DNA of 40,340 nt, taken from the IMG/VR virus record IMGVR_UViG_3300046368_000469, positions 1 through 40,340 of that record. One strand, given 5' to 3'. The first letter of the stretch is position 1. Every line of letters starts with the position of its first letter. Under the pieces are notes generated by a model. That model had not been told where the DNA came from. It was given only the letters and a program-made list of their open reading frames with translations, and ran no database searches. The position numbers were made by a program, and so were the translations under genes. The DNA comes from a virus. Below are positions 1 to 40,340 of the stretch, piece after piece.

Positions 1-361
1 AACTAGCGTTGAGGTTTCAGACAATATTTTAGAACTTAATAAATCTAGTGATAACTCCACAACAGCTTCTATTTCAGGTATAGAAATTAATCGAGGAGAG
101 GTTCAAGGAACCACAGGTGGAGCAGTTCAAGGCATTGCACCACTCGAAATGGACATTACTACCGATACAGGAGTTAATAAAACAAATGTGCGGGTCGATT
201 TTGAGCAAATGACGGAGTATGTAGACGGATTCCATGCATACTTTAACCTAGAAGCAGATTTTGGATCTGATGGGAAACTGCCTGCTGATTCGTACAGAAT
301 TGTATTTCGTAATGATCTGACAAAGCATGTAAATACGCAAAATGTAGTTACTTATGATGAT
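1..361. repeat. Terminal overlap of the contig (copy 1)
   Basis: These 361 bases recur at 39980-40340 with four differences (positions 128, 154, 166 and 254 of this copy). The two copies sit at the window ends and the reading frame of the fiber gene continues through them, which is what a circular or circularly permuted phage genome gives when assembled. The inferred unit length is 39,979 bp. The differences are probably population variants rather than a true biological repeat. Confidence 0.9.
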
Positions 362-1420
362 ACTAACGCAATTCCATTAACTCATTTGCCAGCAGATCAG
401 AGACAACCAAAATGGGACAATCTGCCTAATGATCAAGAGTTTGGTGGATTTGTTCTCGTGAAATACAATGAGACAGACAATGTCTATGAGGACTTTATAG
501 AAATTACGGACACAACCGCACTATATGTTACGCATGATGTTACGATTACAAATGCGAATTACAACATGACTTCAGAAGAGGGTGGCACAGGCAAGCAATT
601 GCATGGTGGCTTTGAGATTACCGACAATAATAATACTTTCGCACAAGATAGTAACGATTTCACAGGTGTTTTTGTATACAATCCCTTCATGAATGGATTG
701 CACGATGGCGATACCATGACAATCAATAATGATTCTAACGAGCTAGTTTATGTGCATGAAACTACAGACTTTGAAATTTTCCAATCTGTAAATGCTCTTT
801 CAGCGGGTGGATCTTACACATTTACGGCTGATGGAACAAAAAAATATTTCTTAAGTAAAGTTGGGGACTTCAATCCTGTACAGAATGAATCGGGTGCCAT
901 GCATTGGTTTACTAACCCAAATATGCGGGATGAAGTTGCAGTATTAGACCCTGCAATACTCGGCTTGGTTATCGCGGAAGGCATTAATACACCGAATTTC
1001 CAAAAGCTCGAAGGCTATGTGCACGGGGGTGGAAATTCAACTCTTGGGCAACCTACAAGTACGACTTTGTTTACAACCTACGAAGGAAACCCTGTCGCCT
1101 TTGGAGTATTTTATTCAGAAAATAATGTAGCAAAGCTAATGAGGGACGATCCATTGGTATATAACTTAAGTACACAGCAGTTACCATTGGCACAAAGCAC
1201 AGAAACAACTACAACTGACAAAGCTCGTTTTATTTGGGACAATGCCGAGGATCAGCAAAAATTTAAAATACTTGTTGGTGATGCGTTGGCTGACCTGTCA
1301 TGCGATGATCTAAGTTCGAATGTAGTAACCGTGCCAAATGGTAATGGTGTTGTAATTGGTACGGCTCCAATAGGAACCTACGCTGATTTTACCAATGCAT
1401 TAGCGACAGCAAAGATTTAA
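2..1420 (+). CDS. Large tail fiber protein, C-terminal part (gene starts at 39582)
   Basis: The frame is open from the first bases of the window, so this is the 3' part of a gene that begins at 39582 and crosses the circle junction. The complete gene would be 1,818 bp (605 aa). The ATG at 149 is internal. The protein is Asn/Thr/Asp-rich with little Cys, as is common in beta-structured fibers, and has no enzyme motif that I can see. Fiber function is inferred from size, composition, the N-terminal half at the far end of the window, and position next to head-tail and other structural genes. The gene is followed after 4 bases by a small gene sharing its N-terminal motif. Confidence 0.7.
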   Translation, partial: TSVEVSDNILELNKSSDNSTTASISGIEINRGEVQGTTGGAVQGIAPLEMDITTDTGVNKTNVRVDFEQMTEYVDGFHAYFNLEADFGSDGKLPADSYRIVFRNDLTKHVNTQNVVTYDDTNAIPLTHLPADQRQPKWDNLPNDQEFGGFVLVKYNETDNVYEDFIEITDTTALYVTHDVTITNANYNMTSEEGGTGKQLHGGFEITDNNNTFAQDSNDFTGVFVYNPFMNGLHDGDTMTINNDSNELVYVHETTDFEIFQSVNALSAGGSYTFTADGTKKYFLSKVGDFNPVQNESGAMHWFTNPNMRDEVAVLDPAILGLVIAEGINTPNFQKLEGYVHGGGNSTLGQPTSTTLFTTYEGNPVAFGVFYSENNVAKLMRDDPLVYNLSTQQLPLAQSTETTTTDKARFIWDNAEDQQKFKILVGDALADLSCDDLSSNVVTVPNGNGVVIGTAPIGTYADFTNALATAKI

Positions 1421-1424
1421 GAAT

Positions 1425-1727
1425 GTGGCTTCTATCCTTGCACAGATCGGCACAGCTGTCGGGCAGGAGTTAAAAGCTCTAAATGAGCCTACCCCGCCTA
1501 CTGATGAGCATAAAAAGCTAGTTTACGGAGCAGATGGAGCACTTGCGTATATACAAGTGTATTCAGATCAAGGTCTGAGCAACTTAATTTCTAGCAAAGC
1601 ATTTACTTATACAAGTGGAGCTTTGTCGGAAATCAAAAGCTATGCATTGGGTCAATTGGTTTTTACCCAAAGTATGACATACGATTCTAATGGAAGCCTC
1701 GTGAACATAGTAAAGGATTACGCATGA
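1425..1727 (+). CDS. Small fiber-associated protein, 100 aa
   Basis: The start is GTG, 4 bases after the fiber stop. Its first residues (ILAQIGTAVGQELKAL) resemble the start of the large fiber at 39582 (ILGKIGEKVGEEIKAL), a short amphipathic helix that may attach or trimerise fiber-type proteins. The rest contains short YDSNG / YGADG-like beta repeats. It overlaps the next gene by 4 bases (ATGA), so it is probably translationally coupled. Function is unknown; a fiber assembly factor or small fiber subunit is the best guess. Confidence 0.55.
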   Translation: MASILAQIGTAVGQELKALNEPTPPTDEHKKLVYGADGALAYIQVYSDQGLSNLISSKAFTYTSGALSEIKSYALGQLVFTQSMTYDSNGSLVNIVKDYA

Positions 1728-3931
1728 GTTTCGCTGAAGCAAGTAACAAGATCACGCAAACAGGGACAGACAATGATCTTAGTGGGTTGAACGGAGTGAC
1801 AGGTGTGACTGCTACAATTCGTGGAAATCACACTACTTACACTATCGCATCAACTCATTTCTTAGAGATTAAAGGAACACTTAGCATTGATCCTGCATAT
1901 GAGACCTTGCAAATGATGAAGCAAGCGATCAACGCAGGCAGTGGGCACCCGCTCACAATAACAGGCACATTGAATTTAGGTGTCAAAACTACAGCAAATG
2001 GAAAAGATAAGTATTCCGTAGGTGTAGGAATTGATTTACCAAATGAGAACCTGACGGGGCAAATGTATAACACCTTCGGGATCTCGTTTGGTAGCAATTC
2101 TGCATTCTTATGGAATGGCGGAATAATTCGCACTACTGCAACTTTGCGAACTGCAAATGGGGCGACAGTAACAATCAATAGTGGGATCTTTTATAACCTT
2201 GCGAAACAGGGGTCATCTAACACAAACACATCTCAGTTTAGAATCGAATCTTCTAATTCTACGAGTGATGCGAAAATAAACATTTACGATTTAACCTTCG
2301 ATGGTGAAACTTTGGAGTCTAGGATTTTTACAAAGAGTGGATGGAATGTTGGAATTTTTAAATTTAAAAAAGGTGGATTCCAGAGTTACAATTCGCCATT
2401 TCCTCCTTTGACTTTTGAGAACTTTGACACAAGCCCAAACTTACATGACTTCGACATAATTAATGTTACTAGAACTCAGTCAAGCGGAGAGACAATTACG
2501 ATCAAAGGCTTTTCTGACAGATTACGAGTTGCACTAGATGCAGGGAGAAATAATTTCATGTATCTAAAATGCGTTCGACCAATAAGCTTAGTGGTGCAGG
2601 ACTTAGACGGTAATGAGTTAACCTATTCGTACTATGCGAAAGACTTGGATAGTGGTAACAGGGCGATTGGATCAATAGGGCAAGACGATACAGCTGACAA
2701 AGTTTACACAGCGACTAGCCAAACAGGCAATTTACAAGAAGAAATATTGGTCGAAGTAATTAATTACATCAATAAGACCATCACTACTGATTCTCGCACT
2801 AATTCAAATTCAGAAATTCCATTTTCTATTATTGCATACAATCAGACAATAACAGGATTTGCGGAGGACTTAGTTGGACTCGATACTTTGCATAGCACAG
2901 TTAAAATGACACCTGATTTGGTAGTGTCCGAAACAAACAGGTCAGTTGTGGATGCGTATACTTCAATAGACACTCCACAGAAATTTTACGACATCGCAAA
3001 ATCCTATCTTGTTAATAATTACGCAGGACAAACGCAACCTATTGTAAATCGTGATGGGTCAACAATCGATGCAGGATCTTATGATGTGGTTTTTGATACT
3101 ACTGCAACAAATTCATTCAATATTAGTGGCAACACAATAACTTTAAATGCTTCTAGTTTTAGTGGGACACTAATTACAAGCGGAAGCGTTACGCTCAATT
3201 TGACATCATACTCAGGGACAATAATTGATAGTTCGGGATCTCGCTCTTTTGGATCTTATTCTGTGTCTAATTTGGTAGTTGGATCAAGAGTGCAAGTTTA
3301 CAACCTAACACAAAGCTTAGAGGTGTTTAATGACATTGTAGATAGCACTTCTTTTACTCGAGGATTTGTGTCTGAAATGGCAGAGGGTGATATAATTCGG
3401 GTTAGGATAGCTTACCAAAATGGAGTGACGGCAAAGCAGGAACAAGAATTTATTATAACTTGCCGTGTTCCAAGTTGGGAGGTTTCAGCAAATCAAGTAG
3501 ATGCCTTGGAATACAACGCCTTTGGCGTAGATGGAAGTAACATTACAGAGTTTGCCCTAGATTTAGATAACGGAAATATAGAAGTAGATGTAACTGACTT
3601 GGATAATTTGACGCAGATACAAAGAATTGGTTCATGGTATTACGCAGAGCTTATGTCTAGTAATGGCATCTCAGACCTGTTCGGGGCTTTTGTATGGCTT
3701 TCCGCAAATCAGATTTCAATAGATCAATCCAAGGTCGACCTAAAAATTGACAACAAGAAAAGCGAACCACTAATGCTAACAGGTGGCAGACTTTACAGAT
3801 TAGACGGTTCTACAATTATTTCTAGCACTAGCAATTCGGTGCAAATTGATTTCAGCCCTGTATATGTCGCGAACGCTCCGCTCATTTCTGAGATAGACAA
3901 AAACACAAAGCTAATCCCTGCCCTACTCTGA
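1724..3931 (+). CDS. Large virion structural protein, probable tail fiber or tailspike (735 aa)
   Basis: The 735-aa protein is rich in Thr, Ser, Asn and Ile. A central stretch (about residues 465-520) has repeated short strands of the type ITLNASSFSGTLI / SVTLNLTSYSGTI, suggestive of a beta-helix or beta-prism fiber. No catalytic motif was recognised. It overlaps the preceding small gene by ATGA and the following lipoprotein gene by one base (TGATG), placing it in the late operon. The role is inferred from composition and context; a host-surface binding protein is likely. Confidence 0.55.
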   Translation: MSFAEASNKITQTGTDNDLSGLNGVTGVTATIRGNHTTYTIASTHFLEIKGTLSIDPAYETLQMMKQAINAGSGHPLTITGTLNLGVKTTANGKDKYSVGVGIDLPNENLTGQMYNTFGISFGSNSAFLWNGGIIRTTATLRTANGATVTINSGIFYNLAKQGSSNTNTSQFRIESSNSTSDAKINIYDLTFDGETLESRIFTKSGWNVGIFKFKKGGFQSYNSPFPPLTFENFDTSPNLHDFDIINVTRTQSSGETITIKGFSDRLRVALDAGRNNFMYLKCVRPISLVVQDLDGNELTYSYYAKDLDSGNRAIGSIGQDDTADKVYTATSQTGNLQEEILVEVINYINKTITTDSRTNSNSEIPFSIIAYNQTITGFAEDLVGLDTLHSTVKMTPDLVVSETNRSVVDAYTSIDTPQKFYDIAKSYLVNNYAGQTQPIVNRDGSTIDAGSYDVVFDTTATNSFNISGNTITLNASSFSGTLITSGSVTLNLTSYSGTIIDSSGSRSFGSYSVSNLVVGSRVQVYNLTQSLEVFNDIVDSTSFTRGFVSEMAEGDIIRVRIAYQNGVTAKQEQEFIITCRVPSWEVSANQVDALEYNAFGVDGSNITEFALDLDNGNIEVDVTDLDNLTQIQRIGSWYYAELMSSNGISDLFGAFVWLSANQISIDQSKVDLKIDNKKSEPLMLTGGRLYRLDGSTIISSTSNSVQIDFSPVYVANAPLISEIDKNTKLIPALL

Positions 3932-4395
3932 TGCGTAAAATATTATATATGCCTGTATTGTTTTGTGTTACATCATGTAGCATAAAGCAGTTTTATCCGA
4001 CAGCGGGAGCTTTGGTGGGTGGTGGTGTCGGCAGTTTGGCGGGACCCATTGGGGCGGGGCTTGGCGGAGCAGGCGGAGCCTTAGTTGGCGAAGTAGCTAG
4101 AGGTAATGAAGAGATAGAAGAAGCAAAAGAAACTATAACAGCACTATCGCACGGAGATGTAGAAGCTTTAGTAGCTAAAGGAATGAGCAAACAGAATGGA
4201 TTATTTACATCTTTTACGGAAGGAATAAAAAAGCTTTTGATAATAGTTGGCGTTATACTTGTAGCTTATCTCTTTATACCTGTGTTTGTGGCACGAAAAT
4301 GCAGTAAGTCAGAAGTGCACAAAAGCCTAACACGCCCGCCAATGTATACAGGTGGAGCACAGGCATACGCGAGACCAGGCGGTAAAAAAAAATAA
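3931..4395 (+). CDS. Predicted lipoprotein with Gly-rich segment and one membrane helix (154 aa)
   Basis: The N terminus (MRKILYMPVLFCVTSC) is a short lipoprotein signal with a lipobox-like VTSC, so Cys16 may be lipidated. It is followed by a strongly Gly/Ala-rich segment (about residues 25-55), a helical region, and a hydrophobic helix near residues 100-120 (LLIIVGVILVAYLFIPVFVA), then a basic tail. It lies directly before a 31-aa membrane peptide and a holin, so a role in lysis (spanin-like) or envelope modification is possible. The Gly-rich part resembles glycine-zipper membrane proteins. Function is not established. Confidence 0.55.
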   Translation: MRKILYMPVLFCVTSCSIKQFYPTAGALVGGGVGSLAGPIGAGLGGAGGALVGEVARGNEEIEEAKETITALSHGDVEALVAKGMSKQNGLFTSFTEGIKKLLIIVGVILVAYLFIPVFVARKCSKSEVHKSLTRPPMYTGGAQAYARPGGKKK

Positions 4396-4428
4396 ACACA
4401 TTTACAGACCCTATAAGACCAAGCGACA

Positions 4429-4524
4429 ATGAAAAACTTTGAGCAATTAACAACAAAACAAAAAATGATAACAGCATTTACAATAGTTATTTTAGTAATC
4501 ATAGCATTGGAGATTTTGACATGA
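4429..4524 (+). CDS. Tiny single-pass membrane peptide, 31 aa
   Basis: A 32-codon frame starts at ATG 4429 and overlaps the holin start by ATGA at 4521-4524. The product has a short polar N terminus and a hydrophobic helix (MITAFTIVILVIIALEILT). The tight overlap with the holin supports real, coupled translation. It could be a holin partner or antiholin; nothing else can be said from sequence. Confidence 0.5.
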   Translation: MKNFEQLTTKQKMITAFTIVILVIIALEILT

Positions 4525-4670
4525 ACGACAGCACTCCTTGGATTGGTGTTGTGGGAACTATTGCAACCTATGGACTGGGCGAAATGAACCACATAGTCGG
4601 CATTGTTGCGGGCTGTTTGACTTGCACATTGGTCACGATTCAAATCATGCAGAAGCTAAAGAAAAAATGA
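4521..4670 (+). CDS. Putative holin, 49 aa
   Basis: The 50-codon frame encodes two hydrophobic stretches (about residues 6-18 and 24-42) separated by a short polar turn, with a conserved-looking TPWIGVVGT start and a strongly basic tail ending KLKKK. Small size, two membrane segments and a charged C terminus are typical of phage holins. It overlaps the upstream peptide and the downstream gene by ATGA at each end. Placement between fiber genes and tail genes is unusual but seen in some phages. No endolysin lies beside it. Confidence 0.6.
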   Translation: MNDSTPWIGVVGTIATYGLGEMNHIVGIVAGCLTCTLVTIQIMQKLKKK

Positions 4671-5059
4671 GTAAAAGCATTGAGCAGGAGGTTGCAGATA
4701 TACTCATTACCGCTCTTAACGGATTAGTAGAGGTTCGCACTAGCGAACAAAAGGACACTATACCCGAAGACTCAATGGTTTCGGTTCACCTAGAACAGCA
4801 GGCGTTGCGAACTCCTAGCATTACAAATCTATTTGAGCATAAGATTAATGTTAAACTAAGAATGCATTACGCAAGCAATACCAAGCAGGCAATGGATCAA
4901 GCGGGTAATGCTATTGATGACGCACTTACAGAAGTTAGCTTGGCAAGCACTTTGGGGGCTTATCAGGCTGTCATTAGAGACACTAGAGCACAGGTGATGG
5001 ACAGCTATTGGGAGAGAGAATACAGCCTAGATGTTTTACGAGTTGACAACGCATCTTAA
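4667..5059 (+). CDS. Probable tail terminator / tail completion protein (130 aa)
   Basis: I chose the ATG at 4667 because it overlaps the holin stop (ATGA); the frame also opens earlier at 4538. The protein starts MSKSIEQEVADILITALN and is a compact alpha/beta-looking protein without catalytic motifs. It immediately precedes the tail tube gene, the place where siphoviruses encode their tail terminator or minor tail protein. The call rests mainly on synteny. Confidence 0.45.
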   Translation: MSKSIEQEVADILITALNGLVEVRTSEQKDTIPEDSMVSVHLEQQALRTPSITNLFEHKINVKLRMHYASNTKQAMDQAGNAIDDALTEVSLASTLGAYQAVIRDTRAQVMDSYWEREYSLDVLRVDNAS

Positions 5060-5090
5060 GTAGAAAGTTAACACAAAAATTTTATAAGTC

Positions 5091-5555
5091 ATGGCAATTA
5101 AAAAAGGATTAGCATCTTCACTTAACTTTGGAACAAGCGACTCAACAGGTTTGACCGTAACTACATCGGTTTCGGCAGAAATGAGCTATGCTACAGAGCT
5201 TTTTGTAAAAGATAACGATGGTGAAACCAAGGGCATGATCCTAGCTGACGAAAGAGGAACAGCTACAATAACAGGATACGCACAAAGTGCACCCTCAAGT
5301 TCTTTAGGTGCAACAGGAACAGATCCAAGTGGAACAATCGTTGGCGATGTCATTATTGTTACGGGGGTTAGGACAAATCAATCAAACGAAGACTTTACTA
5401 CATACGAAACAACTATTACGGGCTTTTCGGGAGTATCAGGGACGGCATCTGATAAAAGATTGAAGCACGAAATTAGTGATCTGTGCGGACAAGTCGAGGA
5501 AGATTGCTTTACAGGAGATCTAGCGTATCTTGTCCAAGAACTTAAGTCTGCTTGA
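5091..5555 (+). CDS. Major tail tube protein with start of an S74-type chaperone domain
   Basis: Residues 1-118 look like a phage tail tube subunit (a TTSVSAEMSYATELFVKDNDGE region, a GTATITGYA strand, then SNEDFTTYETTITGFSG), and the gene sits just upstream of the gpG/gpGT pair. From Ser120 the protein changes to SDKRLKHEISDL, the signature start of the intramolecular chaperone (Peptidase_S74) domain normally found at the end of tail fibers. The frame stops at 5553-5555 before that domain is complete, and the remainder is encoded in the +1 frame (next entry). The tube call is from context and strand pattern; the S74 start is clear. Confidence 0.55.
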   Translation: MAIKKGLASSLNFGTSDSTGLTVTTSVSAEMSYATELFVKDNDGETKGMILADERGTATITGYAQSAPSSSLGATGTDPSGTIVGDVIIVTGVRTNQSNEDFTTYETTITGFSGVSGTASDKRLKHEISDLCGQVEEDCFTGDLAYLVQELKSA

Positions 5556-5811
5556 GCGAGTAAAAAAGCTCCGACCTGTTCAGTTTAGGTACAATTCAGA
5601 TGTTGATGAATCTACCAAGCTAAGAGCAGGATTCATTGCACAGGAAGTGCAGGAAATATTTCCCGACTGCGTATTTGAGCATAACGGAAGATTAGCAATA
5701 AAAAACGAGTTACTTGGGTCATACATAAATCAAGCCCAAGACGAATATATAAAAAAACGAATATTAAGTAATGAGCTACCTCAAACAAGGCGACCGATAC
5801 TTTCGCACTAA
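5530..5811 (+). CDS. Remainder of S74 intramolecular chaperone domain, in the +1 frame
   Basis: The frame encodes ERVKKLRPVQFRYN followed by RAGFIAQEVQEIFPDCV, which is the core of the S74 chaperone family. It lacks its own good start (a TTG at 5530 is the first candidate) and the conserved SDxRLK lies in the upstream frame. A +1 shift at the upstream stop (GCT TGA G to GAG) would join the two. It is therefore either the product of a frameshift, a mutational break, or a base error in the assembly. It overlaps the next gene by 41 bases. Confidence 0.55.
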   Translation: MSKNLSLLERVKKLRPVQFRYNSDVDESTKLRAGFIAQEVQEIFPDCVFEHNGRLAIKNELLGSYINQAQDEYIKKRILSNELPQTRRPILSH

Positions 5812-6184
5812 AGACACTAGATTCACATCAGCAGTTGTCAGCTGTGGTTTTAGTCTAAATGAAGATCCTCCTTTTCATAAGGTAGAAGATCCGACAACGG
5901 GAAAAATAATTTTAACATGGTGCATCAATGAATACAGCGATGACGGGAAAAGATATATCATTGATTTCAAAAATGCATACGATGACCCTTTCTTTCTGAA
6001 AAAAGGATACGAGGATTTACAGGACTTTAAGTTTGCTGTCTCAGCCTTAAAAAATCGTGAGCTAATGATCGACATGGTTAATAAGGCGAACAGCGTTTAC
6101 AACTTTAAGGGCAAGACGGGGTGGTGGTACATTCCAAGTAGTGGCAAGGAATTTGCAAAACAGCTACAGGACGCAGATGCATAA
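5771..6184 (+). CDS. Hypothetical protein in tail region (137 aa)
   Basis: The ATG start at 5771 overlaps the end of the S74 frame. The protein has a mixed alpha/beta look with several Trp, Tyr and Phe residues (for example ILTWCINEYSDDGKRY and KTGWWYIPSSG), and no recognised motif. It overlaps the next gene by 8 bases. I do not recognise the family; a minor tail or assembly role is suggested only by position between the tube and the gpG-like gene. Confidence 0.5.
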   Translation: MSYLKQGDRYFRTKDTRFTSAVVSCGFSLNEDPPFHKVEDPTTGKIILTWCINEYSDDGKRYIIDFKNAYDDPFFLKKGYEDLQDFKFAVSALKNRELMIDMVNKANSVYNFKGKTGWWYIPSSGKEFAKQLQDADA

Positions 6185-6491
6185 GCCAACGCAGAGCATG
6201 GCTACAGAAGCCACGAAAGGGCTTAAATGGCGAGAAGAGCATAACAGAGGGGGAACAGCCGTAGGCGTAGCTAGAGCAAGGGACATCAAGAATAGAAAAA
6301 ACCTTAGTGATTCTACGATAAAACGGATGCACAGCTATTTCTCTAGGCATGAGGTAGACAAAAAAGGTAAAGGATTTAATCAAGGAGAAGAGGGCTTTCC
6401 GTCTGCGGGCAGGATTGCTTGGGCACTTTGGGGCGGTGACGCAGGACAGCGTTGGGCTAAACAGAAAAAAAATCAGATCAATAAAAAATAA
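6177..6491 (+). CDS. Conserved small phage protein with GGTAVGVARARD and PSAGRIAWALWGGDAG motifs (104 aa)
   Basis: I chose the ATG at 6177 (MHKPTQSMATEATKGLKW) because the conserved part begins there; the frame extends to 6141. The segments RGGTAVGVARARDIKNRKNLS, IKRMHSYFSRHEVDKKGKG and PSAGRIAWALWGGDAGQRWA recur, from memory, in many phage genomes near head or tail genes, sometimes fused to protease domains. The biochemical role is unknown. The protein is basic and ends KNQINKK, so nucleic-acid contact is possible. Confidence 0.55.
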   Translation: MHKPTQSMATEATKGLKWREEHNRGGTAVGVARARDIKNRKNLSDSTIKRMHSYFSRHEVDKKGKGFNQGEEGFPSAGRIAWALWGGDAGQRWAKQKKNQINKK

Positions 6492-6499
6492 GAATATAA

Positions 6500-6901
6500 A
6501 TGAGTAATAAAAAAGTAACTAAGGCACTAGTAGACGATAAGTACACAGAAATAGCGGGCATAAAATTGCACAAAATTACAGCATCAAGTTTTACCCTGTG
6601 CGAATTTTTGAATCTAGGATTAATAAGCGGTAAGGAGTCACAACATCCACAATTCGAATTATTAACTTTTATGTGGATTCATGCAGTTGGTGCGAAGTCA
6701 GCAAGAGACATAATTTTCCAAGCGTCTGAAACTGATTCTACAGGGCGAAGCCTGTCTTTGGTTACTGCCGTCATGGATTGGGCGGATGACATACAACTTA
6801 AAGATTTTAATCAAATTGCTGTAGGGATTGGCGACATGCTAAATGACAGCTTTGAAAACGCAATGGTTCCCGATGAAGGTGCAGAAGTGGGAAAGAGATA
6901 G
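6500..6901 (+). CDS. Tail assembly chaperone, gpG-like short form (133 aa)
   Basis: This 133-aa frame ends in GTG GGA AAG AGA TAG. The heptamer G GGA AAG, in the correct phase for -1 slippage, is identical to the slippery site of lambda genes G and T. An open -1 frame continues to 7194, and the tape measure gene follows shortly. Gene order tube, gpG, gpGT, tape measure is the standard siphovirus arrangement. Sequence identity to lambda gpG is not apparent, so the call rests on the frameshift and order. Confidence 0.8.
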   Translation: MSNKKVTKALVDDKYTEIAGIKLHKITASSFTLCEFLNLGLISGKESQHPQFELLTFMWIHAVGAKSARDIIFQASETDSTGRSLSLVTAVMDWADDIQLKDFNQIAVGIGDMLNDSFENAMVPDEGAEVGKR

Positions 6902-7194
6902 GGGTATCGGCAGAGGAACCCGCAAATCAATACCTTGCCATGTGCTTGGCGTTGTCAAACAACGACGCACAGAAAGCTACAAATCTTTTTTGGGAAATGC
7001 CTTTGGTGCAATTGTTCGCTTTTGCACATGCTTACATGCAAAACAATGGCGTAAAAACTCGACCACTAAGTTCAAAAAACTTACTGAGTCAAATCTTCGG
7101 AGGGCTTGGTAAAAAAGCACCTACTAATGATAAGGGTAAAAGTGAAGGTGAATGGTTTGATGAGGAGCTTGGGGAAGTCGAATACATACGCTAG
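6500..7194 (+). CDS. Tail assembly chaperone, gpGT-like -1 frameshift fusion (about 231 aa)
   Basis: After decoding GGA AAG at 6890-6895, a -1 slip resumes at GAG 6895 and reads to TAG 7192-7194, adding 99 residues (starting EIGVSAEEPANQYLAM). The -1 frame is open from 6877, so the overlap is short and clean. In lambda the G and GT proteins, made in a fixed ratio, coat the tape measure and recruit tube subunits. The T-like extension has no good start of its own (an ATG at 6940 is well inside). Efficiency of slippage cannot be judged from sequence. Confidence 0.8.
6889..6895 (+). promoter_or_regulatory. -1 ribosomal frameshift slippery heptamer GGGAAAG
   Basis: The heptamer reads G GGA AAG in the zero frame, fitting X XXY YYZ with X=G, Y=A, Z=G. 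It lies two codons before the gpG stop and inside the window where both frames are open. The same heptamer is used by phage lambda between G and T. Confidence 0.85.
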
Positions 7195-7717
7195 TACAGA
7201 AGCTGGGAAATTAGTAGAAAACATTTTACGCAATGTAGTTACAGGAAAACAAGCGGAAGGCTTGCCATCAACTGAAGGTATGCATGGTATTGCAATGCAG
7301 AACAAGCCGACGGAGGCAACGATTGAAAACGATGTACGAAAACTCAGGAGTGCCTTTGTGTTGGAAGGTAAAAGTAAAAATCTCAGACGATTAACTCCAA
7401 AAATTAAAGAAAAAATAATTCGCGACAGGATCGCAAGAATCGGTCATACGGGCAAGTCATTGCATTATCCTAATTGGATGGAATCAACAAAAGGGCGAAT
7501 CACAACTATTGGTAACGACACTACGGATAAAACTTTAGTAGAAATACAATGTAAAGGTCTTAAGCCAAGGGCTAAGTTTAAAAGCACTCAAGGTGGCGTA
7601 AGTCACTTTCAGAAAACCATAGGCATTGCGAGTAATGCTGTATCTGAAACTGCCTTAAGTGCAGGATATTACTTGAAGAAAAAAATCACCCAAGACATCA
7701 GAAAGTTTTTTAAATGA
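7160..7717 (+). CDS. Minor tail / tail assembly protein before tape measure (about 185 aa)
   Basis: The frame opens at 7106, but starting at ATG 7160 (MRSLGKSNTYASTEAG) limits overlap with gpGT to 35 bases; the ATG at 7127 is another possibility. The product is basic, Lys-rich, with a KSLHYPNWMESTKGRI segment and a C terminus of likely amphipathic helix. It overlaps the tape measure start by ATGA. The family is not recognised. Position suggests a tail protein binding the tape measure or tail tip. Confidence 0.5.
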   Translation: MRSLGKSNTYASTEAGKLVENILRNVVTGKQAEGLPSTEGMHGIAMQNKPTEATIENDVRKLRSAFVLEGKSKNLRRLTPKIKEKIIRDRIARIGHTGKSLHYPNWMESTKGRITTIGNDTTDKTLVEIQCKGLKPRAKFKSTQGGVSHFQKTIGIASNAVSETALSAGYYLKKKITQDIRKFFK

Positions 7718-10700
7718 GCGAGCAAATTGAAGTAGAAGTAGGAGCAAACCTGTCAAAATTTAACGCAGGAATGACAAATGTACGCAATAGCGTACAGCGA
7801 GTAGCGGGAGGAATTTCTCGCATGGATTTCAGTCAATCCGCAAAAAGCATGAATCGTCTAGCAGGCGAAAGTAAAAAGTCAGGGCGAGAAGCAAATACAT
7901 TGCGAGGCTTGTTTCAGCAGATTGGAAACACAAAAATTGATAGTACAACGCTAAAAGTATTTGCTGAAATCTTTAAAGAGTTAGCACGAATCGTTAAAGA
8001 GTTTGGACCCATACTTACTCTTGCCATGAACGCAGGCGATGGAGCTATACGGAAATTTATTAATTCTAATGTAAAGCTATTGACTCAGGTAGAAAGATTG
8101 TCATCCAATTTTTTAGTTTTGCGTAAAGTTTTACCTGTAAGGTTATTCAGAACTATGACGGTAAGCTCTCAGAGAGTAAGTACATCCATAGTCGGAATGT
8201 CGAACGACATTGTTAATTTTGCAAAGTTTGGTAGAAATTCACTTCGCTCTGTAATTAGTTCATTTGGTAAGGTAATTCAAGGATCCAAGTCAACTGCGTC
8301 CGCAATTAAAGGGATGGGCACAGAAATTACAAGCGGTCAGATGGCAAAAGCTCCTCAGATATTTAAGTTACTTGGCGATCAGACTACAGCAATGGGTGGG
8401 AAGGTTATGCGAACCATCAGAGACTTTAGGACGGCAGACGGGATTATGGGCAAGCTAGGCGTAACAATGCGTGGACTAGGTGCTCAAGTTACTTTACTTG
8501 GCAAAACTACGACAGGGCTAGGTGGGGCTTTTGGTAATGCAGTAGCAAATTCTAAAAGGCTTGGTAGTGCTATGCGTAGCTTGTCATCTATGATCAAGGG
8601 ACTAAATCCTGCCAATATCGCGGTAAGAGGATCCTCACTAGCTTTGGGTGCTTCTTTTACTGCATTGATAGGAACAAGCAAAGTTTTAGTCCGCACTTTG
8701 GGAAGAGTTGGCGGAATGTCTTCACGCATTGGATTTAACGCATTGTCTCAGGGTGCGAGCAAAGCATTAGCTCCGATCAGGAGTATAGGCACAGGCATAA
8801 AAGGCATTGCGACAAGACCCATTCAGTCAGCAGGCAAAGCATTGGGCGGACTAGCGAAAATGGGTAGCGTTGCAGGAATAGCAATCACGGCTGTTGTTGG
8901 TGTATTTCGGACTTTTGCAGGCTTGCTGTCAAGTTCTGCGACAGGGGGAGTAGCTAGTTTTAACAAAAACTTCCGTAAAGCTATGGCAGAGTTGCCAAAT
9001 TCGGCACAAGGTAGTTTTGGTAAAGTACGCAAAGAAATAATGGCATTGCAGAACGAAATGGGATTTACAAGCGACCAAGCCCTCCCTGCATTACAGCAAG
9101 CTTTTAGAAAAGGCTTTGATGCAGACAATGCGGTAGGAGCAGTAAAGCAGGCAATGCTACTAGCTAAGACAGGAGCTACAGATTTGGAAGGTGCAATGGA
9201 TTTATTAGGTAATTCAATGCGTGCATTTGCAAGTGAGGGAATTACGGCATCTGAAGCATCCGACGCATTGTTTCGTGCTACTAGGGGAGTCGATGTAAAT
9301 GTAGGCTCATTGAGTGATTCAATTAAAAGATTAGGTCCCGACCTGTCATCAACAGGTATAGGTTTTAATGATTTCTTAGGTGCATTGAAGACCTTAACAC
9401 AGCAAGGTAAATTAGGTGCCACCGCCATAGGTGAAATTAAGAGCCTGACTGCATCAATAGTAAGCCCCAGCGAGCAAGCAAGAGAGGCGATGGGTAAGCT
9501 AGGCGTGAATTTTACAAAAGCAGATTTGGCGGGTCGTGGGTTGGGTGCAATCTTGCAAGAGGTTCGAAACGCAACGGGCGGTAATGCACAGGCAATGGCA
9601 GAGCTATTAGGTGGGCAAGAAAACCTAAATACTGCCCTAATGCTTGGAGCGAAAAACGGAACAATGCTTGCAGGCAATCTAGACGAAATTGCAAACTCTG
9701 CGGGTGGCGTTGCAGGGCAAGCTGACAAGATGGATACGGCTTTTAGTCGAACCATGAAAAAACTAAGTGCTAGAACGGAAACATTAAAAATTCAGCTTGG
9801 TGATTTGCTGAAGCCATTAATTGGAAGGTTAGGAGAATTTTTGTCTGAGTGGGTAGCAACATTTTCTACAGCAATTAAAGTGGCAATACAGCTTTTTCAA
9901 AGTGGTCAGCTAGGTGAAGTCTTGTTCTTGGGAATATCTATCGGCTTACGCAAGGGACTTGTAGCAGTATTGAATTTTGGTCAAGGAGTTACAAGGGCAC
10001 TTGCAAATTCATTTGTTTATGGGGTGCAAGTTTTACCTAAAGTCGTTGGTCAAATTATACCAAATGTATTGGCAAGATTAGGTAAAATAGGGTTTTTCTT
10101 TATTGAGCTTGGTGCACAATTTATGAAAGCGTTTGAGACTCCAATTGCTTACCTGACTGCGGGATTAAAGAAAGCTGTAGAAGAGGCTGCCGACGCAATT
10201 AACAAATTACCTTTTGTAGGCGACGATAAAGCAAGCAAGGCAAGAAGCTTCGAGGTAATACTCAAACAAGAGCTTCAAAATAGTGGTAGTTTGGCAAAAA
10301 ATATACAAGGATTTGCTGACCAAGGATACAAGAACGCTGAAGCCATTATTAAACGGACGGACGGTGAAGTTAGTCAGTTTATAGATGGTCAAGTAAATGC
10401 CCTAAAAAAGGGATTTAAGGAAGGATCAAACGCATTTGAGCTTCCACCAAGCGTAGCTAGAGATAGTCAAAGATTAGCCTCTATTCTGAATGGTGCACTA
10501 ACTGAAGTAAACGAAGCAGGGAAAGCTACGACTAAAATGGCAAAAGATGCCACCCTAGAAGCCAACGGAGTGCCAAGAAAGGCGGTAGGATCAGAAGGGC
10601 AAAATGGTCTAGGTAGCGATAGTGGTGGCGTAATTGCCTCAAGCCTCGCATCAATTGGTGGTGGTGGTGGTGTATTTGGCACACTTACTTCAGAAACGAA

Positions 10701-10794
10701 AAATTTAGTAAATATAGCAAAGCAAACTTTAGAAGAGGCAAAGATGCAGACAATAGCTTTACAATTAGCAGAAAACGGTAAGGTCATGCGATGA
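7714..10794 (+). CDS. Tape measure protein (1026 aa)
   Basis: The longest gene in the window encodes a helical, Gly/Ala/Ser-rich protein with hydrophobic stretches. Residues of roughly 415-660 match the PhageMin_Tail / TP901-type core (NEMGFTSDQALPALQQAF, LAKTGATDLEGAMDLLG, LGGQENLNTALMLG). The C-terminal third holds several hydrophobic segments (for example near 720-780). It sets tail length and is ejected with DNA. At roughly 1.5 angstroms per residue, 1026 aa predicts a tail of about 150 nm. It is coupled by ATGA to both neighbours. No lytic domain was recognised. Confidence 0.92.
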   Translation: MSEQIEVEVGANLSKFNAGMTNVRNSVQRVAGGISRMDFSQSAKSMNRLAGESKKSGREANTLRGLFQQIGNTKIDSTTLKVFAEIFKELARIVKEFGPILTLAMNAGDGAIRKFINSNVKLLTQVERLSSNFLVLRKVLPVRLFRTMTVSSQRVSTSIVGMSNDIVNFAKFGRNSLRSVISSFGKVIQGSKSTASAIKGMGTEITSGQMAKAPQIFKLLGDQTTAMGGKVMRTIRDFRTADGIMGKLGVTMRGLGAQVTLLGKTTTGLGGAFGNAVANSKRLGSAMRSLSSMIKGLNPANIAVRGSSLALGASFTALIGTSKVLVRTLGRVGGMSSRIGFNALSQGASKALAPIRSIGTGIKGIATRPIQSAGKALGGLAKMGSVAGIAITAVVGVFRTFAGLLSSSATGGVASFNKNFRKAMAELPNSAQGSFGKVRKEIMALQNEMGFTSDQALPALQQAFRKGFDADNAVGAVKQAMLLAKTGATDLEGAMDLLGNSMRAFASEGITASEASDALFRATRGVDVNVGSLSDSIKRLGPDLSSTGIGFNDFLGALKTLTQQGKLGATAIGEIKSLTASIVSPSEQAREAMGKLGVNFTKADLAGRGLGAILQEVRNATGGNAQAMAELLGGQENLNTALMLGAKNGTMLAGNLDEIANSAGGVAGQADKMDTAFSRTMKKLSARTETLKIQLGDLLKPLIGRLGEFLSEWVATFSTAIKVAIQLFQSGQLGEVLFLGISIGLRKGLVAVLNFGQGVTRALANSFVYGVQVLPKVVGQIIPNVLARLGKIGFFFIELGAQFMKAFETPIAYLTAGLKKAVEEAADAINKLPFVGDDKASKARSFEVILKQELQNSGSLAKNIQGFADQGYKNAEAIIKRTDGEVSQFIDGQVNALKKGFKEGSNAFELPPSVARDSQRLASILNGALTEVNEAGKATTKMAKDATLEANGVPRKAVGSEGQNGLGSDSGGVIASSLASIGGGGGVFGTLTSETKNLVNIAKQTLEEAKMQTIALQLAENGKVMR

Positions 10795-11516
10795 TAAAAA
10801 AGGGAATAACTAACGGAGTTACTACATCTAAGTCCATTACGGTGGATGAATTTGGAATAGTAACTCAAACAATCACAACCACTTTGAGTGGAGATTTTAC
10901 GGGCGGGAACGCATACAGGTCGCAAGATTTTATGATAATTGGTGCAAATAGCCCTGATTTCAATCAATTGCTTTGCACGGATGTTTCAATTGACGACTCA
11001 GATGCGATTAAGACGATTACGAAAACTTTCAAGGGAGCGATTGAAAGGCAGGAATCATACAGATTGTCCGCACAAGGTACACAGGAGCCAATACAAACAC
11101 ACCCTGCTTTTGATGACGAGCCTGATGGATACAACGGAAAAATTGCGGGTAACGGAGCAAGCCCCGAAAATGGTGCAATATTTAAAGGCGAGGAAGAGGA
11201 TAGTGAATTTGATTACTTTCCTGCAAATGCTGAAAATGACCTTGGAGGTGTCACAGGGTATTTAAGCCCAAGCCTAGAGCTTGAGAAGATTACGGTGGAA
11301 ACTAACGACAGAATGGATCAACCGACTTGGATAACGGACGACATTTATGACATTGCAGACATTAAAGATCCAGATGCACAGCTTAGTGTTGGGGATCGTG
11401 ATTGGTTGCTGATGGGGAGCACGCAGGAGGTAATAGGCGGAGCAATAAAGTCAACAGCGATTTATCGTTTGTCGGGCGAAAAGGGTTGGAACACAAAGAT
11501 TTACACATCAGCTTAA
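10791..11516 (+). CDS. Distal tail / tail tip protein (241 aa)
   Basis: The gene follows the tape measure by ATGA overlap. The protein begins with beta-rich segments (GITNGVTTSKSITVDEFGIVTQTITTTLSGD) and has an acidic middle. No family motif was recognised. The order after the tape measure is where distal tail, tail tip and hub proteins lie in siphoviruses. It shares a TAATG stop/start with the next gene. Confidence 0.5.
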   Translation: MIKKGITNGVTTSKSITVDEFGIVTQTITTTLSGDFTGGNAYRSQDFMIIGANSPDFNQLLCTDVSIDDSDAIKTITKTFKGAIERQESYRLSAQGTQEPIQTHPAFDDEPDGYNGKIAGNGASPENGAIFKGEEEDSEFDYFPANAENDLGGVTGYLSPSLELEKITVETNDRMDQPTWITDDIYDIADIKDPDAQLSVGDRDWLLMGSTQEVIGGAIKSTAIYRLSGEKGWNTKIYTSA

Positions 11517-12133
11517 TGATAAGGAGCAACATACAGGGATTAAGTGGTGTTTTGAATAGCTTGGAGAAGCGTATTGTCGCGATGGAGAGAAAGCCGTTAA
11601 ATATTACGGGTGGCGAAAACATAAGGATTACAAGAATGGGAAGTGGTCTAATAATTAACGCAGATCCTGCAGGCGATTCGGGACCTGCTGTTACTGCCGA
11701 AAAATGCCCTTTAGACATTTTACGAACTGCACAGGAGCCAACTACCGCAGGGGATGACATACAAGCGTATGACATAAGCGTTCGTCTTGGTACAATTGGT
11801 GGATTTGCTCCTGCGAATTGGGAAGATGTAGGAGAAATAGGTGTTGAAGAAAGTAAATTTTTACAAGCGAGAATAACAGCAGATGAAAAAAATATATCTA
11901 CTGTTGAGCTAGAGTTGGCGGATGAAGTTGAAGGATGCATAAAAGTAGAGCAAAACAATCCACCCGCAGAGTTTACTATTTTAATTGGTGCTTTATTAAT
12001 AAATGAATCCGAAGATGATCAGGGGGTGACCACATACGGGGCACATCATATCCATCGAGCTATTGCTTGTGGGAGCGTAGGCTTACATGCAGAAATGATC
12101 GGGGACAATTGTTGGACTTGGATAGTAAGCTGA
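11516..12133 (+). CDS. Tail tip-region structural protein (205 aa)
   Basis: The ATG at 11516 overlaps the previous stop (TAATG); the frame opens further upstream at 11402 but inside the neighbour. An N-terminal helix (LSGVLNSLEKRIVAMERK) is followed by short beta segments including ENIRITRMGSGLIINADP, a pattern common in small tail-tip or baseplate proteins that trimerise through an N-terminal coil. The gene ends directly against the next start. Function is inferred from position. Confidence 0.45.
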   Translation: MIRSNIQGLSGVLNSLEKRIVAMERKPLNITGGENIRITRMGSGLIINADPAGDSGPAVTAEKCPLDILRTAQEPTTAGDDIQAYDISVRLGTIGGFAPANWEDVGEIGVEESKFLQARITADEKNISTVELELADEVEGCIKVEQNNPPAEFTILIGALLINESEDDQGVTTYGAHHIHRAIACGSVGLHAEMIGDNCWTWIVS

Positions 12134-14509
12134 ATGAGTGAAACTTGGGTAGAGGCTATCGATTGTCCGTGCGGAGATGTTAGTGTCTCGTCCTCTGCGA
12201 TTACACAAATTAACAAGCGTATGGGCAACGCAGACGAATACGGGGGTGTGGAGCATACATATTACAGCACTTATAGCGTAAATTACAATAGGTGCGGAGC
12301 TACAACCTATCGAATGACTAGTCAGGTTGATAGGCAAACTGCGGTAACTTGGCAATCAGGGCTATGCAATAAGACGGTAGAGAGAACTAGTGGCACATAT
12401 CCAAATACAGAAACCTATGTGTATTATATGAATGTGCAGACGCATGAGACTAAGAAGACGGTTTACACAACAGACACTTTCGATATCACCCAAACACAAA
12501 GTGTATATACGCCAACCGCAGGACGCAAATACACTTTCCTTCAGTCTACAATGGTAGATAAAGCCTATCCTGATTTTATAACAACAACTGGAACAACTGC
12601 CGTAGACGGTTGGGATACATATTCTACTTATACCTGTGAAAGATTAATCACTGAGGGAACAACAACAACAATTGACGAAGGTAATCCAATAACTCACACA
12701 AGGTGCCCTCCTGTAACTACCTTGCTTACAGAAACTTTAAATCAAGTACCTAGTGCAACAAGTTATGGGCTAATAACAGAGTGCTTTAGGTATTGCATCA
12801 ATTATTACAACACGGATCAACAAGGAATAGTATTGGTTAGAGTAAAGGACGGCTTGAACGACGGGGCTATGATGCCATTGAAGCAAGCTATTTACGCCAC
12901 ACCTATACCGCCTAATTCTCCCCCCATAAAGCATTGTTGGGATTCTACTACAGCCACTCCTTTTTTAAATAAACATGAATTTTTAGGCGGAGATGTTGTA
13001 AAGACTGTGACTCGCATCGCGAATGAAGATGAAAGTTTTGTTACTCACGCTTACACCAAAATTCATTCAACTTTCGTGTCCGAAGAATATCCGTTTTGGG
13101 CTGAGACAGAAACTGCCACATTACTGCAAATAGTATCTACAACACACGGGACCGTACGGGCTTACTATGCTGATGGGCTGACTTTCTCTCTTACAATTTC
13201 AGGCTTAGAGCAACAGACAGAAAGCTTTCCTAAACTTGTAGACGGACAATTAGAATCTACAGAGTTTAATACTGATACAGACGGACGAAGGAACACGGCA
13301 AGCTACTCAGGTATTGATTGGTTTAATTACCATGTCTCTCATAGTACGGACACAATTGCTTGGAGAGGGTTTGCACAGGAGTTTATTAATGTTACCAAAG
13401 ACGATTACGGGAATTGGGAATATGCTGAAGATAACACAAGAGTTTTAACTACAATATGGGACAATGTACATGTAAGCGAAGCAGATTATGTATCTAAAGT
13501 AGAAAAAACTATAACTGCGGTTGTAGAAAAGACTAATTTAAATTGGAACAACTGCCGAGCAGATCACACGTACAAATCTGAAACGATAGATGTCGATATT
13601 TACAATGTAACAATGATCGACCGTCAGCCTGAGAATGGTTACGGAGACTTTGGTCAATCTTTCTATACTAGTCCTTATGATAGTGCTAGATTAATTGAAG
13701 GACAGCCAAGATGCCGACTTTATGAATTTTACACAATGGCTTACCCTGCGTATCAGGATATTTACGCAGTGGGCACAGGTGGCATGATGTTCGCAAGATT
13801 AAACGCAGAATTTACTACGACAATTCTAGGTAACATGAGTGCTACAGCTAATTCTGCACTTCAACGGGTAAAAGCTTTTTCAATTCCTGTTACAATAACG
13901 CGGGCAAATGACGAAACATACAGAACAACGCAAATAGATGTGGGCAATACAAGACCATCATTTACGACTGCAAACGAAAATACAGTATTAGATGATTCTA
14001 GTGTTGAAAAACTGAAGCATTTTCACACAGCCATGACCTTGGCTTATTTTAGTCAAAGAGAGTATACAGCTACATCTTGGGGATCAGTTTATTTAGAAAC
14101 AATAGAAAGTGGCTACAAAATTATTCGCGAAGATATGGAGACATACACAAGTGAAAACTATGACCCTGAGCAGGGAAATTGTCATACACACACATTTATG
14201 AGAAGTGAAGGTATACATAAAAACGGAGTCATGAAGGTTGGTGGTGTTTTGCAAAACGGGGAACCTAGAAGTTATTACTTACTTGTTGAACACAGAGGCT
14301 TACCCGTTGTCGGGCAAGTAACGACATTTAGCAATAAATGCGGTGGAGGCACATTCGAAACAACTTATACAGGTGGGGTACATGAGTTAATAGGCACACA
14401 GGTAAGCATGATTCAAACTGATGCTGTGATAAATGTCGGTGCATTGAAGAAAGAATTAAACTCAGGAAAGACTATGACTCCTGACGAATATGAACATTTT
14501 AAACTATGA
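12134..14509 (+). CDS. Large tail protein, possible receptor-binding protein (791 aa)
   Basis: The 791-aa product is exceptionally rich in Thr and Tyr and contains many Cys (CPCGDV near the N terminus and scattered further Cys). There is no signal peptide and no enzymatic motif that I recognise. It is the last large gene of the tail module and overlaps the glycosyltransferase-like gene by ATGA. A central tail-tip or receptor-binding role is inferred from size and position; the Cys content is unusual for a tail protein. Confidence 0.45.
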   Translation: MSETWVEAIDCPCGDVSVSSSAITQINKRMGNADEYGGVEHTYYSTYSVNYNRCGATTYRMTSQVDRQTAVTWQSGLCNKTVERTSGTYPNTETYVYYMNVQTHETKKTVYTTDTFDITQTQSVYTPTAGRKYTFLQSTMVDKAYPDFITTTGTTAVDGWDTYSTYTCERLITEGTTTTIDEGNPITHTRCPPVTTLLTETLNQVPSATSYGLITECFRYCINYYNTDQQGIVLVRVKDGLNDGAMMPLKQAIYATPIPPNSPPIKHCWDSTTATPFLNKHEFLGGDVVKTVTRIANEDESFVTHAYTKIHSTFVSEEYPFWAETETATLLQIVSTTHGTVRAYYADGLTFSLTISGLEQQTESFPKLVDGQLESTEFNTDTDGRRNTASYSGIDWFNYHVSHSTDTIAWRGFAQEFINVTKDDYGNWEYAEDNTRVLTTIWDNVHVSEADYVSKVEKTITAVVEKTNLNWNNCRADHTYKSETIDVDIYNVTMIDRQPENGYGDFGQSFYTSPYDSARLIEGQPRCRLYEFYTMAYPAYQDIYAVGTGGMMFARLNAEFTTTILGNMSATANSALQRVKAFSIPVTITRANDETYRTTQIDVGNTRPSFTTANENTVLDDSSVEKLKHFHTAMTLAYFSQREYTATSWGSVYLETIESGYKIIREDMETYTSENYDPEQGNCHTHTFMRSEGIHKNGVMKVGGVLQNGEPRSYYLLVEHRGLPVVGQVTTFSNKCGGGTFETTYTGGVHELIGTQVSMIQTDAVINVGALKKELNSGKTMTPDEYEHFKL

Positions 14510-15585
14510 TTACTATATCTACCTATGCCACTAAACGATACACATACGCCCTGCCGAACTTTGGTAGGCGTTTAGCTTCATCACTCGCTTACTCCGCTGA
14601 AATAGGTGGAAAGGTTTTGTTCATTGGCGATGAATCGGAGGAGATCAAACTTGCTTCACAAAAATACATAGCCGAGCAGTTGCCCAGCGGATGGGACTTT
14701 GAGTTGATACCGCTACCTGTGCATGACGATAAGCTTCGTAATTATAAGGAAGATGCACAGCTACTTATCGCACAAATGCAAAGTGAAGCACTCAGCGAAG
14801 CAAGAAGGATACGCTCTAGCCACTTTTGGAGTATTGAAAGCGATGTCCTAGTGCCTTACAATGCCTTAAGTGTTTCAATGGATGTGCTAAACTTTGACAA
14901 TGGTTATTACGATGTCGCAATGTGTACATACCCAAGTCAAGGAGGAGGTCCCTTTTTGGGTGGGCGAGGCACATATAATCGACAGATAGAAGAAGATATT
15001 AAACTAAGCGAAAGAGAAGTGCCTAAAGAAGTGTTAAAAAAGCACAAAGATTTACAGAAAAAAATCTCACAAGAAACAGAAAAAAACAAAGCACAAGAGT
15101 TAATAGAAGAAATACGAGATTTAGATGAACAAATTAAGCAATTTCCGCCTAAAGGTAATGTCTATGAATTGAATGGTAAAGAGTGGCGACAACGCGGATG
15201 GATGGACTATGCATACCCCGCAATTGGTAAGGGTGCAATTGTGCCCACAGATTGGGTAGGAATGGGTTGCACGCTATTAAGTGAAAAAGCTTTAGCGATG
15301 GCACACTTTGATGGCTACGAAGGCAAAGGAACTCAAGACCTGTACTTAGGTTGGAATAGATGGAAGCCAAGCGGACTAAATATGTGTGTTACAACTCATG
15401 CCATTTGTGACCATGTAATCAGGAAACGCGGAGAGGGCGACGAACAATTATGGAATGATTTTGTTGTAGTTAATGCATACCATGAACCCGAAGGCATACA
15501 TCAGGGACACTTGAGGCAGAAGCATACACCGCTGTACACTTTTAAGGCAGGGGAAAGATGTCAGCAATCTGTCAGCAAAGAATAA
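14506..15585 (+). CDS. Glycosyltransferase-like (GT-A type) protein (359 aa)
   Basis: The N-terminal half has an alternating alpha/beta pattern with KVLFIGDES near residues 41-49 and HFWSIESDVLVPYNALSVSMD around 105-125, where ESD could serve as the DxD-type metal/sugar-nucleotide motif. Residues of about 165-215 form a charged coiled coil (KEVLKKHKDLQKKISQETEK), an insertion not typical of the fold. A later GWMDYAYPAIGKGAIVPTDWVGMG region is also GT-like. It is coupled to the tail protein upstream, so it may glycosylate a virion or host-surface component. The assignment is tentative. Confidence 0.45.
   Translation: MITISTYATKRYTYALPNFGRRLASSLAYSAEIGGKVLFIGDESEEIKLASQKYIAEQLPSGWDFELIPLPVHDDKLRNYKEDAQLLIAQMQSEALSEARRIRSSHFWSIESDVLVPYNALSVSMDVLNFDNGYYDVAMCTYPSQGGGPFLGGRGTYNRQIEEDIKLSEREVPKEVLKKHKDLQKKISQETEKNKAQELIEEIRDLDEQIKQFPPKGNVYELNGKEWRQRGWMDYAYPAIGKGAIVPTDWVGMGCTLLSEKALAMAHFDGYEGKGTQDLYLGWNRWKPSGLNMCVTTHAICDHVIRKRGEGDEQLWNDFVVVNAYHEPEGIHQGHLRQKHTPLYTFKAGERCQQSVSKE
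15559..15577 (+). repeat. Pair of TGTCAGCA repeats, left of attP
   Basis: TGTCAGCA occurs at 15559-15566 and 15570-15577, exactly 11 bp apart (one helical turn), inside the last codons of the upstream gene. An identical pair with the same spacing lies on the other side of the attP core at 15768-15786. This is the layout expected for arm-type integrase binding sites. Confidence 0.65.
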
Positions 15586-15613
15586 GATCCTTATAAACAA
15601 AGGCTATGTAGCA

Positions 15614-15660
15614 AGCCTTCCAAGCTGGTGTCCTCGGTTCGATCCCGAGTGCCCGCACCA
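15614..15660 (+). other. attP core: 3' half of a tRNA-Gly(TCC) gene
   Basis: The segment holds an anticodon loop CTTCCAA (15617-15623, anticodon TCC), the 3' anticodon strand GCTGG, a perfect T arm (CTCGG / TTCGATC / CCGAG at 15633-15649), the 3' acceptor strand TGCCCGC, an A discriminator and encoded CCA ending at 15660. The 5' half is absent: no acceptor partner GCGGGC lies upstream and the 5' anticodon strand has a mismatch at 15613. This is the classic attP of a phage that integrates into a tRNA gene and restores its 3' end. The integrase gene starts 126 bp downstream. Confidence 0.88.
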
Positions 15661-15723
15661 TTCTAATTTGAGCCAAAGTCCACTATATATATAGGACGCA
15701 AGGCAAAGCCCTTTCAGCATAAG

Positions 15724-15742
15724 GCAACACAAGGCAACACAA
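15724..15742 (+). repeat. Two direct GCAACACAA repeats upstream of integrase
   Basis: GCAACACAA occurs at 15724-15732 and 15734-15742, 10 bp apart. The same core is found three times in the control region at 17268-17341. A shared protein (excisionase or repressor) may bind both places. Confidence 0.5.
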
Positions 15743-15767
15743 AACCATTGCAAGGAAACAAGAAAAG

Positions 15768-15786
15768 TGTCAGCATATTGTCAGCA
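15768..15786 (+). repeat. Pair of TGTCAGCA repeats, right of attP, overlapping integrase start
   Basis: TGTCAGCA occurs at 15768-15775 and 15779-15786, with the same 11-bp phase as the pair left of attP. The last base of the second copy is the A of the integrase ATG, so integrase binding here could also limit its own expression. Confidence 0.65.
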
Positions 15787-16859
15787 TGGCGATATATTAC
15801 GACAAGCAAAGAAAAGCATGGGTTGCCGATTATTCGGTAAAAACTAACGAGAGCAGGAAAAGACGCAGAAAATTTTTTGCTACAAAAAGCGAAGCAAGTG
15901 CCTGCTTGGCATCACAAAAATACCAAAAGAAGAAATACGGAGAAGCTACGGAGTTTGACTTAGTAGACTATCAGCGATTAAAGCAATTAGAGCAAAGTGT
16001 TACAGGCGGATCATTGGAAGACGCAGTAAGAAGCTACAATGCATTAAGCATGGGAGGGAATAGCATTACCCTGCGTGATGCAGTAAAGAGATATTTAGAG
16101 CAAAAGGAATGTAGCAAGGAGCACCTTGTAAATCTCAGGATTTATTTAGGTAAATTCGTGAACAATCTAGGCGATGTAAAAGTTAAAGAAATACAGGCAA
16201 AAAATATACATTACATCCTAAAGAAAATGGATTACACAATGGTTTATAAAAATAACATGAGGCGAGCATTTGTTACATTTTTTAACTATTGTATTTTTAA
16301 TCAATTCGCAGTTAGCAATGAGGCGGAAAAGGTGCCACTATTTACGGAAGAAAAATCCGAGATCGAGTTCATATCTGTAGAGCAGGCACGCAGGCTCTTT
16401 GAAGTCTTGGAGGAGTCTTACCCTTATTTGATACCATACAATGCTTTTAGGGCATTTGCAGGAATAAGGACAGCCCATGCAAAGACTATGACTTGGTCGC
16501 AAATTAACTTTGAGGAAAGAGGTATTCGTTTTAACGGAGGTGGCAAAAGGATAAGTAGCTACCTTGAGGATTATCCTGATACGCTTTGGGCATGGCTTGA
16601 GTCATACAAAATGCACAAGATAGAATACAGTAACGCAAAGGAAACAAGCAAGGTAATGAGATCTCATGATATTGAATGTCCGCACAATGGATTGAGGCAC
16701 GGCTTTGCTACATATCATTTAGCCAAATACAAAGACATAAACCTTACTAGCATTTTACTCATGCACAGGGGTAATCCCCGAATGCTATTTGATCGCTACC
16801 GAGGAGTTACTTCTTCCTGTGCTTCTGACGAGTATTTCGAGATTCTGCCAAAGGCATAA
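15786..16859 (+). CDS. int: Tyrosine-family integrase (357 aa)
   Basis: The protein has an N-terminal arm-binding-like basic segment (SRKRRRKFFATKSEA, residues 23-37), a core-binding SAM-like region (about 93-180) and a catalytic domain. Catalytic residues can be placed: Arg228 (FAGIR), His300 and Arg304 (HNGLR), His327 (LLMHRGNP) and the nucleophile Tyr338 (FDRYRG). It should recombine attP in the adjacent tRNA-Gly fragment with the host tRNA gene. Start ATG 15786 overlaps an arm-site repeat. The 3' end overlaps a convergent minus-strand gene by 53 bp. Confidence 0.93.
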   Translation: MAIYYDKQRKAWVADYSVKTNESRKRRRKFFATKSEASACLASQKYQKKKYGEATEFDLVDYQRLKQLEQSVTGGSLEDAVRSYNALSMGGNSITLRDAVKRYLEQKECSKEHLVNLRIYLGKFVNNLGDVKVKEIQAKNIHYILKKMDYTMVYKNNMRRAFVTFFNYCIFNQFAVSNEAEKVPLFTEEKSEIEFISVEQARRLFEVLEESYPYLIPYNAFRAFAGIRTAHAKTMTWSQINFEERGIRFNGGGKRISSYLEDYPDTLWAWLESYKMHKIEYSNAKETSKVMRSHDIECPHNGLRHGFATYHLAKYKDINLTSILLMHRGNPRMLFDRYRGVTSSCASDEYFEILPKA

Positions 16860-17019
16860 CAACAAAGGGCTGACCTTGCCGAGCGATGTCACTCTCTAGG
16901 CATCTACAAATGTATTCCGAAAAATTCATTCGCAGTTCGTCGGCTCTTTGTATCGCTCGCTCAACAAGCAAAGGATCCATGCTAATGGACTTGGTTATGT
17001 AAGTCCGTCCGTTGGGCAT
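16807..17019 (-). CDS. Ribbon-helix-helix DNA-binding protein (70 aa)
   Basis: I start at the ATG at 17019 (MPNGRTYITKSISMDP); the frame opens further at 17079, but that increases overlap with the neighbour. TYITKSISMDPLLVERAIQRADELRMNFSEYICRCLESDI fits an Arc/MetJ-type fold: a strand followed by two helices with the typical N-F-S-E-Y turn. It is one of only two minus-strand genes, convergent with the integrase. It likely acts as a lysogeny or excision regulator. Confidence 0.6.
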   Translation of the reverse strand: MPNGRTYITKSISMDPLLVERAIQRADELRMNFSEYICRCLESDIARQGQPFVVMPLAESRNTRQKHRKK

Positions 17020-17209
17020 TGATTTGCTCTTTGTTTTTATGGCAAAGCTCCACAATGGGTGAGACTTTCCCTTCCTCAATGTAAATCAGGGAGGACTCAA
17101 TAAGCCATTTGATTGTTGTTGTTGTTTTCTTCTCTCTCAAGAAGCGTTGGCATTTTTTGACTCCTTCTAGCGTTTCGCTGTCAAAGAGTAAGTTTATTCT
17201 GTTATTCAT
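16982..17209 (-). CDS. Second small DNA-binding (ribbon-helix-helix-like) regulator (75 aa)
   Basis: The frame encodes MNNRINLLFDSETLEGVKK followed by a helix and TTTIKWLIESSLIYIEEGK, again compatible with a ribbon-helix-helix regulator. It overlaps its minus-strand neighbour by 38 bp and reads away from the excisionase-like gene, so 17210-17369 is a divergent control region. A repressor maintaining lysogeny is a reasonable guess; the strand reversal relative to all lytic genes fits. Confidence 0.55.
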   Translation of the reverse strand: MNNRINLLFDSETLEGVKKCQRFLREKKTTTTIKWLIESSLIYIEEGKVSPIVELCHKNKEQINAQRTDLHNQVH

Positions 17210-17267
17210 AAATTAGGGAAAAAAAACTTTTTTGTATAAATAAAGAAAAAATCGAAATCTATAATAC

Positions 17268-17341
17268 ATAAAGCAACACAAAGGGTGATAAAGCAACACA
17301 AAAAACAAAAGTTGAAATATTAAGCCTTTTTGTGTTGCTTT
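17268..17341. promoter_or_regulatory. Divergent control region with three ATAAAGCAACACAAA operators
   Basis: ATAAAGCAACACAAA occurs at 17268-17282 and 17288-17302, exactly 20 bp apart, and its inverted copy TTTGTGTTGCTTT at 17329-17341. The 160-bp gap (17210-17369) separates the minus-strand regulators from the plus-strand excisionase-like gene. This is the most likely genetic-switch region: one regulator binding phased sites could silence both directions. The core also recurs twice upstream of the integrase. Confidence 0.65.
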
Positions 17342-17369
17342 GTGCTTTCTTGTGCCTAGTTGTTCATTC

Positions 17370-17555
17370 ATGCCAATAGCAAACACAATAACAAGCGAAG
17401 TTTTATTTACCGATGAGGTTAGAAAGCTTCTCAGATATAAAAGCAATGAATCGGTTTGCAGATTAGTAAGGGCGGGAAGACTAAAGCCATTATCGAAAAG
17501 CAAGCCTTACAGATTCAGCCGAGTAGCAATCGAAAGATTCTTACAAGGTGATTAA
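17370..17555 (+). CDS. Excisionase-like helix-turn-helix protein (61 aa)
   Basis: I start at ATG 17370 (MPIANTITSEVLFTDEV), the first after the repeats; the frame opens at 17340. LFTDEVRKLLRYKSNESVCRLVRAGRLKPLSKSKPYRFSRVAIERFLQG is a typical MerR/excisionase (HTH_17) fold, with the RF-S-x-x-A-I-E-x-FL ending of that family. Placement at the head of the rightward operon and near int suggests a directionality factor or early regulator. Confidence 0.7.
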   Translation: MPIANTITSEVLFTDEVRKLLRYKSNESVCRLVRAGRLKPLSKSKPYRFSRVAIERFLQGD

Positions 17556-17627
17556 TAAAATAACAATGCCCTGCCCACCAAAAGGCAGACAAGGCACTAA
17601 CACGATAAACATACAAAAACAATAATA

Positions 17628-18356
17628 ATGACAGATAGCAAGTTAATAGACGCGATAGCAGATGCGAACGCAAGACTACAGGAGCAGGGAGTCAATGTTC
17701 AGGGCGGGAAAAAATACCTAATGGTTAAGGATAGGGTAATAATTTTCCGACAACATTATGGCGACCATTACGGAATCGAAACAAGCATGATTCAAGCCGA
17801 CAGCGACAGGGTTGTTGTTCATGCTAAGATTACAAACTCAGATGGGCTTACAATTGGTAGCGGACTAGGCGAAGAGCAGAGAGACAGCCGAGGAGTTAAT
17901 TCTACATCAGCCCTAGAAAACGCAGAGACATCTGCGATAGGTCGAGCACTAGCAAGCTTGGGGTTACATGGCGGGGAATACGCATCTGCTGACGAAATGG
18001 TTCAAGCAATGCAGGCACAAGAGAAACCTCAAAGAGTTGAGAATACACCAACGGCTCAGGTCTTTGACGCTGATTGGCAAAATACAATTGTTCCAAATAC
18101 TAAGCACAAGGGCAAGAAGCTTGGAGAATTGGCACAGGGTTCACTCAAATGGTTTATTGAGAATTGGCAACCTTGGAGGGGGAGCGATGGAGACAGAGAG
18201 CCTACGCAAGAGCACATCGATTTTAGAAGTGCTATTGATTCCGCAAATAAAGACCTGTTTTCAAATGGCTCAGAGGTTCAGCCCACAGATGAGATCTCAG
18301 GGCAGACATCAGGCGACCCTACTGATCCTGAGTTAGACGAGGAGGTGCCCTTCTGA
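17628..18356 (+). CDS. ssDNA-annealing / recombination-type protein (242 aa)
   Basis: The central segment SALENAETSAIGRALASLGLHGGEYASADEM (about residues 90-125) matches a signature common to phage single-strand annealing or ssDNA-handling proteins (ERF/Sak-like group). The C-terminal part contains an NTKHKGKKLGELAQGSLKWFIENW module often fused to such proteins, and an acidic tail ending PELDEEVPF, as on ssDNA-binding proteins. It starts the replication and recombination block and is coupled (TGATG) to a tiny membrane gene. The exact family is uncertain. Confidence 0.55.
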   Translation: MTDSKLIDAIADANARLQEQGVNVQGGKKYLMVKDRVIIFRQHYGDHYGIETSMIQADSDRVVVHAKITNSDGLTIGSGLGEEQRDSRGVNSTSALENAETSAIGRALASLGLHGGEYASADEMVQAMQAQEKPQRVENTPTAQVFDADWQNTIVPNTKHKGKKLGELAQGSLKWFIENWQPWRGSDGDREPTQEHIDFRSAIDSANKDLFSNGSEVQPTDEISGQTSGDPTDPELDEEVPF

Positions 18357-18520
18357 TGGATACAATTGGATTTATTTTACTTTCAATTAGCTACCTAGCA
18401 CTCCTGTCTTACTTTTATAAACAGGCTTACTTTGAAAGGATGCGGGCAAATTACTTAGCGAAAAGCAACAAGGATTTACACGCAGAGAACAAGTACTACA
18501 GGGAACGCTACCCAAATTAA
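18356..18520 (+). CDS. Small membrane protein (54 aa)
   Basis: The ATG at 18356 overlaps the upstream stop (TGATG). Residues 4-21 form a hydrophobic helix (IGFILLSISYLALLSYFY), followed by a charged helical tail (YLAKSNKDLHAENKYYRERY). It is one of several very small membrane peptides in the early region. Function is unknown; the topology N-out with cytoplasmic coil is a guess. Confidence 0.5.
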   Translation: MDTIGFILLSISYLALLSYFYKQAYFERMRANYLAKSNKDLHAENKYYRERYPN

Positions 18521-18538
18521 TAACTAAGAAATAACACG

Positions 18539-19288
18539 ATGAATATTATATACGACATAGAAACTCGACCCCATGAAAAAACTTACAACGCAATGCTCGC
18601 AGAGGAGCCACAATTTAATGCGGACAGCGTTGCCATTGGAAACCTCAAGGACGAGGAAAAGATAAAAAAGAAGATCATTGACGCAGGAATTGCTCACGAA
18701 AAGAAAATGATCGAATGGAGAGCGAAGCAGAAAAAAACTTGTTGCCTTGACCCCGACCTTGGACAGCTCTCAGCGATTGGCATTCTGACCGTTGAGACAG
18801 GTACTTACGAAATCATCGATGCGACCGAAGATGAAGCAAAAGCACTCGAGCGATGGTGGGAAATATGCGACTCTACAATTCGCAAGGGTTGCTTGGCGTT
18901 CGGATGGAATACGGACAACTTTGATTTACCATTCTTGTTCGGCAGGAGCCGACTTTTAGGGGTCGAGTACGATTGGACATACATTACCAATTACAGATTC
19001 TTCCACTCAGGATTCGTTGACCTTCATAAGACTTGGACATTCGGGCAGTTTGGAAAGTTCTGCAAATTAGACAAAGCTTGCAGGGCACTTGGTTTTGTTG
19101 AGCCTGACAATGAAGTTAACGGAGCTACATTCCACGAGTATTACGAGCGAGGGGGAGAAGACCAAAAGAAAGCAGAGGCATATCTCAAGAATGACTTGGA
19201 CATGAGCTTCTGTGTTGGAAAAGCTACGCATGGGTTGAGAGTTCGGGATAATGTCAAGGACGGAGATGCTTTTGGAGATGCACATTAA
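18539..19288 (+). CDS. DEDDy-type 3'-5' exonuclease (249 aa)
   Basis: The three exonuclease motifs of the DnaQ fold are visible: YDIETR with Asp6 and Glu8, GWNTDNFDLPFL with Asp129, and YLKNDLDMSF with Tyr215 and Asp219 (YxxxD, hence DEDDy). It probably processes DNA ends in phage replication or recombination with the annealing protein upstream. An insertion between residues 20 and 75 is Lys-rich. The ATG is preceded by a TAACACGAT leader. Confidence 0.85.
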   Translation: MNIIYDIETRPHEKTYNAMLAEEPQFNADSVAIGNLKDEEKIKKKIIDAGIAHEKKMIEWRAKQKKTCCLDPDLGQLSAIGILTVETGTYEIIDATEDEAKALERWWEICDSTIRKGCLAFGWNTDNFDLPFLFGRSRLLGVEYDWTYITNYRFFHSGFVDLHKTWTFGQFGKFCKLDKACRALGFVEPDNEVNGATFHEYYERGGEDQKKAEAYLKNDLDMSFCVGKATHGLRVRDNVKDGDAFGDAH

Positions 19289-19571
19289 TTCACTCTTGGC
19301 ATTTGATGAAGCTCGCAAATTACTTAATGACAGATGCCAAAAGATAATAAGGGTCATTGAGAAATATCCTGACTCAACTGACAGGGATATTCTGCGAGAG
19401 CTTGGATGGTCAGACATGAATATGGTAAGACCTAGAATTACTGAGCTTATACAAAAAGGAATGGTTATTGAATCAGGCTCTATGACTTGCGGAATTACAG
19501 GTCGCAAGTGCAGGACGCTTGGCAAGCCTATCTTTGAGCATGAGGGACAACTTAAAATGTTCGGAATATGA
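19251..19571 (+). CDS. Winged-helix DNA-binding protein (about 97-106 aa)
   Basis: The frame opens at ATG 19251, but ATG 19266 or 19278 are alternatives and AAGGA at 19256-19260 favours 19266. The protein has a RDILRELGWSDMNMVRPRITELIQKGMVIESG segment that fits a winged helix-turn-helix, then CGITGRKCRTLG. It overlaps the exonuclease end and is coupled to the replication initiator by ATGA. It probably assists replication or regulates the operon. Confidence 0.55.
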   Translation: MSRTEMLLEMHINSLLAFDEARKLLNDRCQKIIRVIEKYPDSTDRDILRELGWSDMNMVRPRITELIQKGMVIESGSMTCGITGRKCRTLGKPIFEHEGQLKMFGI

Positions 19572-20293
19572 AGATGAGATTTACCGACATTGAGAAGTGG
19601 AGAAAATTATGGTTTCGGGATCTATGTCCCGAAGCCAAGTTACTTCTGCTTTACCTTTTTGATAATTGCGGGGACGCAGGAGTTATTGAAAAAGATCCCA
19701 TACGCTATGCGTTTGATATAGGTCTTGCAATTGATGACATCAATACAGCTATGACCGAATTAATCGGACATCAAAAATTGAGGCACATTGATACTCGCTA
19801 CATGCTCTTACCTAGCTTTGTTAAGTTTCAATACCCAAAGGGATTAAAGAAGGGCTACAACCCTCACAAAAGCGTTTGGCGAGAAATACAAAAGCATGAA
19901 CTAGACCCTTTTGAGTTAGGGATTGATTCAAGCCTTGCCCAAGCCTTGCCCAAGCCTTCCAAGATAAAGGATAAGATAAGGGATAAGATAAGGAATAAGG
20001 ATAAGATAAAGAGACTATGGTTACGAGCGAGCGGGGGAGACATTAGCCCACGACTAACAATTGATGCCGACAGGCTCTCTACAATATCCAAATACCTAGA
20101 AACTTATTCATGGTTACAGCTCGTCAGAGTTTGGCAACAAGCAGGCAGAAGCGACTTTCTTACAAATAGAAAAGGTAAGAATCGCAACGGATGGCAAGCG
20201 ACCTTTGATTGGATTCATGCACCAAAGAATTGGCGGAAGCTGACAGAGGGAGAATATGACAACCGAGAACGAAAGGCTACTCATGGATTCTGA
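19568..20293 (+). CDS. Replication initiator, DnaD / lambda-O-like (241 aa)
   Basis: The N-terminal region (FRDLCPEAKLLLLYLFDNCGDAGVIEKDP) resembles winged-helix phage replisome organisers. A Lys/Asp/Ile low-complexity linker (residues about 135-150) is encoded by iteron-like DNA repeats, and the C-terminal part (NRNGWQATFDWIHAPKNWRKLTEGEYDN) is the conserved loader-contacting end found in such initiators. A DnaC-like gene follows directly. An origin inside the gene, as in lambda O, is likely. Confidence 0.7.
   Translation: MKMRFTDIEKWRKLWFRDLCPEAKLLLLYLFDNCGDAGVIEKDPIRYAFDIGLAIDDINTAMTELIGHQKLRHIDTRYMLLPSFVKFQYPKGLKKGYNPHKSVWREIQKHELDPFELGIDSSLAQALPKPSKIKDKIRDKIRNKDKIKRLWLRASGGDISPRLTIDADRLSTISKYLETYSWLQLVRVWQQAGRSDFLTNRKGKNRNGWQATFDWIHAPKNWRKLTEGEYDNRERKATHGF
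19929..20010 (+). repeat. Iteron-like repeats inside initiator gene; candidate replication origin
   Basis: Two repeat families are adjacent. CAAGCCTTGCC recurs three times at 11-bp period (19929, 19940, 19951, the last one base shorter), and GGATAAGATAA occurs at 19969, 19981 and 19999. Repeats within the initiator gene beside an AT-rich stretch mirror the lambda-type origin located in gene O. Confidence 0.6.
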
Positions 20294-21029
20294 GCCACAA
20301 AAGCTGTTTACTCAGACTGAATCTAGGGTAGTTACTAGGATCTGCGAAGAGTCAGGCAAGGAGTTTACTCTCAATCAAACACGCTATGGTGAGATATGGT
20401 TTCCCGAAATAAAATACTGCGACGAAGTTTTGCAAAGACATGCAGACGAGGAACGCAGGGAGGGAATACGCAAGCGAAATGAAATGAGGGAAGAAATAAG
20501 GGAGAAGTGGATAGACCAAAACATACCTTATTACTTCAAGGCTGACCTTGATCGCTCGCATGAGCTAGATTGGCGAGCAGTCGATCAGGCACTCAAATGG
20601 AAATACAGCTACGATTCTCAGAATCAAAGCTTAGTCCTAAAAGGCGAGACTCGGAAAGGTAAGACAAGATCCGCCTACGAGATCATCAAGAAAAACGCAC
20701 TTCTGTTTCCTTACATTGATACAGCGGAGCGAATAGCGAGAAAACTAGGTGCAAGCCTGAGCCAATCTACAAGATTGCATGAGCAGAGCATACAGCATTT
20801 ATGCAATGTAAAACTTCTATGCATCGATGACTTAGGAAAAGAGGGTGTTACGCATAGAACTCAAACTGACTTATTTGAGATAATAAACCGCAGACTGGAA
20901 CACAACCGCCCGACAATAATAACTACGAACTTCGATGGCGAGAGCTTGCTACATAGATTCCCCGACGAGGAGCTTGCTCGCCCTTTGATCGCAAGGATAA
21001 GGGAATACAAGGTCATTGAGTTCAATTAA
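20256..21029 (+). CDS. DnaC-like helicase loader ATPase (257 aa)
   Basis: A Cys-containing N-terminal part (CEESGKEF, KYCDEVLQ) is followed by an AAA+ domain with a Walker A at about 130-137 (GETRKGKT) and a Walker B at about 187-192 (LLCIDD). Later TIITTNFDGESLLHRF provides the sensor-1-like segment typical of DnaC and IstB. It should load the host replicative helicase at the phage origin. GGGAG just before ATG 20256 supports that start. It overlaps the initiator gene by 38 bp. Confidence 0.82.
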   Translation: MTTENERLLMDSEPQKLFTQTESRVVTRICEESGKEFTLNQTRYGEIWFPEIKYCDEVLQRHADEERREGIRKRNEMREEIREKWIDQNIPYYFKADLDRSHELDWRAVDQALKWKYSYDSQNQSLVLKGETRKGKTRSAYEIIKKNALLFPYIDTAERIARKLGASLSQSTRLHEQSIQHLCNVKLLCIDDLGKEGVTHRTQTDLFEIINRRLEHNRPTIITTNFDGESLLHRFPDEELARPLIARIREYKVIEFN

Positions 21030-21294
21030 GCAATACAACCCACCCTTTGAGTTCTTGGCTGAATCAAGTAACAAGAAGGAGGCTTACAAAATAGACCTGT
21101 TAGGTGATGGGGGTAATGGAGAATGCTCCTGCCCTCATTACCAATACAGGCTCAAGAATTTACTTAGTCAGGGGTATCCGCCTAGTTCTAATACTAGGTG
21201 CAAGCACATTCTTAGAGCGAGAAACCTTTGCCTTAGTCTAATAATAAGGGAGGTAATACAGCAAAATGCAGAACGAGCAAAAGTTTTGGATTAA
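21016..21294 (+). CDS. SWIM-type zinc-finger protein (92 aa)
   Basis: The only available start seems to be TTG 21016, overlapping the loader end by 14 bp. CSCPHY (residues 37-42) and TRCKHILRARNL downstream give the C-x-C-(n)-C-x-H arrangement of SWIM zinc fingers, which bind DNA or protein. It is translationally coupled between the loader and RusA, so a role in replication or recombination is likely. Confidence 0.6.
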   Translation: MSSIKQYNPPFEFLAESSNKKEAYKIDLLGDGGNGECSCPHYQYRLKNLLSQGYPPSSNTRCKHILRARNLCLSLIIREVIQQNAERAKVLD

Positions 21295-21706
21295 TTGCGT
21301 ACCACCCAAAAGCACACATCAAAGTGCTTTGCGTATTTTTAAGATGAAGAACGGCAGGCAATTCATCGGTAGAGATAGTAAAGGTCTTGCTGTTGATCAA
21401 ATGCTACAAAAATTATTACTCCCATTTAAACCAAGTGTCCCACTCGATTGTGCAGTCGATTTGTCCATACGGTGGGTTTTCCCATACAGAAAGAATGAGC
21501 CAAAGAAAAACCGACAGGCTCCCCTGCCCTGCATTACAAGACCTGATGTAGACAACCTTACTAAAGGCTTATTGGATGCGATGACGAAAGTAGGTTTTTG
21601 GAAAGATGATTCTCTGATTTTTCGTATACAATTTGAAAAGTTTTTTTCAGAAAATTCGGGCATAGGTGTAATAATCCGCACCAATATTGGCAGTCCGAGC
21701 GATTAA
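21266..21706 (+). CDS. rusA: RusA-type Holliday junction resolvase (146 aa)
   Basis: RPDVDNLTKGLLDAMTKVGFWKDD (residues 92-115) is the RusA signature, with catalytic-type acids at Asp94, Asp96 and Asp114/115. Length fits the family (about 120-150 aa). It resolves branched DNA before packaging. GGGAGG upstream of ATG 21266 is a good ribosome site. It is the last gene of the replication block before the first palindromic promoter. Confidence 0.9.
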   Translation: MQNEQKFWINCVPPKSTHQSALRIFKMKNGRQFIGRDSKGLAVDQMLQKLLLPFKPSVPLDCAVDLSIRWVFPYRKNEPKKNRQAPLPCITRPDVDNLTKGLLDAMTKVGFWKDDSLIFRIQFEKFFSENSGIGVIIRTNIGSPSD

Positions 21707-21733
21707 ATTATTTTAAAAAAAGTGTTTTAGGGC

Positions 21734-21762
21734 TTGCAATTATGCGAACCCTCGCATAGTAT
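21734..21762 (+). promoter_or_regulatory. Promoter with embedded palindromic operator, copy 1
   Basis: A -35 TTGCAA (21734-21739) and a -10 TAGTAT (21757-21762) are 17 bp apart. A perfect palindrome TATGCGA-N4-TCGCATA at 21741-21758 fills the spacer. A bound dimer here would block RNA polymerase. It precedes a group of small genes from 21805. Confidence 0.8.
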
Positions 21763-21804
21763 GGTTTACATAATCTTAATTATTAACTTCAAAAAATCTA
21801 ACAT

Positions 21805-22005
21805 ATGAAATTCCAAATCAACTCAATTATCTCAATCAAAGGACAGCCTCACATTTGGCAGATCGTTAATCATTCTTCACCAATAAATGTAACATGCCGA
21901 ATGGTTGAAAACACAACCGAAGTTAAGAAAGATTTTAATCCTCGGACATCTATTACGGAAAGCGAAATTGAAAGCGTTTTAATTTATGACGCAATATCCG
22001 AATAA
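21805..22005 (+). CDS. Small hypothetical protein (66 aa)
   Basis: This is the first gene after operator-promoter 1. The product starts MKFQINSIISIKGQPHIWQIV and looks like a small beta-barrel, ending acidic. I do not recognise a family. Early expression and small size fit host-takeover proteins. Confidence 0.55.
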   Translation: MKFQINSIISIKGQPHIWQIVNHSSPINVTCRMVENTTEVKKDFNPRTSITESEIESVLIYDAISE

Positions 22006-22030
22006 AACTTAACACAAGGAGACTAACACG

Positions 22031-22324
22031 ATGAACCACATACAATTACTTGAAGAGCTAAAAGAGCTTACCAAATGGAACTACCATACAACCGCTAGGG
22101 CTACGCTCGTTAAGCACCTCCTTGAGGTTAATGAAAACGAAAAGACAAATAAGGGCTTAAAGTTACTTAGAAAGTCTTACTCTTTGATAGCAAGGCGACA
22201 ATCTTTTGACGGCTATCTTTCGAAGAAATCACGCACACTTAGGGATGAAGCAGATGACATTCTTTACATGCTTTTACTTAAGGTTCTACCAATACAATCC
22301 AAGGCACTTTGGGGAGCACTTTAA
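22031..22324 (+). CDS. Hypothetical helical protein (97 aa)
   Basis: The ATG is preceded by AAGGAGACTAACACG, giving a good ribosome site. The protein is basic and helical (ELKELTKWNYHTTARATLVKH, then KLLRKSYSLIARRQSF) and may bind nucleic acid. No family was recognised. It lies in the operator-1 operon. Confidence 0.55.
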   Translation: MNHIQLLEELKELTKWNYHTTARATLVKHLLEVNENEKTNKGLKLLRKSYSLIARRQSFDGYLSKKSRTLRDEADDILYMLLLKVLPIQSKALWGAL

Positions 22325-22339
22325 TAACAAACACAAGGA

Positions 22340-22352
22340 GACTAACACGATG
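22340..22352 (+). promoter_or_regulatory. Recurrent leader motif ACTAACACGAT before early genes
   Basis: GACTAACACGATG occurs identically at 22021-22033, 22340-22352 and 22527-22539. Close variants lie at 17595-17606, 18532-18540, 22893-22904 and 24173-24184. In most the final ATG is the start codon. Only some copies are preceded by AAGGAG, so the motif is not itself a Shine-Dalgarno. It could be a translational regulator or ribosome-binding context. Confidence 0.6.
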
Positions 22353-22520
22353 AAATCAAAACAAAAACAAGCACTCAAAGAACTCAAGCAACAAGCAAAA
22401 TGTTACAGAGGTTTAGATTACCCCTGTGAGGAAACATTCAATTATCTAAAATTTCAAAAACAATTACTGAACAAAAAATACGGAATTAAAATTAATTTAA
22501 ACCTCAGCCACGCCAACTAA
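22350..22520 (+). CDS. Small basic hypothetical protein (56 aa)
   Basis: The start at ATG 22350 is set by AAGGAG plus the leader motif; the open frame upstream belongs to the neighbour's region. The product is Lys/Gln-rich and helical (KSKQKQALKELKQQAK) with two Cys (AKCYRGLDYPCEE). Function is unknown. Confidence 0.55.
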   Translation: MKSKQKQALKELKQQAKCYRGLDYPCEETFNYLKFQKQLLNKKYGIKINLNLSHAN

Positions 22521-22536
22521 TACAGAGACTAACACG

Positions 22537-22842
22537 ATGACCAAAACAAAACCAAATCAGATTACCAAAGATGTTTTACAAATCTTTAATAATTTTAGAG
22601 CGTTCGGACTTAAGCAAGTCATACAACATAGCGAAGACAAAATAGTTTGCCACTTTCGCCACGGCATGAAGAAAAGAATAACCATGATCACTTTTGAGAT
22701 TAACCGAGGCTTGGACCTTTACAATGTTTCATTTGGCAAGATCTTTAAGCACGAATACAAAGAGCTTGCACGATTGGACGATTGCTATGTTGACCAACTA
22801 CGAGAAGTTGTTGAGCACGAGACAGGTTACATCATTTTATAA
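22537..22842 (+). CDS. Hypothetical protein (101 aa)
   Basis: The start follows GACTAACACG. The protein combines a helical N terminus with strands (KIVCHFRHGMKKRITMITFEINRG) and an acidic C terminus. No family was recognised. It is the last gene before operator-promoter 2. Confidence 0.5.
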   Translation: MTKTKPNQITKDVLQIFNNFRAFGLKQVIQHSEDKIVCHFRHGMKKRITMITFEINRGLDLYNVSFGKIFKHEYKELARLDDCYVDQLREVVEHETGYIIL

Positions 22843-22845
22843 TTC

Positions 22846-22874
22846 TTGACCATATGCAATCGTTCGCATATAGT
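22846..22874 (+). promoter_or_regulatory. Promoter with embedded palindromic operator, copy 2
   Basis: TTGACC (22846-22851) and TATAGT (22869-22874) are spaced 17 bp. The spacer holds TATGCAA-N4-TCGCATA (22853-22870), one mismatch from the perfect palindrome of copy 1. It precedes the 29-aa peptide and the cyclotransferase-like gene. Confidence 0.78.
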
Positions 22875-22901
22875 TAATAACTACTAACAACAACTAGCAC
22901 G

Positions 22902-22991
22902 ATGATATACGAAATACTAAACCACATAATTTTTCTGCCTTGGGCAGTAATACTTTTCTTCATTACGAAAGGAATCTTAACCGATGAATAA
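22902..22991 (+). CDS. Tiny membrane peptide (29 aa)
   Basis: The frame starts after CTAGCACG and overlaps the next gene by 8 bases. The product is almost entirely a hydrophobic helix (ILNHIIFLPWAVILFFITKG). Being the first gene after promoter 2 and overlapping the GGCT-like gene supports expression. It could anchor or regulate; unknown. Confidence 0.45.
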   Translation: MIYEILNHIIFLPWAVILFFITKGILTDE

Positions 22992-23397
22992 GGAATTACT
23001 TTTCGTTTACGGAACCCTCAAGCGAGGACATGGTAATAATCGACTGCTCTTCGGACAAAAATACATGGGCAAAGCAATTACCGAGCGTCCTTACATTATG
23101 GCAAGCAGGGGAATACCCTATGTTTATGAATGGAACAGGGCTGAACAAAATGACGAGATCATAAGAGGCAAGCCAATACACGGAGAGATATACCAAGTCG
23201 ACCCTGATGCCCTTGCAGGCATTGACAGACTAGAAGGACACCCAAGGTGGTACAGGCGAAAGATCATCCCCATTGAATTACACGCAGAGGTCACTACGCG
23301 GATACATGCATGGATATATTTTATGAGCGATTACATCACGACCCCCAAATGCATTTTAAAAATTAAATCACAAATGAAAATATCAGATCGTTTCTAA
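22984..23397 (+). CDS. Gamma-glutamylcyclotransferase-fold (GGCT/AIG2-like) protein (137 aa)
   Basis: VYGTLKRG (residues 8-15) is the substrate-loop signature of the fold, and GEIYQVDPDALAGIDRLEGHPRWYRR carries the catalytic-type Glu84 in D-R-L-E-G. Family members release 5-oxoproline from gamma-glutamyl or related amine conjugates. Together with the amidoligase and amidotransferase at 24186-25858, and sharing their operator, it likely acts in the same amide-ligation pathway, either removing or editing conjugates. Confidence 0.85.
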   Translation: MNKELLFVYGTLKRGHGNNRLLFGQKYMGKAITERPYIMASRGIPYVYEWNRAEQNDEIIRGKPIHGEIYQVDPDALAGIDRLEGHPRWYRRKIIPIELHAEVTTRIHAWIYFMSDYITTPKCILKIKSQMKISDRF

Positions 23398-23732
23398 TGA
23401 AGGTATTACAATGGTTCAGAGAAGGTCAGGATCGGCTACCAATAGAGATAGTCGGAAGCAATGAAAAGTTACTAATTACAACCCTCGCAATAATTGCGAA
23501 TACAAGGAGAATAAAAATACAAATGACTGATGAAGAAAATGAAACTATCGACTGCGATGTAAAAATTACGCTCAAGGAGTTTTCGGACAAAATCAATTGG
23601 TTACGCTTCAAAATGAATTACAATTATGTCGAGACTCAAAGATATTTTAAGCGAGTACATCACATTGAGAAAGATCAATTTGAAGAGCTAAGTCAAAGAC
23701 TTGATGAAAGCGAAGATTCTTGTTTGGAATAA
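23397..23732 (+). CDS. Hypothetical protein (111 aa)
   Basis: The start overlaps the GGCT stop (TAATG). The protein has a hydrophobic strand/helix (LLITTLAIIANTRRIKIQMT) and a charged C-terminal helix region (KDQFEELSQRLDESED). No family was recognised. Transcriptional linkage suggests a role with the GGCT-like protein. It is followed by a structured region and a terminator. Confidence 0.5.
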   Translation: MKVLQWFREGQDRLPIEIVGSNEKLLITTLAIIANTRRIKIQMTDEENETIDCDVKITLKEFSDKINWLRFKMNYNYVETQRYFKRVHHIEKDQFEELSQRLDESEDSCLE

Positions 23733-23740
23733 ACAATACC

Positions 23741-23819
23741 GAGAGACCTTTCTTAATTGGGTCGCAAGCGATAAAGCCTAGTCAGGGCAACAAATCCTGA
23801 CCATAAGGCATAAGCTCTC
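23741..23819 (+). ncRNA. Candidate structured RNA before a terminator
   Basis: Nested pairings can be drawn by eye: GAGAG (23741-23745) with CTCTC (23815-23819) closing the element; ACC/GGT (23746-23748 with 23760-23762); and a long hairpin GCCT-A-GTCAGG (23776-23786) with CCTGAC-CATA-AGGC (23796-23809). It is noncoding, 8 bases after a stop codon, and ends 3 bases before a rho-independent terminator. It could be a small RNA or 3' UTR processing element. Confidence 0.4.
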
Positions 23820-23822
23820 TTA

Positions 23823-23856
23823 CCCCTCAAGTTGTGTTAGGCTTGGGGGGTTTTTT
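23823..23856 (+). terminator. Rho-independent terminator
   Basis: A 9-bp stem CCCCTCAAG (23823-23831) / CTTGGGGGG (23842-23850), with one G-T wobble and a 10-base loop, is followed by TTTTTT. It ends the operator-2 transcription unit. Confidence 0.88.
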
Positions 23857-23860
23857 GTGC

Positions 23861-24034
23861 TAGGTGGACTTAGGTGGACTTAGGTGGACTTAGGTGGAGG
23901 AATATATGTGGAATATATGTGAGATATATGTGGAATATACAAATCTGCACAAAGCTGTAGTAGTCTGTAATTTTCTACCAATGTGGAGCTATGTGGAGCA
24001 ATCCGTGGAGCGATTGGGAGCGATTGGGAGCGAT
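23861..24034 (+). repeat. Phased GTGGA repeat array in a 450-bp gene-free region
   Basis: Between 23733 and 24185 there is no convincing gene. After the terminator come four TAGGTGGACT-type units (10-bp period, 23861-23900), then three GGAATATATGT-type units (11-bp, 23899-23931), then spaced GTGGAGC copies and a double CGATTGGGAG (24011-24030). The core GTGGA recurs about nine times, mostly on one helical face. Possible roles: second origin, partition or regulator binding site. Confidence 0.6.
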
Positions 24035-24103
24035 GCGACAAACTCCTGTAAAAACACTAATATTAAATTAGAGTAATTTTTTTCCCAAATAATTTCTAAA
24101 AGC

Positions 24104-24133
24104 TTGACATATATGCGAAGTTTCGCATAATGG
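24104..24133 (+). promoter_or_regulatory. Promoter with embedded palindromic operator, copy 3
   Basis: TTGACA (24104-24109) and TAATGG (24128-24133, 18-bp spacer; ATAATG with 17) flank a perfect TATGCGA-N4-TCGCATA at 24112-24129. It sits 53 bp before the amidoligase start, behind a CACTAACACGAT leader. Confidence 0.8.
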
Positions 24134-24185
24134 ATCTTATACTTAATTAATTTAACTCTAAAAAAAACCTAACACTAACACGATT

Positions 24186-25139
24186 ATGAAAACAAAAGCA
24201 CAAGCCCTCGAAATTATCAAAAACCTTACTTTCGGGGTTGAGATCGAATGCATGTTCCCAAAAGACAGAGCAATCGAGCACAGCATCTTAACCAACCCCA
24301 CCCATTGGAGCCACCCAATTTGGATGGGTCACATCAGTACCAACGGAGAAAGCCTTTCGCAATGGGGCGCAAGTTGGGATCAGACAATTACACGCAAAGA
24401 AGGGTTTGCGCCTATCGAGTTCAATTCCAAGGTCCTCAAAGGCGAGCAAGGTCTAAAGGAGATCATTAAGTTTTTTACATGGCTCGCAGACATGGGAGCA
24501 GAAGTTGATCGCTCCTGCGGACTGCACATCCATCTTGGAGCAAAGCAACTTTGTGAGGGGCTTGACCTTGACCAAGCTATCGAGCAACTTTGCAAGACCT
24601 TAAAATTTGGAAACAGCATCAAGTCGGCAATCTTTGCGCAGGCAGGAAGCGCTCATCGATTCCTCAATGGGACTTGGGCACGCACAAGCGTTCGCAATGC
24701 TCGCCAAAGAATTGACAGCAAGGAAGACATTCCCTGCTTCGGAGGAAAATACTTCTTTATTAATACCCGCAATATTGCGAGCAACGGCATAAGCTCAAAC
24801 AAAGCTACAATAGAGTTTCGCGCTTTTGCGGGCACTACTAATTACCTCAAAGTTCTAAATCATCTAATGACTGCATTTGTTACCGTTTACGCAGGAATGC
24901 GTTACTCCCGCACAAGTTGGGAATCACGCAACCAAACAGCCGACAAGGGCTTGGAGAGTTACAACGCTCTTATCAGCACTTGGAGCAATCACCCAATGCT
25001 TACCCAGTTCCCTACATTCCAAGCCGAAAAGCGAAAAATGTTCAAGATCGGACGCAAGATGGCTAAAAAATTCGTCACAAACATTCGCAGAGCGGTTACT
25101 CGTTCTAATGGAAGCCTTGACCTCAATCGTTTTGCTTGA
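24186..25139 (+). CDS. Phage amidoligase, carboxylate-amine ligase fold (317 aa)
   Basis: Signature motifs of the Amidoligase_2 family are visible: FGVEIE (residues 16-21), APIEFNSKVL (about 75-85), SCGLHIHLG (about 110-118) and ATIEFRAFAGTTN (about 207-219). These Glu, His and Arg residues form the ATP/metal site of this glutamine-synthetase/GshA-related fold. The family makes amide bonds between a carboxylate and an amine, often a peptide or small molecule. The basic C-terminal tail is unusual. It is followed closely by a glutamine amidotransferase and shares an operator with the GGCT-like gene. Confidence 0.88.
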   Translation: MKTKAQALEIIKNLTFGVEIECMFPKDRAIEHSILTNPTHWSHPIWMGHISTNGESLSQWGASWDQTITRKEGFAPIEFNSKVLKGEQGLKEIIKFFTWLADMGAEVDRSCGLHIHLGAKQLCEGLDLDQAIEQLCKTLKFGNSIKSAIFAQAGSAHRFLNGTWARTSVRNARQRIDSKEDIPCFGGKYFFINTRNIASNGISSNKATIEFRAFAGTTNYLKVLNHLMTAFVTVYAGMRYSRTSWESRNQTADKGLESYNALISTWSNHPMLTQFPTFQAEKRKMFKIGRKMAKKFVTNIRRAVTRSNGSLDLNRFA

Positions 25140-25183
25140 GGTTAATAACTAATAACAACCACAAACACGAAAGGAATTACAAA

Positions 25184-25858
25184 ATGTGTGTTATAATTTT
25201 TTCACCAAGCAAGGGATCCCGACCATCAGGGAGAACCCTCGACTTATGCAATAAAGCAAACCCTCACGGAATTGGGATAGTAACACAGGGATCACGCAAA
25301 ATGTTCAGCGTTAGCAAGGGCGTTTCAATGAGTTACCTAAAAAAGACTTTAAGAAATACCGAGGGGGCAATTGCTATCCACTTCAGATATGCTACAATCG
25401 GGGGCACAGAGTCTGCCCTATGCCACCCCTTCCCCTGCACCGAAAAAGCGGAATCGTGGCTAGACTACGAAGCTACGGATGTTTTAATGACTAACGGCAC
25501 TTGGTTGAACTTTGAGCAAAGCTACGAAGTTGCTCGCAAGCTAACCAAGACAAGCAGACTCAAGGGCGAAGTTTCAGATACTCGAGCGATGGCACAGATA
25601 GTTGGATCTACACGCTCACATGATTGGCTTAGGAATATAACTGACAAGCATCCACAGAGCACAAGGGTTCGCTCCTTATATATGACCAAGGGCAATGCCA
25701 AGCGGATGCACTTCTATGGCAAGTGGGAGGACTACGAGGGTTGTAAATTCTCAAACCTACGATGGAAGCCGAGCAAGTTCAGGGCACGCAAATTTCTAGC
25801 ACATAAACCATCCGCAACACAGGAGGACTTTTCATCATGGCTCAAGCTAAAATACTAA
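25184..25858 (+). CDS. Class II glutamine amidotransferase (Ntn hydrolase, 224 aa)
   Basis: I start at ATG 25184 (AAGGA upstream), which puts Cys at position 2, as required for the N-terminal nucleophile; the frame extends to a TTG at 25136. Expected motifs follow: AIHFRYATIG (His66, Arg68), CHPFP (His81), LMTNGTW (Asn104-Gly105) and SDTRAMAQIV. Such domains free ammonia from glutamine for a partner enzyme; here the partner is probably the amidoligase. The C-terminal part is basic. It overlaps the HTH gene by 22 bp. Confidence 0.85.
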   Translation: MCVIIFSPSKGSRPSGRTLDLCNKANPHGIGIVTQGSRKMFSVSKGVSMSYLKKTLRNTEGAIAIHFRYATIGGTESALCHPFPCTEKAESWLDYEATDVLMTNGTWLNFEQSYEVARKLTKTSRLKGEVSDTRAMAQIVGSTRSHDWLRNITDKHPQSTRVRSLYMTKGNAKRMHFYGKWEDYEGCKFSNLRWKPSKFRARKFLAHKPSATQEDFSSWLKLKY

Positions 25859-26238
25859 ACTACTTGACAAATGCGAATAATCGCATAGAAATATACGAGA
25901 TGCGATTGCAAGCAATTTTAGACAGAACACAAAGAGTCATTGAGCGAAGCGACGCACGGATGGCTGACCTTGCAAGGTTCTTGGGCAAGAATTGGAACCA
26001 ATGCCACGAATGGTTAATAAAGAGAAACCATTTACCGAATGCAGAGGTAGCACTTGGAATGATGCATTTTATTGCGATTTACGATAAGAGCGGAGGACGG
26101 GATGTTCGCTTTTCTGACAATCAAAAAATAATGGTAGATGGGAGAGAGTTGACGGAATGGGAAAGCGACCTTTGGATCGAAAACCAAATGCTGAAAACAA
26201 TGATTGCGTCTCAGGTTGGCAAGCATGACAAAGAATGA
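25837..26238 (+). CDS. Helix-turn-helix protein, candidate regulator of the palindromic promoters (133 aa)
   Basis: AGGAGG 10 bases before ATG 25837 supports this start. RMADLARFLGKNWNQCHEWLIKRNHLPNAEVALGMMHF (about residues 41-78) looks like a Cro/CI-type HTH. The C-terminal part (RELTEWESDLWIENQMLKTMIASQ) is a probable oligomerisation helix. Codons 10-19 contain operator copy 4, so its own expression or that of downstream genes could be controlled by the same factor. Identity as the regulator is inference. Confidence 0.55.
   Translation: MAQAKILNYLTNANNRIEIYEMRLQAILDRTQRVIERSDARMADLARFLGKNWNQCHEWLIKRNHLPNAEVALGMMHFIAIYDKSGGRDVRFSDNQKIMVDGRELTEWESDLWIENQMLKTMIASQVGKHDKE
25864..25891 (+). 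promoter_or_regulatory. Promoter-like palindrome, copy 4, inside the HTH gene
   Basis: TTGACA (25864-25869) is followed by AATGCGA-N4-TCGCATA (25870-25887), one mismatch from perfect, and TAGAAA (25886-25891, 16-bp spacer). The -10 is weak. It may be an internal promoter for downstream genes or a roadblock operator for autoregulation. Confidence 0.6.
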
Positions 26239-26509
26239 TTTACAACTAGCACTCGAAAAATGTTACTGGAGATATGCCCGAACACTTGGGCGTATCCCTC
26301 ATCATTACACCTTGCGGAAGACATGGAAGTCAGACGAATTTTTTGATCAAGCAGTTATTACCTTACGAGAGAACTCCGTAGACGAAATGTTTGGCAGGAA
26401 AACTTTCAAATATTGTTACCTTGGAAACTTCAAGTATTGGACAATGGGATCTCCCGTAGAAAGGACTATTCTCATCAATAAGGTACAAATTAACTTGGGC
26501 AAAGGTTAG
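26225..26509 (+). CDS. Hypothetical protein (94 aa)
   Basis: I take ATG 26225 (MTKNDLQLALEKCYWRYARTLG), overlapping the HTH stop by 14 bp. The product has aromatic-rich segments (KTFKYCYLGNFKYWTMGSPVERTILINK). No family was recognised. It lies between the HTH gene and a GNAT gene in the same direction, probably one transcript. Confidence 0.5.
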   Translation: MTKNDLQLALEKCYWRYARTLGRIPHHYTLRKTWKSDEFFDQAVITLRENSVDEMFGRKTFKYCYLGNFKYWTMGSPVERTILINKVQINLGKG

Positions 26510-26530
26510 TAATAGTTAATAACCGACAAT

Positions 26531-26884
26531 ATGATTAAGCAGATTGTAAATGCCCAAATACAACCATATGAAGCGGAGATGAAAAGGGCAATGTTGACGC
26601 TTGCAGGTGTAGACTTCCTGTATGGCAAATTCGTAAATAATTCCCTGATCGGTTGGGCGGGGGTCAAAGCCACAAAAGGCAAATACATATACAAGACCGC
26701 TTATGTTTTAGAGCCATTTAGAAGACAAGGTCATTACACGGAACTCTTGAGGCACTTATTACAACATCACAGCGATAAACTCATAGAGGCAGTATGCACG
26801 CCAATGTCTTACAATTTATATAAGCGCGAAGGATTTACCACACTAAAGGTTTACAAAAACAAATGTAAAAAAGTTATAAAATGA
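26531..26884 (+). CDS. GNAT-family acetyltransferase (117 aa)
   Basis: YVLEPFRRQGHYTELLRHLL contains the acetyl-CoA pyrophosphate loop (RRQGHY, residues 64-69; the family pattern is Q/RxxGxG/A) and PMSYNLYKREGFTTLKVY is the usual C-terminal strand-helix-strand. It is on the short side for the family. The substrate is unknown. It overlaps the first ParB-fold gene by ATGA, linking it to the cassette that follows. Confidence 0.75.
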   Translation: MIKQIVNAQIQPYEAEMKRAMLTLAGVDFLYGKFVNNSLIGWAGVKATKGKYIYKTAYVLEPFRRQGHYTELLRHLLQHHSDKLIEAVCTPMSYNLYKREGFTTLKVYKNKCKKVIK

Positions 26885-27492
26885 GAATAAATTGCACATA
26901 CAGTAAATTGGCAAAGATTGACGAGCTAAGACCAAATCCAAATAACCCGAATCAGCACACGGAAGATCAACTAAGTAGGTTGGCTAAGATCTTAGAGTAT
27001 CAGGGGTGGAGGCACCCTATTGTTGTGTCTAAGCTGTCGGGTTTCGTTGTTAGTGGTCATGGACGGTTGTTGGCGTCAAGGCTCGCAGGATTTACGGAGG
27101 TTCCGATTGATGAGCAGGATTACAACTCAGAAGAAGAGGAGATGGCTGACCTCATCGCTGACAACAAAATTGCAGAGCTTGCAGAATGGAATCAGATACG
27201 CCTTAATGATCAGCTTGCAAAATTAAATAGCAAACTGGATGACATTGAGGTCAGCGGATACAACGATATTGATCTTACGGAAATAGCCGAGGGACTGTTT
27301 CGACCAACACTTGATCCGTCTTCAACAGGATCGCAGGTTACAGGAGAAGATGTAACTGCGGTTAGCAATTCATTGAGCGGAGCATACCAAGGAGCACCTA
27401 GAGAGAATGCCATGCGGTCGGTTACTTGTCCTAGTTGTGGGGAGGAATTTAGTATAGACATTAACGAAATCCCAAGACCTCCTGCAAATTGA
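26881..27492 (+). CDS. ParB/Srx-fold protein with C-terminal CxxC motif (203 aa)
   Basis: LRPNPNNPNQHTEDQLSRLAKILEYQGW and VVSGHGRLLASRLAGF (SGHGR, residues 58-62) are the two conserved parts of the ParB N-terminal domain. The C terminus has CPSCGEEF. This ParB subtype often precedes or is fused to phage DNA methyltransferases, but none is here. Instead it is coupled (ATTGA overlap) to an IbrA-like protein. It may bind DNA or CTP, guide modification, or regulate, as IbrB does. Confidence 0.8.
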   Translation: MRINCTYSKLAKIDELRPNPNNPNQHTEDQLSRLAKILEYQGWRHPIVVSKLSGFVVSGHGRLLASRLAGFTEVPIDEQDYNSEEEEMADLIADNKIAELAEWNQIRLNDQLAKLNSKLDDIEVSGYNDIDLTEIAEGLFRPTLDPSSTGSQVTGEDVTAVSNSLSGAYQGAPRENAMRSVTCPSCGEEFSIDINEIPRPPAN

Positions 27493-28703
27493 TAGCTTAC
27501 CTTAAGCACAATGTCCTAGAAGGTGCTAGGTCAAGAATCGAATATTTATTTGATGAATTTGACCAAGTAATAGTCAGCTTTAGTGGTGGCAAGGATTCTA
27601 CCATTGTCCTCAACCTTGCACTAGAGATAGCCGAGGCAAAAGGTAAACTACCATTACCTGTTCTCTTCTTAGACCAAGAAGCTGAGTGGGAATCTGCGGT
27701 AAAATACATAAGAGAGGTAATGACCGATGATCGGGTCGAGCCTTTTTGGTTACAAATACCAATCAGAATATTCAATGCTACATCTGCAAAAGATCCTTGG
27801 CTTTGGTGTTGGGCAGATGGCGAGGAGTGGATGCGTGAGAAAGAAGAATACGCAATAAAAGAAAATGTGTATGGCACAGATCGCTTTCACGCTCTTTTCC
27901 CTGCTTTCGCAAGGCATCACTTTAAGGATAAGACAACTGCGTTTCTAGCAGGCGTAAGATGCGAGGAAAGCCCGAACCGCTTGGTGTCCTTAACTGACAA
28001 GGCAACCTATAAGCACATAACTTATGGTAAGGTACTTTCTAAGCCTTTGAATCATTACACTTTTTACCCGATATATGATTGGGCATTTAGTGATGTATGG
28101 AAGGCAATTTATGACCATGATTGGTCTTATGCAGGCATTTACGATCAGTATTACAGATATGGTGTGCCAAAGCCAAATATGCGGGTATCAAATTTACACC
28201 ATGAGACCGCAGTTCATTCTTTGACATGGATGCATGAGCTAGAAGCGGATACATGGAATAAGCTGAACAAAAGATTGGGTGGAATTAATCAGTCAAAGCA
28301 TTACAACCGCAAAGATTTGTATGCGGTCAAAGAGTTGCCATTCATGTTCAGCGGATGGAGGGAATACAGGGACTATTTACTTGAGAATCTGGTGGAAGAT
28401 CCGAACCACAAGGAAGCTTTTACTAGGAAATTTGCTAAACTAGACATTTTGTATTGGGAAGCCGTTGATAAAGACCGCCTTTACAAGGCAGAGATTACAA
28501 CAATATTGCACAATGATTTTGAGGGAACAAAGCTTGAAAACTTCCGTAACATTAACTGCAATATTGCCTTTAGAACATGGAAGAATGGTAGACCATATCT
28601 ACCCCGTCCACGGAATGAGCTAATTATGATCCCTTACGAGGGAAAGTATAAATTCGCAGAGTATGCAAAGATGCATCCTGAGAAGATATATCAAGAGACA
28701 TGA
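27489..28703 (+). CDS. PAPS reductase-family, IbrA-like protein (DUF3440 type, 404 aa)
   Basis: The PP-loop SGGKDS (residues 32-37) and following DQEAEW, AFLAGVRCEES and YPIYDWAFSDVWKAIYDHDWSY mark the IbrA/DUF3440 group of PAPS-reductase-like ATP pyrophosphatases. Start is TTG 27489, because residues right after it (NVLEGARSRIEYLF) belong to the conserved N terminus and no ATG is near. In E. coli IbrA acts with the ParB-like IbrB; this phage has ParB genes on both sides. Family members adenylate or transfer sulfur; the substrate here is unknown. Confidence 0.82.
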   Translation: MIAYLKHNVLEGARSRIEYLFDEFDQVIVSFSGGKDSTIVLNLALEIAEAKGKLPLPVLFLDQEAEWESAVKYIREVMTDDRVEPFWLQIPIRIFNATSAKDPWLWCWADGEEWMREKEEYAIKENVYGTDRFHALFPAFARHHFKDKTTAFLAGVRCEESPNRLVSLTDKATYKHITYGKVLSKPLNHYTFYPIYDWAFSDVWKAIYDHDWSYAGIYDQYYRYGVPKPNMRVSNLHHETAVHSLTWMHELEADTWNKLNKRLGGINQSKHYNRKDLYAVKELPFMFSGWREYRDYLLENLVEDPNHKEAFTRKFAKLDILYWEAVDKDRLYKAEITTILHNDFEGTKLENFRNINCNIAFRTWKNGRPYLPRPRNELIMIPYEGKYKFAEYAKMHPEKIYQET

Positions 28704-29491
28704 AGAAGACTATAATCATTTGTTCCTGCAGACCTAAGCTGATGTGCAGATTCATTGATTCATTTTATGCGCACAATATGGACGAGCAAGGTTGGGACAT
28801 CGCGTTAATGGCGCAAAAATACAGCCCTGAAGAACTTCAAGAGTTGAGAGAAAAGGATAGGTCAGCCTTATGTAAAATAATGCCAACTGAACAATTAATT
28901 GCACCATATATTGCAAAAAATACATTGCTCGAAATGCATCCCGCAGATGCTTACTGCTCCCTTGATGACGATTGCGTAATCCTTGAGCAAACAAACTACG
29001 AGCCTGTTATACATTTTATACAAGATCCATTAGTAGGTTTAGTAAGCACAAACTGGGTTCGATTCAATAAGCCAAGTTTCATGGCAAAAAAAACTATTGA
29101 GGACAAATACATGCAACAGAAGATCGTTTACACAGGTGGTGGTATGCTCTTCGGTCAAGGTGTAGCAAAGATCCTTATTAACAAGCCCCGAACAGATTGG
29201 CTTTTCGACAATGTTCAATATTCTCTAGACATTTATACGGCGGGTTACACAAACTTTCGATACCTTGGAAGCGTAACAGAGCACAATATAGTTATCGGAG
29301 GTGGGAAAAAGCGTCTGCTCAATGACAGGCAAATGATACCAAACGACTCGAACCTTGTAGTTATGAAGCGAGGGACTGTTTCGAAATATAAATACGATAA
29401 CGAGTATTACATGCCGAACGATTCAAACTTAACGGTGTTGTCCCACGCCATGCATAAGAGGAACAGGCTAAAACTTACCGGCAATGAATGA
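28700..29491 (+). CDS. GT-A-like glycosyltransferase-type protein (263 aa)
   Basis: The protein begins with a beta strand KKTIIICSCRPKLMCRFIDSF and has YCSLDDDCVILE (around residue 95), a good DxD-type metal/sugar-nucleotide motif, then VYTGGGMLFGQG and GSVTEHNIVIGG. This pattern fits a nucleotide-diphospho-sugar transferase. It is overlapped by ATGA with the IbrA-like gene and by 8 bases with a tiny membrane peptide, so it belongs to the same cassette. The acceptor (DNA base, protein or surface sugar) is unknown. Confidence 0.55.
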   Translation: MKKTIIICSCRPKLMCRFIDSFYAHNMDEQGWDIALMAQKYSPEELQELREKDRSALCKIMPTEQLIAPYIAKNTLLEMHPADAYCSLDDDCVILEQTNYEPVIHFIQDPLVGLVSTNWVRFNKPSFMAKKTIEDKYMQQKIVYTGGGMLFGQGVAKILINKPRTDWLFDNVQYSLDIYTAGYTNFRYLGSVTEHNIVIGGGKKRLLNDRQMIPNDSNLVVMKRGTVSKYKYDNEYYMPNDSNLTVLSHAMHKRNRLKLTGNE

Positions 29492-29561
29492 CCTAATGTT
29501 CATTTTTACATTTATATTTTGTGGAATAATTATCCTAGCATGGATGTATGACTTTTTATGA
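29484..29561 (+). CDS. Tiny membrane peptide (25 aa)
   Basis: A 26-codon frame begins inside the end of the upstream gene and ends in ATGA shared with the next start (29558). The product is one hydrophobic helix (MFIFTFIFCGIIILAWMYDFL). The double overlap suggests it is translated. Function is unknown. Confidence 0.35.
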   Translation: MNDLMFIFTFIFCGIIILAWMYDFL

Positions 29562-30241
29562 GTAAATTACCAAAAAACGCAGAAAAAACATTAAATGATC
29601 TTGTAGCTACAATTGAAGGGCTAGAAAATGATGAAGAAAGGGTAAAATTCTTTGAGTTAATCAGAGAGGTTCTGAATCGGTCCCACCCTATTCAATCGCA
29701 ACCAATTGACCGAGTAAGATGGGTAAACATCGAAGAGGTGCAGGCAAATGATTACAACCCAAACAGCGTGGCATCAAAAGAAATGCAATTACTTTATACC
29801 TCAATTAAAGAGGATGGTTATACTCAACCGATTGTTACGATTAGAGATGAAGCAATTAAAAAATATATAATAATTGACGGATTTCATCGGTATTTTACCG
29901 CCAAATCTAACAAGGACATTCTTGAGCGAAACAAGGGCAAGTTACCAATTGTTGTCCTGAACAAAGAAATTAACCAAAGGATGGCGTCAACAGTCCGCCA
30001 CAACAGGGCTAGAGGCTCGCACAGCGTTTCAGGTATGAGCAATATGGTTTTTAAGATGCTAGACAATGGGTGGGCAGATGAAGCCATTTGTAATCACCTT
30101 GGTATGGATGCTGAAGAATTAGTCCGTTTGAAGCATATTACAGGCTTTTCAAAGCTTTTTGCTAATGCGGAATACAGCAAAGCATGGGTAAAGCGTAATC
30201 AGATAAAACTAGCAAAGGAGCATAACCATACGATAAAATGA
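29558..30241 (+). CDS. Second ParB/Srx-fold protein, IbrB-like (227 aa)
   Basis: WVNIEEVQANDYNPNSVASKEMQLLYTSIKEDGYTQPIV and YIIIDGFHRYFTA (IDGFHR, residues 106-111) form the ParB-like domain. NQRMASTVRHNRARGSHSV and a helical C terminus (ICNHLGMDAEELVRLKHITG) give an HTH-like DNA-binding part. This matches the IbrB type, partner of IbrA in E. coli. It differs clearly from the ParB protein at 26881 and is coupled by ATGA to the next gene. Confidence 0.8.
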   Translation: MSKLPKNAEKTLNDLVATIEGLENDEERVKFFELIREVLNRSHPIQSQPIDRVRWVNIEEVQANDYNPNSVASKEMQLLYTSIKEDGYTQPIVTIRDEAIKKYIIIDGFHRYFTAKSNKDILERNKGKLPIVVLNKEINQRMASTVRHNRARGSHSVSGMSNMVFKMLDNGWADEAICNHLGMDAEELVRLKHITGFSKLFANAEYSKAWVKRNQIKLAKEHNHTIK

Positions 30242-30711
30242 GCCGTAAAGCTCCATTCATTAGTAGAAAATATGCACTAGGCGATTGGGGTAACGCTAAG
30301 TATGAGGACGATTTCTTCTTTGATGAAGAGACAAAGGAGTGGGCAAGCGAATCTGACAAAGCGGTTGCTTTACTATCAGAAGCACTAGGCGAAATGCTTA
30401 CATGGTTATCAGATGGAAACATGAAGAGCAAAGGTTACAAGGATTGTGTAGCTAAGAAGACCATTGCACTCGTGTGGTGTATGAGACCCGATTTATTAGG
30501 TAATAAGTCGTTACGAGAAATTTCAAGCCTGGGGGGGGTAGCGGTAACACCCGCTTCTCTGTCTAAGCATGTAGCATATTTTACTCAGCAGTTCGGAAGG
30601 TTTCACAATGGAACCAAGAGCGATGACGCAAAAGAGAAATACAGGGATTCAGCAATAAAATCACATAAGAAACGAAAAAGAGGAACTAAGGGCGGGGGTA
30701 ACAGCCAATAA
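30238..30711 (+). CDS. Hypothetical protein with Lys/Arg-rich tail (157 aa)
   Basis: The middle part (LREISSLGGVAVTPASLSKHVAYFTQQFG) looks like a helix-turn-helix of the type that checks for a replication or packaging site, and the C terminus is strongly basic (KSHKKRKRGTKGGG), so DNA binding is likely. A run of eight G residues lies at 30531-30538. The family is not recognised. It starts by ATGA overlap with the second ParB gene. Confidence 0.5.
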   Translation: MSRKAPFISRKYALGDWGNAKYEDDFFFDEETKEWASESDKAVALLSEALGEMLTWLSDGNMKSKGYKDCVAKKTIALVWCMRPDLLGNKSLREISSLGGVAVTPASLSKHVAYFTQQFGRFHNGTKSDDAKEKYRDSAIKSHKKRKRGTKGGGNSQ

Positions 30712-30713
30712 TT

Positions 30714-31085
30714 ATGGAGGGTGATATTAGTACAGAGGTGAGGGCTTGTTTGGCATTAGCTGAAGCATTCGACAAAAAGGACATATCATGTCCACCACAT
30801 AATCATATGGATGATGAATTGGAGGGTAAATACGGAAGACGCAAGAAGGATAAACACAGGGATCTTAAATCTGAAATGGAAGGAAGGCTCAATGTCATGT
30901 ATGACCTCATCAATAATAGACCCCTTAGCCACCATGACATAAGGAACGGATACGCAAGGGAGCACTTGATTTATTTATTAGGATGCCAAATATATTCATT
31001 GGCAAAACAAATTCATAAGGAATCTTTTTTTACTAAAACACAGCAGGGATTGGCAGAGCCATGCAAGGGTTCTCTAACGAAATGA
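30714..31085 (+). CDS. Hypothetical protein (123 aa)
   Basis: The product has a His-rich loop (CPPHNHMDDE), a charged stretch (GRRKKDKHRDLKSEMEGR) and a helical C terminus. No family was recognised. It precedes the small terminase by about 80 bp. Confidence 0.45.
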   Translation: MEGDISTEVRACLALAEAFDKKDISCPPHNHMDDELEGKYGRRKKDKHRDLKSEMEGRLNVMYDLINNRPLSHHDIRNGYAREHLIYLLGCQIYSLAKQIHKESFFTKTQQGLAEPCKGSLTK

Positions 31086-31163
31086 AAAAAATTCTAATGT
31101 CCCATAAAAAAATAGCCTATGCGTGCGCGCGTAAGAGTGAGACATTTTGACAAGGAATCTAGT

Positions 31164-31769
31164 ATGAGTAATCAAGAAGATTTTAGCGTCGAGCAAATCG
31201 AGGCAATACGAAAAAAAGAAAAAGCCAACATCCTAAAAAAGTTAGAGTCAGGACAGACACTAACTGAAGCCCAAAGATTAATTTTATACGGACAAAAAAC
31301 TGACCAATCACGCTATGCACAAAATCAAACAGAGCTTGCAGAATTTTTGGGAGTGGATCGTAAAACAATTCAGAGGTGGCGTAAGGAGGACAATTTTCCA
31401 CAGCCTATGGCTGATGGTAGATATGATGTTATTGCTGTCCGTGATTGGCGTGAAAGGAGTAGAGATTCTGGTTCAACGAATGCGGAAGATCAGTCAAAAG
31501 CAGAAGGCGAAGCACGCAGGGTGTGGTTGCAAGTCGAAAAGCTAGAGCATGAAATTGAAGTCAGTAAAGGTGAATTTATTTCTATCGCTCAAGCACAGGC
31601 AGATGTTGCACAAATGTGTTCAAGAGCAAGATCCATTTTACTTGCGATACCTGATACCTTGGCTCCTCTCGTTATTGGAAAAACCGCAACTCAGGCACAG
31701 CAATTAATCCGCAAAGAAATTGACAACGCCCTCACACAAATCTCGTCTGACCAAGTGGGTATTCAGTAG
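31164..31769 (+). CDS. Terminase small subunit (201 aa)
   Basis: AAGGA seven bases before ATG 31164 sets the start; the frame opens at 31119. TELAEFLGVDRKTIQRWRKEDNFPQPMADGRYDV is the winged-helix of the Nu1 type (LGVDRKTIQRW recognition helix), and RVWLQVEKLEHEIEVSKGEFIS begins the coiled-coil oligomerisation part, followed by a typical RARSILLAIPDTLAPLVIG segment. It recognises the packaging site and pairs with the GpA-type large subunit. Confidence 0.85.
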   Translation: MSNQEDFSVEQIEAIRKKEKANILKKLESGQTLTEAQRLILYGQKTDQSRYAQNQTELAEFLGVDRKTIQRWRKEDNFPQPMADGRYDVIAVRDWRERSRDSGSTNAEDQSKAEGEARRVWLQVEKLEHEIEVSKGEFISIAQAQADVAQMCSRARSILLAIPDTLAPLVIGKTATQAQQLIRKEIDNALTQISSDQVGIQ

Positions 31770-32481
31770 TGACCTTCATGGAGATATGCAGAATACGGAC
31801 GCAGTCAATGCGTTCCTCAAGTTTACCAAAAAGTTTAAGCCTGATGTTAAAATATTTGGTGGTGACCTCTTCGATTTCAGAGCCATCAGACGAGGAGCAA
31901 CAAGTGCGGAGAAAGCTGACTCAATGGCTTTGGACATTCAGTTAGGATTAAAGTTCTTACATGCATATCGTCCGCACATATTTTTACGAGGCAACCATGA
32001 CGAAAGGTTATGGGATCAGGCACAAGGCTCATTTAATGGATTGTCTAGAGATTACGCAGAAGAAGGAGTCAGGAGCATTGAGACGAAATGTAAGATCATC
32101 GGATGCAAGATGTATCCTTATGATGTCAATGACGGCATTTATCGTTTGGGTAAGCTTGCGTTTATACATGGTTACCATGCAGGAATTAATGCTACTAAAA
32201 AACACGCTGAAGTTTTTGCGGAATCAGGCGGTGCAGTTCTTCATGGTCATACTCATGCTATACAATCCGCAAGCGTTGTTAGGTATCCTGAGTGCAGAGG
32301 GTATGCCGTTGGGTGCTTGGCACAAACTAGGATGGATTACAATAGGCATATGACAGGTAGATTTTTACATCAAAATGGTTGGGCATATGGCGTAGTTTGG
32401 TCAGGAGGTTACGAAGTTATGCAGGCAAGGCAGATGGGCGACAAATGGCTATACAGCACAAATTTTAAACTAAATGGCTAA
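31720..32481 (+). CDS. Calcineurin-like metallophosphoesterase (253 aa)
   Basis: Metal-binding motifs in order: SSDLHGD (Asp18, His20), GGDLFD (47-52), GNHDE (91-95), FIHGYHAG (about 148-155) and HGHTHA (175-180). No ATG precedes the first motif; TTG 31720, overlapping the terminase by 50 bp, is the likely start. It hydrolyses phosphoester bonds, possibly DNA or nucleotides. Its position between the two terminase genes suggests a packaging or DNA-end role, but this is inference. Confidence 0.85.
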   Translation: MTTPSHKSRLTKWVFSSDLHGDMQNTDAVNAFLKFTKKFKPDVKIFGGDLFDFRAIRRGATSAEKADSMALDIQLGLKFLHAYRPHIFLRGNHDERLWDQAQGSFNGLSRDYAEEGVRSIETKCKIIGCKMYPYDVNDGIYRLGKLAFIHGYHAGINATKKHAEVFAESGGAVLHGHTHAIQSASVVRYPECRGYAVGCLAQTRMDYNRHMTGRFLHQNGWAYGVVWSGGYEVMQARQMGDKWLYSTNFKLNG

Positions 32482-32734
32482 AAGAGAAACATGGTATGAA
32501 AGATTGCCTCATTCAATAGAGGCAAGGAACAGAAGAAAAGAACCACGCCCACCTACAGGCAGAGGTTGGAAAAGGTTTGTAGATTTGCTAGGGGAATCAC
32601 CTTGGGGCGAAGTAACTACACGCAGGCGAATACAAGAAGAGCTTAAAGCAGGCAGAATGATGTGCTTTGAGGGCACAGAGAGAAGTCCAACAGGAAGACT
32701 GCAAAGAATGGTATGGTACAAGAAGGTGAAGTAG
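32474..32734 (+). CDS. Small basic hypothetical protein (86 aa)
   Basis: The start overlaps the phosphoesterase stop by 8 bp. It is rich in Arg and Trp (WYERLPHSIEARNRRKEPRPPTGRGWKRFVD) and may contact DNA. No family was recognised. It lies between terminase genes, so a packaging-linked role is possible. Confidence 0.5.
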   Translation: MAKRETWYERLPHSIEARNRRKEPRPPTGRGWKRFVDLLGESPWGEVTTRRRIQEELKAGRMMCFEGTERSPTGRLQRMVWYKKVK

Positions 32735-32949
32735 GACAGGTCATATTAGCCGTTGATAGAGGTTGGCGAGACTTTTGGCAAAAGCGAGGTGTGGATCCTG
32801 ATACCCTTTACATATCAACCTGTACTATCAATTTGTTTACACTACCGAATATATATGAATATCCATCTACAAAATGCGTTCAATCAGAGCCTAGTGCCCC
32901 CCGACAGAAAGAAGCCGTGGCAATGGTGCGAGGAAAATGTAAAAGTTGA
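32713..32949 (+). CDS. Possible small protein overlapping the large terminase start (78 aa)
   Basis: This frame covers the 120-bp gap between 32734 and the terminase ATG at 32855, then overlaps it. Its first half (VDRGWRDFWQKRGVDPDTLYIS) looks protein-like, the second half does not. It may be real, a remnant, or noncoding. Confidence is low. Confidence 0.25.
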   Translation: MVQEGEVGQVILAVDRGWRDFWQKRGVDPDTLYISTCTINLFTLPNIYEYPSTKCVQSEPSAPRQKEAVAMVRGKCKS

Positions 32950-34627
32950 TCCGACTTCGCCTTTTCAAGGTCTATGGAAAAGCGATGTGTCTCCGTGGGT
33001 TCGTCCTATAATGGAAACATTTGCCGAGCCTGATGTAAGACAGCTTACAATCATGTGTTCTGCACAATCCGCTAAAACACAAACTTTGATATGTCTTTTA
33101 ACTTGGGCTTTAAGTCAAGAGCCTGCACCCGCAATGTGGGTAACATCAAATGGAGGAGAGGCGGATTACTTCATGAAGACCCGCATGACTCCAACTATTC
33201 AGAATTGTGCTCCACTTGCTCGACAACTACTTCCAACGCAGTATGCCATAACTACCGGTCAGGCAAACTTTGTAAATGCTTCTCTTATGGTTACAGGAGC
33301 CGTTAGCCCGTCAAAGCTTCAGTCCAAGCCTGTGCGTTGGCTATTCTTGGACGAGGTTCGTAACTATCCCGAAGGAGCACTTGAAATGGTGCAAAAACGG
33401 ACTAGGGCTTATTGGAATAGTAAGCAGATTATTGTAAGCACTCCTGATATGGAAAACGATGGTATTCACAGATCATTTCTTGAGGGCAACCAATTAACAT
33501 ACCATTACAAATGCCCAAATTGTGGGGACATGATCCCATTGATGTGGGGAGATATGAAGTGGGCAGATGATTGCAAAAAAGATGGAGTATATGATTTTGA
33601 TAAGCTTGCGGAAACTATACACCTCAAATGCTCAAGTTGTGGGCACAAGATTTATGACGAGCCAAGCAATCGGGACATAATTGCCAATGAGGGTGAGTTT
33701 ATCGCTTTAAACCCTATAGCACCTTCGAGCAAGGTAAGTTACTATTGGAATGCTATTCTGCCACCATGGGTTAAGTGGCGAGATTTGGTAGAAGAGTTTT
33801 TGAGTGCTACAACGGCTATAAAGAACGGCAACTCACAACCTTTGAAGGATTTCATAAATGAATCAGCAGGAGAGCCGTGGAAAGAAACTATGACAAGTAT
33901 AGATGATGATACAATAGACCATAGGCGTGACCAATATACGCTAGAGGAGAAATGGGACGAAGAGTTTACTCGTTTTATGGCGGTAGATGTACAGGGCGGA
34001 GGAGGTTTACATTACTGGTATTGCATTCGTGCGTTCGCAAAGGAGGGAGCTCACTCAAGATTAATTGCATTTGGTAAAGCGTTTAGTGAAACCGAATTAC
34101 TAGAAATAGCCATTGAGCACAATGTTCCAAATGTCCGCTGTATAATTGATTGCGGATGGAATACTGCTAGTGTTATACGCTTCTGCCAAAGGCATAATTG
34201 GAAGCCTTTTCGTGGAGATGGTGCAAAGCAATATACGGTCAGGGATAAGAAGACGGGCAAATCAATAAAGCAAGTATGGACGGAAACTTGGGCAGACGCA
34301 GAGATGGGAACCAAGCGTCAAGGATTGGGCAAGCGAGTTAAAAGGTATGTGTGGTCAAATGATGCTACAAAAAACATTTTAGCCGAACTAATGGGCGGAA
34401 CAATTGGCACATGGACAATAGCAAAAAATACACCACAAGAGTACATACAGCAGTTGACAGCGGAAATACGAGAGGAGAAAAAGGAGGCAAATGGTAGAAT
34501 TTCTTATGTTTGGCGACAGATCCGCAGGGACAACCACCTAAGAGATTGTGAGTTAATGATAATTGTAGCGTCCTTGGCAACTCGTCAGCTAGGGTATGAC
34601 TCAACACCTCTTGACATTGCATCTTAG
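32855..34627 (+). CDS. Terminase large subunit, GpA type (590 aa)
   Basis: I chose ATG 32855 because the conserved N terminus (PPDRKKPWQWCEENVKVDP..SPFQGLWKSDVSPW) starts just after it; the frame opens at a TTG (32753). A Walker A-like CSAQSAKTQ lies at about 68-76 and the Walker B WLFLDEV at about 161-167. A CPNCG / CSSCG zinc module occurs near 240-285. The C-terminal nuclease part includes AVDVQGGG and IIDCGWN. GpA-type terminases package lambda-like genomes, usually by cos cutting. Confidence 0.92.
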   Translation: MNIHLQNAFNQSLVPPDRKKPWQWCEENVKVDPTSPFQGLWKSDVSPWVRPIMETFAEPDVRQLTIMCSAQSAKTQTLICLLTWALSQEPAPAMWVTSNGGEADYFMKTRMTPTIQNCAPLARQLLPTQYAITTGQANFVNASLMVTGAVSPSKLQSKPVRWLFLDEVRNYPEGALEMVQKRTRAYWNSKQIIVSTPDMENDGIHRSFLEGNQLTYHYKCPNCGDMIPLMWGDMKWADDCKKDGVYDFDKLAETIHLKCSSCGHKIYDEPSNRDIIANEGEFIALNPIAPSSKVSYYWNAILPPWVKWRDLVEEFLSATTAIKNGNSQPLKDFINESAGEPWKETMTSIDDDTIDHRRDQYTLEEKWDEEFTRFMAVDVQGGGGLHYWYCIRAFAKEGAHSRLIAFGKAFSETELLEIAIEHNVPNVRCIIDCGWNTASVIRFCQRHNWKPFRGDGAKQYTVRDKKTGKSIKQVWTETWADAEMGTKRQGLGKRVKRYVWSNDATKNILAELMGGTIGTWTIAKNTPQEYIQQLTAEIREEKKEANGRISYVWRQIRRDNHLRDCELMIIVASLATRQLGYDSTPLDIAS

Positions 34628-34630
34628 GTA

Positions 34631-35041
34631 ATGGAAGTAAGCATCGGCACACCATCAGTAAGCATCGGCACACCATCAGTAAGCATTAGTAATGGCGTTT
34701 CGATAGGATCCTCAATTTATACCTCAATTGGTAACGGAGGCGGTGCCTTGCAGGACTTGTCAAACCTAAGAGCCGAGACAGGGCTTTTTGGATCCTTGAC
34801 AGAAGCGGAGTTGCTAGAGATGCGAGCGGATGTAATTAAGCAGATAAAAGCCGTAATGTCAGGTGAGCTCATAATTAGCGTAGCTATCGCAGGCAAGCAA
34901 GTTACCAAGAAACTACCAGAACTTTCTGAGCTAAAAGATTTATTGGTAGAGACCAACAATCAACTAAAGCAGATTGACCCGCAAAAATACGGAAAAAAAC
35001 GCAGGCGTTTTGGCTTTGACCACAGATACAGAAGGGTATGA
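34631..35041 (+). CDS. gpW-like head-tail joining protein with Ser-rich N-terminal repeats (136 aa)
   Basis: The C-terminal half (LLEMRADVIKQIKAVMSGELIISVAIAGKQVTKKLPELSELKDLL) has the short helix-hairpin-helix pattern of gpW-type proteins, and it lies between terminase and portal, where gpW is in lambda. The N terminus is a tandem repeat (SIGTPSV), encoded by a 21-bp DNA repeat, which is unusual for gpW. It overlaps the portal start by ATGA. Confidence 0.65.
   Translation: MEVSIGTPSVSIGTPSVSISNGVSIGSSIYTSIGNGGGALQDLSNLRAETGLFGSLTEAELLEMRADVIKQIKAVMSGELIISVAIAGKQVTKKLPELSELKDLLVETNNQLKQIDPQKYGKKRRRFGFDHRYRRV
34637..34678 (+). repeat. 21-bp perfect tandem duplication in gpW-like gene
   Basis: Two identical 21-bp units (34637-34657 and 34658-34678) plus an 8-base start of a third encode VSIGTPS repeats. 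The length keeps frame. It is likely prone to expansion or contraction. Confidence 0.9.
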
Positions 35042-36516
35042 TCAAGAGATTATTTAAAAGGCGTAAAGCCAAACAAGGGTTGTCTAATAGAAACGAGCAA
35101 CGGGCAAGATCATCTACTTACATTGATGGACTCGGTAGAGGTGATGCAAATCGAGTTACAATCCCGACATTTTTTAGACAGCGAGATCCGATCCCAAAAT
35201 GGGAGCGTGTAGAGTTAATTGATATGGGTCGATATCTGTATTCAAATGACGGCATTGTTAAGGGGGCGATAGACGATTTGGCAAGGTATAGCTTTCCTTT
35301 GGTTCCACAAGCAAAGACAGCAAGCTCTGAGTGGAATATTAAGGCAGAGGCTTATTTTAATCAGTGGGCACAAAGTGCTGACATTAAAGGTCGCCTGCAT
35401 TTTTACGATTTGCAAAGATTAGCAAGTATTTGCCTAGATCGAGACGGAGACATTGGGGTAATGCATGTCAATACAGACGAAGGCTTGAAACTACAATTGA
35501 TTGAGGCTGACATCATTAGAGATGCACCAAATAATACAGGTGATTGGGATCAGGGAATCAAGTACGACAAGTATGGTAGACCTAGCTATTATTCAATATT
35601 GGATGATCCCGAAGATGAGCAGAGCTACAGATCGGTGCCCGCTAGTCAAATGTGTCTACTCTTTGATCCCGAACGAGCAGATCAACAGCGGGGTATTAGT
35701 TCAATAAGTCACGCGGTTGCACACATTAGAGATAAAAAAGAAATACTAGCTTACGAGAAGCTAGGTGTTAAGAATCTATCAAGCTTTAGTGCCGTTTTAC
35801 ATTCAGAATTTGACGAGCCTGATGAAGACGCCTTCGGACTGAATGAAATTGATGGTATTGACGCCCAGGGTAGCCCAACGGAAATTACAGTCTCACAAAT
35901 GCAGAGTGGCGAGGTTCCGATACTCAGGAAGGGCGAAACCCTGACAGCTTTTCAAGGGAATCGACCTAGTTCTACCTTTCAAGGGTTCTTGGAGTTTTTA
36001 GTAAGAGAATTTGCCGTAGGCATAGGGTTACCTTACGAGTTCGTTTGGAATACCCAAAGCTTAACGGGACCAAGCCAAAGATTTGTAATGGGCAAGGCAC
36101 AGCGTAAGTTTGAGGAGCGACAAAGGCTTTTTTACAAGCTAGTAAACCGAACTTGGGCAATGGTTATTGCTGAAGGCGTAGCTAGTGGTGAATTGCAGGC
36201 AATAGATGGGTGGGAAAAATGTAAAATACAATGCCCTGCAAAATTGACTATTGATGTAGGCAGGGAATCGCAACAAGAGCGCGAGGATGTATCAGCAGGC
36301 TTAATGTCAAGGGCACATCATTTTGGTCAAAGGGGTATGGATTGGCAGAACGAAATCAATCAGCAGGCTAAAGAATTTGGTTACATTATGGAAAAAAGTA
36401 AGGAATTAGCAGAGGCGTATGATTTACCGATTGATGTCGCACTCAATCGTCTAGGCGGACAAATAACAGGCAAGCAAGAGCCATTAATTGACACTACAGA
36501 AGAAAATGAAATTTAA
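35038..36516 (+). CDS. Portal protein, lambda gpB type (492 aa)
   Basis: Size and order fit: gpW-like gene, portal, S49 protease. Segments such as YSNDGIVKGAIDDLARYSFPLVPQ, SICLDRDGDIGVMH, QLIEADIIRD, RGISSISHAVAHIRDKKEIL and VGIGLPYEFVW are typical of lambda-family portals. It forms the dodecameric vertex through which DNA enters. The stop overlaps the protease start. Confidence 0.9.
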   Translation: MIKRLFKRRKAKQGLSNRNEQRARSSTYIDGLGRGDANRVTIPTFFRQRDPIPKWERVELIDMGRYLYSNDGIVKGAIDDLARYSFPLVPQAKTASSEWNIKAEAYFNQWAQSADIKGRLHFYDLQRLASICLDRDGDIGVMHVNTDEGLKLQLIEADIIRDAPNNTGDWDQGIKYDKYGRPSYYSILDDPEDEQSYRSVPASQMCLLFDPERADQQRGISSISHAVAHIRDKKEILAYEKLGVKNLSSFSAVLHSEFDEPDEDAFGLNEIDGIDAQGSPTEITVSQMQSGEVPILRKGETLTAFQGNRPSSTFQGFLEFLVREFAVGIGLPYEFVWNTQSLTGPSQRFVMGKAQRKFEERQRLFYKLVNRTWAMVIAEGVASGELQAIDGWEKCKIQCPAKLTIDVGRESQQEREDVSAGLMSRAHHFGQRGMDWQNEINQQAKEFGYIMEKSKELAEAYDLPIDVALNRLGGQITGKQEPLIDTTEENEI

Positions 36517-37333
36517 AGCATTACAAAGACTTTCCGAGCCGTGGCTTACTAGCAGAGATACTTACAATTTTGTAAGAAAAACAATATACGAGGCAAGTGA
36601 GCCAATAGATGCAATTGAGGACGAGACAAACCTACAGATTGGAAACGGCTTGGCTTTTCTTTCGCTCAAAGGGCTGATGATCAAGAACCCTACAGCTATG
36701 GAGCGTGCATACCTTGGGGCAACTTGTACGCAAGCTTTTACTACCCAAGTTGAGGAACTAGCGTACACGGAAGGTGTACAGGGGGTCTTGATAGACATGG
36801 ACAGCGGAGGCGGTAGTGTTCAAGGCGTAATAGAGGCATCTGATGCAGTAAGAAAATTGGCAGAGAAAAAACCTGTTGTAGCTTTTACGGATGGCATGAT
36901 TGCATCCGCGTGCTATTGGGTAGCAAGTCAGGCAACTGATATTATAGCCTCACCTAGTGCAAGAGTTGGATCCATAGGAGTGTATTTGCCTGTTGCTGAC
37001 CACTCAGAGCAATACGCAAAAGAAGGTATTAAAGTTGATGTTATAAAAAACAAAGACGGTAAGCACAAAGGCGTAGGCGTAGAGGGCACCGCCCTGACTA
37101 GTGAACAAAAGGCACAAATGCAGGAGGAAGTAGAGGAAATTTACAAGGAATTTAAGGGTGCGGTTTTGAACAAGCGGAGCGTAAAGGAGCAAGCAATGCA
37201 GGGTCAGGCGTTTATGGCTAAGAGTGCGGTAGATATGGGCTTAGTAGATGCAGTTGGTGATTTTGAAAGTGCATTTTTGCTGTTAGATATTGCTGTAAAA
37301 AAAGCACAAGGGTTGACAGGGAATCTTAAGTAA
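36506..37333 (+). CDS. Prohead protease, S49 (SppA/ClpP-like) family (275 aa)
   Basis: ATG 36506, inside the portal 3' end, is preferred to the upstream TTG 36488. LIDMDSGGGSVQGVIEASDAV is the oxyanion segment, DGMIASACYW contains the nucleophile Ser (about 134), and DVIKNKDGKHKGVG supplies the Lys of the Ser/Lys dyad. It processes head proteins in lambda-like assembly (gpC analogue). The scaffold-like gene follows at once. Confidence 0.9.
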   Translation: MKFKALQRLSEPWLTSRDTYNFVRKTIYEASEPIDAIEDETNLQIGNGLAFLSLKGLMIKNPTAMERAYLGATCTQAFTTQVEELAYTEGVQGVLIDMDSGGGSVQGVIEASDAVRKLAEKKPVVAFTDGMIASACYWVASQATDIIASPSARVGSIGVYLPVADHSEQYAKEGIKVDVIKNKDGKHKGVGVEGTALTSEQKAQMQEEVEEIYKEFKGAVLNKRSVKEQAMQGQAFMAKSAVDMGLVDAVGDFESAFLLLDIAVKKAQGLTGNLK

Positions 37334-37334
37334 C

Positions 37335-37808
37335 ATGAGTCAAGTAAAAGAACTAGCAGACGAAAACGAAGCTCTCAAAAAACAAGTAGCAGAGCTTACG
37401 GAAAACTTAAAGGGTTACGAAAAAGATTACGATGAAATCGTAAACGAAAACGACAACCTTAGAGCACAGCTACATTCCTATCAGGCAGAGGAAGAAAAAG
37501 AAGAGGAGTCCTACGAAGACGAAGAGGCTGAAGAAGAAGAAAAAGTCAGCATGGACGAGGAAGAGAAAGAGTCAATGGATGACGAGGAGCAATCCGAGGA
37601 GGAAGACGAAGAAAAGGCAGACGAAAATGAGGAGAAAGCGTTGGCAATTGCTAAAGCTTTGAGAGATCTCGGTGCCGATCCCGTCGTTACTAAGCCTAAA
37701 GCTAGAGCACTTTCACAAGAGGAAGTCCTTGAAAAATTTGCCACAATTAGCGATCCAGCCGAAAGGGCAAAATTCTACGCACAACACAGAAACAAAATTT
37801 TTAACTAA
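37335..37808 (+). CDS. Scaffold-like acidic coiled-coil protein (157 aa)
   Basis: An N-terminal coiled coil (KELADENEALKKQVAELTENL) leads into an extremely Glu/Asp-rich middle (about residues 58-100) and a basic-to-mixed C terminus that includes LSQEEVLEKFATISDPAERAKFYAQHRNKIF, a likely capsid-binding helix pair. This order and position between protease and capsid gene match a scaffolding protein. Confidence 0.7.
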   Translation: MSQVKELADENEALKKQVAELTENLKGYEKDYDEIVNENDNLRAQLHSYQAEEEKEEESYEDEEAEEEEKVSMDEEEKESMDDEEQSEEEDEEKADENEEKALAIAKALRDLGADPVVTKPKARALSQEEVLEKFATISDPAERAKFYAQHRNKIFN

Positions 37809-37816
37809 AAAATACA

Positions 37817-38719
37817 ATGGCAAATTCATTCGATACCGTAGCAGTTGATGTAATCGCTCAAGAGGCGTTAACTCGACTTATTCAAAAACTAGATTTTGTT
37901 AAAGGAATCCATAAAGACTTTTCGTCAAGTGCCCTTGCGTTAAACAGCGATGTAATCACTCACATTGTTAATGAAATGACCGCAAGTGATGTAGACCTTG
38001 CTCAAGGATACCTTGCGAGTGCAGACGATCTCGTTCAGAACGATGTCAAGATTTCATTAAACAAACACAAGGCTGTTACTTTTTCACTAACTGACGCAGA
38101 GCGTGATTCGTCCAATATTGATTTATTCAATCGTTTTGCAGAAGTCGCGTCTTATGGATTAGCTAAAGGCATCGTAGACCAACTTTTAGGTGCTGATACT
38201 TTAGGATCAAATGGAGCAGGAATTTCTAAATCACAAGGTGGTGGTTTAGGTATGGACGAGCTTATTGATCTCGGTGCTAAGTTTGACGCAGACGGAATAC
38301 CTGAGTCCTCAAGATGGCTTGTTGCTCATCCAAGCGTACTAGCTAATCTTGAAAAAGAGGTTACCGCTGTTACCAATGCGACTTTTAGCGTTAATAATTC
38401 AATTGTTGAGGGCGGTGTTAATCGTATCCGCGGTTTTAATTGCTATAGCTACAATGGTGGTATCCTTACAACAGGCGGTGGATCAGTAGGAGCCGTTGCA
38501 GGATTTAGCGACTCGCTTGCTATTGTTACCGCTCCGCCATCAAGCCCACCTGATTCAGCAGGGGCAAGCTTGAACTACATTACCGACCCAAGCACAGGGC
38601 TTACTATACAACGCAGACAATGGTATGATGCGAATAAGGGTATCTTTGCCTTCTCGCTTACTTTGTACTTAGGAACAAAGCTTACTGCGGGTAATCGCAT
38701 GTACAAAATCACAAACTAA
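37817..38719 (+). CDS. Major capsid protein (300 aa)
   Basis: Placed after protease and scaffold, with MANSFDTVAVDVIAQEALTRLIQKLDFVKGIHKDFSSS at the N terminus, a type seen in P22/HK97-fold coat proteins. DSSNIDLFNRFAEVASYGLAKGIVDQLLG fits the spine helix, and SSRWLVAHPSVLANLEKE, RIRGFNCYSYNG and YDANKGIFAFSLTLYLG are characteristic of HK97-fold coats. It has good ribosome spacing and is presumably highly expressed. Confidence 0.85.
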   Translation: MANSFDTVAVDVIAQEALTRLIQKLDFVKGIHKDFSSSALALNSDVITHIVNEMTASDVDLAQGYLASADDLVQNDVKISLNKHKAVTFSLTDAERDSSNIDLFNRFAEVASYGLAKGIVDQLLGADTLGSNGAGISKSQGGGLGMDELIDLGAKFDADGIPESSRWLVAHPSVLANLEKEVTAVTNATFSVNNSIVEGGVNRIRGFNCYSYNGGILTTGGGSVGAVAGFSDSLAIVTAPPSSPPDSAGASLNYITDPSTGLTIQRRQWYDANKGIFAFSLTLYLGTKLTAGNRMYKITN

Positions 38720-38720
38720 G

Positions 38721-38855
38721 ATGCGTGTTAAGGACATAATTTTTCACTTGAAAAAATTCCCGCGGAAGGGGGAAAAAGTGCTAGAAGCTTTGAAGGTTAC
38801 GCCAAAACCAACGTCAGCACCAAAAGCAAAAGCACCCGCCACAACAGGGGAATAA
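38721..38855 (+). CDS. Small basic protein after the capsid gene (44 aa)
   Basis: The 45-codon frame starts one base after the capsid stop. It has an N-terminal helix (VKDIIFHLKKFPRKGEKVLEAL) and a Pro/Ala/Lys tail (KPTSAPKAKAPATTG). It may be a head-stabilising or DNA-binding accessory. No other support than position, frame and composition. Confidence 0.45.
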   Translation: MRVKDIIFHLKKFPRKGEKVLEALKVTPKPTSAPKAKAPATTGE

Positions 38856-38880
38856 TTTTTAAAACATATACATAATACTG

Positions 38881-38912
38881 AACCCTGCCGTCATGTATGG
38901 CGGGGTTTTTTA
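38881..38912 (+). terminator. Rho-independent terminator after capsid genes
   Basis: The stem AACCCTGCC (38881-38889) / GGCGGGGTT (38899-38907), with one wobble and a 9-base loop, is followed by a T-rich tail. It limits read-through from the capsid gene into the tail/fiber region. Confidence 0.85.
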
Positions 38913-38923
38913 TTTAAGGGACA

Positions 38924-39310
38924 ATGCTAGTAGAAACAATACAGTCAGGGTTTGCAGAGATGCTGAAATTCGCAGGAAACACCGCAAGGTTTGGCGAGTC
39001 TGATTACGATTGCATACAGGCAGAAACTCAAGAAATAGCAGAGCTTGTAATTGGTGGAGTTGATGAAGACTTAGACGGTGCATTGGTCTTTACTAAATCA
39101 AGCTTCAATACAGGCTTGCCCGTAATTAATCAAAAATTTGTATATGGCGGTAACATTCTGCGTGTAGCGACTATTTCTACAGACCTAACAGACCCTACTT
39201 TTACCCTAGGCTTTACAAAGGTTGACGAAGCCGTTTCTGCACCCGCATTAGCCGACCCATCTATTCCATGCTACCACATTGATGGTGGCGAGGTAGTACA
39301 TCCCTGCTAA
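38924..39310 (+). CDS. Head-tail connector-like protein (128 aa)
   Basis: The product begins MLVETIQSGFAEMLKFAGNTARFGESDYDC and is mostly beta with acidic patches. It follows the capsid terminator and precedes fiber genes, the usual place of head-tail completion proteins. AAGGG just upstream of ATG 38924 gives a ribosome site. No specific family was recognised. Confidence 0.5.
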   Translation: MLVETIQSGFAEMLKFAGNTARFGESDYDCIQAETQEIAELVIGGVDEDLDGALVFTKSSFNTGLPVINQKFVYGGNILRVATISTDLTDPTFTLGFTKVDEAVSAPALADPSIPCYHIDGGEVVHPC

Positions 39311-39317
39311 TAATGAA

Positions 39318-39557
39318 ATGGCACAGGCAAACCGCATACAAATTCGCAAAGGAACCCAAAGTGAGTGGGAACTCCACGATCCCGTCGGCTTCATTGGGGA
39401 GCTTATGCTCGATGTTACAAACAAGCGTATTAAAGCAGGCGATGGCTTTAGCGAATGGACAAAACTACCCTACATCGACGAAGCAGGGCTTGACGATCTT
39501 CGTTCTGAGTACGGGGACGAAACAGACTTTATTTTACAATTGGAACTGCACAAATAA
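39318..39557 (+). CDS. Fiber module protein, Mtd/hyaluronidase-type repeat (79 aa)
   Basis: IQIRKGTQSEWELHDPVGFIGELMLDVTNKRIKAGDGFSEWTKLPYIDE is a clear example of the short tail module found at the N terminus of many phage fibers and of the major tropism determinant (RGTxxxW...GEL..D.......GDG...W..LPY). Here it is a stand-alone 79-aa protein directly before the large fiber. It may be an adaptor that anchors the fiber. Confidence 0.7.
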   Translation: MAQANRIQIRKGTQSEWELHDPVGFIGELMLDVTNKRIKAGDGFSEWTKLPYIDEAGLDDLRSEYGDETDFILQLELHK

Positions 39558-39581
39558 CGGAGAATACGGAAAAAACTAAAA

Positions 39582-40340
39582 ATGAGCACAGCTACAAACA
39601 TACTTGGAAAGATTGGTGAAAAAGTCGGTGAAGAGATTAAAGCACTTCGCGTTAGTCTAGGCACACAAATATCACAAATAAATCTTAACGACATTACAGG
39701 CGGACTAAATGTTACTAAGGACGCTAATGGTCTTGGTATTAGCACGGACGGCAAGGGCGTATTTAATTCCTTGGAGGTTAGCCTTGGATCAACCCTTCAT
39801 GGTGCTGTAACTGCAAATAGCTCAATAACTGCCTTGGGTCAGATTTCAGCCCTTAGAGCAACAACTACGCAGGATTTATCAGTTGGCACAGATGCATCCA
39901 TTGGTGGCAACATGAGCGTTACAGGAAAGCTTACAGCAGGCTCTCTTGAGGTGCAGGGCGAGACTAAGATAATTAACACAACTAGCGTTGAGGTTTCAGA
40001 CAATATTTTAGAACTTAATAAATCTAGTGATAACTCCACAACAGCTTCTATTTCAGGTATAGAAATTAATCGAGGAGAGGTTCAAGGAACCACAGGTGGA
40101 GCAGTTGAAGGCATTGCACCACTCGAAATGGATATTACTACCGACACAGGAGTTAATAAAACAAATGTGCGGGTCGATTTTGAGCAAATGACGGAGTATG
40201 TAGACGGATTCCATGCATACTTTAACCTAGAAACAGATTTTGGATCTGATGGGAAACTGCCTGCTGATTCGTACAGAATTGTATTTCGTAATGATCTGAC
40301 AAAGCATGTAAATACGCAAAATGTAGTTACTTATGATGAT
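39582..40340 (+). CDS. Large tail fiber protein, N-terminal part (continues at 1-1420)
   Basis: The start ATG follows GGAGAATACGGAAAAAC. The N terminus ILGKIGEKVGEEIKALR resembles that of the small protein at 1425. It is followed by a series of short repeats of the type LGSTLHGAVTANSSITALG / TTTQDLSVGTDASIGGNMSVTG, which form a beta-helical or triple-helical shaft. The frame is open to the window end and continues in frame at position 362 of this window. Fiber assignment is by pattern and context. Confidence 0.75.
   Translation, partial: MSTATNILGKIGEKVGEEIKALRVSLGTQISQINLNDITGGLNVTKDANGLGISTDGKGVFNSLEVSLGSTLHGAVTANSSITALGQISALRATTTQDLSVGTDASIGGNMSVTGKLTAGSLEVQGETKIINTTSVEVSDNILELNKSSDNSTTASISGIEINRGEVQGTTGGAVEGIAPLEMDITTDTGVNKTNVRVDFEQMTEYVDGFHAYFNLETDFGSDGKLPADSYRIVFRNDLTKHVNTQNVVTYDD
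39980..40340. repeat. Terminal overlap of the contig (copy 2)
   Basis: This copy matches 1-361 except for 4 bases (40107, 40133, 40145, 40233). See copy 1: the pair indicates a circular or permuted genome of about 39,979 bp. Confidence 0.9.

Follow-up and report, generated by a model that had tools for sequence, protein, structure and literature searches.

In every Aca family studied, an inverted repeat lies inside the core promoter (PMC9410906). Aca10 binds a palindrome between the -35 and -10 boxes, at a site that spans -35 to -10 of a TTGCAA-N16-TATTCT promoter (PMC9410881, PMC9410906), and Aca2 is a 116-aa helix-turn-helix (HTH) autorepressor (PMC8434428). Multiple copies of a single repressor site within a phage genome are also seen in the stoperators of mycobacteriophages (PMC9283540).

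Here we describe four neighbouring predicted promoters in the genome of an uncultured phage lineage that carry one and the same palindrome, which, judging from its sequence and placement, is very probably the operator of a dimeric repressor. As with the Aca proteins, the palindrome lies inside the core promoter and a small HTH protein is encoded together with the genes that it would control; by analogy, the system may work like the known Aca-type phage repressors. In contrast to them, it comprises several promoters rather than one operon, its repression is predicted, its candidate repressor has no match to families of the general libraries, and no known anti-CRISPR gene was identified in its block. 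With the Cro/CI repressors (P22 c2, 434 Cro fold) it shares an XRE/Cro-CI HTH fold, predicted here, and operators lying over promoters, whereas the 112 residues of the candidate show no cleavage domain, its gene lies away from the integrase, and the operators in the window (the whole stretch of DNA analysed, 40,340 bases) do not form a divergent switch. Stoperators resemble the present sites as many copies of a single repressor site in a phage genome, but they are asymmetric and stop elongation genome-wide, whereas the window sites are palindromic and occur only inside the promoters of one block.

The two ends of the window overlap by 361 bases (1-361 versus 39980-40340) at 98.9% identity, which suggests that the circular map is complete at about 39,980 bases; the four mismatches in the overlap suggest population variation. 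The host of the phage probably belongs to the Verrucomicrobia, because the TerL relatives in genomes come from MAGs of Verrucomicrobiales (41%) and Akkermansiaceae (27%), a match on a Spirochaetia contig being much weaker. A search of phage records by DNA returned no match to the window. The genome encodes an integrase, just upstream of which lies a segment (15616-15661), probably attP, that by eye looks like a tRNA-Gly(TCC) 3' half including CCA; ARAGORN detected no complete tRNA there, and the 44-base tRNA-Gly 3' segment, taken as attP, had no match with at most one mismatch in 388 genomes of the phylum.

Table. Features of the window, with promoters, operators and regulatory targets as predicted
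Feature	Position	Strand	Description
Window	1-40,340		Whole IMG/VR virus record, 41.6% GC
Predicted promoter/operator 1	21734..21762	+	-35 TTGCAA 21734-21739; TATGCGA-ACCC-TCGCATA 21741-21758; -10 TAGTAT 21757-21762
Conserved leader ATAATCTTAATTA	21770..21782	+	Directly 3' of promoter 1
Unit 1: four small genes, 66, 97, 56, 101 aa	21805..22842	+	Predicted target of promoter 1
Predicted promoter/operator 2	22846..22874	+	-35 TTGACC 22846-22851; TATGCAA-TCGT-TCGCATA 22853-22870; -10 TATAGT 22869-22874
GGCT-like (gamma-glutamyl cyclotransferase/AIG2) gene	22984..23397	+	PF06094 E=5e-19; phrog_2520
Predicted promoter/operator 3	24104..24131	+	-35 TTGACA 24104-24109; TATGCGA-AGTT-TCGCATA 24112-24129; -10 CATAAT 24126-24131
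Amidoligase_2 gene	24186..25139	+	PF12224 E=3.3e-10; phrog_2443
Class II glutamine amidotransferase-like gene	25184..25858	+	Starts MCVII; GATase_6 in 1/6 family members (E=0.0015)
Predicted promoter/operator 4	25864..25891	+	-35 TTGACA 25864-25869; AATGCGA-ATAA-TCGCATA 25870-25887; weak -10 TAGAAA 25886-25891
Candidate repressor, 112 aa	25900..26238	+	Predicted XRE/Cro-CI-like HTH, then beta hairpin, C-terminal helix

The initial annotation had reported the 18-base palindrome TATGCGA-N4-TCGCATA at four places, two of them perfect and two with one mismatch, each following the start of a TTGACA-like box by 6-8 bases and overlapping the -10. A motif scan of the window reproduced its coordinates, its mismatch counts (0, 1, 0 and 1) and its distances, the TTG boxes beginning 7, 7, 8 and 6 bases 5' of palindromes 1-4. 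The overlap with the -10 is clear at sites 1-3, where the spacers are 17, 17 and 16 bases; at site 4, with a spacer of 16, the -10 itself is weak. The possibility that the palindrome also lies at random places in the genome fell away, as no further copy with two or fewer mismatches exists in all 40,340 bases. In 100 dinucleotide shuffles, sites with at most one mismatch were never obtained and those with at most two averaged 0.1, against four in the real sequence. When both strands of 15500-32000 were scored for promoter-like matches, sites 3 (11/12) and 2 (10/12) came out on top, a score of 10/12 being reached by one other match, at 29842; the total of such matches in this region was not above that in shuffles. 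Rfam returned a below-threshold mir-15 match alone, taken as chance.

The 66-, 97- and 101-aa products of unit 1 had no match in Pfam. The predicted targets of promoter 2 are a peptide of about 29 aa, the GGCT-like gene and 23397-23732, and a terminator at 23822-23851 ends this unit; those of promoter 3 are the amidoligase and glutamine amidotransferase-like genes, the window copy of the latter having no direct Pfam match. One block, 22984-25858, holds the GGCT gene together with those for the amidoligase and the class II amidotransferase-like protein, and homologues of the last two are also present on an Akkermansiaceae MAG contig (L107). Three short tandem repeat arrays with periods of 10, 11 and 10, possibly iterons, lie 5' of promoter 3, at 23861-24034.

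Scanning was extended to related phages, as the initial annotation had proposed, with relatives found by a TerL search and sites by a 3-mismatch scan and a promoter-aware scan. Six IMG/VR relatives carry the palindrome 5' of homologous genes, with the TTG box again 6-8 bases upstream, and at the level of sequence this recurrence supports the idea of a regulon. Profile searches with the HTH and amidotransferase proteins recovered the identical six, while the integrase and the amidoligase, used as single-sequence queries, found no relatives among viral contigs. The 20 sites listed from the seven genomes (the window, G003, G004, G005, G006, G007 and L104) were chosen by hand from both scans and include one weak site with four mismatches (G006:6563). 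Their TTG is invariant, although the scans in part favoured sites with a nearby TTG, so that the box is not wholly independent as evidence; sites found by palindrome only (G003:4700, 6648 and 8469; G004:729 and 2471) also have the box. Position 5 of the arm is an invariant C in both arms of all 20. Homologues of site 1 follow rusA in G003, G004, G006 and L104, those of site 3 precede the amidoligase gene in the same four and in G007, and those of site 4, with more mismatches, precede the HTH gene in G003, G004 and G005.

A leave-one-genome-out profile, blind to the TTG box, placed the window sites at ranks 1-4 (24.2, 24.2, 21.3 and 20.1; next 10.7) and the four sites of L104 likewise at ranks 1-4. 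In G003, TATACGATGAACCGCATA, which has no TTG box, ranks 4/5, and the profile alone is therefore not perfectly specific. This sequence was not counted as a site in G003 or G004, since it falls in the TerL region and has no TTG box at 6-8 bases. We also set aside the 61 exact motif matches in IMG/VR, mostly unrelated and few with an adjoining TTGAC-like box by eye; two among them, L031 and L038, sit on contigs of the relatives. Because the seven genomes represent one lineage, a small related sample in which several contigs are fragments, co-occurrence partly reflects shared descent.

A palindrome recurring in this way might simply belong to a strong promoter cassette that recombination has copied from module to module, with no protein reading it. 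In G003, two promoter cassettes are indeed almost identical and a third shares their leader, and ATAATCTTAATTA travels with the sites: the window has one copy, G003 three, and G004, G006 and L104 two each, confined in these five genomes to the operator strand, 3' of operators. However, the arms keep their symmetry although the N4 centre differs between sites, and some of the changes in the arms are themselves symmetric, namely TATACGA/TCGTACA in two L104 sites and a G at position 7 of either arm in two G006 sites, which would be needless for a plain promoter; dimer sites in a spacer of 16-17 bases are, besides, consistent with repression. We therefore regard the cassette as quite improbable. 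MerR-type promoters have spacers of 19-20 bases, and MerR-type activation was discarded given the 16-17 found here. A resemblance of site 3 to XerC/dif, noticed by eye, was likewise put aside, as the left arm and the -35 are also conserved. Read as an operator, the palindrome would probably allow one repressor to shut the whole block off together, since four neighbouring promoters carry it and the relatives keep it.

On balance, the 112-aa protein encoded at 25900 is the likely repressor of the palindromes. Its gene, which the initial annotation had begun at 25837, probably starts at ATG 25900, because homology extends from residue 22 of the longer frame only, L104 has no open extension 5' of the equivalent position, and the G006 and G007 homologues start there; site 4 consequently lies upstream of the gene and not inside it. 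The protein is encoded next to the block in 7/7 site-bearing genomes, and the HTH gene and the sites are both missing from L107, the distant contig that carries the amidoligase and amidotransferase homologues. Homologues align over a nearly unbroken MADLARFL-KNWNQCHEWL stretch in which KNWNQCHEW is invariant. The AlphaFold2 model that was kept (mean pLDDT 71; the other four reached only 50-58) has four helices, at 3-15, 21-28, 32-41 and 48-61, followed by a hairpin and a further helix at the C-terminus. Its top fold matches, weak with PDB E values of 0.059 and up, are nearly all to HTH proteins of the Cro/CI kind (P22 c2, CylR2, DdrO, SinR) and point to a lambda-repressor-like HTH fold, Aca11 appearing only among the weak ones. 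Pfam, PHROGs and NCBIfam gave no significant match, leaving the protein outside their curated HTH families. The predicted XRE/Cro-CI fold and the presence in all seven genomes nevertheless favour the role of regulator that had been suggested for it.

Two overlapping small ORFs on the minus strand (16807-17209), by eye like ribbon-helix-helix (RHH) proteins, are convergent with the integrase gene and have homologues in G003. RHH dimers recognise short palindromes, and with an integrase in the phage a lysogeny repressor, RHH-like or excisionase-like and encoded beside it at 16807-17555, might own the sites; this we consider very improbable. Pfam assigns no RHH family to the two ORFs, and 16800-17700 contains no site with three or fewer mismatches. 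G006, moreover, keeps the sites without any of these genes: in it, 146 bases separate the glycosyltransferase-like gene from the homologue of the gene at 17628, and this gap holds none of the integrase, RHH and excisionase-like genes, which makes these proteins unlikely regulators.

Phages borrow host operators, and the size of the palindrome and its N4 spacing are like those of some LexA boxes; a host-encoded repressor, LexA-like or other, might thus read the operator, and the block would then respond to the state of the host, for example to a DNA-damage signal. The LexA motif of Verrucomicrobia, however, is reportedly TGTTC-N4-GAACA, a different sequence. Exact sites numbered only eight, in 5/368 genomes sampled from the phylum to which the nearest TerL-bearing genome belongs, a sample that may miss the true host, and no host regulon was apparent among them. 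By eye, these eight lie mostly in repeats or GC-rich stretches with no repeated promoter arrangement, and only in L115 is the site closely preceded by a TTGACA, which stands 12 bases upstream of it. We judge a host-encoded reader unlikely.

For the phage-encoded HTH protein, control of its own gene can be considered separately. The start of the -35 lies 35-38 bases from the HTH ATG in 7/7 genomes (manual count), from which we predict a probably near-leaderless mRNA; in the window, transcription from promoter 4 is predicted to start no more than a few bases from ATG 25900. In the profile, the operator of the HTH gene is the weakest in G003 and G004 and third of four in the window; it is the sole site seen in the G005 fragment, and it is absent from L104 and G006 and poor in G007, all three of which keep the -35. 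This pattern of weakness fits an autorepressor that would repress itself least, but the missing or poor operators in the last three genomes mean that autoregulation is not universal in the lineage, and they count against this protein as the repressor.

Taken as a whole, we find the following explanation reasonably likely. A phage-encoded dimeric repressor, probably the 112-aa XRE-type HTH protein, would read the palindrome, a single dimer occupying the -35 to -10 spacer and thereby excluding host RNA polymerase from the four promoters. On phage entry, host RNA polymerase would transcribe all four; expression from the fourth would let the HTH protein build up until the block is shut off, its own gene being repressed less through the weaker operator. 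More tentatively, and by analogy, an Aca-like repressor may here join separate accessory-gene promoters in one shut-off regulon, with the operator marking early host-acting, possibly counter-defence, genes.

For an uncultured, probably Verrucomicrobia-infecting lineage, these predictions provide a testable control circuit in which the operator, the candidate repressor and the targets are named. The unexplained set of amidoligase, amidotransferase and GGCT genes is tied to a single predicted control point, and the predicted operator may serve as a probe with which related phages are searched for additional regulon members.
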